A stretch of 46,081 bases of DNA from assembly GCF_900115495.1 (NCBI RefSeq), contig NZ_FOWR01000041.1:1-46081 (forward strand). The letters run 5' to 3'. The notes below the pieces were generated by a model. It made no database searches and was not told the origin of the DNA. It was given only the letters and a program-made list of their open reading frames with translations. The stretch comes from Enterovibrio norvegicus DSM 15893 (lineage in GTDB: Bacteria > Pseudomonadota > Gammaproteobacteria > Enterobacterales > Vibrionaceae). Below, piece by piece: positions 1 to 46,081 of the stretch. The position numbers and the translations under genes were made by a program. How positions within the stretch are numbered: the first letter of the stretch is position 1; every line of letters begins with the position of its first letter.

Positions 1-52
1 TGATTCAGTGGCCAGTTCCGTGTGGAGCAGGTCGCCGTGTCAGTGAGGTCGC

Positions 53-80
53 ATTATAGGGACGGTTCAGATCTTGGCAA
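53..80 (-). promoter_or_regulatory. Probable rRNA operon P1 promoter firing out of the window
   Basis: On the minus strand a TTGCCA -35 element (80-75) and a perfect TATAAT -10 element (58-53) are separated by 16 bases. The -10 is followed by a GC-rich discriminator (GCGACCTC) and the -35 is preceded by an A/T-rich stretch (about 85-110) that could be an UP element. The leader that follows contains CACTGACACGGCG, which resembles Vibrio rRNA leaders as I remember them. No 16S sequence lies inside the window, so the rRNA assignment is an inference from promoter architecture and leader resemblance. Confidence 0.55.
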
Positions 81-123
81 GGGCTTTTTGTGAAAAACAT
101 CACTAAAAGCACCCAATCGAGCG

Positions 124-564
124 CTAATTGAGCAGGTTGGTGTATTTTGATACGGAAACAGGTATCGATAGGTTTTTGAGGCTTCCTGAACGGTCGTTCC
201 AGGATACGCTAACAGTAAGTACCTTCGCGTAAGTTACTTCGGCGCCAGTATCATTATTACTCTTAAATACTCCTCCCGATGCCGCATTCAACACTATAGA
301 GAAAGGACTACCACTCTCGAGCGATAACTTACAATCCGTTATGTCAGCTAACGTTCTATCGGCGCAGCTAGAACCTATCGTATTAAAGCTTTGAAGCATG
401 GCAATTTGCCTTTCAGAAATATAGGCCGCTTTAACAAAAAGACCTGCGTTCGCTTTTTCTACCTCTATATAGCTGTATAGCTTCAGTGTTCCGACGCCTG
501 ATAGCACAACAATAAAGATAGATATCAGAACCTCTACCAATGAAAACCCACGATTAGAAGTCAT
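124..564 (-). CDS. pilV: PilV-like type IV pilus minor pilin
   Basis: A 146-residue prepilin-like protein. The N-terminus has the class III signal cut by prepilin peptidase PilD: a short leader ending NRG, then mature FSLVEVLISIFIV with the conserved Glu at mature position 5, followed by one hydrophobic helix. The C-terminal part is not strongly conserved and contains a Cys pair that could form a disulfide. Minor pilins of this type prime assembly of the type IV pilus in the inner membrane and may sit at its tip. It is the last gene of the fimT-pilW-pilX-pilV set, and its start overlaps the end of pilX by 11 bases, so it is probably translationally coupled. The PilV assignment rests on size, motif and position, so another minor pilin name is possible. 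Confidence 0.75.
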   Translation of the reverse strand: MTSNRGFSLVEVLISIFIVVLSGVGTLKLYSYIEVEKANAGLFVKAAYISERQIAMLQSFNTIGSSCADRTLADITDCKLSLESGSPFSIVLNAASGGVFKSNNDTGAEVTYAKVLTVSVSWNDRSGSLKNLSIPVSVSKYTNLLN

Positions 565-1843
565 GAATGCTACCTTTTAATATCCTGGGTATACCAGAAC
601 CTCCTGGTAAGGGGTCTTTACCTTCGTCATATCCTGGCTTAAACGATCCTTTCACGAGTGATATTGAACCGGGAACATCGACGAGATAGCTTCCCTTACT
701 TTCATAGGAACCATGAAAGTAAAACGGTAATTTACCCCATTTACTCGAATCATTTTTGTACTCAAGAATCAACTCAGCACAAAGAGAAGACATCGCTCCG
801 TCTTCACATAGATTGTGACCCGTCCCGTCTGTCTTTTGATATGCTCCCCAAGAATCTGCTAGGCTGCTTTCTGAGTAATCGACTGTAAACTGAAAAATGG
901 TTCCATGAAATGTGAAGGCGTCTTTAGCGCCGACTACACCATTCTTTATCACTACAAGCGGTGGATTTTCACTACTTCCTGCGCCGGATAGCCCTGCTAT
1001 AAAACAGTCGCCATCAACCCAAATCTTCTTTTTACCCGCATCGATTTCAGACTTAACAGTACTGCCGCAACTGCTAACCGCTTCTTTGTCTGAAATCGCA
1101 GATCCTGTGGTTATCTTAACGTCAAACGTCTTTTTTACACTTCCCCAATTCTCTTTGGGTGTATCAAACAAATCTTGGAATACATCGATATTTTCTTGAT
1201 TATCCAAGATGTCAGATTCAAATTCATTGGTAACTGGATCAGTGTCTGGTGGAATGTGAGTACTGAAGCTTTCATGACACCGCTCATTCGTTCCGGTCAG
1301 TGCCGATTTGAATTCAGCGGAACTTTTGCCAACATCGATAGTGACATCGCCTCCTGCAATAATGGCAATGCACTCATATATACCTATATCTCCATCGGTA
1401 CCGACTTTGTCGCCTTTCGCTGGTATCCAAGCATTACCGCCATCTATAACCAAACTGCCAGAGGTCTTGAATGCTGCAGCTGTCGCTCCACCAGATTTAA
1501 TCAACACACTCTGAACGGCATAGCCTGAAGTGGCACTCAATGTCCAGTGCGTCGTGTTATCGGTCAATCTAATACTGCTGCTGTTTGTTGGCGCTTTACA
1601 AACATCAAAGACTGATTGACTAAAATCAGCATTTTTTGGATTCAGCCCCTTTTCCTCAAACACTGCAATAGCGCAATCTAGCCCGGCTTTAGCGTTTGCT
1701 CTTTGCTGACTATCTATCACTACGTTCTGTGATTTTTTAATGTCTGAAATCCCCGAGCTTCCAACTGAGATAGCAAACAAAGCGATGATTAAAACAACAC
1801 CGCTAACTACAGCTAACGTAGCCATTCCTTTTTGGTTATTCAT
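554..1843 (-). CDS. pilX: PilX-like pilus assembly protein
   Basis: A 429-residue protein whose short leader NNQKG is followed by a hydrophobic helix (MATLAVVSGVVLIIALF), as in type IV prepilins. Unlike its neighbours it lacks Glu at mature position 5 and its mature first residue would be Met instead of Phe. PilX-type and GspK-type components commonly deviate at position 5, which is known to affect docking in the pilus. The large C-terminal domain is Gly/Ser/Asp-rich with several cysteines and is much longer than the roughly 170-200 residues usual for PilX. It may therefore be a large tip-associated subunit. It starts 3 bases after the pilW stop and overlaps pilV, so it is in the same operon. 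The family is moderately certain; the exact PilX name is positional. Confidence 0.65.
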   Translation of the reverse strand: MNNQKGMATLAVVSGVVLIIALFAISVGSSGISDIKKSQNVVIDSQQRANAKAGLDCAIAVFEEKGLNPKNADFSQSVFDVCKAPTNSSSIRLTDNTTHWTLSATSGYAVQSVLIKSGGATAAAFKTSGSLVIDGGNAWIPAKGDKVGTDGDIGIYECIAIIAGGDVTIDVGKSSAEFKSALTGTNERCHESFSTHIPPDTDPVTNEFESDILDNQENIDVFQDLFDTPKENWGSVKKTFDVKITTGSAISDKEAVSSCGSTVKSEIDAGKKKIWVDGDCFIAGLSGAGSSENPPLVVIKNGVVGAKDAFTFHGTIFQFTVDYSESSLADSWGAYQKTDGTGHNLCEDGAMSSLCAELILEYKNDSSKWGKLPFYFHGSYESKGSYLVDVPGSISLVKGSFKPGYDEGKDPLPGGSGIPRILKGSIHDF

Positions 1844-1846
1844 TCA

Positions 1847-2536
1847 TTAACCATCCACGTTAGGTACAACAACGGAAAAATTTACCGAATCAACGACCGA
1901 GCTGTCTGCTTTCAATGAAGCTTTGATCTCTATATCAATAGATTGAAGTCGATTCGTATTGCTACCAACTGAGTGGTAACTGCTTCTTTGGAAAGTCAGT
2001 GTATTAATAACGATCCTGTCGAAAGTCATATCTCGCCAATATCCACTTGTACCGCCATCAGAGCTACCACTGCCGCAGTTCCAATTCGTAAGCCCTTTCC
2101 AATTTTCATAAACTTCAATGACAGGGTTATTTTTACTGTCTTGCCCTAACCTGTATCCCTTCGCATCATCTTTATCAAGAGATAAGGCTCCCGAACGCTT
2201 GTCATGGTTGTAGGCAAATAGGATGCATGCCCCTTTCTTCGTTTCAGTCGCGCTATCATCAATTAAAATTGAAGAAGAATCACCTAACGAATCTGACAAC
2301 ATAAAGACATTGGTTGATACACAGTCAAAGCAAAAGCCAGCCCTTTTAACTTCATTACTTATCGTCGTTGCAAGCACATTCAATTGAGTATGAAGAAAGT
2401 CTCTTTGTAACTGCTGAGTCCCCATTGAGGTGTTAACCGAAAACAAGGCAAGCGAGGAGGCAAGAACAATAAGACTGACCGTTAAGCCAATCATCATTTC
2501 TATAAGGGTATAACCGTACAGCAATGCTTTTTTCAT
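1847..2536 (-). CDS. pilW: PilW-like type IV pilus minor pilin
   Basis: Read from the ATG at 2536 this is 229 residues. An in-frame TTG at 2554 is also possible, but the ATG gives a normal prepilin leader (MKKALLYG) and overlaps the fimT stop as ATGA, the usual arrangement for coupled translation. The mature protein begins YTLIEMMIGLTVSLIVLASS with Glu at position 5 and a single hydrophobic helix. The rest is a soluble domain with paired cysteines near residues 75-78. PilW-type minor pilins help initiate pilus assembly in the inner membrane together with FimT, PilV and PilX, all encoded alongside. The assignment rests on the prepilin motif, size and gene order. Confidence 0.72.
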   Translation of the reverse strand: MKKALLYGYTLIEMMIGLTVSLIVLASSLALFSVNTSMGTQQLQRDFLHTQLNVLATTISNEVKRAGFCFDCVSTNVFMLSDSLGDSSSILIDDSATETKKGACILFAYNHDKRSGALSLDKDDAKGYRLGQDSKNNPVIEVYENWKGLTNWNCGSGSSDGGTSGYWRDMTFDRIVINTLTFQRSSYHSVGSNTNRLQSIDIEIKASLKADSSVVDSVNFSVVVPNVDG

Positions 2537-3072
2537 GATGGACAAGCATCCCAATCACTCACTGCTGTGTTACTGCATCCTTTTAGACCGGAATATTGTC
2601 GGATCATGATGCCAGACTCTTTTCCTGTTTCAGATCCTGCCGAAAGCTTGAGCGTCGTGTTTGTAGAGGGAAGTCCCGTCATATGTGAGAAATGAAAGAG
2701 TTTGACTGGTCCAGTTTCCACTGGAGATTGGACGGCAACCAAGTCGTCAATATCAAGAAAAAACTTCTGAAAACCTTCATTATCCGAACAAGAAAACTCT
2801 TTAGCATCAGATGTTTCGCTTAAACCAATACAGCCACCAAACTCATTGGAAACAGGAATGTAATGCACATAGACATTACGATGACGTTTTAGGGACTCTG
2901 ATTGCCCGACTTCCAAAACCGAAAGCAACTGCATAGCAGTGCTTTCAACCTTCGCAGTTTTGTGTGAGGAAACATACGTAGGGACGGCTACCGCTGTGAC
3001 CACTGCCAGTACTGACAAGGTTGTTATCATTTCAATTAAGCTAAATCCGCGTAGTCGATTCCAATAACTCAC
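2533..3072 (-). CDS. fimT: FimT/GspH-family type IV pilus minor pilin
   Basis: A 179-residue prepilin-like protein. Its start codon is GTG at 3072, and no ATG lies between there and the signal. The leader (SYWNRLRG) is followed by mature FSLIEMITTLSVLAVVTAVAVP, with Phe at 1 and Glu at 5, then a helix and a GspH/FimT-like globular domain. FimT proteins are minor pilins, and some bind DNA during natural transformation. It is the first gene of the minus-strand fimT-pilW-pilX-pilV operon and lies divergently from the pilE-like gene; the gap between them must carry both promoters. Whether this one binds DNA cannot be told from the sequence. Confidence 0.75.
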   Translation of the reverse strand: MSYWNRLRGFSLIEMITTLSVLAVVTAVAVPTYVSSHKTAKVESTAMQLLSVLEVGQSESLKRHRNVYVHYIPVSNEFGGCIGLSETSDAKEFSCSDNEGFQKFFLDIDDLVAVQSPVETGPVKLFHFSHMTGLPSTNTTLKLSAGSETGKESGIMIRQYSGLKGCSNTAVSDWDACPS

Positions 3073-3174
3073 TGCTGACGTCCAATCTTTCCAACATAAC
3101 TTGTCTGGATATTATCACGAAGATAACTTATGCCTTTGGAATCAATAAAGATTTACTGCATAGCGAAGATAAAA

Positions 3175-3606
3175 ATGGATCGAGGAATCAAAACGTTACA
3201 GCTGGGTATGACATTGATCGAAATCTTAGTGGCTATCGCTATTATTGGTGCGCTGACATCTATAGCGGTCCCCGCATTCAGCAACTATTTGATCCAGGCA
3301 GAAAGAAGCCGTGTACAAACCGATCTTTATCAATTGCAGGTGTGGGTAGAACAGCAATACACAGCTACAAGCACTTACCCTTCAAAAATTGAGTGCACGA
3401 GATGCCAAGTTTCCGAGGAATATACATTTTCTATCGACAGCTCAGGGGCAGGAAATGACGTTTACAAAATTAAGGCCACGCCAAAATCAACGTCGAATCA
3501 AAAGAATGATACTGACTGCTACACAATGATCATTAATGCCGTATCGGAGCAATCAAATGCTAGTAAAGATGGAACCGCATTAGACAGCAGCAAATGTTGG
3601 ACATAA
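3175..3606 (+). CDS. pilE: PilE-like type IV pilin
   Basis: The ATG at 3175 gives 143 residues and an 11-residue leader (MDRGIKTLQLG). The ORF extends upstream to 3130, but that start would give an unusually long leader. The mature sequence is MTLIEILVAIAIIGALTSIAVP: Glu at position 5 is kept, but residue 1 is Met instead of Phe. The pattern QLQVWVEQQYTATSTYP followed by a Cys pair (DTDC...SSKCW) bounding a C-terminal loop is typical of PilE-type minor pilins. It is transcribed divergently from fimT and ends at a strong hairpin terminator. It probably supplies a minor subunit of the same pilus; the major pilin is not in the window. Confidence 0.72.
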   Translation: MDRGIKTLQLGMTLIEILVAIAIIGALTSIAVPAFSNYLIQAERSRVQTDLYQLQVWVEQQYTATSTYPSKIECTRCQVSEEYTFSIDSSGAGNDVYKIKATPKSTSNQKNDTDCYTMIINAVSEQSNASKDGTALDSSKCWT

Positions 3607-3634
3607 AAAAACCGGCCATCAGGCCGGTTTTTTT
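3605..3634. terminator. Bidirectional terminator between pilE and dnaJ
   Basis: Seven A, CCGGCC, loop ATCA, GGCCGG and seven T form a symmetrical GC-rich hairpin flanked by A and T tracts, so it can serve both the plus-strand pilE-like gene and the minus-strand dnaJ. Confidence 0.85.
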
Positions 3635-3650
3635 GTATTCGCTTTGCGTC

Positions 3651-4793
3651 TTAGCTTGTTAGGTCATCAAAGAATTTTTTGACGCCATCAAAGAAGCCTT
3701 CAGATTTAGGCTTGTGCTTTTTCGCTGCACTTCCACCCAAAGATTCTTCAAACTCTTTCAGCAGTTCTTTTTGTTTGCTGCTTAGGTTAACAGGCGTTTC
3801 TACCACAAGCTTACAAATCAAATCACCGACACCGCCACCGCGCACTGACTGAACACCTTTACCGCGCATACGGAACATACGACCGGTTTGTGTTTCAGAC
3901 GGCACTTTCAGGCTCACACGGCCATCAAGTGTTGGGACTTCAACTTCACCACCTAGCGCAGCCATCGTAAAGCTTACTGGTACTTCGCAATAGAGGTTGT
4001 TGGCATCACGCGTAAAGATGTGGTGGTCGCGAACGTGAACTTGTACGTACAAGTCACCTGCTGGTGCACCAAACTCTCCTGCTTCACCTTCTCCAGTCAA
4101 ACGGATACGATCACCCGTGTCGACACCCGCTGGGATCTTAACGCTGAGGGTTTTGGTTTTCTGAACTCGGCCTTGACCATGGCAAGAATCACAAGGATCT
4201 TTGATGATTTTCCCACGACCATGACAGGTAGGACAGGTTTGCTGAACCGCGAAGAAGCCTTGACGCATCTGTACTTGGCCTTGGCCATGACACGTACCAC
4301 ATGTTTGTGGTGATGAACCCGCTTTCGCGCCACTGCCACCACATGGGTCACAGCTTACATAGGTAGGAACATCGATTTCGCGTGTAATACCGCGAACCGC
4401 CTCTTCAAGAGACAATTCCATGTTGTAACGAAGATCCGCGCCGCGTTGCGCACGTTGAGCACCACCGCCACGACGGCCGCCGCCAAAAATGTCACCGAAG
4501 ACATCACCAAAGATGTCACTGAAGTCTGCGCTTCCGCCACCGAAACCGCCGCCACCCATGCCACCTTGTTCAAATGCAGCATGACCGTACTGATCGTAAG
4601 CAGCACGTTTCTGATCATCAGTTAAGATTTCATAGGCAAGTTTAACTTCTTTAAACTTGTCTGTGGCTGATTCATCACCTGGATTTTTATCAGGGTGATA
4701 TTTCATCGCCAGGCGCTTGTACGCTTTTTTAATGTCGCGTTCGCTGGCGTCACGGCTTACGCCAAGTACTTCATAAAAATCACGTTTTGACAT
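3651..4793 (-). CDS. dnaJ: Chaperone DnaJ (Hsp40)
   Basis: A co-chaperone that stimulates the DnaK ATPase and delivers unfolded clients in the cytoplasm. The 380 residues match the family length. The N-terminal J domain carries the HPD motif at residues 33-35, followed by a Gly/Phe-rich linker (about 77-105). Four CxxCxGxG zinc-binding repeats begin at Cys148, Cys165, Cys187 and Cys201. The C-terminal substrate-binding domain is complete. The gene lies 126 bases downstream of dnaK on the same strand, with two hairpins in between. It is probably co-transcribed from the heat-shock promoter before dnaK and ends at the shared terminator with pilE. Confidence 0.98.
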
Positions 4794-4854
4794 TTTTCAG
4801 TTGTCACCTGTTTTTATACTAGGCGGACATAAATCCGCTTCGCATCATACAACT

Positions 4855-4884
4855 ACGGGCGGAGGAGAATCCTCCTACGCCCGT
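4855..4884 (-). other. Hairpin in the dnaK-dnaJ intercistronic region
   Basis: The inverted repeat ACGGGCG...CGCCCGT is extended by AGGAG/CTCCT after one mismatch, giving a 12-pair stem with a 4-base loop. No T tract follows on the minus strand, so it is more likely an mRNA stability, processing or translation-control element than a terminator. A second, weaker A/T-rich hairpin (AGCTAA/TTAGCT, 4901-4915) lies just after the dnaK stop. Confidence 0.5.
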
Positions 4885-4919
4885 GCGAAATAAAACGGCT
4901 AGCTAAAAATTAGCTGGTT

Positions 4920-6833
4920 TTATTTTTTGTCGTCTTTAACTTCTTCGAACTCAGCATCAACAACATCGTCGTCTTGCTTAGACTCTGCACCGGCGTCTTG
5001 AGCTTGAGCTGACTGGGCTTGTTGCTGTGCAACTTCCATCAATTTCTGAGAAGCAGCGATAAGCGCTTGTACTTTCTCGTCGATTGCTGCTTTGTCTTCG
5101 CCTTTACGCGCTTCTTCTAGCTCAGAGATAGCAGCTTCAATTTTTGCTTTCTCGTCAGCAGGTAGTGCGTCGCCAGCTTCTTCAATTTGCTTGCGAGTGC
5201 CGTGAACCATTTGGTCAGCTTGGTTGCGAGCAGTCACCAGTTCTTCGAACTTCTTATCTGCTTCTTTGTTCGCTTCCGCTTCCTGAACCATTTTCTCGAT
5301 TTCGTCGTCGCTCAGACCACCCGATGCTTGGATAGTAATCTTCTGCTCTTTACCTGTGCTCTTGTCTTTTGCAGACACGTGCAAGATACCATCCGCATCC
5401 AAGTCGAAGGTTACTTCGATTTGTGGCATACCACGTGGCGCCGCTTGGATTCCTTCTAGGTTAAATTGACCTAGAGATTTGTTGTGCATGGATTGCTTAC
5501 GCTCACCTTGCAGAACATGGATAGTTACAGCGCTTTGGTTGTCGTCAGCTGTTGAGAACACTTGATTCGCCTTAGTAGGGATCGTGGTGTTTTTCTCAAT
5601 CAGTTTCGTCATCACGCCGCCCATGGTTTCGATACCAAGAGACAGTGGAGTAACGTCTAGTAGAAGTACGTCTTTCACGTCACCCGCAAGAACACCACCT
5701 TGAACCGCAGCACCAACAGCAACTGCTTCATCAGGGTTTACGTCTTTACGTGCTTCTTTACCAAAGAATTCAGCAACTTTTGCTTGAACCATTGGCATGC
5801 GAGTTTGACCACCAACCAAGATAACGTCGTTGATGTCGTTAACAGACAGGTCCGCATCCGCAAGAGCAACTTTCAATGGCTCCAGTGAACGTTGAACCAA
5901 ATCTTCAACAAGAGACTCAAGCTTCGCACGAGTCACTTTGATGTTCATGTGTTTAGGGCCTGACGCATCAGCAGTGATGTACGGCAGGTTAACGTCAGTT
6001 TGTTGCGCAGAAGACAATTCGATCTTCGCTTTTTCTGCCGCTTCTTTTAGACGCTGCATCGCTAGCGGATCTTTGCGCAGGTCAATACCTTGGTCTTTTT
6101 TGAACTCTTCAACCAAGTAGTTGATCATGCGGTTATCGAAATCTTCGCCACCTAGGTGAGTGTCACCGTTGGTTGCTAGAACTTCGAATGTTTTCTCGCC
6201 GTCGACTTCATCAATCTCGATGATTGAGATATCGAAGGTACCACCACCAAGGTCGTATACCGCGATAGTGCGGTCGCCGCCTTCTTTATCCAGACCATAT
6301 GCCAATGCAGCAGCAGTTGGTTCGTTGATGATACGTTTAACTTCTAGACCTGCGATACGGCCAGCATCTTTGGTTGCTTGACGCTGAGCATCGTTGAAGT
6401 ACGCAGGAACAGTGATAACCGCGCCAGTGACTTCCTCACCAAGGAAATCTTCTGCAGTTTTCTTCATTTTTTTCAGAACTTCGGCAGAAATCTGAGGCGC
6501 AGCCATTTTCTCGCCTTTCGCTTCTACCCAAGCGTCGCCATTGTCAGCTTTAACAATTTTGAACGGCATGATTTCGATATCACGTTGTACTTCTTCGTCT
6601 TCAAAACGACGACCGATCAGGCGTTTGATCGCGTACACAGTGTTTTCTGGGTTAGTAACAGCTTGACGTTTTGCAGGCTGACCTACTAAAGTTTCACCGT
6701 CCTGGGTGTATGCGATGATCGATGGCGTTGTGCGATCGCCTTCGGCGTTTTCGATTACGCGTGGCTTGTCACCGTCTAGTACTGCTACACATGAGTTGGT
6801 AGTACCCAAGTCGATACCAATGATCTTACCCAT
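4920..6833 (-). CDS. dnaK: Chaperone DnaK (Hsp70)
   Basis: An ATP-dependent chaperone acting with DnaJ and GrpE in folding, heat-shock recovery and control of sigma-32. The 637 residues are full length. The N-terminal signature [14 protein letters not shown], the second signature [12 protein letters not shown] and the third [14 protein letters not shown] mark the actin-like ATPase domain. Substrate-binding and lid domains follow, and a C-terminal tail ([12 protein letters not shown]) resembles the usual EEVxD-type end. A GGAG ribosome site precedes the ATG. It is downstream of grpE but separated from it by a terminator (6983-7012), and has its own sigma-32-type promoter at 6877-6905. Output can therefore be set independently of grpE. 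Confidence 0.98.
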
Positions 6834-6876
6834 TTGGTTTTCTCCGAAAATTCATCTTATATATTGCGTAACCCCT

Positions 6877-6905
6877 ATATGGGGTTGGCTATTCAGGGTT
6901 CAACC
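6877..6905 (-). promoter_or_regulatory. Sigma-32-type heat-shock promoter of dnaK
   Basis: On the minus strand GGTTGAA (6905-6899) and CCCCATAT (6884-6877) are separated by 14 bases. This fits the sigma-32 pattern CTTGAAA-N(11-16)-CCCCATNT, and it is about 45 bases upstream of the dnaK ATG. The -10 matches well and the -35 differs at the first bases. Confidence 0.75.
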
Positions 6906-6982
6906 CTAATAAAGAAAATTTTTTATTTTCTTTCCCGTTGACAGGTAAATGAGGGCTGCTTTTTTGCTTTCAAGGCTTCAAA

Positions 6983-7012
6983 CGAAAAAAAACCCGCTTA
7001 AAAACGGGTTTT
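6983..7012 (-). terminator. grpE terminator
   Basis: On the minus strand AAAACCCG, an 8-base loop and CGGGTTTT are followed directly by a run of T. It lies 18 bases beyond the grpE stop and should partly separate grpE transcripts from dnaK. Confidence 0.8.
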
Positions 7013-7029
7013 CTTCAAAACTGGCAATA

Positions 7030-7632
7030 TTAGGCTTGTTCGTTAACGTTGCCTGATGCTGCTTTTGAGACCATAACCATCGCTGGACGTACAACGCGGC
7101 CATTCAGTGCGTAGCCTTTTTGCATGACCAACATCACTGTGTTTGGTGCATGCTCAGCGCTTTCTTGAATAGACATAGCTTGGTGGAATTCAGGGTTGAA
7201 GGCTTCACCTTCAGGGTTTAGCTCAACAAGGCCAAATTTCGCCACAGAATCTTTCATGGTTTTCAAGGTCAACTCAACACCTTCAAGCATAGGCTTCAGT
7301 GTTTCGTTTTCTTTGTCTGCCATTTCTAGGGCGCGTTCCATGTTGTCGATAACTGGAAGCAGTTCATTCGCAAAACGTTCCAATGCAAATTTACGCGCTT
7401 TATCGATCTCTTGCTCGGTACGACGACGAATATTTTCAACATCTGCGCGTGCGCGTAGCACGCTATCTTGCTGCTCTTTTACCGTCGCTTCGCTTGCTTC
7501 AAGCGCCGCTTCAAGTTCAGTGATCCTACTAATCATCGCATCAGTCTCTGCATCAAGGGCGTTATCGTCCTGTGACGCAGCCGCGTCGTTTTGCAATTCT
7601 TCTTCCTGGATCTTATTTTCTTCGTTGCTCAT
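7030..7632 (-). CDS. grpE: Nucleotide exchange factor GrpE
   Basis: GrpE releases ADP from DnaK and resets the chaperone cycle in the cytoplasm. The 200 residues match the family: an acidic, disordered N-terminus, a long helical dimerisation region (about 35-110, containing [21 protein letters not shown]) and a C-terminal beta domain with the conserved ending [18 protein letters not shown]. The ribosome site GGAGAG precedes the ATG. It is first in the grpE-dnaK-dnaJ set and is preceded by a near-perfect sigma-32 promoter at 7710-7737. It is divergent from nadK, and the 183-base gap carries both promoters. Confidence 0.97.
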
Positions 7633-7709
7633 GCTCTCTCCGACACAATACTCTGTGTTAACTCCCCAAAAAACCGATATTGGGAAATCAATCTCGACAG
7701 TTTTGCTTA

Positions 7710-7737
7710 TTATGGGGATGTATGCCCGTGTTTCAAG
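7710..7737 (-). promoter_or_regulatory. Sigma-32 heat-shock promoter of grpE
   Basis: On the minus strand a perfect CTTGAAA (7737-7731) and CCCCATAA (7717-7710) are separated by 13 bases, an almost exact match to the sigma-32 consensus, about 78 bases upstream of the grpE start. Confidence 0.88.
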
Positions 7738-7815
7738 GTGTCATTCGTGGCAAAGCACGACAAGCTTTTATCAATAACTTATAATTGAGCCTCTAAATGG
7801 CGCAGGATCAATAAG

Positions 7816-8697
7816 ATGTCAAAGCGTTTCAATACTATCGCTCTGGTTGGTAAGCCAAGAAATCCGGAGGCGGTAGCGACTCACGAGAGTCTTTACCAGT
7901 GGCTTACTGAACAAGGTTATCGCACATTGGTCGATAACCGACTTGATAATTACTTAAATATTCCCGCGCAAGATTTTCACGATTTACTTTCCCTGGGCGA
8001 AAAAGCCGATCTAGCGATTGTCATTGGTGGTGATGGCAACATGCTGGGTGCAGCACGCGTTTTATCGCGTTTCGATATTTCTGTTATTGGGATTAACCGC
8101 GGCAACCTTGGCTTTTTGACCGACATTGATCCTGATGATTACGAAGCGGCACTGACGTCTGTTTTAGAAGGCGACTACGTCGAGGAACATCGTTTCCTAT
8201 TGGAAGCAGAAGTTCATCGTCATGGGCAGATTAAAAGTCATAACGCGGCCCTCAACGAAGCTGTGCTTCACCCGGGTCAAGTTGCACATATGATTGAATT
8301 TGAGGTGTATATTGATGATAACTTCGCTTTCTCTCAACGTTCGGATGGTTTGATCGTTTCAACACCGACTGGCTCAACCGCGTATAGCTTATCGGGCGGC
8401 GGTCCGATTCTATCGCCAAGTTTAGACGCTATTTCACTGGTTCCTATGTTTCCGCATACGCTCTCGAGTCGACCACTGGTTGTCGACGCAAACCGTCACA
8501 TTAAATTGGTGGTTTCCCCAGACAATGGAAGCACGCTAGAAGTCAGTTGCGATAGCCAAGTTTCTCTTCCCGTCAATCCAGGGGATGAAGTTCACATCTA
8601 CCGCAGTCCATCGTTCTTGCAGTTGATTCATCCCAAAAATTACAGCTATTACAAAACGCTGCGTACAAAACTAGGATGGTCAAACAAACTGTTTTAG
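7816..8697 (+). CDS. nadK: NAD kinase
   Basis: Phosphorylates NAD to NADP using ATP or polyphosphate in the cytoplasm. The 293 residues match proteobacterial NadK. The GGDGN motif at residues 71-75 contains the key aspartate (Asp73). The NEAVLH segment and [15 protein letters not shown], the dinucleotide-binding signature, are intact. It begins with ATG behind an AGGA ribosome site, is divergent from grpE, and ends at a strong hairpin terminator before recN. This nadK-recN-bamE order beside grpE is typical of many gammaproteobacteria. Confidence 0.97.
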
Positions 8698-8714
8698 TTC
8701 TCATCCATTCATAC

Positions 8715-8743
8715 AAAAAGAGCAGGCTTAGCCTGCTCTTTTT
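8715..8743 (+). terminator. nadK terminator
   Basis: AAAAAGAGCAGGC, loop TTA, GCCTGCTCTTTTT: a perfect 13-pair stem ending in a T tract, 17 bases after the nadK stop. Confidence 0.92.
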
Positions 8744-8791
8744 GTTGTCTGAATCACATTTTTCTCATTCACAGTGCATTGAACAACTTTA

Positions 8792-8807
8792 CTGTATGTA
8801 ATCACAG
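8792..8807 (+). promoter_or_regulatory. LexA box 1 upstream of recN
   Basis: CTGTATGTAATCACAG is a perfect CTGT-N8-ACAG SOS operator, 48 bases before the recN ATG. Confidence 0.9.
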
Positions 8808-8813
8808 TATATA

Positions 8814-8829
8814 CTGTATGCATCAACAG
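8814..8829 (+). promoter_or_regulatory. LexA box 2 upstream of recN
   Basis: CTGTATGCATCAACAG is a second perfect CTGT-N8-ACAG operator, 22 bases centre-to-centre from box 1 and 26 bases before the recN ATG. The TATACTGTATG between and within the boxes could hold the -10 element, so LexA would occlude it. Confidence 0.9.
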
Positions 8830-8855
8830 GTGATGATTAACACAGGTACTCATAC

Positions 8856-10523
8856 ATGCTGGCGCACATTACGATTCAGAACTTTGCCATTGTTAAAGCG
8901 TTGGAACTCGACTTTCACAAAGGAATGACAACCATTACGGGTGAAACCGGAGCGGGTAAATCTATTGCGATTGATGCACTTGGCCTATGCCTCGGCGATC
9001 GCTCTGACCCTTCAATGGTACGTCCTGGTGAAGAGAAAGCTGAGATTGTGGCCCTGTTTAATTTGCAGAATAATCCTGCCGCGCGACGCTGGTTAGAAGA
9101 CAATGAACTGGTTGATGGTGACGAATGCATTCTTCGTAGAATCATTACCAAAGAAGGTCGCTCTCGCGCCTTCATTAATGGCAGCCCAGTACCAGCATCT
9201 CAGCAAAAATCACTCGGTCAGCATTTGATCAACATTCATGGCCAGCACGCGCACCAACTATTGATGCGTAACGACTACCAACTAACTCTGCTTGATCAGT
9301 ATTCAGGCCACCAAAACCTGCTGCATACCATGCGACAACGTTATCAGGCATGGCGTGCCGCGAGAAATGAACTCAAACAGCTAGAAAAAAACAAAGATGC
9401 TTTCGAAGCACAAAAACAGCTTCTTGAATACCAAGTAAACGAGCTTAACGAATTAGCACTGGGTGAAAACGAATACCCAGAACTGGAAGAAGAGCACAGA
9501 CGCCTTTCCAATTGTGGTGATATCGCCATTTGTAGCCAAAGCGTGCTTCAAGCCCTGACTGAAGACGACAATAACAATGCCATGTCATTGTTGCAGTTTG
9601 CACAGCATAAGCTCGCAGAACTTGCCGCGATGGATTCGCGTTTTTCTGAACTGACCCAAATGTTAGATGAAGCCTATATTCAAGTTCAGGAAACCACGCA
9701 CGAAATTTCCAGTTACATGGATAGACTCGACATGGACCCTTCACGTCTCAGCTATTTAGATGAGCGCATGGCAACGATTCTTCGTTTGTCGCGCAAGCAC
9801 CAAGTCACGCCTGATGCGCTGTTTGCCGCGCATCAAGCTCTGGTGGCAGAGCTAGAAACGTTTACCAGCAGCGATGAAAAAGTTGAGCAGTTGGCTGCAG
9901 ATGTCGATGCGAAATATCAATCGTGTTTACTCGCAGCGGAAAAACTCAGCAAGAGTCGCAAGCGTTACGCGAAAGAGCTCGACAAGCTGATTTCATCCAG
10001 CATGCATGAATTAAGCATGGAGCACGGTAAATTCCACATTGCCCTGGAAAGTAGCCCTGATAATAATTTGTCGCCCCTGGGTGTTGATAGCATTGAATTG
10101 CTGGTTTCCACTAACCCAGGCCAACCTATGCAGGCGCTTGGAAAAGTGGCATCTGGCGGTGAGCTATCACGTATCTCTCTTGCTATTCAAGTTATCACGG
10201 CACAGAAAGTGGATACCCCAAGTTTGATTTTCGATGAAGTCGATGTTGGTATCAGTGGTCCAACAGCCGCCATCGTAGGGCGACTGCTAAGAAAACTTGG
10301 CGAGTCAACGCAAGTCATGTGTGTGACACACTTGCCACAAGTCGCGGGTTGCGGTCATCAGCAAATGTTTGTGACTAAGACCAGCAACAAAGGCAATACC
10401 ACCACAAGCATGGTGCCTCTGGATGTGTCGTCACGCGTTCAAGAACTCGCGCGTTTGCTTGGTGGTAGCGAAATCACTGAGCACACGTTGGCAAACGCAC
10501 GTGAACTGCTCATCGCTGCATGA
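8856..10523 (+). CDS. recN: DNA repair protein RecN
   Basis: An SMC-like ATPase that acts in recombinational repair of double-strand breaks. The 555 residues match the family. Walker A (GETGAGKS) is at residues 29-36. The central region (about 150-370) is a coiled-coil arm. The C-terminal half carries the ABC-type signature [12 protein letters not shown] and Walker [14 protein letters not shown], followed by THLPQVAG. Two perfect LexA boxes directly upstream show that it belongs to the SOS regulon, as in E. coli, where recN is among the most strongly induced SOS genes. Confidence 0.98.
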
Positions 10524-10670
10524 TTTTCAGATTTATAGGTTTTCGCGGTCTAAGATAAGAAACTTTTTGGAAATAGCACGGTCGAACTGACAAGTTCAAG
10601 CAAGAGATTTTTACTTCTCGTATTAGCTTGTTTATCATCGACCCCTATTTTGGAAATGAAGTAAGAAGTC

Positions 10671-11027
10671 ATGCGTTGGAAAAACATCGCTGTGGTATCA
10701 CTTGTTTTAGCCAGCCTTACAGGCTGTTCTCTTGCTAACAAGTTGGTTTACCGCATAGATATTAATCAGGGAAACTACATAGACCAAAATGCAGTTGAAG
10801 AACTCAAGTTTGGCATGACCAAGGAACAAGTAAAATTCTTACTTGGTCCTCCAATGTTAGTGGAATCAGGCTATCCGAATACTTGGTATTTTGTGCAATA
10901 CCTAAAACCTGGGCACGATGCGCCAGAACAAAAAGAACTGATTTTGTCATTCGATGACAGTAACCAATTGGTTGGCATGAAAGGCGATTATCAACCCGGT
11001 ACCCGGTTCTTTGAAGCCATTCGCTAA
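10671..11027 (+). CDS. bamE: Outer membrane assembly lipoprotein BamE
   Basis: A small lipoprotein of the BAM complex that inserts beta-barrel proteins into the outer membrane. The 118 residues start with a signal peptide and the lipobox LTGC (lipidated Cys19). The SmpA/OmlA-type domain is recognised by LKFGMTKEQVKFLLGPPML and the later NTWYFVQY. A ribosome site (AAGAAG) precedes the ATG. It is alone in its transcription unit between recN and a bidirectional terminator shared with phoU. Confidence 0.95.
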   Translation: MRWKNIAVVSLVLASLTGCSLANKLVYRIDINQGNYIDQNAVEELKFGMTKEQVKFLLGPPMLVESGYPNTWYFVQYLKPGHDAPEQKELILSFDDSNQLVGMKGDYQPGTRFFEAIR

Positions 11028-11042
11028 CGCTTTCCCCTTTAC

Positions 11043-11070
11043 AAAAAAACCCGCTACTGCGGGTTTTTTT
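11043..11070. terminator. Bidirectional terminator between bamE and phoU
   Basis: Seven A, CCCGC, loop TACT, GCGGG, seven T: symmetrical and able to end both converging transcripts. Confidence 0.88.
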
Positions 11071-11096
11071 CTATCTGGGCTATATGACATAGCGAC

Positions 11097-11804
11097 CTAC
11101 TTGAGCATTTTCTCTAGCTGCTCTTTGTTCGTGTGTCGTATGTCTTTGCCTTTCACGAAATATATAATGTATTCACAAATGTTCTGGCAACGATCACCCA
11201 CACGTTCTATTGCTCGTGCAGACCACATCACTTTCAATACGTTAGGAATAGAGCGTGGGTCTTCCATCATATAGGTCATTAACTGACGAATGATCGCTTC
11301 GTATTCTTTATCGAGTTGGTCGTCTGAGTGGTAAACCTTCATGGCCGCATCAACGTCCATGCGTGCAAATGCATCCAGCACATCATGCAACATACGGGCG
11401 GCTTTCTGCCCAAGGTTCTCAAGGGATACTAAGAACGGCTGCTGATGGTTTGAAAAGTTATCCAGCGCCATTTTCGCGATGCTGTCAGCAACATCACCAA
11501 TGCGCTCTAAATCCGTGATTGTTTTGATGATAGCAATAACCAAACGTAGATCGCCCGCCGTTGGCTGACGCTTGGCGATGATCCTCGTACAAGCCTCATC
11601 GATCGCCACCTCCATCGAATTAACCTTGTGATCTTCTTTGATCACCTGCTTTGCAAGGTCAGCATCTTGATAATGCATCGCGCGCAGCGCATCCGTTAAC
11701 TGACGCTCCACCAGCCCTCCCATCGCTAAAACATGTGTGCGAATAGATTCAAGCTCAGCATTGAACTGACCTGAAATATGGCGGCTGATGTTGAGGTTAT
11801 CCAT
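11097..11804 (-). CDS. phoU: Phosphate signalling protein PhoU
   Basis: A cytoplasmic regulator that links the Pst transporter to the PhoR kinase and represses the Pho regulon when phosphate is plentiful. The 235 residues hold the two tandem PhoU helical repeats (about 18-105 and 120-210), with the family's metal-binding acidic segments ([16 protein letters not shown] in the first, [16 protein letters not shown] in the second). It is the last gene of pstC-pstA-pstB-phoU, 13 bases after pstB, and ends near the terminator shared with bamE. Confidence 0.97.
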
Positions 11805-11817
11805 CTACGTAAGATCC

Positions 11818-12636
11818 TTAGCCGTAACGGCCAGTAATATAGTCTTCGGTTTGCTTGTTCTTGGGTGTGGTGAACAGCGTATCTGTGTCCGCATATTCTA
11901 CCAACTTCCCTAAATTGATAAACGCGGTTTGATCAGAAACACGTGCTGCTTGCTGCATATTATGCGTAACAATAACCACGGTAAATTTGCGTTTTAAATC
12001 ATTGATCAATTCTTCAATGGTCAGCGTGGAAATTGGGTCGAGCGCCGATGTCGGTTCATCAAGAAGCAGAACTTCCGGTTCAATGGCAATCGCTCTCGCA
12101 ATCACCAGACGTTGTTGCTGACCGCCGGACAAGCCAAAGGCGTTTTCATGAAGGCGATCTTTGACCTCATCCCACAATGCTGCGCCACGAAGCGACCGTT
12201 CGACCGCATCATCCAAGGTACGCGCATTTTTCACACCCTGAAGGCGAAGACCATAAATCACATTCTCATAAATGGATTTAGGAAACGGATTTGGCCGTTG
12301 AAACACCATCCCAACTTGGCGACGTAATGCTGGCACATCCACATCTTCATTGTAGATGTTCATCCCATGCAGCGATATTTCACCGCTTACGCGACAGCCA
12401 TCCACCAAATCGTTCATTCGATTAATACAACGAAGAAGCGTCGATTTTCCGCACCCTGACGGACCGATAAATGCCGTCACTTTCCCTTTGGGAATACGCA
12501 TATTGATATCGAACAATGCCTGAGTATTGCCGTAGTGCAGGTTGAGATTTTTGATCACCAATGCCGTCTGTTCATCAGGCAGTGATGACAGATCAACCGG
12601 GCCAGGCAATCCAATGTTGGCATTGATAGAGATCAT
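11818..12636 (-). CDS. pstB: Phosphate ABC transporter ATP-binding protein PstB
   Basis: The ATPase of the high-affinity phosphate importer, on the cytoplasmic face of the PstC-PstA channel. The 272 residues contain Walker [10 protein letters not shown] (58-66), the Q-loop region [12 protein letters not shown], the signature LSGGQQQR, Walker [12 protein letters not shown] and the switch histidine in VIVTHNM. It sits between pstA and phoU in the pst operon. The Pho box before pstC would control it. Confidence 0.98.
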
Positions 12637-12661
12637 TTCGCTATCGGTTCCTCATGAAGAA

Positions 12662-14308
12662 TTACACTTCTTGTTCAAGCGCACGATACTTCTCGCGCAA
12701 GTGGTTGCGAATGGTGATTGCCGCCAAATTCAAACTCACAATCACGGTGACCAGTAAAAACGATGTCGCGTATACCAGAGGTCTCGCCGACTCAATGTTC
12801 GGGCTTTGGAAGCCGACATCATAAACATGGTAACCCAGATGCATGAACTTTCTGTCTAGGTGAAGAAACGGGAAGTTACCATCAAGCGGTAGACTCGGCG
12901 CGACTTTCACCACCCCAACGAGCATCAAAGGAGCAACCTCCCCTGCTGCCCGGGCGATAGCTAGAATTAAGCCCGTCATAATCGCAGGGCTTGCCATAGG
13001 CAAAACGATACGCCACAAAGTTTCTGATTGTGTTGCACCCAGTGCCATTGAGCCATGACGCACAGACGAAGGAATTCGCGCTAAGCCCTCTTCTGTCGAT
13101 ACAATCACAACTGGCAAGGTCAAAATGGCCAAGGTCAATGAAGACCAAAGGATACCTGGAGTACCGAACGTTGGATTAGGTAAATCGTCCGAATAAAATA
13201 GGGCATCAATGTTGCCGCCCACGAAATAAACGAAGAAACCCAACCCAAATACGCCATAGACAATCGACGGCACACCCGCCAAGTTCACAACGGCAATTCG
13301 AATCATTCGAGTAAACGCATTCTTACTGGCATATTCATGCAGATATACAGCTGATAGCACACCAAGTGGTGTCACCATGACTGACATCAGCAGCACCATC
13401 AACACGGTACCAAAAATGGCAGGAAACACACCGCCTTCAGAGTTTGCTTCGCGCGGGTCTTCGGTGACAAATCGCCCGATGTGAACCAACCAATGCCCTA
13501 ACTTTTCATGCCACCCCATTGCATTGGGATACCAGACAGACAACACATCATCAATAGGTATCATGACGGAGTGACCATTACGATCTTTTACAATTAAGCT
13601 GTCTAGGGACATTTCAGTGCGCAGTGACGCTAACGTAGCTTCTAATCCTGCATAGCGAGATTTCAGCGCCACAATTTCATCATTCACCGAATCAGGCACG
13701 GACTCACCCGCTTTGAGCAATGCTCTCTCTTCCAAACGAAGCGCATTTAGCGCATAACTGACTTTGCCAATTTCAGTGTCTTCAATAAGAGAAATCTCGT
13801 CACGGTGATCACTCGCCAACGTGACCTTTTGTTCAATCAAACTTGGCGTAAGCGTCTCATCGACCAGTTTGCCCCCCTGCATGTAGCCACTAGGAATGCC
13901 GAAGAAGACCCCGTTTTCAACACGCTCAACCACCGCAATATCTGGCAATGCTTTCTGAGAAAGCAGGTTTTGCTCCAGCACTGAGATAAAATCGTGTGCC
14001 TCTCGCTCACGGTTCGCAATCTTAATCAGCAAGCGCGTGTGGTCTAACAAAGTAGGGTTTTTAAGCGCAATACCGGCTTCTTGAAGTTGGATTGAAGACA
14101 CGTTCTCAGTGCCATAGATTTCACCAATAAATGTCTCAACACCGCTCGGAGTATCAATTTCAAATTGATAAACAGGTGACGGCCAAAAGTACGCCAAACC
14201 CTTCCAACCAATAAGCAACATCACCCCAAGCACAGCAATAAGGCACAAGCTGACCATGCCTGCAGACATCCATACCCAAGGTGAACTTCTGTTCAAGCGT
14301 TTAAACAT
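12662..14308 (-). CDS. pstA: Phosphate ABC transporter permease PstA (long form)
   Basis: Inner-membrane channel subunit of the phosphate importer. I take the ATG at 14308 (548 residues) over the GTG at 14314, because the GGGGTG ribosome site sits at proper distance only from the ATG. After one transmembrane helix (about 15-35) comes a large hydrophilic region to about 280, then the permease domain with the PstA signature around RHGSMALGATQSETLWRIVLP and an EAA-type loop. PstA of E. coli is near 300 residues; this longer form with an N-terminal extension is common in marine gammaproteobacteria. The function of the extension is not known to me. Confidence 0.93.
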   Translation of the reverse strand: MFKRLNRSSPWVWMSAGMVSLCLIAVLGVMLLIGWKGLAYFWPSPVYQFEIDTPSGVETFIGEIYGTENVSSIQLQEAGIALKNPTLLDHTRLLIKIANREREAHDFISVLEQNLLSQKALPDIAVVERVENGVFFGIPSGYMQGGKLVDETLTPSLIEQKVTLASDHRDEISLIEDTEIGKVSYALNALRLEERALLKAGESVPDSVNDEIVALKSRYAGLEATLASLRTEMSLDSLIVKDRNGHSVMIPIDDVLSVWYPNAMGWHEKLGHWLVHIGRFVTEDPREANSEGGVFPAIFGTVLMVLLMSVMVTPLGVLSAVYLHEYASKNAFTRMIRIAVVNLAGVPSIVYGVFGLGFFVYFVGGNIDALFYSDDLPNPTFGTPGILWSSLTLAILTLPVVIVSTEEGLARIPSSVRHGSMALGATQSETLWRIVLPMASPAIMTGLILAIARAAGEVAPLMLVGVVKVAPSLPLDGNFPFLHLDRKFMHLGYHVYDVGFQSPNIESARPLVYATSFLLVTVIVSLNLAAITIRNHLREKYRALEQEV

Positions 14309-14352
14309 AATCACACCCCGCTAACGAGCGCTTCGATGTGAGGAGAAAACCA

Positions 14353-16524
14353 TTACAACGCACGGTATTTCTCCCGCAACCGCTGACGAACAAATTCAGC
14401 AATCGTGTTGAACAAGAAGGTGAAACTGAACAAGATAAACGCGGTGAGGAACAACACACGGTAATGGGAACTGCCCACCTCGGATTCGGGCATTTCAACT
14501 GCAATGTTGGCCGACAGAGTTCGCAGCCCTTCAAAGGGATTCCACTCCATCAATGGCGTGTTACCTGTCGCCATCAGAACAATCATGGTTTCTCCAACCG
14601 CACGGCCTAACCCCATCATCACCGCGGAGAAAATGCCCGGACTTGCCGTCAGCAATACGACGCGTGTAAGGGTTTGCCAATGGGTTGCACCTAAGGCTAG
14701 AGAACCATTCGTAAGGTGGCTAGGCACAGAGAAAATCGCATCTTCAGCGATGGTAAAAATCGTCGGTACGACAGCAAAACCCATCGCTAATCCAACAACA
14801 ATGGCATTTCGTTGATCGAAGTTCACGCCAAGCACATCGGTGACAAAAACACGGCTATCGCCACCGAGATAATGCATTTCAATGTAAGGGCCAACCGCAA
14901 ATGCCGCATACCCCAACAGCAAAATTATAGGGATAAGAACAAACAAGTGTCCGCCACTTGGAAGGTGCTTTCTCACTGACCGCGGCAATTCAGCCCAAGC
15001 AAATGCGGTGACCAAAAATGCAATCGGCAATGCAAAGAAGATGAGTAATACGGCAGGCAAATGGGTTTCAACAATGGGTGCAAGCCAAAGTCCAGCCAGA
15101 AAGCCGAGAATGACTGTCGGCAATGCTTCCATAATTTCAATCGTCGGCTTCACCACTTTACGTAAGCCCGATGGCATGAAATACGCCGTGTAGATAGCAC
15201 CACCAACGGCTAAAGGCACCGCAAAAAGAAGCGAAAATGCCGCCACTTTTATCGTCCCGAACACGATAGGCACCGCACTCAATTTACCTTCAAATGATTC
15301 ATCACCAGATGTTGATTGCCACACATAGTCAGGCTCGCTATAACCTTCATACCAAATTTGGCTCCACAACGATCGGATGCTCACATCAGGATGCGGGTTA
15401 TCAACATCCAGCAACGTTAGCGTATTGCCTTGCTCTGCAATCAAGCGATCCGCTCGCGGCGAGAACGAAAATGCTTCAACACCTTTCGCCAAATCCGAGA
15501 AAGAAAAACGATCATCGGTTTCACTCGGCGCGTGCCATAAGGTTAATGTTCCAACTTCAGATAAATTCGCAAACACATTACGGTGCAATTCCGCCGCCAT
15601 AATGCCCGGCGGAGTATCAAAGCTCCGCGCTAACGTCAGCGATCTCGCATTGGCTTTTACGACGTCAAACCACTGCCCTATCTGACCATTTTCTAAGCGG
15701 ATCAACAAAGAGTGCCCACCCGCCAACGCCGTCATTGAGCGTGGTTTTTGATTCGTCACGGCCTCGATATTAACCGTTTCTCTCAGCATGATATCGCGAC
15801 GAAGCACACTGTAGACCTTCAACTTAGATCCCGATAGAACGTACACTTTGCGGCCATCATGGGCAGCTAACACGGTTGAGCCTGACAACACAGGGAAAAC
15901 AGCTCTACGCGTTTCTTGCCCTTGCTCTTGAACTGAAATGATCAGCTCATTGGCAACGATGCCCGCCACCAGCAAATGGTCGCCTTCCATCGAAAAAGAC
16001 ACCGACGATACTGGCGCCTCCCCCTCACTCAAATCTACAGTTTGAAGCGGCTGAATATCAGGGGTGAATTGGCGAGTGCCATTTTGGTAATGAGCAAGAA
16101 AACGGAGTCGATGCAACGACACTTCGCCATTATTCAGCCCGTAGGCAACTTTGCCTGCCGCAGTCGATGCAGCAAAAAAACTGGTAGGCGAAAACACGAG
16201 TTGCTGTTGAAGAAGCGTTTCGGGTTTCTCATTTAACGAAAAGACGACCAGCTCACCTGTGTCTGAATAGCGAAAACCAAATTGGTTATTTTCGTCAATG
16301 CCGAGCTGTGCAGGCGCACCAGAGAGAGGTATATCCAGACGTGTATCAATCGTCACATCTGGGCTTTTAAAAAGAGGAAACACAACATATGCGAGGTAGA
16401 AGAAAATCAATAGCAACGCAAAAAGCACGACTAACCCGCCACCGATAACGGACAAGCGAGCAAGTTTGTCTTTCAAGCGCCGACGAGGATCACCTTGTGT
16501 CAGCACATTGGCGGCGTTTGCCAT
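14353..16524 (-). CDS. pstC: Phosphate ABC transporter permease PstC (long form)
   Basis: Partner channel subunit of PstA. At 723 residues it is more than twice the E. coli PstC length. One transmembrane helix (about 33-58) is followed by roughly 350 soluble residues with repeated beta-strand-like segments that resemble a WD40/propeller fold. The C-terminal permease (about 425-720) has six or so membrane segments and the motif LTNGSLALGATHWQTLTRVVL. A ribosome site (AGAGGT) precedes the ATG. A Pho box at 16571-16588 lies 47 bases upstream. It is first in the operon and is divergent from the ACT-protein gene. Confidence 0.93.
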   Translation of the reverse strand: MANAANVLTQGDPRRRLKDKLARLSVIGGGLVVLFALLLIFFYLAYVVFPLFKSPDVTIDTRLDIPLSGAPAQLGIDENNQFGFRYSDTGELVVFSLNEKPETLLQQQLVFSPTSFFAASTAAGKVAYGLNNGEVSLHRLRFLAHYQNGTRQFTPDIQPLQTVDLSEGEAPVSSVSFSMEGDHLLVAGIVANELIISVQEQGQETRRAVFPVLSGSTVLAAHDGRKVYVLSGSKLKVYSVLRRDIMLRETVNIEAVTNQKPRSMTALAGGHSLLIRLENGQIGQWFDVVKANARSLTLARSFDTPPGIMAAELHRNVFANLSEVGTLTLWHAPSETDDRFSFSDLAKGVEAFSFSPRADRLIAEQGNTLTLLDVDNPHPDVSIRSLWSQIWYEGYSEPDYVWQSTSGDESFEGKLSAVPIVFGTIKVAAFSLLFAVPLAVGGAIYTAYFMPSGLRKVVKPTIEIMEALPTVILGFLAGLWLAPIVETHLPAVLLIFFALPIAFLVTAFAWAELPRSVRKHLPSGGHLFVLIPIILLLGYAAFAVGPYIEMHYLGGDSRVFVTDVLGVNFDQRNAIVVGLAMGFAVVPTIFTIAEDAIFSVPSHLTNGSLALGATHWQTLTRVVLLTASPGIFSAVMMGLGRAVGETMIVLMATGNTPLMEWNPFEGLRTLSANIAVEMPESEVGSSHYRVLFLTAFILFSFTFLFNTIAEFVRQRLREKYRAL

Positions 16525-16570
16525 TGGTACCTCTGAATCTAGATTTAGTGGCTCATATTATGTCTTTTTG

Positions 16571-16588
16571 ATGACATAATTGTGACAG
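16571..16588 (-). promoter_or_regulatory. Pho box upstream of pstC
   Basis: Read on the minus strand, CTGTCAC-AATT-ATGTCAT is a direct repeat of two 7-mers spaced by 4 bases, matching the PhoB consensus CTGTCAT-A(A/T)A(T/A)-CTGTCA(C/T). A -10-like TAATAT (16560-16555) follows about 10 bases downstream, as expected for a PhoB-activated promoter that has no proper -35. Confidence 0.85.
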
Positions 16589-16765
16589 TGCATAAATATG
16601 TAAATCGTGTAGCAAGTGACATGAGGCGACGATAAAAGGTCTTGTGGCCTTTGTTAACATTGATTCAAGACACACTTCCTAATGGCTCAATAACGCGTCA
16701 GTGGACATGCAATAGACCTGCTTTAATAATGAAAGACCCACCGATGCAGATGTTAAGGATTAACC

Positions 16766-17275
16766 ATGAAGCAGCTAGTGATCACCCTGATCGGCACAGA
16801 TAGGCCTGGACTTGTCGAAACACTCTCCGATACCGTATTTCAACATCACGGCAGTTGGCAAGCGAGTAGCCTGAGTAAACTTGCGGGCAAGTTCGCCGGA
16901 ATCATACAAGTAGACATCAAAAATGAAGATGCGGAGTCGCTCGCAAAAGCACTGAACGGCATTCCAGAGCTTGACGTATTGATCGCGGATACGCCGCGTC
17001 AATCCGAACCAGATAGCACTACACACTCTCTCACCGTGACAGGCAATGACCGCTCAGGCATTATTCAAGAGGTTACGCGAGAAATTGCGAAATTTGGTAT
17101 TAATATCAACAAACTGAAAAGCCACGCACAAAGTGCCGCCAATTCTGGTGGCATGATTTTCACGGCAGATTTCGATCTTGATATCGCCAACTCAATCCCT
17201 TTATCGGATCTCGGAGAAGCATTGGAAGGCTTGTCTGACGATCTCATCGTGGAGTTTGACGTCAGCGATATCTGA
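16766..17275 (+). CDS. ACT-domain protein of the GcvR type
   Basis: 169 residues with two ACT domains: QLVITLIGTDRPGLVETLSDT at residues 3-23 and HSLTVTGNDRSGIIQEVTREI at about 92-112. This is the architecture of GcvR, which in E. coli binds glycine and antagonises the GcvA activator of the glycine cleavage operon. No DNA-binding domain is visible, so any regulatory effect would be through a protein partner. An AAGGA ribosome site precedes the ATG. It lies 19 bases before ppk on the same strand and probably starts a three-gene operon with ppk and ppx. Whether it regulates glycine metabolism or polyphosphate metabolism cannot be decided from sequence. Confidence 0.75.
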   Translation: MKQLVITLIGTDRPGLVETLSDTVFQHHGSWQASSLSKLAGKFAGIIQVDIKNEDAESLAKALNGIPELDVLIADTPRQSEPDSTTHSLTVTGNDRSGIIQEVTREIAKFGININKLKSHAQSAANSGGMIFTADFDLDIANSIPLSDLGEALEGLSDDLIVEFDVSDI

Positions 17276-17294
17276 ATGAGTAGGAAAGGGAAGG

Positions 17295-19391
17295 ATGAGT
17301 GCTGACAAGCTTTTCATAGATAAAGAGCTAAGCTGGTTATCGTTTAACGAAAGGGTATTACAAGAAGCGGCGGACAAAAGCGTTCCAATCATTGAGCGCG
17401 TTCGCTTTCTCGGTATTTTCTCAAGCAACCTTGATGAGTTTTATCAGGTCAGGTTTGCCGATGTAAAACGCCGACTCATTATTAGCGAAGAGCAACACGG
17501 AGACGTGGGCGTTCGTGAACTGATGAGTAAAATCCAAGAAAAGGTGCTTAAACTCAATCAAGATTTTGACCACCTTTATAACGATATTTTGTTGGAAATG
17601 GCGCGTCGCCATATCTTCTTGGTCAATGAAAGACAATTGACTGAATATCAACAAAACTGGCTTAAACGCTTTTTCGTCAGCAGCCTCCTTCCCCACATCA
17701 CACCCATTATCCTAACGGAAAAAATGGATGTACTGTCTTTCTTGAAAGATGCTTACTCCTATATTGGTGTCGAGCTCAAAAAAGAGGGACAACCAACGCG
17801 CTACGCACTCATTGAAATACCAACTGATGACGTAGAACGCTTCATCAAAGTGCCAGAGCCCAAAGGCAAGCGCCGCCGTAAAACCATCATCTTACTCGAC
17901 AACATCATTCGTCTTTGTCTTGATGAAATCTTCCGTGGTTTCTTCGACTATGACAGCATCGAAGCCTATGCGATGAAAATGACGAGAGATGCAGAATACG
18001 ATTTAACACACGAAGTCGACCACAGCTTGCTCGAAAACATGTCAGACAGTCTCGACCAACGCTTAACCGCCCTTCCGGTACGTTTCGTTTATCAAAGAGA
18101 CATGCCTGAAGACATGATTGAACGCATCATCAAAATGCTGAAGATCTCTGATTACGACAGCGTTCTGCCTGGCGCACGCTACCACAACTTCAAAGACTTC
18201 ATTGGCTTCCCAAATGTGGGGATGAAGTACCTTGAAAACCCGGCGTTACCCGCCATTGAATCTACCGACTTCATGCGTCATAACAACGCATTTGATGCGA
18301 TCCGAGCGCGCGATGTGCTTTTGTATTACCCCTACCACACCTTCAGACACATGACGGAATTGGTTCGCCAAGCCTCATTCGATCCCAAGGTGCGTAGCAT
18401 TCGCATCAACATCTATCGTGTTGCGAAAAACAGCCGAATCATTAACTCGATGATCGATGCGGCGAATAACGGTAAACGCGTCACCGTAGTCGTTGAACTT
18501 CAGGCCCGCTTTGATGAAGAAGCAAACATAGAATGGGCACGCGTATTAACGGATGCAGGCGTCAAAGTCGTCTTCGGCACACCCGGCCTAAAAATCCACT
18601 CAAAGCTATGCCTCATATCTCGCCGCGAAGAAGATGGCGTTCAGGAATATGCGCACATAGGTACGGGTAACTTCCACGAGAAGACCGCCCGTATCTATAC
18701 CGATTTTTCCTTGTTTACTGCCGATAAAACACTGACCACTGAAGTTCGCAAGGTGTTCAACTTCATTGAAAACCCCTACAAGCCCGTGAAGTTCTCCAAC
18801 CTTATTGTTTCGCCACGCAATTCACGCAGCCGTCTTTACAAGCTTATCGAACGCGAAATTGAACATGCCCGTGCAAAGCGTAAATCTGGTATCACGCTCA
18901 AAGTGAATAACCTTGTAGACCCAGGGCTTGTGAACTTGCTTTACAAAGCCAGCAGTGAAGGCGTGAAGATACGCATGATCATTCGTGGTATGTGCTCACT
19001 GATCCCCGGGGTTAAAGGCCTTAGCCAAAATATCCGAGCCATCAGCATCGTCGACCGCTTTCTTGAACACCCGCGCGTGTTCGCCTTTGAAAATGGTGGG
19101 GAACGCGATGTTTACATTTCTTCTGCTGACTGGATGACACGCAACATTGACAATCGCATCGAGGTCGCTACGCCCATCAAAGACGAACGCCTAAAACAAC
19201 GCATCATGGACATTCTTGAAATTCAATTCCTAGACCGTGCGAAGGCGCGCGTTTTGGATAAAGACATGTCAAATGCGTATGTAAAACGTGGAAATCGCAA
19301 AAAAGTTCGCTCGCAAACTGCCATTTACGATTACCTTAAACAAGTAGAACGAGCAGAAAAGCGGCAGGCGGACAAACAAAAGAATGAATGA
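17295..19391 (+). CDS. ppk: Polyphosphate kinase 1
   Basis: Reversibly polymerises the ATP gamma-phosphate into inorganic polyphosphate. The 698 residues match PPK1. The phospholipase-D-like catalytic core shows the two histidine segments: [10 protein letters not shown] and [20 protein letters not shown], which correspond to the E. coli catalytic histidines (His435 and His454 regions). The N-terminal domain begins with the typical [20 protein letters not shown] strong purine-rich ribosome site precedes the ATG. It overlaps ppx by 8 bases and is probably co-transcribed with it. Confidence 0.98.
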
Positions 19392-20892
19392 CGACGTTAG
19401 TGCAGAAAAGCCAAGAGAAATTGCAGCTATTGATATCGGTTCCAACAGTTTTCACATGGTCGTTGCCCGCGTCGTCGGGCAAGGACTGCAAATCGTCAGT
19501 CGACACAAGCAACGTGTCAGATTAGCGTCTGGATTAGACAGCCATCAAAACCTAGACAATGCCGCCATCACGCGCGGCATTGAATGTTTAAGTATGTTTG
19601 CTGAACGCCTGCAAGGGTTTGATGAAGCAAACGTTCGTGTTGCAGCAACGTTCACGCTTCGAGAAGCGAAGAACAGCCATGTCTTCTTGCAGCGCGCCGC
19701 TAACGTATTTCCTTATCCTATTGAGATCATTCCTGGCATTGAAGAAGCCCGATTGATCTACATGGGTGTCAGCCACACACAACCCGGCGAAGGAAAAAAG
19801 TTGGTGGTTGATATTGGAGGAGGCAGTACCGAGCTGGTAATAGGGCGCGACTTCTACGCCGCACTCACGAACAGCAAGCACATGGGTTGCGTCAGCTACA
19901 ACGCACGTTTTTTCAAAGATGGGCAAATATCAGCGAAGCGATTTACGTCCGCTCAGCTCGCCGCAGAATTGAAGCTCGAAAGTATCGCTAGACAATACAT
20001 CCGATACGGTTGGAATGACGCGGTTGGTTCGTCTGGCAGCATTAAGGCCATCCGAGAAGTGCTTATTGCATCAGGCCATGATGATGGGCATATCACACGC
20101 AAACGCCTCGATACCCTTATCGAAGCATTGTTGACGTTCAAGCACAGCGAAGACATTGACTTACCAGGACTGTCACCCGATAGACAACCGGTATTTGCTG
20201 CGGGACTTGCCATTTTATCCGGCGTTTTCAGTGCATTGAAGCTTGAAAAAATGGTGTTTTCAAACGGCGCTTTGCGCGAAGGGTTACTGTATGAAATGGA
20301 GGATCGCTTCCAGCACAGCGACATTCGAAGCCGCACTGCCGCTGATTTGGCCGAGCGATATCATATTGATAGCCAACATGCTGATAGAGTGCAGCAAGTA
20401 GCGTCTAGCTTATACCTCCAAGCAGAGTCTCAATGGAGCTCAAAAAAAGAGGAGTTATCCGTTTTACTAAGGTGGGCAGCACAACTTCATGAAGTGGGGT
20501 TAAGTATCTCGCACTCTGGTTTTCACAAGCATTCTGCCTACATATTGCAAAACACCAACCTCCCAGGTTTCAACCAAGAGCAGCAAACCGTGCTTGCTAC
20601 CCTTGCACGCTTTCATCGAAAGGCACTAAAACTAGGGGAAATGCCCGACTTCACCCTGTTTAAATCCAAGCATATCTTCCCTCTAATCAGGTCACTTCGG
20701 TTAGCGTGTGTATTGAACGTTCAACGATCTGACGATCCGTTACCCGACGTTGAACTGGTCGTAAGCGAAGATGTGTGGACGTTGCGCTTCCCCAAAACAT
20801 GGTTACGTCAAAATAGATTGCTAGAAGCAGATTTGATCGTTGAACAGGCCTTGTGGCAAAACGCAGGCTGGACGCTTGATATCGCGGAATAA
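19384..20892 (+). CDS. ppx: Exopolyphosphatase
   Basis: Hydrolyses polyphosphate from its ends to orthophosphate; the family also includes pppGpp phosphatase (GppA). The 502 residues fit Ppx. The ASKHA nucleotide-binding signatures [16 protein letters not shown] (residues about 15-30) and [16 protein letters not shown] are intact. A C-terminal HD-like helical domain follows. The start overlaps the ppk stop by 8 bases, so translation is probably coupled. Position behind ppk favours Ppx over GppA. A strong terminator follows at 20940-20970. Confidence 0.95.
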
Positions 20893-20939
20893 GTGACACC
20901 TCGACGCACAGCACCAGAGTAAAGCATCAAGTGACAAAG

Positions 20940-20970
20940 AAAAAGCCGAAGCAATTTGCTTCGGCTTTTT
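20940..20970. terminator. Bidirectional terminator between ppx and pstS
   Basis: AAAAAGCCGAAGC, loop AATTT, GCTTCGGCTTTTT: a perfect 13-pair stem flanked by A and T runs, between two converging genes. Confidence 0.92.
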
Positions 20971-21005
20971 CATGTTCAATAACTCACGGAAAATGACTGA
21001 CAGAA

Positions 21006-21980
21006 TCAGTCCAGACCCACCAACTCAAGCTGCTCTTGAATCACTATTTCAGGGAGGGCGACAAAACCTTCTGACGACACCAAAGCCTGACCTTGGCGAG
21101 AAAGCATCATCTTAATGAATTCCGCTTCCATACTTTGTAGGGGCTTATCAGGCACTTTGTTCACATACACATAAAGATAACGGGATAGCGGATAAATACC
21201 CGATGTTACCTTGTCTGCCGTCGCGAAGATAAGCTCCCCATCTACGTTCAGTGGTAACATTTTTGCCCCCGCAGTGCGATACCCTACACCAGCATAACCA
21301 ATGGCGTTGAGAGAAGAGCTCACCGATTGCACCACAGAGGCAGAGCCCGGCTGTTCATTCACATCGCTACGGAAATCCCCATCACACAAGGCTTCATCTT
21401 TAAAGAAGCCATAAGTGCCCGACACAGAGTTTCGACCAAATAACTGAATGCTACGTTTTTCCCAACTGCCTTCGAGCCCCATTTGACCCCAGCGTGTTAT
21501 CCGCTGTGTCGAGCCACAGCGCAGGGTTTCTGAAAATAGTGCATCCACATCATCAAGAGAAACACCTTCGATGGGATTATCTTGATGAACGAAAATCGCC
21601 ATGGCATCAATCGCGACTTTTATCGCAGTCGGCGGATACCCGTATCGACGCTCAAATAACTCCACTTCCTTCGCGCGCATTTTGCGGCTCATGGTGCCGA
21701 ATTGTGCCGTTGACTCAATCAAAGCGGGCACGGCAGTGGAAGAGCCTGCGGTTTGAATTTGCATGTTCACGTTGGGGTAATATTGCTTAAACAACGCCCC
21801 CCATTGTGTCACAAGGTTGGCCAAAGTATCAGACCCAACCGTCGACAGGTTTCCAGAAATATCGTCAGTGCGGTAATACAACGGCAAATGATCGTCGGCG
21901 TTTGCCGCCGAACTTGTCGCGAGCACACCGGTGACCAGCGTGCTCACGGCTAATAGCATACTCGCAACGCGCCTTAGCAT
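21006..21980 (-). CDS. pstS: Periplasmic phosphate-binding protein PstS
   Basis: The substrate-binding component of the phosphate importer. Of 324 residues, the first 28 form a Sec signal peptide (hydrophobic [21 protein letters not shown]). The mature part contains the phosphate-binding loop region [15 protein letters not shown] and [20 protein letters not shown], and later [16 protein letters not shown]. It is in the phoB-phoR-pstS unit and its start overlaps phoR by 7 bases, so it is detached from pstCAB. It belongs to the shorter PstS type whose N-terminus differs from E. coli PstS. Confidence 0.95.
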
Positions 21981-23272
21981 GACAAACGCTCCGGCAAGGT
22001 AAAGGAGAACACACTGCCTTTACCCAGTTGGCTTCTTATCTCAAGTTCCGATTCATGGTGGTTCAAGGCGTGCTTCACGATCGCCAGCCCTAAGCCACTG
22101 CCACCGGTTTGGCGCGAACGTGCTTTATCGACGCGATAGAAGCGTTCGGTCAGGCGATCAATATGCTGAGGTGCGATACCTTCACCGCTGTCGGTCACTT
22201 CCAAACGCGGCCCTTTTAATGAACGGAACCAGCGTACTTTAATCGCCGCCCCTTCGGGTGTGTGTTTCACGGCGTTATACACCAGGTTGGAAATCGCACT
22301 GCGTAACTGATCATCGTCACCCAGCACTTGAAGCGAATGATCGACATCAAACTCAAAGGTATGAGCGTGATCGCCACTCAATGTTTGCGCTTCTTTTTCA
22401 AGCACATCCAACATCGCGGGAACATTCACTTTCTGGTCGAGCGCTATTTTCACGCTCGCTTCGATTTTAGATAGCGTCAGCAGTTGCTCCACCAACCCTT
22501 CCATACGAGACAATTGTTCAGTCATCACCCCGTGGGCTTTATCCCACATTGGACCTTGCAGCATTTCTGGGTCTTCAGACATTTCCAAATAACCGCGTAA
22601 TACTGTCATCGGTGTACGTAATTCGTGGGAGACGTTGGCAAAAAAGTTTCTGCGCATGCCTTCGAGCTGTTTCAACTGAGTAATGTCACGTACCACCATC
22701 AGGTATTCACCTTCGGCATAGGGCATGGTTCGAAACTCAAGGGTTTTAGATGCAAGCAGCGGTGAACGCATTTCGAAAGCATCACCAAATTCAGCACGAG
22801 AAAGGTATTCGATAAACTCTGGCGTACGAATCAGGTTCGCGATGTACTGTCCCGCATCATCAGGCATGCGAAAGCCTAAGAGTTCTTGAGCCAGCTTGTT
22901 ACACCAAACGATAGAACCATCGTGCTCAAACACCACAACGGCATCGGGCAACGATTCGGCACCGTTTCTGAATCGACGGATCAGATTAGCAAGCTCTTTA
23001 CGGCGACGGCGGTTACGTTTTTGAAGGCGGTAAATGCCGTTAAATAGCGGCGTCCAACTGCCTGAGCCGGAAGGTGGCGTGAGACTACGCTCTTTCCAGA
23101 GCCAATCAGAAAGCTTTAGCTGGTGATAGAAATTCCACAGCAAAACAAGAACGGTTGCAAGAAGGAGTAGCCAAGGCAAACCGCCAAAGAACCATCCTAT
23201 GATGAACCAAGGTAAATAAAAAAAAGCCAGCTCAAGAGCCAGCTTCTTCCATGTGAGTCTTTCGACCATCAA
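21974..23272 (-). CDS. phoR: Phosphate-regulon sensor kinase PhoR
   Basis: Inner-membrane histidine kinase that phosphorylates PhoB when phosphate is scarce. The 432 residues start with two hydrophobic helices (about 11-29 and 31-46), followed by an Arg/Lys-rich stretch and a PAS domain (about 100-200). The phospho-acceptor is His216 in [19 protein letters not shown]. The HATPase domain shows the N box [12 protein letters not shown]1 [10 protein letters not shown] and G2 [14 protein letters not shown]. No periplasmic sensor domain is present, in keeping with signalling through PstSCAB-PhoU. It lies 60 bases after phoB. Confidence 0.97.
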
Positions 23273-23332
23273 TGTCTCCAGCCTGTCATCCAGTGGCCAT
23301 TGGATAACAATATGAAAGCGTATCCGTGAGGA

Positions 23333-24022
23333 TTAAGAGCGAGTCGAGAAGCGGTAACCAGCGCCACGAACGGTTTGAACCAGTTTGTCGTGACCTTCTT
23401 CTTCGAGCGCTTTGCGTAAACGACGAATATGCACGTCTACTGTGCGATCTTCAACATAAACGTTAGTGCCCCAGACGTTGTTTAGCAGTTGTTCACGGCT
23501 ATAAACACGTTCTTGGTGAGTCATGAAAAAGTGCAGCATTTTGAACTCAGTCGGGCCCATATCCAGCGGCTTTTCATTTGCCGTCACACGGTGCGATACA
23601 GGATCTAACTTCAAACCTTGCACATCGATAACGTCATCTAATGACGTGGGTGACACTCGACGCATGACCGCTTTTAAGCGTGCCATCAACTCTTTCGGTG
23701 AGAATGGCTTGGTGATGTAATCATCTGCGCCCACTTCCAAACCACGAACTTTGTCTTCTTCTTCACCACGCGCAGTCAGCATAACCACGGGGATCTGACG
23801 TGTAAGTTCGTCGCGTTTAAGGTGCTTAATCAGGTTGATCCCTGAACCGCCTGGCAACATCCAATCCATGAGGATTAATTCCGGGTACGGCTCGCAGATC
23901 TTTTCCAGCGCGCTGTCATAGTCTTCTGCTTCTACGGCCTGATAGCCTTTTTGCTCTAGTACAAAACACAACATCTCACGAATCGGTGCTTCGTCTTCTA
24001 CAACAAGAATCCGTCTTACCAT
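23333..24022 (-). CDS. phoB: Phosphate-regulon response regulator PhoB
   Basis: An OmpR-family transcription activator of phosphate-starvation genes. The 229 residues comprise a receiver domain with phospho-acceptor Asp53 ([10 protein letters not shown]), the conserved Lys in [15 protein letters not shown], and a winged-helix DNA-binding domain (about 130-228) with [15 protein letters not shown]. The Pho box at 24077-24094 indicates autoregulation. It is first in the phoB-phoR-pstS operon. Confidence 0.98.
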
Positions 24023-24076
24023 TATTTAATAATCCAGTTAACGTTTATTTCTTGGACGCCATTATGTGATTATATT

Positions 24077-24094
24077 ATGACATTTTTGTGACCC
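24077..24094 (-). promoter_or_regulatory. Pho box upstream of phoB
   Basis: Read on the minus strand, GGGTCAC-AAAA-ATGTCAT is two 7-mers spaced by 4 bases, matching the PhoB consensus except at the first two bases. A -10-like CATAAT (24066-24061) follows after 10 bases, with the same spacing as at pstC. Confidence 0.8.
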
Positions 24095-24129
24095 ATCACG
24101 AGCTATCACAGCACAGAAAATCATCCCAA

Positions 24130-24149
24130 CTGTCGTCATTTCACGACAG
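24130..24149. repeat. Inverted repeat between sbcC and phoB
   Basis: CTGTCGT, 6-base loop, ACGACAG. It lies 28 bases after the sbcC stop and lacks a T run on either strand, so it may be a weak terminator or transcript-end hairpin. An operator role cannot be excluded. Confidence 0.4.
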
Positions 24150-24177
24150 GCCACGGAAAATGCCGCCTTCAACACGA

Positions 24178-27100
24178 TTACGATGATGCTACACGATACT
24201 GATTTTCTAACTCACTGATCCCTAACCCTGTCTTTTTCGTCACACGCAATTGCGTCGGAATACGTTCCTTCATGGCTTCGATATGGCTGATCACACCAAT
24301 CATCTTGCCAGATGCATTTAAGCTGTCGAGCGCATCCAATGCAATGTCTAGGGTTTCACTGTCTAACGTGCCAAACCCTTCATCAAGGAAAAGCGAATCA
24401 ATGCTGGTTTTGTGGCTCACAAGATCAGACAGCGCCAGTGCCAACGCCAGACTGACCAAGAAGCTTTCACCGCCGGATAGGGTTTTCGTGTCACGCTCTA
24501 TGTCGCCTTGCCACGTATCAAGCACACTCAACTCCAACCCCTGCTTGCGGTTAAGCTGATAACGACCATGAATACGATCCAGTTGCTTGTTGGCAAGGTA
24601 GACAAGATTATCCAGCGTTAAGCCTTGGGCGAACTTACGGAATTTATCCCCCTTTTGAGAGCCGATCAGTGAGTGCAAGTACTGAATATCATCATAATCT
24701 GCGCGAAGACGTTCAATCTGTTCAAACAAGGCTTGCTGATTCTCTCGGCGTTGCTTATCCGATGATAACTCATTGCTCAATTCACCACTGCGTTTTGCCA
24801 GTTGGTTTAGCACATCCGTCTGAGCCTGAAGGACTTTTTCTACCTCATCCAGTGGTGTTTGCTCTAGTAGTTCTGCATTATCATGTGCCAATACCTCTGC
24901 CACGTGACATTGTGCTTTTTGAAGCAGGACTTTCGCGCCTTCCAAGGCATTCTCAAGTTGGCGCTTTTCTACCAACAGTTGCTGTTTTTCTTCTTCAGGC
25001 AACAAGGCAGATTGGAAGGTATCAAGCGATGTGAAAGGCGAAGCCTTCAAACGTTCATTCCACGTTGCTTCTTTGCTTGCCGTATCTTCTTTCTGGCCAT
25101 TGAGCGCTTGCTCTAAGCTGCTTGTTTCTGCTTGAATTGCACGTAAATCACCTTGGCAATGTTGTGCTTGCTGCTGAGTTACCGTCAAGGTTTCTTCGGC
25201 GTTCGCTAATGTCACAGCACTCTGTTGCCTTTCTTGTTCCGCCACTTTGTCGCCGAACAATTCTTCGCGTTGCGTTTTCGCGGCATTCAATGCCCCAAGC
25301 AGTTTCTCGCTATCCATTTGCACGGCTAACCGTTGCTCATTCAACACGCTCAGTTCACGAGAAATACTCGCAAGTTCAGATTCCAACAGCGCTACCGTCT
25401 TTCCAAGTACGTCTTTACGCTGCGTATTTTGTTCCCACTGTTCAGCATCTTGCTTTCTTTCCTCAAGCCAGGTTAATAGCGTGTCGGCATGTGGCGCGGT
25501 GTAACCGCTATCGGCAATTTGCGTGTTCAGGCCCGCTTGCAAGGTATCGAGCTTGTCTAAACGCTGGCGCAGGTCTTCGAGCAAACCTTGTAACTGTCGT
25601 TCATTGTTTTCAATGGTTAGCGTCAGCAAAGACAGCGCCTGTTCAAACCCTGCTTGTGCACGCACGGCGTCATCCCATTGCTGCTTAGCAAGTTGAAGGT
25701 GCTTGTCGTGCTCTTTTAGCTGAGCCAGCGTTTTCGTCAATGTATCTCGCGCTTGTTTTTGCTCATCTGTGAAGGCCGTAAACGCATCTTGCTGCTGTAT
25801 CGACAACGCCATACCCAGTGCTGAAGAAGTTTCGGCCCATTGGTGTTCTAATGCTGCCTGCTGAGATTGTGTGCGGGTGAGTTGCTGTTCAAGCTCAGTG
25901 ACGTAACGCTTGCATGTTTCCAGCTTCACGCCGGTTTCTTTGCCTGTAACTTCCAGCTGACTCAGTGCTGTTTCAGCATCCATTTTCTCTTGAACGGTTT
26001 CCGATACATTCAGTACCGCACCAGCCAACGCTGGGTGTTCAGTCGAGCCACACAGTGGACACGCCTCTTCGGGCTGAAGTGTTGCGCGATATTGAGCGAG
26101 GTGCTCTTCTTGACTAACAAGCTTGCCTAGCGCGTCAATAAGTTGCTTTTTATCTTTGAACTGACCGCGAAGTGCCACCAGCTCTTTTTCTAGGGTTGTC
26201 GCTAACACAGTTTGCTGTTCAAGTAGCGCTCGCTTATCGACCTTGTCTTTATCAATATCCAACCATTGCTGCTGCCACTGGCTCAACTGAAAGTGCGTTG
26301 CAAGCTGGGCGTTTAGCTGCTCACGCTGCTTATCAATGGCATCCACATTGCCCTTTTCTGTCGCTTCAACAAAGGCATGTTGCAATGTTTCCCAATGGCG
26401 TTTCGCAGCATCACTGGTTGCAACGGCGGTGAGTTGTTCTTTTTGGTCTTTCTCCGCTCGGGCTTTGTCGGCATTGAGAGCGGCCATGAGGGTCTTTTCT
26501 TGCTCATGCAACCCCGCCATTGCAGATTGCTCTTGCTGAATCTGCTCACCCATTTGTGCCCACCGACCAAGGTGTTGCTTGAGCGTTCCCGCCGATTGAT
26601 GCTCAGTAAGGAATGCAGTGACCGCACCCAGCGCTTGGGTTTGCTCCTCAAGCGCACGCGTTTTTTCATCACGCACCGAGGTTTGCTCTGTACACTTGGC
26701 TTGTAATCCAATGTACTGCGCAGCAACTTCCTGATGACGCTGAGTGCTATGTTTGATCTCGTTATCGAGCGGCATGACTTTTTCGGTGATCAACACATCA
26801 AGCGCTTGGTGCTGCGCTTTCGCTTGGGCGAAGGTTTCCTGCGCCAGTTTCAAGGCTTTTTCTGCCGTCTGACTTTGGGCAGTGCAGGTTGTCAGCATGT
26901 GCTGCTTCGCCGCCAATGCTTCTTCGCTTGATGTGCTTTTCTGCACCGCGGTTTGCCATAGCTCGTAAGGCATTCGCAGCTTCTCTGCAGGCTCACTGTT
27001 TTCTAATTTTTCTATACGCGGCTGGGCAGCCTCCCAGTTTGATTTCGCAAGGTGTTGCTGCTGTTCTGACTGTGACTGTTCCTGTTGGCTCTTTTGGTAT

Positions 27101-27852
27101 TCTTTCCACCACGCAAGATGAGCCGTGAGTTCGGCTAGCCGTCCTTGTTGCGCTTTGTGGTTAGCATCCACCTCTGCCAATGCGGTTTCGATGGCATCAA
27201 TTTCTTCGGCATTCAGCAGTTGTACGCCTTTGGCTTCCGCCTCTTTTTGGCTCAGTTGTAGCTTCGCAGCCGCAAAATGCTCATGCACTTTCTCAGAAAT
27301 TCGGCCGTAGATCTCCGTGCCCGTGAGTTCTTCTAACAACTCCGCACGTTCGTTTTCTTTGGCATTTAGGAAGGCGGCGAAATCACCTTGCGACAACATC
27401 ATGGATTTGGTAAATCGCGAGAAATCGAGGCCAGTGATGTCTTCCACCAGCTCATTTTTTTGCTTCACTTGTGTTGCCAACACCTTGTCCGTTTTTGTAT
27501 CGACAAGCTCAACGTCGGCTTGTTGCAAGTTACCGTCAACCTTGCCACGAGAACGTCGCATGCTCCAAAACGCGCGGTACGGGTGGCCTTTCACTTCAAA
27601 CTCAACCTCTGCGGCACACTCCGCAGTGCCCCGCGTCATGATTTCGTTGCTTGATGTAGAGATAAGCCCCAATCGCGGTGTTTGGTGATAAAGCGCCAAG
27701 CAGATGGCGTCCAACAAGGTCGTCTTACCCGCCCCCGTTGCACCTGTAATGGCAAATAAGCCATTGTCCGAAAACGGCGTTTGGGTGAAATCAATCTTCC
27801 ATTCGCCTTTCAGCGAGTTCAGATTTTTAAAGCGTAAGCTGAGGATTTTCAT
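24178..27852 (-). CDS. sbcC: Exonuclease subunit SbcC
   Basis: The SMC-like ATPase subunit of the SbcCD nuclease, the bacterial Rad50, which opens hairpins and protein-blocked DNA ends. The 1224 residues have Walker A GATGAGKT at 37-44, two long coiled-coil arms and a zinc hook CPLC (Cys598 to Cys601) at the middle. The C-terminal half-ATPase has the signature LSGGESFLVSLALALALS and Walker B SLFLDEGFGTLDSETL. It overlaps the end of sbcD by 4 bases (ATGA). Length and hook position are as expected. Confidence 0.97.
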   Translation of the reverse strand: MKILSLRFKNLNSLKGEWKIDFTQTPFSDNGLFAITGATGAGKTTLLDAICLALYHQTPRLGLISTSSNEIMTRGTAECAAEVEFEVKGHPYRAFWSMRRSRGKVDGNLQQADVELVDTKTDKVLATQVKQKNELVEDITGLDFSRFTKSMMLSQGDFAAFLNAKENERAELLEELTGTEIYGRISEKVHEHFAAAKLQLSQKEAEAKGVQLLNAEEIDAIETALAEVDANHKAQQGRLAELTAHLAWWKEYQKSQQEQSQSEQQQHLAKSNWEAAQPRIEKLENSEPAEKLRMPYELWQTAVQKSTSSEEALAAKQHMLTTCTAQSQTAEKALKLAQETFAQAKAQHQALDVLITEKVMPLDNEIKHSTQRHQEVAAQYIGLQAKCTEQTSVRDEKTRALEEQTQALGAVTAFLTEHQSAGTLKQHLGRWAQMGEQIQQEQSAMAGLHEQEKTLMAALNADKARAEKDQKEQLTAVATSDAAKRHWETLQHAFVEATEKGNVDAIDKQREQLNAQLATHFQLSQWQQQWLDIDKDKVDKRALLEQQTVLATTLEKELVALRGQFKDKKQLIDALGKLVSQEEHLAQYRATLQPEEACPLCGSTEHPALAGAVLNVSETVQEKMDAETALSQLEVTGKETGVKLETCKRYVTELEQQLTRTQSQQAALEHQWAETSSALGMALSIQQQDAFTAFTDEQKQARDTLTKTLAQLKEHDKHLQLAKQQWDDAVRAQAGFEQALSLLTLTIENNERQLQGLLEDLRQRLDKLDTLQAGLNTQIADSGYTAPHADTLLTWLEERKQDAEQWEQNTQRKDVLGKTVALLESELASISRELSVLNEQRLAVQMDSEKLLGALNAAKTQREELFGDKVAEQERQQSAVTLANAEETLTVTQQQAQHCQGDLRAIQAETSSLEQALNGQKEDTASKEATWNERLKASPFTSLDTFQSALLPEEEKQQLLVEKRQLENALEGAKVLLQKAQCHVAEVLAHDNAELLEQTPLDEVEKVLQAQTDVLNQLAKRSGELSNELSSDKQRRENQQALFEQIERLRADYDDIQYLHSLIGSQKGDKFRKFAQGLTLDNLVYLANKQLDRIHGRYQLNRKQGLELSVLDTWQGDIERDTKTLSGGESFLVSLALALALSDLVSHKTSIDSLFLDEGFGTLDSETLDIALDALDSLNASGKMIGVISHIEAMKERIPTQLRVTKKTGLGISELENQYRVASS

Positions 27853-29084
27853 TCGCCCGCCTCCACATGCTCAACGTCCGCGACGATTTGCGCGAACTGC
27901 GTTTGAATACGAACTTTACGGGCTTCTTCTACTTCGCCGTCAAACACTTCTAAGTCGAGGCGTTTTTGGAAAACATCATGCGGGGTTAATTCCGCTAAGG
28001 TTTCTTTTGCCTCTTGAGTGAGTGCTTGCGATTTTTGTGTGCGGGCGCGTTGTAGTTGAAGCACTTCAACATTGAGGTCTTCGGTCAGGATTTGAATACG
28101 CTGCTGCAAGTCGGACAGATAGTCTTGCACCGCGACTTCGATGTGCAGCCAAATAGGTTTAGGATCATCATGATCTTTTAACGCAGAAAGCTGTACCTCT
28201 ATCTCTTCCAACGACCCTTTTAGGACAGCCATAGGCTGAAAGCTCGGCACGCTGATAGGCTCGATGCTAATACGCTGCTCACCATCGAATTCCACCAGCA
28301 CCACTTGCTTGCTAAATTTAAGTTCATCAAAGCTGAGAGGGATCGGCGATCCGCTGTAACGAATATGCTCTGATTTAGCGACAATTTGAGGGCGATGAAT
28401 GTGCCCCAAAGCAATATAGTCGGCAGGAGGGAACCCCTCTGCCGCAAAGCCATCCAGCGAACCGATATAGATGTCACGCACCGATTTAGACGGGCTAACA
28501 CCCAATGCCGTTAAATGCCCGGTGGTGATAATGGGCACTTTCCATTGGTGTTCGCTACGCAGTTCAACCGCGGCTTGATACAAGGCGTGATAATGGGCTT
28601 TGATGGCATCGCCCAAGGCTTGGCGTTTTTCAGTGCCGGATTCACCAGCGCGGCTGGTCATGACATCGCGAGGGCGCACAAAAGGCACTGCACAGACAAT
28701 CGCACCGACGTCCCCTGCTTTGTTTTTTAACGTCAATAATTGGTCTTGAAGGTCATCACTGGTATTGGCAACCACTTGTGTATGAAGGCAAGCCAGTAAC
28801 GATTTAGATTCTTTTAGCGTGGATACTGAGTCATGGTTTCCACCTAAGACAATCAACGAGCAATGACGCTGGCTGATAGACACCACAAACTGGTTATACA
28901 GTTCACGTGCATAGCTTGGCGGCGCGCCAGTATCAAACACATCTCCCGCGACAATAACGGCATCTATTTGGTGTTCATCGATTTGATTTAACAACCAGTC
29001 TATAAACGCTTGGTGCTCGCTTCGGCGACTTTTTGTGAAGAAATTTTGTCCTAAATGCCAGTCAGAGGTGTGAAGTATTTTCAT
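27849..29084 (-). CDS. sbcD: Exonuclease subunit SbcD
   Basis: The Mre11-like metallophosphoesterase nuclease partner of SbcC. I take the ATG at 29084 (411 residues); the open frame extends to 29180, but the extra 32 residues precede the conserved N-terminus MKILHTSDWHLGQNF. Metal-binding motifs are in order: DWH (8-10), GDVFD, GGNHDS, and later the GH pairs in TTGHL and LGHIHRPQ. It is followed by sbcC with an ATGA overlap, so the complex subunits are translationally coupled. It is divergent from rdgC. Confidence 0.96.
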   Translation of the reverse strand: MKILHTSDWHLGQNFFTKSRRSEHQAFIDWLLNQIDEHQIDAVIVAGDVFDTGAPPSYARELYNQFVVSISQRHCSLIVLGGNHDSVSTLKESKSLLACLHTQVVANTSDDLQDQLLTLKNKAGDVGAIVCAVPFVRPRDVMTSRAGESGTEKRQALGDAIKAHYHALYQAAVELRSEHQWKVPIITTGHLTALGVSPSKSVRDIYIGSLDGFAAEGFPPADYIALGHIHRPQIVAKSEHIRYSGSPIPLSFDELKFSKQVVLVEFDGEQRISIEPISVPSFQPMAVLKGSLEEIEVQLSALKDHDDPKPIWLHIEVAVQDYLSDLQQRIQILTEDLNVEVLQLQRARTQKSQALTQEAKETLAELTPHDVFQKRLDLEVFDGEVEEARKVRIQTQFAQIVADVEHVEAGE

Positions 29085-29203
29085 CGCAAGTTGTATGCTC
29101 GTTCTTGTGCTCAGTGCCAAATTGTACCCCATTTGCAGCGACATTCTCCCTTGAATGCAATACCATGTGGCCTTTGTCATTACTGGATGGATAAAGCCTC
29201 GCC

Positions 29204-30121
29204 ATGATTTGGTTCAAGAACATTTTTACCTACCGCCTTTCGCGCGATATCGACCTCGACCCAGAGCACATTGAGAAGCAATTGTCTGAGTTTCGCTTCA
29301 CGCCTTGTGGCAGCCAAGACATGCAAAAATTCGGCTGGACCACTGCGCTAGGTAAACATGGCGACATGATGACCCACGTGAGTGATGGCAACATTCTGAT
29401 CTGTGCGCGCAAAGAAGAGAAAATGCTTCCGGCTTCTGTCATCAAAGACTCGCTAAACGCGCGTGTTGAGGCAATGGAAACTGAGCAAGGCCGTCCGTTG
29501 AAGAAGAAAGAAAAAGACAGCATTAAAGATGACATCGTGATGGATTTGCTGCCGCGTGCATTCAGCCGCTTGAGCCAAACCTACGCGTTGATCATGCCAA
29601 AAACCGGCCTCGTGATTGTTGATGCCGGCAGTGCAAAAAAAGCAGAAGACATTTTGGCCCTGCTGCGTAAATCATTGGGTAGTCTTCCTGTGGTGCCTGT
29701 TGAAACCAACAAACCGGTTGAGCTGGCCATGACTGAATGGGTTCGCTCAAATGCCGCGCCTAAAGGTTTCACCATTGGTGATGAAGCTGAACTGAAAGCG
29801 ATTTTGGAGCAAGGTGGCGTGATCCGCTGTAAGCAACAAGATCTCTCGAGTGATGAAATTCTCGCGCACATTGAAGCGGAAAAGTTGGTGACCAAACTGG
29901 CACTAAACTGGCAAGACCGTATCGAACTGATGCTTTGCGAAGACATGTCTATCAAGCGCATTAAGTTCTCTGAAGAACTGCGCGATCAAAATGCAGACAT
30001 CGACCGTGAAGACATCGCTCAACGCCTTGATGCAGATTTGTCTCTGATGTGCGGTGAGCTTGGCGCGTTCTTGCCAAACCTGTATGAAGAACTTGATGGG
30101 ATTGATACGGGAAGCGACTAA
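29204..30121 (+). CDS. rdgC: Recombination-associated protein RdgC
   Basis: A ring-shaped dimer that binds double-stranded DNA non-specifically and restrains RecA loading in E. coli. The 305 residues match the family length and the N-terminus [15 protein letters not shown] is characteristic, as is the [16 protein letters not shown] segment. It is transcribed divergently from sbcDC (119 bases between start codons), so two DNA-end-processing functions are adjacent. A terminator follows at 30152-30183. Confidence 0.96.
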
Positions 30122-30151
30122 ACCTTTCGCGTCGCAATCATATCGCCACAT

Positions 30152-30183
30152 AAAAAAACAGCGCCAATCGGCGCTGTTTTTTT
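30152..30183. terminator. Bidirectional terminator between rdgC and the M23 peptidase gene
   Basis: Seven A, CAGCGCC, loop AATC, GGCGCTG, seven T: symmetrical and between converging genes. Confidence 0.9.
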
Positions 30184-30197
30184 ATGTTTAAAGGCCA

Positions 30198-31478
30198 CTA
30201 CATCTTGGCAAACATCATCTTGTCGTAAGCCGCCACAGATTTTTTGAAATCGGTCATTTCACTGCGTGATACAGAAGTGGCCATCGGGATTTTCGCCGTC
30301 ATTGGGTTAACCGCACGACCACGGATCAGCAGTTCATAGTGAATGTGAGGCCCGGTGACACGACCACTACGTCCTGATAAGGCGATACGCTGACCACGCG
30401 TCACGCGTTGGCCTTTACGCACCAAAATTTTACTGTTGTGCAGGTAACGTGTTCGGAATTGGTTCCCGTGATCCACAACAATGTATTTACCCGCGTAAGG
30501 GTGATTTCTCACCATAACAATCACACCATCCCCTGTCGACACCACCGGCGTACCAGTTGGTACGGCAAAGTCAGTACCGTTGTGCGGAGATACGCGCCCC
30601 GTCACAGGGTGCTTACGTTTCGGATTAAAGCTCGAACTGATACGTTTTTTGCTTACCGTCGGATAGCGCTGGAAAGCACGCTGCAAGCTATTACCGCTCT
30701 TATCGTAGTAATTTCCGTCTGTGTGCAAATACGCCGTGATCGGCGCGCCACGACGTTCAATACGTATGGCTTGAATTTCTCGTTGACCACTCGGCACACC
30801 GTCAACAAATTGCTCAGCGCGAACCACTTCAAAGCGATCACCTGCGCGCAAGTCTCGCGAGAAGTTGATTTTGTCTTTGAGCAGGTTGGTAACGGTCTCC
30901 ACGTCGTTGTAACTTAGCCCAGCTTTTCGCGCTGAAACAGAGAAACTGCCTTTGATATCGCCCGCGGAGACGGTTTGCACCCACTCGCCAGGAATATCAA
31001 TTTCGTTAAACACGAACGTACCGTCATCTTCTCGCTGGTACATCACTTTCGATGCGACGTTAAATTCCAGTTCGAGCTTGTCGAGATGCTTCGCGGAACC
31101 ATCAACCCAAAAACGCAAAATATCCCCTGGTTGAAGGGTATCAATGCGCAGATGGTTAAGGTCGGTTTCCATCAAATTAAGCAAATCGCTATAAGGAATG
31201 CCTAACTTCATGAAAATCTGGCTAAGGCTATCACCGGATTGAATGGTGTATTCATAATCTGGGAGCGCCAGTTTTTCAATCACGGCAGTGTCAGTCACTG
31301 CCACATCATTCGCGGGAAAAGAGGGAAGCAAAGAATTCGAAATCGTTAAGGGGATGATTCGAGACGTGTCCGAGCTTAAGAAATTGACGGACACGGCGAC
31401 CGTCACAAGTGACAATCCCATTAAGCCAAGCATCGATTTAGACAACTTACTCATCGTCTTGGTTTTCTTTTCGTACAT
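30198..31478 (-). CDS. M23-family murein DD-endopeptidase (MepM/Shy type)
   Basis: A zinc endopeptidase that cuts peptide cross-links so that new murein can be inserted. I take the ATG at 31478 (426 residues; GAGAAG ribosome site) over a TTG at 31493. After a membrane anchor or uncleaved signal (about 15-38) come a LysM-like/OapA segment (YTIQSGDSLSQIFMKLGI) and a C-terminal LytM domain. Its ligands are His299 and Asp303 (HNGTDFAVPTG) and the HxH pair His378/His380 (GPHIHYELL). E. coli MepM and V. cholerae ShyA have this layout; which Shy paralogue this is cannot be decided here. It is divergent from trhP. Confidence 0.93.
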   Translation of the reverse strand: MYEKKTKTMSKLSKSMLGLMGLSLVTVAVSVNFLSSDTSRIIPLTISNSLLPSFPANDVAVTDTAVIEKLALPDYEYTIQSGDSLSQIFMKLGIPYSDLLNLMETDLNHLRIDTLQPGDILRFWVDGSAKHLDKLELEFNVASKVMYQREDDGTFVFNEIDIPGEWVQTVSAGDIKGSFSVSARKAGLSYNDVETVTNLLKDKINFSRDLRAGDRFEVVRAEQFVDGVPSGQREIQAIRIERRGAPITAYLHTDGNYYDKSGNSLQRAFQRYPTVSKKRISSSFNPKRKHPVTGRVSPHNGTDFAVPTGTPVVSTGDGVIVMVRNHPYAGKYIVVDHGNQFRTRYLHNSKILVRKGQRVTRGQRIALSGRSGRVTGPHIHYELLIRGRAVNPMTAKIPMATSVSRSEMTDFKKSVAAYDKMMFAKM

Positions 31479-31770
31479 TAAACGACTTCTCAATTACGCA
31501 GTATTTATTCATCACGACCTGACAAGAGTATAGACACACGCCGCGTGTTTCAATTTATCGCCATCCATTACTGGCAATTAACACCAAGCTATTCCGTCAT
31601 TTTATGCGCACACTTCGCATAAACCCTTGGGCTGTAAGAATGACATTATTTTCTTCAAAAGGTTTCCAGAATCGAACTGGCTATGTTAACAAGATCACAG
31701 TAAAATCGCCGCTCCTTCGCATCAGCGTCTGATGCGCCTGACTTACACTCAGAAATAAGAAGCATTGAAT

Positions 31771-33162
31771 ATGTTTGTTCCAGAACTTCTCTCGCCTGCT
31801 GGCAGCTTAAAAAACATGCGTTATGCGTTTGCTTACGGTGCAGATGCGGTTTATGCAGGCCAACCACGTTACAGCCTTCGCGTGCGTAACAATGAGTTTA
31901 ACCATGAGAATCTTCAAATCGGCATCGATGAAGCCCACGCATTGGGTAAGAAGTTCTATGTGGTGTGCAATATCCAACCGCACAACTCGAAGCTAAAAAC
32001 CTTTATCCGCGATCTAAAGCCTGTTGTTGATATGGGCCCAGATGCGCTGATCATGTCAGACCCAGGTTTGATCATGATGGTTCGCGAAGCGTTCCCAGAA
32101 ATGGTGATTCACTTGTCTGTTCAAGCGAATGCCGTTAACTGGGCGACGGTGAAGTTCTGGCAAACTCAAGGCATTGAGCGCGTAATCCTTTCGCGTGAAC
32201 TGTCTTTAGAAGAAATCGAAGAAGTACGCAAAGAAGTGCCAGAAATGGAGATTGAGATCTTCGTTCATGGTGCACTTTGCATGGCGTACTCAGGCCGCTG
32301 TTTGCTCTCTGGTTACATCAACAAACGTGACCCTAACCAAGGTACTTGTACTAACGCATGCCGTTGGGAATACAAAGCAGAGAAAGCGCAAGAAGACGAA
32401 ACGGGTCAAATCGTTGAAGTGCAAGATGCCGTACAAGTTCAAGACGTTGAAGAACGTCCTGACAACACGCTGGGTCTTGGTAAACCAACCGACGAAGTGG
32501 TACTGCTGAGCGAAGCACATCGCCCAGAAGAGAAAATGGCAGCATTTGAAGACGAGCACGGCACTTACATCATGAACTCAAAAGATCTTCGCGCTATCCA
32601 GCACGTTGACCGTTTGACGAAGATGGGCGTTCACTCGCTGAAAATCGAAGGCCGTACGAAGTCTTTCTACTACTGCGCACGCACTGCGCAAGTATACCGT
32701 AAGGCGATCGATGACGCGGTAGCAGGTAAGCCGTTTGATGAAACCTTGATGAGCACGCTAGAAAGTTTGGCGCACCGCGGTTACACCGAAGGTTTCCTTC
32801 GTCGTCACAATCACAGCGAATACCAAAACTACGACTACGGCTACTCGGTTTCAGACGCGCAGCAGTTTGTTGGTGAATTTACGGGTAAACGCCGCGGTGA
32901 TTTGGCTGAAATCGAAGTGAAAAACAAGTTTGTTGTGGGTGATTCACTGGAAGTGATGACACCAAAAGGCAACGTGACCTTCACGCTAGAAACGATGGAA
33001 AACCGCAAGAGCGAAATCATCGACGACGCGAAAGGTAACGGACACTTTGTGTTCATCCCAGTGCCTTCGGATATGGATCTTTCTTTCGGTCTATTAATGC
33101 GCAACTTGGTAGATGGGACAAATACCCGCAACCCGGTTACTGCTCAAACTGTGAGCGCGTAA
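31771..33162 (+). CDS. trhP: tRNA 5-hydroxyuridine synthesis protein TrhP (YegQ, U32 family)
   Basis: A U32 peptidase-like protein that in E. coli hydroxylates wobble U34 of certain tRNAs (ho5U, precursor of cmo5U), in a pathway that uses prephenate and iron-sulfur cluster functions. From the ATG at 31771 it has 463 residues; the frame extends to a TTG at 31765. The U32 signature EIFVHGALCMAYSGRC is intact, and further cysteines follow in GTCTNACRW. The N-terminus ELLSPAGSLKNMRYAFAYGADAVYAG is typical of YegQ. A YfhL-type ferredoxin gene begins 3 bases after its stop, and a terminator follows that gene. Confidence 0.93.
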   Translation: MFVPELLSPAGSLKNMRYAFAYGADAVYAGQPRYSLRVRNNEFNHENLQIGIDEAHALGKKFYVVCNIQPHNSKLKTFIRDLKPVVDMGPDALIMSDPGLIMMVREAFPEMVIHLSVQANAVNWATVKFWQTQGIERVILSRELSLEEIEEVRKEVPEMEIEIFVHGALCMAYSGRCLLSGYINKRDPNQGTCTNACRWEYKAEKAQEDETGQIVEVQDAVQVQDVEERPDNTLGLGKPTDEVVLLSEAHRPEEKMAAFEDEHGTYIMNSKDLRAIQHVDRLTKMGVHSLKIEGRTKSFYYCARTAQVYRKAIDDAVAGKPFDETLMSTLESLAHRGYTEGFLRRHNHSEYQNYDYGYSVSDAQQFVGEFTGKRRGDLAEIEVKNKFVVGDSLEVMTPKGNVTFTLETMENRKSEIIDDAKGNGHFVFIPVPSDMDLSFGLLMRNLVDGTNTRNPVTAQTVSA

Positions 33163-33165
33163 TAT

Positions 33166-33420
33166 ATGGCACTGCTGATCACCGAGAAGTGCATTAACTG
33201 CGACATGTGCGATCCAGAGTGCCCGAACGAAGCCATTACGTTCGGGGCTGAGATCTACGAAATCGATCCAGACAAATGCACGGAATGCGTGGGTCACTAT
33301 GAAAAGCCAACGTGCCAGTCGGTTTGCCCTATCACGAACTGCATCATTATCGATCCAGAACATCGTGAAACGAACGATGAACTCTTAGAGAAATTCGTTA
33401 CCCTTCAGGGTCTAGCATAA
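33166..33420 (+). CDS. yfhL: YfhL-family 2[4Fe-4S] ferredoxin
   Basis: A small 84-residue electron carrier or cluster-bearing protein. The first cluster ligands are Cys9, Cys12, Cys15 and Cys19 (CINCDMCDPECP). The second set is Cys38, Cys41, Cys50 and Cys54 with the widened CX2CX8CX3C spacing that is the mark of YfhL-type and Allochromatium-type ferredoxins. It lies 3 bases downstream of trhP and shares its terminator, so the two are almost certainly co-transcribed. A role in supplying electrons or clusters for TrhP is an inference from this pairing. Confidence 0.93.
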   Translation: MALLITEKCINCDMCDPECPNEAITFGAEIYEIDPDKCTECVGHYEKPTCQSVCPITNCIIIDPEHRETNDELLEKFVTLQGLA

Positions 33421-33421
33421 G

Positions 33422-33445
33422 AAAAGCGCCGAAAGGCGCTTTTTT
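33422..33445. terminator. Terminator after yfhL, shared with mepA
   Basis: AAAAGCGCC, loop GAAA, GGCGCTTTTTT: a 9-pair stem with a GNRA-type tetraloop, directly after the yfhL stop and 29 bases from the converging mepA stop. Confidence 0.9.
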
Positions 33446-33473
33446 ATTGTCTGCGGCAATGTGTGGTATCACA

Positions 33474-34310
33474 TCACTGACGGAGTACCACCAAGCACTG
33501 CTCTGGTTTGATTTTTACCCGTTTTTTTTTCGTCGTCTTCACGACTTTTTTCTGTTCATCTTTGGGTTTTGGTCGCCAACTTATGAGTTCACTGCCACAG
33601 CCATCCCCTTGCGGGGGCGTTGCTTGATCAACACAAGAAGCACTTCCGTCAGGGCAGCGAAGTCGAACATGCATATGATAATGATGTCCCCACCACGGCC
33701 TGACTTTTTGTAGCCATGTCCTGTCCTCCCATGTCATTTCGCACAAGGTTTCTTTAATGACTGGGTGAACAAAGATGCGAGCGACTTCCGGCTCCGAGGC
33801 TGCTACTTGGAAAAGAACGGCATGTTCCTGAAGCCAATTATCTCGACGCAACGAATAGGATTTTAAATCAACCATGCTGATTGCTGTCGGTTTTTCAACG
33901 ATACTTTTCTTGAGCCTTTCCGGCGCAAAGCTCAGCCAGATATCTGCATCAAGACCGGTTTGATGGCTGGAATGCCCGCTGGTGAAATTCCCCCCACGAG
34001 GCATTGAAATATCGGCAATCAATAAGTCATCCAGACCGAACCCTTTCGTTTTCCCCGCGAGTTTCGTCAGATAGGCAATCATATCTGGGTGACCATAGTA
34101 TCGATTCCTTGATGGACGAATAACTTGATACCCTTCACCCACCAGCGGCATGGCTTCTCCACCTTGAAGACACCCATTGGCATAACTGCCTATCGATTGC
34201 TCTTGGCCATTTGACGGCAGACCCGCTCGCTCCCATGGATTTGCCAATGCCATGGTTATACCCAAAAAGAATAAAGCAAACAGAAAAAGCATGAATAAGG
34301 TTTTCTTCAT
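33474..34310 (-). CDS. mepA: Penicillin-insensitive murein endopeptidase MepA
   Basis: A periplasmic zinc LAS-family peptidase that cuts D-Ala-meso-DAP cross-links. The 278 residues start with a signal peptide (about 1-23, hydrophobic LFMLFLFALFFLGITMALA). Zinc and catalytic residues are in GHSSHQTGLDADIW (His113, His116, Asp123) and in the downstream WWGHHYHMHVRLRCP, as in E. coli MepA. Paired cysteines (CLQG, CEMTW, RCPDGSASC, CGSEL) fit the disulfides of the family. The gene stands alone, converging on trhP-yfhL, and is separated from the TonB receptor by a terminator. Confidence 0.96.
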   Translation of the reverse strand: MKKTLFMLFLFALFFLGITMALANPWERAGLPSNGQEQSIGSYANGCLQGGEAMPLVGEGYQVIRPSRNRYYGHPDMIAYLTKLAGKTKGFGLDDLLIADISMPRGGNFTSGHSSHQTGLDADIWLSFAPERLKKSIVEKPTAISMVDLKSYSLRRDNWLQEHAVLFQVAASEPEVARIFVHPVIKETLCEMTWEDRTWLQKVRPWWGHHYHMHVRLRCPDGSASCVDQATPPQGDGCGSELISWRPKPKDEQKKVVKTTKKKRVKIKPEQCLVVLRQ

Positions 34311-34420
34311 CTCACCCCCACAAGAAAGCGTTTCTCTCCGATCTTAGCAGGCTAGACTCGCGCAAGTGACAATAGGTTACTCAAAGAGCAGAGCAAATAA
34401 GGTATTTGTAATCAAAATCA

Positions 34421-34447
34421 AAAAGGAGAAGCTCAGCTTCTCCTTTT
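34421..34447 (-). terminator. Terminator of the TonB-dependent receptor gene
   Basis: On the minus strand, a perfect 12-pair stem (AAAAGGAGAAGC, 3-base loop, GCTTCTCCTTTT) is followed by TTGATTTT. It lies 65 bases beyond the receptor stop and before mepA. Confidence 0.85.
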
Positions 34448-34477
34448 GTAGATATTCACTCATACCCAAAGACATGA

Positions 34478-34505
34478 GGTAAGAGGAACGTTCGTTCCTC
34501 TTACC
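34478..34505 (-). repeat. Perfect hairpin just after the TonB receptor stop
   Basis: GGTAAGAGGAAC, 4-base loop, GTTCCTCTTACC: a perfect 12-pair inverted repeat that begins 8 bases after the receptor stop. No T tract follows on the minus strand, so it precedes the proper terminator as a first of two hairpins. It may protect the transcript 3' end. Confidence 0.7.
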
Positions 34506-34512
34506 ATTGACA

Positions 34513-36453
34513 TTAGAAGCCCCAGTTAACACCCAACTTAATGTTGCGTCCTTGTTCAAACGGGCCGTTGTAGTCTTCACTCAAGCTCGCTTGATCTCGG
34601 TAAGCTTTGTCAAACACGTTCTTCACCGACGCTGTCAACGCGAGATCTTCTCCGCTGATTGGCATCCACTGTGCGTACAAATCGTGTACGCCATAACCCG
34701 ATTTTTCATCTGTTCCGTCAGGCACATCCGTCAGACGATCAACAAAACGACCAGTCCAGCCAAACTCCAAGTCATCCGTCGCAAAGTAGTTAACCGTAGT
34801 AACAAGCGTATCGCCCGTTGCCGTGCCTATGTTCATATTGCCATCGTTCAAAGGCACACCATTTAACTCTGGCTCTGCTCGGCTGTAACTGATGGTCGCC
34901 GCAACACTTTCCAACTGATAACCCGCTGAAACAGTAAAGCCTTGGTTGTCTACAGTACCGATGTTTTCATAAACACTGCTATCGCGTCCGATGACATCTT
35001 CAATTTTACTGTCAAAAGCTGTTGCTGAAAGGTACCCGTTGTTGAAGTTCCAGTTGATCGTCAGCTCAGTATTTTTCGCCTTCTCACCCTTACGATCGTT
35101 GGCGCTATAGACGTAATCCAACAGCCACAATTCACTCACTTGAGGGCCACGGAACGCTTCTGCATAGCCAAGGATAACGTTCACATCTTCAGTGATGAAG
35201 TACGTTGCTGCGACATTGGGGCTGAACCCGCTGTCTGAAATGTCAGAGCCTTCAGTGCGAGAATCGCCATCACGCAGATCTTCATCCAACGCATAACGGT
35301 CATAACGCGCACCTGCACTGAGCAACAATGACTGTGTAGCTTTATAATCACCTTGGAGATAAGCACCTGTCTGATCGCCTTTATCAACAAAGGTCTGGTT
35401 TCCACCGCTGAACGTTGATTCATCTTTGCGGAAATCGATACCGTAAATCAATGTTAACTTATCGAGCGTAGACGTATTTCGAATATCGCCACCGATAGAT
35501 TCAGTATTACCAATATAGGTACCAAATCGAGGGTCATCGAAGCGCTCTAGCTTCAGGTCGGTGTAATAGAACGTCGTGTCTAAATTTAACCAATGACTGT
35601 CTGAAGCTAAAAGGTAGTTGAGCGTGGCAGTATCGCGGTAAGTACTCTGTGCAAGAGGGTAGTTTCCAGGATTTCCTCTTCTTTCAAAATACCCCATGTG
35701 AGGACGCGCATAGCGGGTTGCGTCATCTTCTTTGCGCTCGTAACTAAAGGTAAGTGTCTGAGAATCTGTTAGTTCACCAACAATCTTCGCGAAACCAAAC
35801 TTGTTACGGAAACCTGTGTATTCAGCCGTATCACCGTTCCCGTCTTCATAATCATCTTGGTCCGTATAGCCCAACGACGCCAACACAGTGACTTTGTCGC
35901 TCAATGCGCCGTAACCTGTCGCAGTTGTTTTAAAGCCATCAGTATTGTCGGAATAGGTGGTTTTAACACGGCCACCAAATTGATCACCGGCCTCGATTAG
36001 CTTTCGAGGATCCTTGGTTTTCATTTTGATGGCGCCACCTAAGGCACCCGCACCATCAGTCGCACGTCCTGCACCTGCTGAGACGTCAACTTGCTCAAGT
36101 AACTCAGGCTCAATAAACAAGCTACCTTGATGGTGGAATAACGAGCCAGCTTGAACAGCACCATCGATGGTGACATTCAGCATGGTGTCTTCAAGACCAC
36201 GCACATACACTTTCTGCGAATAGTCTGTTCCCCCACCGACCGAGACTTCGGAACTTGTGCGGAATATGTCGTTGAGATCGCTCGCTTGGCTTTTCTCAAG
36301 CTGGCTAGCATCAATCGTGACGTCTGCGGCTTGGAGAGGGTTACCAGTAACAACGACGGTTTCGTCAGTATTTGCGATGGCTACATGACTGAAAAGTGCA
36401 GTACATACAGCAATATTGAGCGGGGATATTTTGAAGCTACTTCCTTGGAACAT
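34513..36453 (-). CDS. TonB-dependent outer-membrane receptor, probably for petrobactin-type ferric siderophore
   Basis: A 646-residue ligand-gated outer-membrane channel. It has a signal peptide (about 1-27), a TonB box (DETVVVTG, about 30-37), a plug domain with VYVRGLEDTMLNVTIDGAVQ and GAGRATDGAGALGGAIKMKTKD, and a 22-strand-type beta barrel ending in Phe (GVNWGF), as outer-membrane barrels do. It lies downstream of the siderophore operon on the same strand, with a strong Fur box at 36477-36498, 24 bases before the start. Substrate specificity cannot be read from the sequence; ferric petrobactin is inferred from the neighbouring asb genes. Heme or another siderophore is the main alternative. 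Confidence 0.85.
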   Translation of the reverse strand: MFQGSSFKISPLNIAVCTALFSHVAIANTDETVVVTGNPLQAADVTIDASQLEKSQASDLNDIFRTSSEVSVGGGTDYSQKVYVRGLEDTMLNVTIDGAVQAGSLFHHQGSLFIEPELLEQVDVSAGAGRATDGAGALGGAIKMKTKDPRKLIEAGDQFGGRVKTTYSDNTDGFKTTATGYGALSDKVTVLASLGYTDQDDYEDGNGDTAEYTGFRNKFGFAKIVGELTDSQTLTFSYERKEDDATRYARPHMGYFERRGNPGNYPLAQSTYRDTATLNYLLASDSHWLNLDTTFYYTDLKLERFDDPRFGTYIGNTESIGGDIRNTSTLDKLTLIYGIDFRKDESTFSGGNQTFVDKGDQTGAYLQGDYKATQSLLLSAGARYDRYALDEDLRDGDSRTEGSDISDSGFSPNVAATYFITEDVNVILGYAEAFRGPQVSELWLLDYVYSANDRKGEKAKNTELTINWNFNNGYLSATAFDSKIEDVIGRDSSVYENIGTVDNQGFTVSAGYQLESVAATISYSRAEPELNGVPLNDGNMNIGTATGDTLVTTVNYFATDDLEFGWTGRFVDRLTDVPDGTDEKSGYGVHDLYAQWMPISGEDLALTASVKNVFDKAYRDQASLSEDYNGPFEQGRNIKLGVNWGF

Positions 36454-36476
36454 CTTTGTACTTCCGTGATGATAAC

Positions 36477-36498
36477 GATAATGATTTTCATTATTATC
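36477..36498. promoter_or_regulatory. Fur box upstream of the TonB receptor
   Basis: GATAATGATTTTCATTATT (36477-36495) matches the 19-base Fur consensus at 16 of 19 positions, and the pattern continues to TATC. A partly overlapping GATGATAACGATAATG lies immediately upstream, so more than one Fur dimer may bind. It is 24 bases before the receptor ATG. Confidence 0.85.
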
Positions 36499-36590
36499 AA
36501 AAAGAAGTGCTGTTCTGTAAACGCATTTTACAACTGTTACAAAACCATAAAGCTATGATTTTAAATGATTTAAATTAATCTCACTATAAA

Positions 36591-37325
36591 TCATGAAAAA
36601 CAATACCCTACACCATGCGCCGTTTGTAAACGCTCTGCATCCATTCCTGCTGCCACGAGCTTCTTACGCACTCGGCTCAAATGCATGTCTAGACTTCGGT
36701 CGTACTTTTGGAACTCTCGAGAAAGAACCCGTTGATACAAATAGTCTTTACTCAGGATCTGATGTTGCTGAACCACCAATGTCCAAAGCAATTTAAATTG
36801 AATGGGAGTGACTGAAATAACTTGCCCATCAAAGGTCACGATCTGCTGCTTTTTATCCATGGCGAGTTGATCAACGATCATTAGAGAATGATGGAACGGC
36901 ATGGGCTGTTGTCCCGTTCTTCTTAAGATCGCCGCCGTTCGACAAACAATTTCACTGAAAGGTTGTAGGCGCGTGATGTAGTCATCCGCGCCGTAGAGGA
37001 AGCTGTTAATACAAGTAAGCTGGCAGTATGTTTTTGCTAATAAAACAATCGGAACTGATGTCTTGTGACGCAGTTGTTTGAGTAAGTTATGACCTTTCAT
37101 TTCAGGAAGCGATGTCGATAACATCACGAGTTCAACTGCAAGTTGATCATGCAGTGCTAACGCTTCCTCGGATGATAAACACCAGCGAGCCATAAAGCCT
37201 TTGCGTTGAAGTTGATCGACAAGCACTTGTCCGTACTTTTTATCAGGCTCAACAACCAGCAAAATATTTCCATGCTGTGCTCCTCGTGCATTCATTACTT
37301 CACTCACATCTTTTTTTGAGCCCAT
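36591..37325 (-). CDS. OmpR/CpxR-type response regulator with a degenerate receiver
   Basis: 244 residues: a receiver-like domain (about 20-135) and a winged-helix DNA-binding domain (about 145-243) with DRSLDMHLSRVRKKL, the segment that in CpxR-type regulators forms part of the recognition region. The phospho-acceptor Asp is replaced by Ser70 (VELVMLSTSLPEMKG), the first acidic-pocket residue by Val (LLVVEPDKK), the conserved Thr by Ala (VPIVLLAKTY) and the conserved Lys by Arg119 (GADDYITRL). Normal phosphotransfer is therefore unlikely. It lies 113 bases after asbF and 137 before the receptor start, has a Fur-box-like sequence at its promoter and no partner kinase nearby. A role in siderophore control is inferred. 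Confidence 0.85.
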   Translation of the reverse strand: MGSKKDVSEVMNARGAQHGNILLVVEPDKKYGQVLVDQLQRKGFMARWCLSSEEALALHDQLAVELVMLSTSLPEMKGHNLLKQLRHKTSVPIVLLAKTYCQLTCINSFLYGADDYITRLQPFSEIVCRTAAILRRTGQQPMPFHHSLMIVDQLAMDKKQQIVTFDGQVISVTPIQFKLLWTLVVQQHQILSKDYLYQRVLSREFQKYDRSLDMHLSRVRKKLVAAGMDAERLQTAHGVGYCFS

Positions 37326-37330
37326 TAAAT

Positions 37331-37349
37331 GCGATCGATTATCAATATC
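37331..37349. promoter_or_regulatory. Fur-box-like sequence upstream of the regulator
   Basis: On the minus strand GATATTGATAATCGATCGC matches the Fur consensus at 14 of 19 positions. It ends 6 bases before the ATG of the degenerate response regulator. The left half is strong and the right half weak, so this is a moderate call. Confidence 0.5.
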
Positions 37350-37438
37350 ATTACGTTTTATAAAAGCCTATCACCTCACATATAGGATCCATGTCACATA
37401 AATAGGGTCTAATTAGTTGGGCGACACATTCATTTTGA

Positions 37439-38269
37439 TTATGAATGCATTCGAATGTGCCGTTGAACGGAATCGAGCGCAGCTTTATCCCCCAATAGCG
37501 TTTGCTTAACGTCATTGCCAAACCATTCCAACGAGGCCGTTGCATGATCGTTTTTCAACACTTCGGGGAGAAATCGATGGTAATCCATCGCTCCTTCTAA
37601 CAGAGGCACCATGCCATAACGACAGCCTACGGGTGAGTAAACATTGTCTGGTGAAAATACGTTTAACTGATCTCTCGAACGTACATTTTTCAAATGGTAG
37701 TGCCCGATGCAATGCGCCACGCGCCGATGGAAAGCAACAGGGTCTTCTCCCGCTTCCCACACATGCAAGGTATCAAAGTTCAGTTTCAATGCCGGATGGT
37801 TAACTTCTTCCAGCAACTGAATAATGGAGTTCGGAGTATCCGCTAAGGTTCCAGGGTGCGTTTCGACAAGCACATCCAGCCCTAAATCGGCCGCATAACA
37901 ACAGATTTTATGTAGGCGGTGTGTCATTGTCTTTCGCTGCTTAACATCAACGAGCTGACTCGCCTGATGCCCTGCAAAAGTGCGGACTTTTGACGTTTCC
38001 CAGTAATTCGCTAGACGACAGATATGCTGACACTTTTCTTCTGCATCTCGCGCATCTCCCACAATGGGGAGATAGTCACTGAGCATTGAAATAGACAACC
38101 CCATATCCTTGATCCACTTAGCATCATATTGAGGCTGCGTTTCTAACCCACGCGCATGAACCCCCCAAAGCTCTATACCTTGAAAGTCATGACACCTCGC
38201 CCACTCTGCGATGTTCTCTAAAGAAACCAGATGATGTCGAAACGAGATCGTACAAATAGACAACTGCAT
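37439..38269 (-). CDS. asbF: 3-dehydroshikimate dehydratase AsbF (3,4-dihydroxybenzoate synthesis)
   Basis: Converts 3-dehydroshikimate to 3,4-dihydroxybenzoate, the catechol of petrobactin. The 276 residues form a xylose-isomerase-like TIM barrel. The N-terminus LSICTISFRHHLVS and the phrases GIELWGVHA, RTFAG, HYHLKN and ASLEWFG closely resemble Bacillus anthracis AsbF as I recall it. Metal ligands are Glu136 (VETHPG), Asp166 (NFDTLHVW), His192 (HYH) and Glu248 (LEWF), matching Glu142, Asp172, His198 and Glu253 of the Bacillus enzyme, with Lys194 also kept. It starts one base after the asbDE stop and is the last gene of the operon. It is the gene that most clearly identifies the pathway. Confidence 0.92.
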   Translation of the reverse strand: MQLSICTISFRHHLVSLENIAEWARCHDFQGIELWGVHARGLETQPQYDAKWIKDMGLSISMLSDYLPIVGDARDAEEKCQHICRLANYWETSKVRTFAGHQASQLVDVKQRKTMTHRLHKICCYAADLGLDVLVETHPGTLADTPNSIIQLLEEVNHPALKLNFDTLHVWEAGEDPVAFHRRVAHCIGHYHLKNVRSRDQLNVFSPDNVYSPVGCRYGMVPLLEGAMDYHRFLPEVLKNDHATASLEWFGNDVKQTLLGDKAALDSVQRHIRMHS

Positions 38270-38270
38270 A

Positions 38271-39545
38271 TCACACAGCCTCTGCGCAGGTTTCGATGGT
38301 CAAATCATTGAGCTCACACCAATCTCGATATACCTCGTATAAACGATTTTTAATACGCATTTCAGTTTTATTCTGCTTATTTAGCAGGGCATAAATACCC
38401 ACCTGTAAAGACAAATCCTTCGTCTCAGCAAGCTTCATGATTTGATACTGAATAGAAGAGTAGGTTTGAATTAACTCTTCAATCACATCACACCAGCGCT
38501 CGAAGTCGTCATCGACGAGACCAAGTGCTCGCCAGAAAAACGCAAAGCCATGCTCATACGCATACTTACGAACGGCAATAACCCGAATTTCACGTAATGC
38601 GAAGTTCAAGGCAGACAGAGAAACACCATGAGCACCCGATATATGCGCATTAAGAATGGTGCGAATGGCTTCCGTCAGTGGGTTCGAGGTCCCAATAAAG
38701 CATGCTTCAAAATAGGCTTTCACATCCTCGGGAGCAGCGTGTTTTAAACCCTGTTCATCAAACACATAACCACCGGCGACACTCGGCTGTGCAATAGCAT
38801 TCAAAATGCGTTCGCGATCAAGCAAGCCTTCCCAACGAAAATCAGGATCTAGCACCATGAGTTTTTCGGGGTTATCCGTGTTTTCCAACATGACATAATG
38901 GGGGAAAGGGTTCTGGCTAAACTTATTCTCTCTCTCTGGCAGTTGGTACATGTCCAACATAACCATCAGGTTTGTTGTCTTTGGCTTTTTTGCCAATAAC
39001 ACATTCATTTCTTGAATGTTTTGTCGCTTAGACACATTCTCGTTATACCAAGAATCTAGGCGAACACCATAAAGGCGCTGATACCACGAAAGAAACTGTT
39101 CATGATTGATATCGTCAGAGTGGTATTGAAGCTGAAAGTCTTCACTGATGGTAAAAGTGGCATCCCACACGCCGAAATAGAACGGACGATGATCGATCCC
39201 TTTGCGTTTGAGCGACTCGCACACACAACTGACAAAGCAATGCACTTTTACGTCTTCAAACTCTTCCGTTGTTACCTCGTCTACCACCTCGACCTTATTG
39301 TTCACTCGGCACAGAAAGTCGGCCAAGCTCGACACGGTTGCGTAATCCGCAGCAGTAATGTTTTGCTCGGGCACGCTCAATCCTAAATCGAGTTCTAGAT
39401 GCAGAATAAGCTGAAGAATCAGCACTGAATCAAGATACAGGTCTTCATTTAACTTTGCAGATTCACTGAAGCTGTCCATATGTCGGCTTTGCATGTTTTC
39501 AGCCAGCACTTGTCGGATGGATTCGATAATGTCTTCGCGCTGCAT
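38271..39545 (-). CDS. asbDE: Fused acyl carrier protein and AsbE-like condensing protein (AsbD-AsbE)
   Basis: 424 residues. Residues 1-about 85 are an acyl carrier domain with phosphopantetheine attachment Ser40 in EDLYLDSVLILQL. Residues about 100-424 have no general enzyme motif I recognise and match AsbE in position and size (the separate Bacillus anthracis AsbD and AsbE are about 91 and 327 residues). In the known pathway AsbC loads 3,4-dihydroxybenzoate onto AsbD, and AsbE transfers it to the spermidine amine. A perfect AAGGAGGT ribosome site precedes the ATG. The gene follows asbC by 9 bases. The AsbE call rests on context and length, so the second domain is less certain than the first. 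Confidence 0.82.
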   Translation of the reverse strand: MQREDIIESIRQVLAENMQSRHMDSFSESAKLNEDLYLDSVLILQLILHLELDLGLSVPEQNITAADYATVSSLADFLCRVNNKVEVVDEVTTEEFEDVKVHCFVSCVCESLKRKGIDHRPFYFGVWDATFTISEDFQLQYHSDDINHEQFLSWYQRLYGVRLDSWYNENVSKRQNIQEMNVLLAKKPKTTNLMVMLDMYQLPERENKFSQNPFPHYVMLENTDNPEKLMVLDPDFRWEGLLDRERILNAIAQPSVAGGYVFDEQGLKHAAPEDVKAYFEACFIGTSNPLTEAIRTILNAHISGAHGVSLSALNFALREIRVIAVRKYAYEHGFAFFWRALGLVDDDFERWCDVIEELIQTYSSIQYQIMKLAETKDLSLQVGIYALLNKQNKTEMRIKNRLYEVYRDWCELNDLTIETCAEAV

Positions 39546-39554
39546 GGTACCTCC

Positions 39555-40811
39555 TTATCCTAACGCCGGAATTGAAATTGTGCTTTGTGATAACGTCTTG
39601 CGGTTAATCTTGCCGTTCGCCATCTTTTCAATTTCTTCGCATTGCTCGATATCTACGGGTAGCTGATAAGACGCCAATCTGGTTCCACACCAATGGCGAA
39701 TGCGACTTGGCTCTAACTGATTCGTAGCAATAAATTGCAGACAAACACGCTCTCCAGAAAAAGGATCAGGGCGCTTAAAGACGATCGCTTCCGTGACGTC
39801 AGGGATTTCCAGCACAACATTTTCGATGTCTTGTGGATAAACATTCAACCCCGATACGTTGATCATGTCATCGCACCGAGATACAAAATAAAGCGCCCCT
39901 TTGTCATCAATATACCCAAGGTCTTGGGTGTGGATGGTTACGTCGCCTTTTGTGATCACAATTTCATCAGGGCAAGAAGCGTCGTTTCCTGCAAAGACCT
40001 GCAAATGTGGTAATGGCTGTCCTATTTGGTTTGCGGTGAGCGTATTTGTGTTAATGGCAATACAACCTGCCTCCGAGCAACCGTATTGCTGGAAGACGTG
40101 TTTTGTTTTCTCTCGCAACGCATCAAACCAAGCCCCAGGAAGCACCGTGCCTGACGTCATTACCGCGTGTAACCTCTGATCTTTTGGATAAAGCTGAACC
40201 ACAGAGTTAATCAGCGCGGGAGAGGAATACAGTAAGTGATTCGGTGTATTTAATAAGGTTTTTAACAAGTATTTCGGGTTGATGTTATTGATGATAACGG
40301 GCGTTAACCCTCGCTTCAGGGCGACAAGTACGCCGGCTATTAGCCCATAAGAATGCGTGATAGGACATGCAATAAGCGGCGTCATAGTGTGAGGGGTTGA
40401 GAAGAAAGATACGTAGCTTTCAACTTCCTCAGCAATGGATTGCCAAGTGCGTGTAATCACTTTTGGTTCACCCGTTGTTCCTGAACTTGTTTGAACAAGT
40501 ACTGCATCTTTATCAACCGTACTGTTTTGCAACGTCATCGCGGGCTGGTGTTTATCGAACAACAAGAAATGGCACTCAGCACGGTTCGCTAAGCGTTTAG
40601 CCGCAAGGCGAGGTGTTGGCGCAAATATCGGGTAAAAAGACCCACCGTGTTGGCGTAAATACAGACACACAGACAATACATAAGCAGGGTCCTCACTGCA
40701 TATCGCAAAGCGTTTTCCCGCGCAGTCTCCAAGGATGGGATCGGCTTTAAATGCCTCATAAGCGTCATGAAAATACTCATGACCATAGAATTCATCGTTA
40801 ACAAAAATCAT
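39555..40811 (-). CDS. asbC: 3,4-dihydroxybenzoate-AMP ligase AsbC
   Basis: An ANL-superfamily adenylating enzyme. From the ATG at 40811 it has 418 residues; I prefer this to the TTG at 40829 because TAGGGAC sits at proper ribosome-site distance from the ATG. The AMP-binding P-loop is SSGTTGEPK (residues 109-117 counted from this start). Further core motifs are QYGCSEAG, the hinge region SRCDDMINVSGLNVYPQDIE, and a C-terminal catalytic Lys in MANGKINRKTL. It would activate 3,4-dihydroxybenzoate and load it on the carrier domain encoded next. It is 22 bases after asbB. The substrate is inferred from asbF. Confidence 0.9.
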   Translation of the reverse strand: MIFVNDEFYGHEYFHDAYEAFKADPILGDCAGKRFAICSEDPAYVLSVCLYLRQHGGSFYPIFAPTPRLAAKRLANRAECHFLLFDKHQPAMTLQNSTVDKDAVLVQTSSGTTGEPKVITRTWQSIAEEVESYVSFFSTPHTMTPLIACPITHSYGLIAGVLVALKRGLTPVIINNINPKYLLKTLLNTPNHLLYSSPALINSVVQLYPKDQRLHAVMTSGTVLPGAWFDALREKTKHVFQQYGCSEAGCIAINTNTLTANQIGQPLPHLQVFAGNDASCPDEIVITKGDVTIHTQDLGYIDDKGALYFVSRCDDMINVSGLNVYPQDIENVVLEIPDVTEAIVFKRPDPFSGERVCLQFIATNQLEPSRIRHWCGTRLASYQLPVDIEQCEEIEKMANGKINRKTLSQSTISIPALG

Positions 40812-40833
40812 AACGTCCCTATTGTTCAATATG

Positions 40834-42549
40834 CTAAATAGACAGTGGGTTTGGAATATAGTGGTGGCACTCGGCGCTACTCGCCTTCAGCTTTCTTGTC
40901 ATAAGAGATTCGGTGAGAATTTCGGGTGCTCGGTATCCAAGCAGCGACAAGCGCTCAGCAAGCTCAGGGTGTTCTTTTTCATACTCGTCGAGTTTGTGAG
41001 AAACACGGCGCCAAAACTCGTGTTCAGGCAAAGGATAGAAAGTACTGATAAGGTGTGAAACGTCGGCAAGGTTGTAGATAAACAAGGTATCCATAACAAG
41101 CTCTCGCAGTAGTTCGATCGAACTCATTGCGTAATAATCATCGAGCGGCGCATCACTGAGTGAAGGTTCAATCTCTGCAAAATTCGGCACCGCGTCTGCA
41201 TCACGGATAAATGCGGCGTTGTACTCGACGCTCTCATGAAAGTCTCGAACAATGATGCGCTCTGGCCACCCATCACGATGCACTAGAACCATGTTCTGAC
41301 CATGGGGCTCTATACCGATGCCATGTTTCACCAAGAGATGCCATATTGGTGTCACCGTCACTTCGATAAGCTGCTCTAGCCATGCATCAAGTCCATAGCG
41401 TTCAACCCAACCCGTAACGAATGGCAGCCCATCATGTTCCACCATCATGATGGCGTTAAACGGAATAGCAGCTTCTCCTTCTTTCAAATGAAGCTCTACA
41501 CTTTCTCTAAAAATAACAGCCAGTTGACCTAATTCAGTTGATGAAGTCACATCCAATGAATCATCAGAAAACCGTGCACCAGCATACTCGTTGAGAATGC
41601 TGATCCCGCCCAATGCACCATCACGATGGAGTGTGTTTTCAAGCCATTGAGAAACCATTGGTGCAAGGCAAACAGAATGTGCAGCAAGGTTTCGATGAGA
41701 AGAGGTGTTCACCATATTCATCGGTAACTTTATGTTCGGATGCAGGGGTGACTCTTTGTTCAGCAGCGTTCGTACGGATTGTGTCGCCACGTATTTATCT
41801 GAACCAATGCCAAGAAATATAATGTCTTTCGTCGCAAGGTATTTTGCTAGCCAACCGTCTTTCAATTGCTGCCATTGCCAAGGATGGATTGGCAACAACG
41901 CATAATCATCCCATGTCGCATCATGAGCATTTAGTGCGCCGGACAATCGACTCCATTGCCCATGACCAAGCTCATTGAGCCAAAAGTGTGTCTGCTCTAA
42001 AGGTAAGGTTTGCTTAAAGTAAGAATGACGAATCGCTAACCAATACAGGTTAAAGACATTGCCCGATTCAGGCCCAAATGCTCGATGGTCAGCTTCACTA
42101 AAACCCGTCCTCGCTTTAAATGAGGGATGATAGGGGTGCCCTTCATCCAGTTGATTTTCTAGCTCGGAATAGCTTGATGAACGTCGCGACAATCGCTTGG
42201 GTAAGTGCTGAACATTCCAACGACTGAGTTGTGCCGTTTGAAGAAACTCTTCTGCTAGCGCTTTCTTGATGCTCGCGGTGGTTGGGAGATCATCAATGAT
42301 CGTCAGCCATTCGCTACTCACGTCGATAGATCGCCCATTGATTTTCAGGCTATTCATCATTAATCGATACCGACCGAATGCACCAATGCTGCCCTTAACC
42401 CTGTATTCACGGTTACCCATCATCCATAAGAACTCGTCAGTCAAAGATGAGGGGGAAGGTTCAACTAACTTTTCAAACAACAAGGACTCAAGTAACTGCT
42501 TGATAACTCTTATTTCTGGTGGCAGTTGTTCACAGTTAGGCAGAGGCAT
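40834..42549 (-). CDS. asbB: NRPS-independent siderophore synthetase AsbB-like
   Basis: A 571-residue IucA/IucC-family enzyme that adenylates a citrate carboxylate and condenses it with an amine. NIS motifs include LLPIHPWQWQQL, KYVATQSVRTLLN, KLPMNMVNTSSHRNL, GIGIEPHGQNMVLVH and RDFHESVEYN, and the C-terminal iron-transport (FhuF-like) portion ends YIPNPLSI. A GGAGG ribosome site precedes the ATG, and its start overlaps the asbA end by 14 bases. In the petrobactin pathway AsbA makes the first citrate-spermidine bond and AsbB the second. The A/B assignment here follows gene order and is not proved by motifs. Confidence 0.87.
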   Translation of the reverse strand: MPLPNCEQLPPEIRVIKQLLESLLFEKLVEPSPSSLTDEFLWMMGNREYRVKGSIGAFGRYRLMMNSLKINGRSIDVSSEWLTIIDDLPTTASIKKALAEEFLQTAQLSRWNVQHLPKRLSRRSSSYSELENQLDEGHPYHPSFKARTGFSEADHRAFGPESGNVFNLYWLAIRHSYFKQTLPLEQTHFWLNELGHGQWSRLSGALNAHDATWDDYALLPIHPWQWQQLKDGWLAKYLATKDIIFLGIGSDKYVATQSVRTLLNKESPLHPNIKLPMNMVNTSSHRNLAAHSVCLAPMVSQWLENTLHRDGALGGISILNEYAGARFSDDSLDVTSSTELGQLAVIFRESVELHLKEGEAAIPFNAIMMVEHDGLPFVTGWVERYGLDAWLEQLIEVTVTPIWHLLVKHGIGIEPHGQNMVLVHRDGWPERIIVRDFHESVEYNAAFIRDADAVPNFAEIEPSLSDAPLDDYYAMSSIELLRELVMDTLFIYNLADVSHLISTFYPLPEHEFWRRVSHKLDEYEKEHPELAERLSLLGYRAPEILTESLMTRKLKASSAECHHYIPNPLSI

Positions 42550-44398
42550 AGTTAACCTCCGTTGGCTCTTCTAGGCAGGTCATCACCAACGGGTTAGGAA
42601 TATGGCAATAGATCGCTTGTTCATTTTCGACCGTCAACTCGTCAACGTCATGCACGCGTGTTAATAGATTGCCTTTGGCGGGAATACTGGATCGAGAGAG
42701 GAGCTGATCAACAAACAAGGTGCCAGCGCCAGTGAGAACGTTACGCAATGCTAAAAGGCGCTGCTGAACGAAGCTGACCAATATTCTTTCTTCAACCAAG
42801 CCGTCTGAACCCAAACGGCCAACAATAGAGAACAAATTATTAATCAAAAGGTAATACGCGAATCGATCACAAATAACGTCATCGTCAAAGTACAGAGCAT
42901 CAACCGTGACTGAGTCTGGCTCCATAGCCGCGAGGTGGTTTCTGTACGCATTCGATAAATAGAAACCTTGGTTGTCCCTGAAGTAGTAAATAGACGGGTA
43001 GCCCTCTTCTAACTGAAGAACGCTATTTTGCTGATGCGCTTCCAAGGCGATGCCATGCTCATCGTAGAGCTTTAGCATAGGCTCGATACTGCATTCCCAA
43101 TACTTAGCAAACCATTTAATGGAAGCTTGAGAAAGTGAGGTGTGATCTCTTAATGCGATGGTTTGAACGAAGCGCGACAGCATTGACGTCTCCCCCGGAA
43201 GGGCCTCTTGGGTCAGCGCCGCGATGGTAACAACATCGGTATCTTTTCCTTCCGAAAAGGGGTTTTCTCGGATGATGACTTCAAACCCTGTTTCGCTTTG
43301 TTCCGGCAAGACAACTGTAATGTAAGCAGGGTCTGTGATGATTTTGAATTGCGGATACGCTTCGCTGAATCCTGTTTTTCGATAGAGCGTCGCCATCACA
43401 ACCCCAGCATCAAGTTCATGCCTTTTATTCACGCGTAGTGAGTTCGTTATTTTGACCGGCAGCGAGAATTTATACATCCACGCTAAATTCGCGTTATACA
43501 AAGAGCGAACGGAAGATGTTGCGGTGAAATCAATGCCCTGCGTACCTAAGTCGACGACCAAACCTTCCGACATCAACCGACGAACACTCGATTGGTGAAT
43601 AAGCCATTGAGCTTGTAATGGGTGCATGGGTAGCACCAAGTGACCCTCTTTTATAGGTGATGATATTGGCAATGAAGACGTGATGATCTCTTCTGCAGAG
43701 ATAGTCAGCGCGGAACGCTGACATATAAGGCGTCGAGCAACACTGAAATAATGCAGTGAGAAACTCCCCTTGGTCTCTGGCGCATAATAGGCATGATGAT
43801 AATCAAGCATACCTTGACGACTTTTTGGGGTTGGGTGTTGCCAATGTCCATATAACAGGGACTGTTCCGCATCGATAAAATCTGTGCTTACCAGCTTAGG
43901 ATCATCAAGTCTTTGCGAAATATACGCATTCATTAATGAGCAACTTTCATTTACGCGGGAGAGCAGTTCTTGTTTATTCCTTTCACGCTGAACATTGAAG
44001 GTCGAAAAAACATTTGATGAGAAAATGGTTTCAATAAGGAGTTGCACAACACTCGAAAAAGGCACTTCTTGCCATTTACAACTCGACGGGTGGAACAGAT
44101 AGGCTCGAGAAAATCGGTGACACCCCACTAAGGTGCGGTAATTGACGGTAACGGCAAGTTTAGTGCTTTGGGCTGCCAGAGGCGTTTCAACGACCCAGGT
44201 ACAAGCTTCGAGTGCCATCGATTTATCCGCGTCTTGCCATTGCTTCGCGGTATACCAATGTCCTTCATCTATCTCTTTTAAGTAGCAATTGAAGAAAGCC
44301 TGAAATGATGCAATATCTGCAATTTCCTTTGCGTTCTGGCTCAAAATGACCTCACCTTCAAAGCGAGCAACACTCTTTGTAAGTGCTACATCCAACAA
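42536..44398 (-). CDS. asbA: NRPS-independent siderophore synthetase AsbA-like
   Basis: A 620-residue IucA/IucC-family synthetase and the first gene of the siderophore operon. NIS motifs are LVLPMHPLQAQWLIHQ, FTATSSVRSLYN, KFSLPVKITNSLRVNKRHEL and GIALEAHQQNSVLQ; the C-terminus ends YCHIPNPLVM. By analogy with Bacillus AsbA it would join citrate to spermidine. No ATG occurs upstream of about codon 61, and a stop lies 8 codons upstream, so the start must be TTG at 44398 (or the next codon, also TTG), with AGGA 9 bases upstream. A Fur-box-like sequence lies at 44415-44429. It is divergent from the MATE gene. Confidence 0.87.
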   Translation of the reverse strand: MLDVALTKSVARFEGEVILSQNAKEIADIASFQAFFNCYLKEIDEGHWYTAKQWQDADKSMALEACTWVVETPLAAQSTKLAVTVNYRTLVGCHRFSRAYLFHPSSCKWQEVPFSSVVQLLIETIFSSNVFSTFNVQRERNKQELLSRVNESCSLMNAYISQRLDDPKLVSTDFIDAEQSLLYGHWQHPTPKSRQGMLDYHHAYYAPETKGSFSLHYFSVARRLICQRSALTISAEEIITSSLPISSPIKEGHLVLPMHPLQAQWLIHQSSVRRLMSEGLVVDLGTQGIDFTATSSVRSLYNANLAWMYKFSLPVKITNSLRVNKRHELDAGVVMATLYRKTGFSEAYPQFKIITDPAYITVVLPEQSETGFEVIIRENPFSEGKDTDVVTIAALTQEALPGETSMLSRFVQTIALRDHTSLSQASIKWFAKYWECSIEPMLKLYDEHGIALEAHQQNSVLQLEEGYPSIYYFRDNQGFYLSNAYRNHLAAMEPDSVTVDALYFDDDVICDRFAYYLLINNLFSIVGRLGSDGLVEERILVSFVQQRLLALRNVLTGAGTLFVDQLLSRSSIPAKGNLLTRVHDVDELTVENEQAIYCHIPNPLVMTCLEEPTEVNYASA

Positions 44399-44414
44399 GG
44401 CTGAGAATCCTAAG

Positions 44415-44429
44415 TGATATTAATTATCA
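44415..44429. promoter_or_regulatory. Fur-box-like sequence upstream of asbA
   Basis: On the minus strand TGATAATTAATATCA fits the Fur 7-1-7 pattern TGATAAT-N-ATTATCA with two mismatches, preceded by GAAA. It lies 16-30 bases before the asbA TTG and could also affect the divergent MATE gene 123 bases away. Confidence 0.65.
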
Positions 44430-44551
44430 TTTCACCAACTGTTACTTTTGTTACAACGCCCCTCCAGAAAGGTCTCAAATTCACAACCGGCCCCTAGTGA
44501 TGATTCACTCACTCGAACAAGATAACGTTTTTACACAAAGCATGACTCTCA

Positions 44552-45904
44552 ATGGCCACAAAAAACCGCATTACTGACGCGCCGATCATCCCAACATTCT
44601 TCTACTTCGCCTTACCTTCCCTCGCTGGATTGCTTGCCATATCAAGTGCCAGCATTGTTGACGGTATATTTGTTGGACGCTATCTAGGCGCAGCGCCTCT
44701 TGCATCAATTAATCTACTCATTCCTTACTTTACGTTTATGTTTTCTGTCTGCTTGATGATTGCAATAGGGGGCACTGTATTGGCGGGTAGGTACATAGGT
44801 GAAAAGAAGCAGAAAAAGGCAGACGCTATCTTTTCTCAATCTCTCATTAGCGCGATGTTGTTCACAGTCGTAATGGCGGCGATCGTGACACCAAACAGTG
44901 GGTACCTATTTGATGCGCTCAATGCGCCACAAGACATACATGAAACCATGAATAGCTATTTTGGCATTATGTCTTTCTGCCTAATCATCCAATTGACCAC
45001 CATGGTGTTGTATTACTTTGTACGTGCCGACGGTTTTCCGGTATTAGCAACGGCGGCGCTCATCTTTGGCTCAATCACCAATATTGCTTTGGATATTCTT
45101 TTCCTCGGATACTTAGGGTTAGGCATTGAATGGGCTGCATGGGCGACCACGATTGCCCAGAGTATACAGCTCATTGTTTTGCTTTCCTTTTTTGTGCAGA
45201 AAAACAGAACGCTGAAGTTCACGTTGAAGGGTTTAAAAATCAAAGAGTCCGCACGCGCGTTCATCAATGGATTTTCTGAATTCATCAATGAAATATCTGT
45301 AGGGATAGTGATTTTTACTGTTCACTGGCTATTGCTCGTAAACGGAGATGATGCAGCAATTGCAGGCTTCTCAATCGCAAATTATGTTCTTTTTATCAGC
45401 ATGATGGCGTACTACGGTATTGTGGATGCTATCCATATTCTTGTGAGTCAAAATCTAGGTGCAGGGAATCACCGCCGTATCAGACAATTCATGATTTTAG
45501 CGGCAGTAACTATTCTAAGCATTAGCACTGTACTAGTGCTAGTCTGTACGCTGATGCCCCACCATCTCTCCAAATTGTTCCTCTCAGATCTAGAAAACGC
45601 ATCACAGCAAAATGCTTTGCTCTATCTGAATATCCTCTGGCCATGCCTTATGTTCAGTGGCCTTAATGTTTTAATCTCCGCGTATTTCACCGCGGTCCAG
45701 AAACCATTGCAATCCACTGCAATCGCATTAAGTAGAGGATTAGTGCTTCCAGTGATACTCCTCCTCTCCTTTTCAACCTATCTGAAACAAACACACTTTC
45801 TCGCCGCCCTGCCCGTCGCCGAATTCATAACACTAGCTTTAGCGCTGACTTTGTTTGCTGTGCACCAGAAACGGAAAACTCCCGACGCCCCTGTTTATGC
45901 TTGA
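44552..45904 (+). CDS. MATE-family multidrug/siderophore efflux protein
   Basis: A 450-residue inner-membrane antiporter with about 12 hydrophobic segments in two similar halves. The N-terminal half has the MATE hallmarks LPSLAGLLAISSASIVDGIFVG and GGTVLAGRYIGEKK. Export would be driven by a sodium or proton gradient. It is transcribed divergently from asbA with 153 bases between start codons, which carry the Fur-like box. Position suggests export of newly made siderophore, but MATE proteins also export drugs, so this is an inference. A hairpin with A/T flanks follows 17 bases after the stop. Confidence 0.9.
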   Translation: MATKNRITDAPIIPTFFYFALPSLAGLLAISSASIVDGIFVGRYLGAAPLASINLLIPYFTFMFSVCLMIAIGGTVLAGRYIGEKKQKKADAIFSQSLISAMLFTVVMAAIVTPNSGYLFDALNAPQDIHETMNSYFGIMSFCLIIQLTTMVLYYFVRADGFPVLATAALIFGSITNIALDILFLGYLGLGIEWAAWATTIAQSIQLIVLLSFFVQKNRTLKFTLKGLKIKESARAFINGFSEFINEISVGIVIFTVHWLLLVNGDDAAIAGFSIANYVLFISMMAYYGIVDAIHILVSQNLGAGNHRRIRQFMILAAVTILSISTVLVLVCTLMPHHLSKLFLSDLENASQQNALLYLNILWPCLMFSGLNVLISAYFTAVQKPLQSTAIALSRGLVLPVILLLSFSTYLKQTHFLAALPVAEFITLALALTLFAVHQKRKTPDAPVYA

Positions 45905-45921
45905 GCCCAAAACGAAAAAAA

Positions 45922-45941
45922 CCCCGCTATTGCTAGCGAGG
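45922..45941 (-). terminator. Terminator, copy 1 of tandem unit
   Basis: On the minus strand CCTCGCTA, loop GCAA, TAGCGGGG and then seven T form a classical terminator. It faces out of the tRNA/rRNA-like unit beyond the window end. On the plus strand it may also close the MATE transcript, though its T tract there is short. Confidence 0.85.
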
Positions 45942-45962
45942 CTTCTTAATACATGACGGAGC
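45922..45962 (-). repeat. 41-base direct repeat, copy 1
   Basis: Copy 1 of a 41-base unit that recurs at 46041-46081 with 3 mismatches, 119 bases apart. Each copy contains the terminator hairpin and a GCTCCG(T/C)CA end that resembles a tRNA acceptor 3' end. Confidence 0.9.
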
Positions 45963-45966
45963 GACC
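45954..45966 (-). pseudogene. Possible tRNA 3'-end remnant
   Basis: On the minus strand GGTCGCTCCGTCA resembles the last 13 bases of a tRNA-Asp-like gene (acceptor strand, discriminator, altered CCA). The preceding bases up to 46040 do not fold into a recognisable tRNA, so only the 3' end is present. Confidence 0.4.
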
Positions 45967-46040
45967 GGGGGCGCGCACGTCCGGAACTCAAGCCGAAGGC
46001 TCGTGAGAGCCCATTAACAAAACCTACAAACGATAAAAAG

Positions 46041-46060
46041 CCCCGCTATTGCTAGCGAGG
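46041..46060 (-). terminator. Terminator, copy 2 of tandem unit
   Basis: The same CCTCGCTA-GCAA-TAGCGGGG hairpin followed on the minus strand by CTTTTTA. It directly follows the tRNA-like end at the window border. Confidence 0.85.
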
Positions 46061-46072
46061 CTTCTTAATGAA

Positions 46073-46081
46073 TGGCGGAGC
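46073..46081 (-). tRNA. Probable 3' end of a minus-strand tRNA, perhaps tRNA-Asp (cut by the window)
   Basis: On the minus strand the window begins GCTCCGCCA, as expected for the acceptor 3' strand plus CCA of tRNA-Asp (5' end GGAGCG). A terminator follows 12 bases downstream. Only 9 bases are visible, so identity is tentative. Confidence 0.35.

Follow-up and report, generated by a model that had tools for sequence, protein, structure and literature searches.

Gene content and extent of the cassette

The window analysed here is a stretch of 46,081 nucleotides from Enterovibrio norvegicus DSM 15893. Five tightly packed open reading frames on its minus strand (37439–44398, as placed by the initial annotation) follow the order asbA-asbB-asbC-asbDE-asbF, with gaps from asbA to asbF of −14, 4, 9 and 1 nt. 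They encode an AsbA-like NIS synthetase of 620 aa with a TTG start (42536–44398), an AsbB NIS synthetase of 571 aa (40834–42549), an AsbC-like aryl-AMP ligase listed at 424 aa (39555–40829), an AsbD-AsbE fusion of 424 aa (38271–39545) and an AsbF 3-dehydroshikimate dehydratase of 276 aa (37439–38269). The gene content and order originally proposed for this operon were borne out by the reading frame coordinates and by matches to protein families and PDB structures, and we name the genes directly as Asb.

The initial annotation stopped at these five genes and missed what lies around them: the cassette is wider, running from about 34513 to 45904. A MATE-family transporter gene (44552–45904, plus strand; PF01554, 132 bits) diverges from asbA, and a Fur-box-like palindrome with two mismatches to the 19-bp consensus sits in the intergenic region (44413–44431). 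Past asbF, on the minus strand, come an OmpR-type regulator (36591–37325; PF00072 and PF00486) and a TonB-dependent receptor of 646 aa (34513–36453), the latter preceded by a second Fur-box-like palindrome, also with two mismatches (36474–36492). A terminator-like hairpin with a 12-pair stem lies on the minus strand just past the receptor gene (34478–34505), as detected by a consensus scan alone that found 18 such sites against 12.9 in shuffles. Transporter, regulator and receptor travel with asb across the Vibrionaceae loci.

Placement of the operon in a Vibrionaceae chromosome, as first suggested, is supported by its closest named relatives (Enterovibrio, Grimontia and Photobacterium) and by the neighbouring reading frames: 18 of the 20 other frames scanned in the window match housekeeping, repair, phosphate or cell-wall families. 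A recent plasmid origin was unsupported, as a megablast search of 33400–46081 against a plasmid collection returned no match. Fused AsbDE genes that are more distant, all with <60% identity, are carried by 71 plasmid records.

Assignment of the Asb enzymes

AsbB matches the solved AsbB structure 3to3 over nearly its full length (E 3.7e-100). The AsbA-like protein is an IucA/IucC-type synthetase (PF04183, 178.5 bits), placed by comparison with PDB entries, of which IucA 5jm7 (1.3e-44) and AcsD (5.4e-36) are closest. AsbC exceeds the cut-off of 513 for NF006167 (544.9 bits), a model entitled ‘acyl-CoA synthetase’ that we take to cover AsbC; the family match begins at residue 7, so the ATG at 40811 is the more probable start, giving 418 aa. 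For AsbF, grouping with sugar isomerases had been set beforehand as the result that would speak against the operon’s identity; the protein instead matches solved AsbF 3dx5 (E 1.4e-71), far ahead of the next match, an epimerase (2.9e-5), which rules out a sugar isomerase. Residues E136, D166, H192 and E248, already noted as present and presumably the metal ligands, are invariant in 29/29 sequences (the window plus 28 loci, chosen from 80 kept of 139 relatives, with L018 left out). The Vibrionaceae asb genes form their own clade in a tree built without L017, without the over-long L073 AsbB and without use of AsbA.

The acyl carrier and AsbE-like protein recognised initially are both present, encoded as one fused gene. 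Residues 1–87 of the fused chain score 89.8 bits on NF005798, the model for the AsbD carrier, and fall short of the cut-off (100), while residues 98–415 match DUF6005 (PF19468) at 483.5 bits (cut-off 25), the family to which AsbE presumably belongs. Ser40 in the carrier domain and Cys103, His216 and Asp233 in the DUF6005 domain are invariant in 45/45 sequences (the window plus 44 of the 80 loci).

Searched against the PDB, a structure model of AsbE (pLDDT 85.8, pTM 0.81) had 14 matches at E ≤ 0.001, and each was to CtaG, AziU2-U3 or CcbD; the best match to the CtaG/CcbD fold had an E value of 7.2e-8 and a modest TM score of 0.46/0.60. We found no sequence similarity between AsbE and CtaG or CcbD, and a link to CtaG by sequence was dropped. 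In closthioamide and celesticetin biosynthesis, respectively, CtaG and CcbD couple amines to acyl groups borne on a carrier, and AsbE is predicted from the model to share the fold of these amide synthases, with its own fused carrier and another acyl group and amine, unlike either. Cys103, His216 and Asp233 are a candidate catalytic triad, with spacings of 113 and 17 residues that compare with 117 and 16 in CtaG (C11, H128 and D144, the residues mutated in CtaG entries according to the entry titles). Such a triad offers a testable mechanism for a family still of unknown function in Pfam.

Proposed transport and regulation

A MATE gene lies upstream of asbA in 14/14 Vibrionaceae and 8/8 other gammaproteobacterial loci, and in 0/58 of the remaining loci. 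The protein would export the siderophore; we do not claim a MATE exporter as a new idea. Only two Fur-box matches occur in the whole window, against 0.02 expected, and they are those in the asbA/MATE and receptor promoter regions. A Fur-box-like site is found at the asbA/MATE position in all 14 Vibrionaceae loci and before the receptor in 11 of the 13 that hold the receptor.

The receiver domain of the OmpR-type regulator, which likely starts at the ATG at 37295, has Ser in place of the phospho-acceptor Asp that marks a kinase-switched response regulator; this column holds Ser or Ala in 13/13 Vibrionaceae sequences that cover it.

We propose that the TonB receptor, whose gene adjoins asb in 13 of the 14 Vibrionaceae loci, takes up the ferric siderophore. 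It scores nearer to heme/enterobactin-type receptors, an observation counted against this reading: it matches the heme-type family TIGR01785, and its best PDB matches are FrpB/ferric enterobactin receptor and then heme receptors. Receptor and regulator might thus form a separate heme uptake pair, an arrangement compatible with any product of the operon, and one genome (G015) keeps both genes without asb. We consider this improbable: the match to the heme-type family TIGR01785 (282.9 bits) falls under its cut-off of 316.85, related receptors adjoin asb in Balneatrix (45%) and Sinorhizobium fredii USDA 205 (28%), and close relatives of the receptor and regulator occur in 10/10 asb-positive versus 1/8 asb-negative genomes of the genus (p 2.5e-4, uncorrected for relatedness; the receptor and asb are on separate contigs in G011 and G012).

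Polyamine supply

The E. norvegicus genome carries, side by side at one locus, the norspermidine pathway of Vibrionales: a fused 2,4-diaminobutyrate (DABA) aminotransferase-decarboxylase, carboxynorspermidine synthase and NspC. Scores exceed the cut-offs for NF043000 (863.4) and TIGR01047 (526.6); the fused DABA enzyme passes TIGR00709 (529.7), with its decarboxylase half at 417.2 on NF052646, under the cut-off of 900. No match to the spermidine synthase SpeE (TIGR00417) was found in this genome. Among 296 sampled Vibrionaceae genomes, 20 were asb-positive; nspC and the fused DABA gene were each present in 20/20 of these and a speE match (TIGR00417) in 0/20.

Neither marker proves norspermidine use. 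SpeE scored over the cut-off in just 4/296 Vibrionaceae, so that its absence shows no link to asb, and it was likewise not over the cut-off in 11 of 14 asb-positive genomes from other groups, which also excludes it as sufficient proof. Presence of nspC was rejected as proof in the same way, since NspC was over the cut-off in six of those 14 hosts. Moreover, S. fredii USDA 205 is asb-positive and matched neither the speE nor the nspC model; as S. fredii is reported to make petrobactin (PMC12815270), at least one route to spermidine escapes these models.

Predicted pathway and product

We infer the enzymatic steps from homology to the Asb enzymes as described in PMC6836290. AsbF would convert 3-dehydroshikimate to 3,4-dihydroxybenzoate, which AsbC would load onto Ser40 in the AsbD part of the fusion. 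From there the AsbE part would pass it, probably via a thioester on Cys103, to a triamine, acylating a terminal amine. Citrate would be coupled to two triamines by AsbA and AsbB. After export by the MATE protein, the siderophore would return as its iron complex through the linked TonB receptor.

Our preferred reading, with a probability of roughly 55%, is that this is a Fur-controlled, self-contained petrobactin-type cassette whose main product on the cell’s own polyamines is bis-norspermidine petrobactin. The prediction follows from the host’s genes for norspermidine synthesis and from the lack of a detected spermidine synthase, findings that also strengthen the initial annotation’s suggestion that the polyamine might differ. 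The polyamine is deduced from host gene content, and spermidine could be imported. Of the 20 asb-positive Vibrionaceae genomes, at least two (G005 and G029) seem to have a damaged cluster, which counts against our reading. Bis-norspermidine petrobactin (C32H46N6O11) has a calculated [M+H]+ of 691.3297 (691.330), equal to the mass of a ‘petrobactin derivative’ (691.330) reported from Pacific seawater with no isolated marine producer (PMC8776838). That study itself proposes that the derivative is the norspermidine analogue and says that the Asb pathway, as published, has yielded it in vitro.

The strongest competitor, appreciably less probable, is authentic bis-spermidine petrobactin (719.361), with AsbA and AsbB selecting spermidine that the cell takes up or that the carboxynorspermidine enzymes form from putrescine. 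Vibrio cholerae is reported to import spermidine, which fits this reading, and not to make it, which fits the norspermidine product (PMC5646818). In the Alteromonas and Planctobacterium asb hosts (G296–G299), where nspC is over the cut-off and SpeE is not, spermidine may be a product of such enzymes; PMC8776838 has petrobactin made by a named Alteromonas. However, this genome, unlike those hosts, has the fused DABA enzyme as a source of diaminopropane, and six of six tested non-Vibrionaceae gammaproteobacterial asb genomes have only single-domain DABA matches (≤36%) among the matches listed.

Acceptance of norspermidine by the published Asb enzymes in vitro (as cited in PMC8776838) would also fit a mixture (691.330, 705.345 and 719.361) set by the available triamine, and sulfonated petrobactin from Marinobacter (PMC6836290) provides a precedent for a further modified form; we regard such outcomes as rather unlikely, and the conserved cassette showed neither a sulfotransferase nor any other gene that would tailor the product. 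Several broken frames in E. coralii (L017, apparently G005) might suggest a silent cluster in decay, which is very improbable here, where all cassette frames are open and key residues and Fur boxes are kept.

Beyond bis-norspermidine petrobactin as the predicted product in this host, we offer as speculation that the Enterovibrio-Grimontia-Photobacterium cassette natively makes this compound and is a natural source of the m/z 691.330 species in Pacific surface water, with the Asp-less regulator responding by direct sensing of the siderophore, free or iron-bound, and not through a kinase. The analysis names culturable candidate producers of the seawater siderophore: Enterovibrio, Grimontia and several Photobacterium. 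If true, one operon would give different siderophores according to host polyamine, a point relevant to the distribution left open in PMC8776838. Literature searches found no paper on petrobactin and Enterovibrio, and for petrobactin and Photobacterium found neither term in any title or abstract; Fig. S10 and Dataset S1 of PMC8776838 may already list Vibrionaceae.

Comparison with known systems

Bacillus anthracis asbABCDEF has the same enzyme set and order, and its solved AsbB and AsbF are the structures matched here. AsbD and AsbE are fused in the present cassette, unlike in B. anthracis, and the host polyamine differs. A MATE gene adjoins the operon here, whereas B. anthracis exports petrobactin through the RND protein ApeX and continued export after two MATE proteins were lost (PMC5596346).

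Nine Vibrionaceae siderophore systems, including aerobactin, vibrioferrin and vibriobactin, are covered in PMC5812596, the accessible text of which mentions petrobactin nowhere. Vibriobactin, fluvibactin and vulnibactin have a norspermidine backbone and catechols in common with the product predicted here (PMC11531321), but use 2,3-dihydroxybenzoate and threonine via peptide synthetases in place of citrate and NIS synthetases.

The petrobactin loci of Alteromonas likewise have fused AsbDE, and a MATE gene near asbA is common to Alteromonas and Marinobacter clusters (the Marinobacter case is noted in PMC5596346). The Vibrionaceae cassette differs from these in forming its own clade, with a divergent MATE gene, a downstream regulator and receptor, and a host DABA enzyme for norspermidine.

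The asb operon and its distribution

Five tightly spaced genes on the minus strand, running from 44398 to 37439 with gaps of -14, 4, 9 and 1 nt, form an operon of the petrobactin kind. Family and PDB searches name them as AsbA-like, AsbB, AsbC-like, an AsbD-AsbE fusion (AsbDE) and AsbF, bearing out the asb content that the initial annotation had read in these packed genes. AsbB matched solved AsbB in the PDB search (3.7e-100), as AsbF did solved AsbF (1.4e-71; second-ranked match an epimerase, 2.9e-5), and the AsbF residues E136, D166, H192 and E248, correctly named in that annotation, are invariant in 29/29 sequences. AsbC probably starts at 40811, the point at which the family match begins; the carrier domain of the fusion scores 89.8 bits against an AsbD-model cut-off of 100. 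Petrobactin goes unmentioned in a survey of nine siderophore systems in the family (PMC5812596).

The top named relatives of the fusion protein come from Enterovibrio baiacu (92%), other Enterovibrio, Grimontia and Photobacterium. We kept 80 of the 139 relatives detected: 14 from Vibrionaceae, eight from other gammaproteobacteria and 58 apparently from alphaproteobacteria, judged by record titles. Of the 18 genomes of the genus, 10 have the AsbE domain, DUF6005, as do 20 of the 296 sampled across the family. In a rapid tree built from four Asb proteins without bootstrap, the 13 Vibrionaceae rows fell into a single clade (SH-aLRT 100); the seven Alteromonadaceae-type rows, and Balneatrix together with the alphaproteobacteria, lay outside it.

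Twelve of the 58 non-gammaproteobacterial loci (L027, L028, L031, L032, L039, L044, L050, L062, L063, L071, L072, cut by a contig end, and L086) matched AsbA, AsbB, AsbC and AsbDE but not AsbF in the stretch searched; we propose a different aryl-acid source or a different product for such loci. The cassette looks broken in Enterovibrio coralii (L017, apparently the same genome as G005:C21), with shortened AsbB and AsbC frames, a truncated regulator containing an in-frame stop and a receptor split over two frames. The best AsbA, AsbB and AsbC pieces of E. nigricans (L018) are likewise partial, and in another Vibrionaceae genus (G029:C4:80420-81381) the DUF6005 gene is split in two, carries in-frame TGA codons and is probably broken.

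Transport and regulatory genes

Among the 80 relatives, a divergent MATE transporter gene lies upstream of asbA in all 14 Vibrionaceae loci and a MATE gene in all eight other gammaproteobacterial loci; none was found near asb in the remaining 58 locus stretches searched. Two near-identical terminator-like hairpins stand in tandem 3' of the MATE gene (45916-45947 and 46034-46067). Elsewhere in the window, two long phosphate permease genes (12662-16524; 550 and 723 aa) have PstA and PstC family matches restricted to their C-terminal parts.

An OmpR-type regulator and a TonB-dependent receptor follow asbF in 13/14 Vibrionaceae loci, the contig of the fourteenth (L018) stopping short. Within the genus, close relatives of this pair occur in 10/10 asb-positive versus 1/8 asb-negative genomes (Fisher p 2.5e-4, uncorrected for kinship); in two genomes (G011 and G012) receptor and asb are on separate contigs. 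Searching the 46 kb for a 19-bp palindrome with ≤3 mismatches gave two Fur-box matches against 0.02 expected from shuffles, one in the asbA-MATE interval and one upstream of the receptor; these boxes recur in 14/14 Vibrionaceae loci and in 11/13 receptor-bearing ones, respectively.

By family the receptor appears to be heme-type (TIGR01785, 282.9 bits, under the cut-off of 316.85), with FrpB and heme receptors as PDB matches; its linkage to asb argues for the siderophore as ligand. A related receptor, 28% identical, adjoins asb in S. fredii USDA 205. For the species S. fredii, use of a petrobactin receptor, FprA, has been reported (PMC12815270). An asb-negative relative (G015:C31:434-3165) retains both the regulator (57% identical) and the receptor (53%) and is possibly a user of siderophore made by others.

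The regulator's receiver carries Ser at the expected phospho-acceptor Asp position. This column holds Ser or Ala in all 13 Vibrionaceae sequences spanning it, several of them near-duplicates. The four more distant relatives without a gap at this position have Asp in two cases and Gly in two. The regulator is probably not kinase-switched; that it senses the siderophore directly is our guess.

Polyamine supply and predicted product

In the E. norvegicus genome, genes for a 982-aa DABA aminotransferase-decarboxylase, for carboxynorspermidine synthase and for NspC lie next to one another; this is the route to norspermidine that has been described for Vibrionales (PMC11531321). All 20 asb-positive Vibrionaceae have nspC over cut-off and the fused DABA enzyme (split in G029 into two parts of a single 967-aa frame), and none matched speE at E 0.001. 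SpeE exceeds cut-off in only 4/296 Vibrionaceae, so its absence is a family trait rather than a link to asb. Among 14 asb-positive genomes from other groups, 11 have no SpeE match over cut-off and six have nspC above it; S. fredii USDA 205 matched neither model, so at least one spermidine route is missed by them. The gene with discriminating power is that of the DABA enzyme; all six non-Vibrionaceae gammaproteobacteria searched had single-domain matches only (≤36%) among the matches listed.

Import of spermidine is a serious alternative source of polyamine in asb-positive E. norvegicus, since V. cholerae is reported to import spermidine and not to make it (PMC5646818). We favour, at somewhat better than even odds, a predicted norspermidine-containing product of the asb cassette, a more interesting claim than the operon's petrobactin-kind membership. 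Citrate, two norspermidines and two dihydroxybenzoates, less four waters, give C32H46N6O11 (calculated [M+H]+ 691.3297). A putative petrobactin derivative of this formula has been seen in North Pacific water, mainly from the surface to 150 m, and reportedly had not been isolated from a marine bacterium; the same source proposes a norspermidine linker, and Vibrionales as the main norspermidine makers among Gammaproteobacteria (PMC8776838). Our addition is concrete Vibrionaceae genomes in which the norspermidine pathway accompanies the asb cassette. The formula match is no proof of origin, as other organisms also make norspermidine.

Proposed AsbE mechanism

A structure model of the fusion protein built from 45 sequences (pLDDT 85.8, pTM 0.81) matched CtaG (best E 7.2e-8), AziU2-U3 (4.2e-5) and CcbD (3.6e-4) in the PDB, none of which was reached by sequence searches from AsbE; TM-scores of the best match were modest (0.46 by query, 0.60 by target). 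Both CtaG and CcbD resemble cysteine proteases and couple carrier-bound acyl groups to amines. Together with these fold matches, Cys103, His216 and Asp233, invariant in 45/45 AsbDE sequences, predict that the aryl group would sit on AsbE Cys103 en route from carrier to polyamine; their spacing resembles that of the residues mutated in the CtaG entries.
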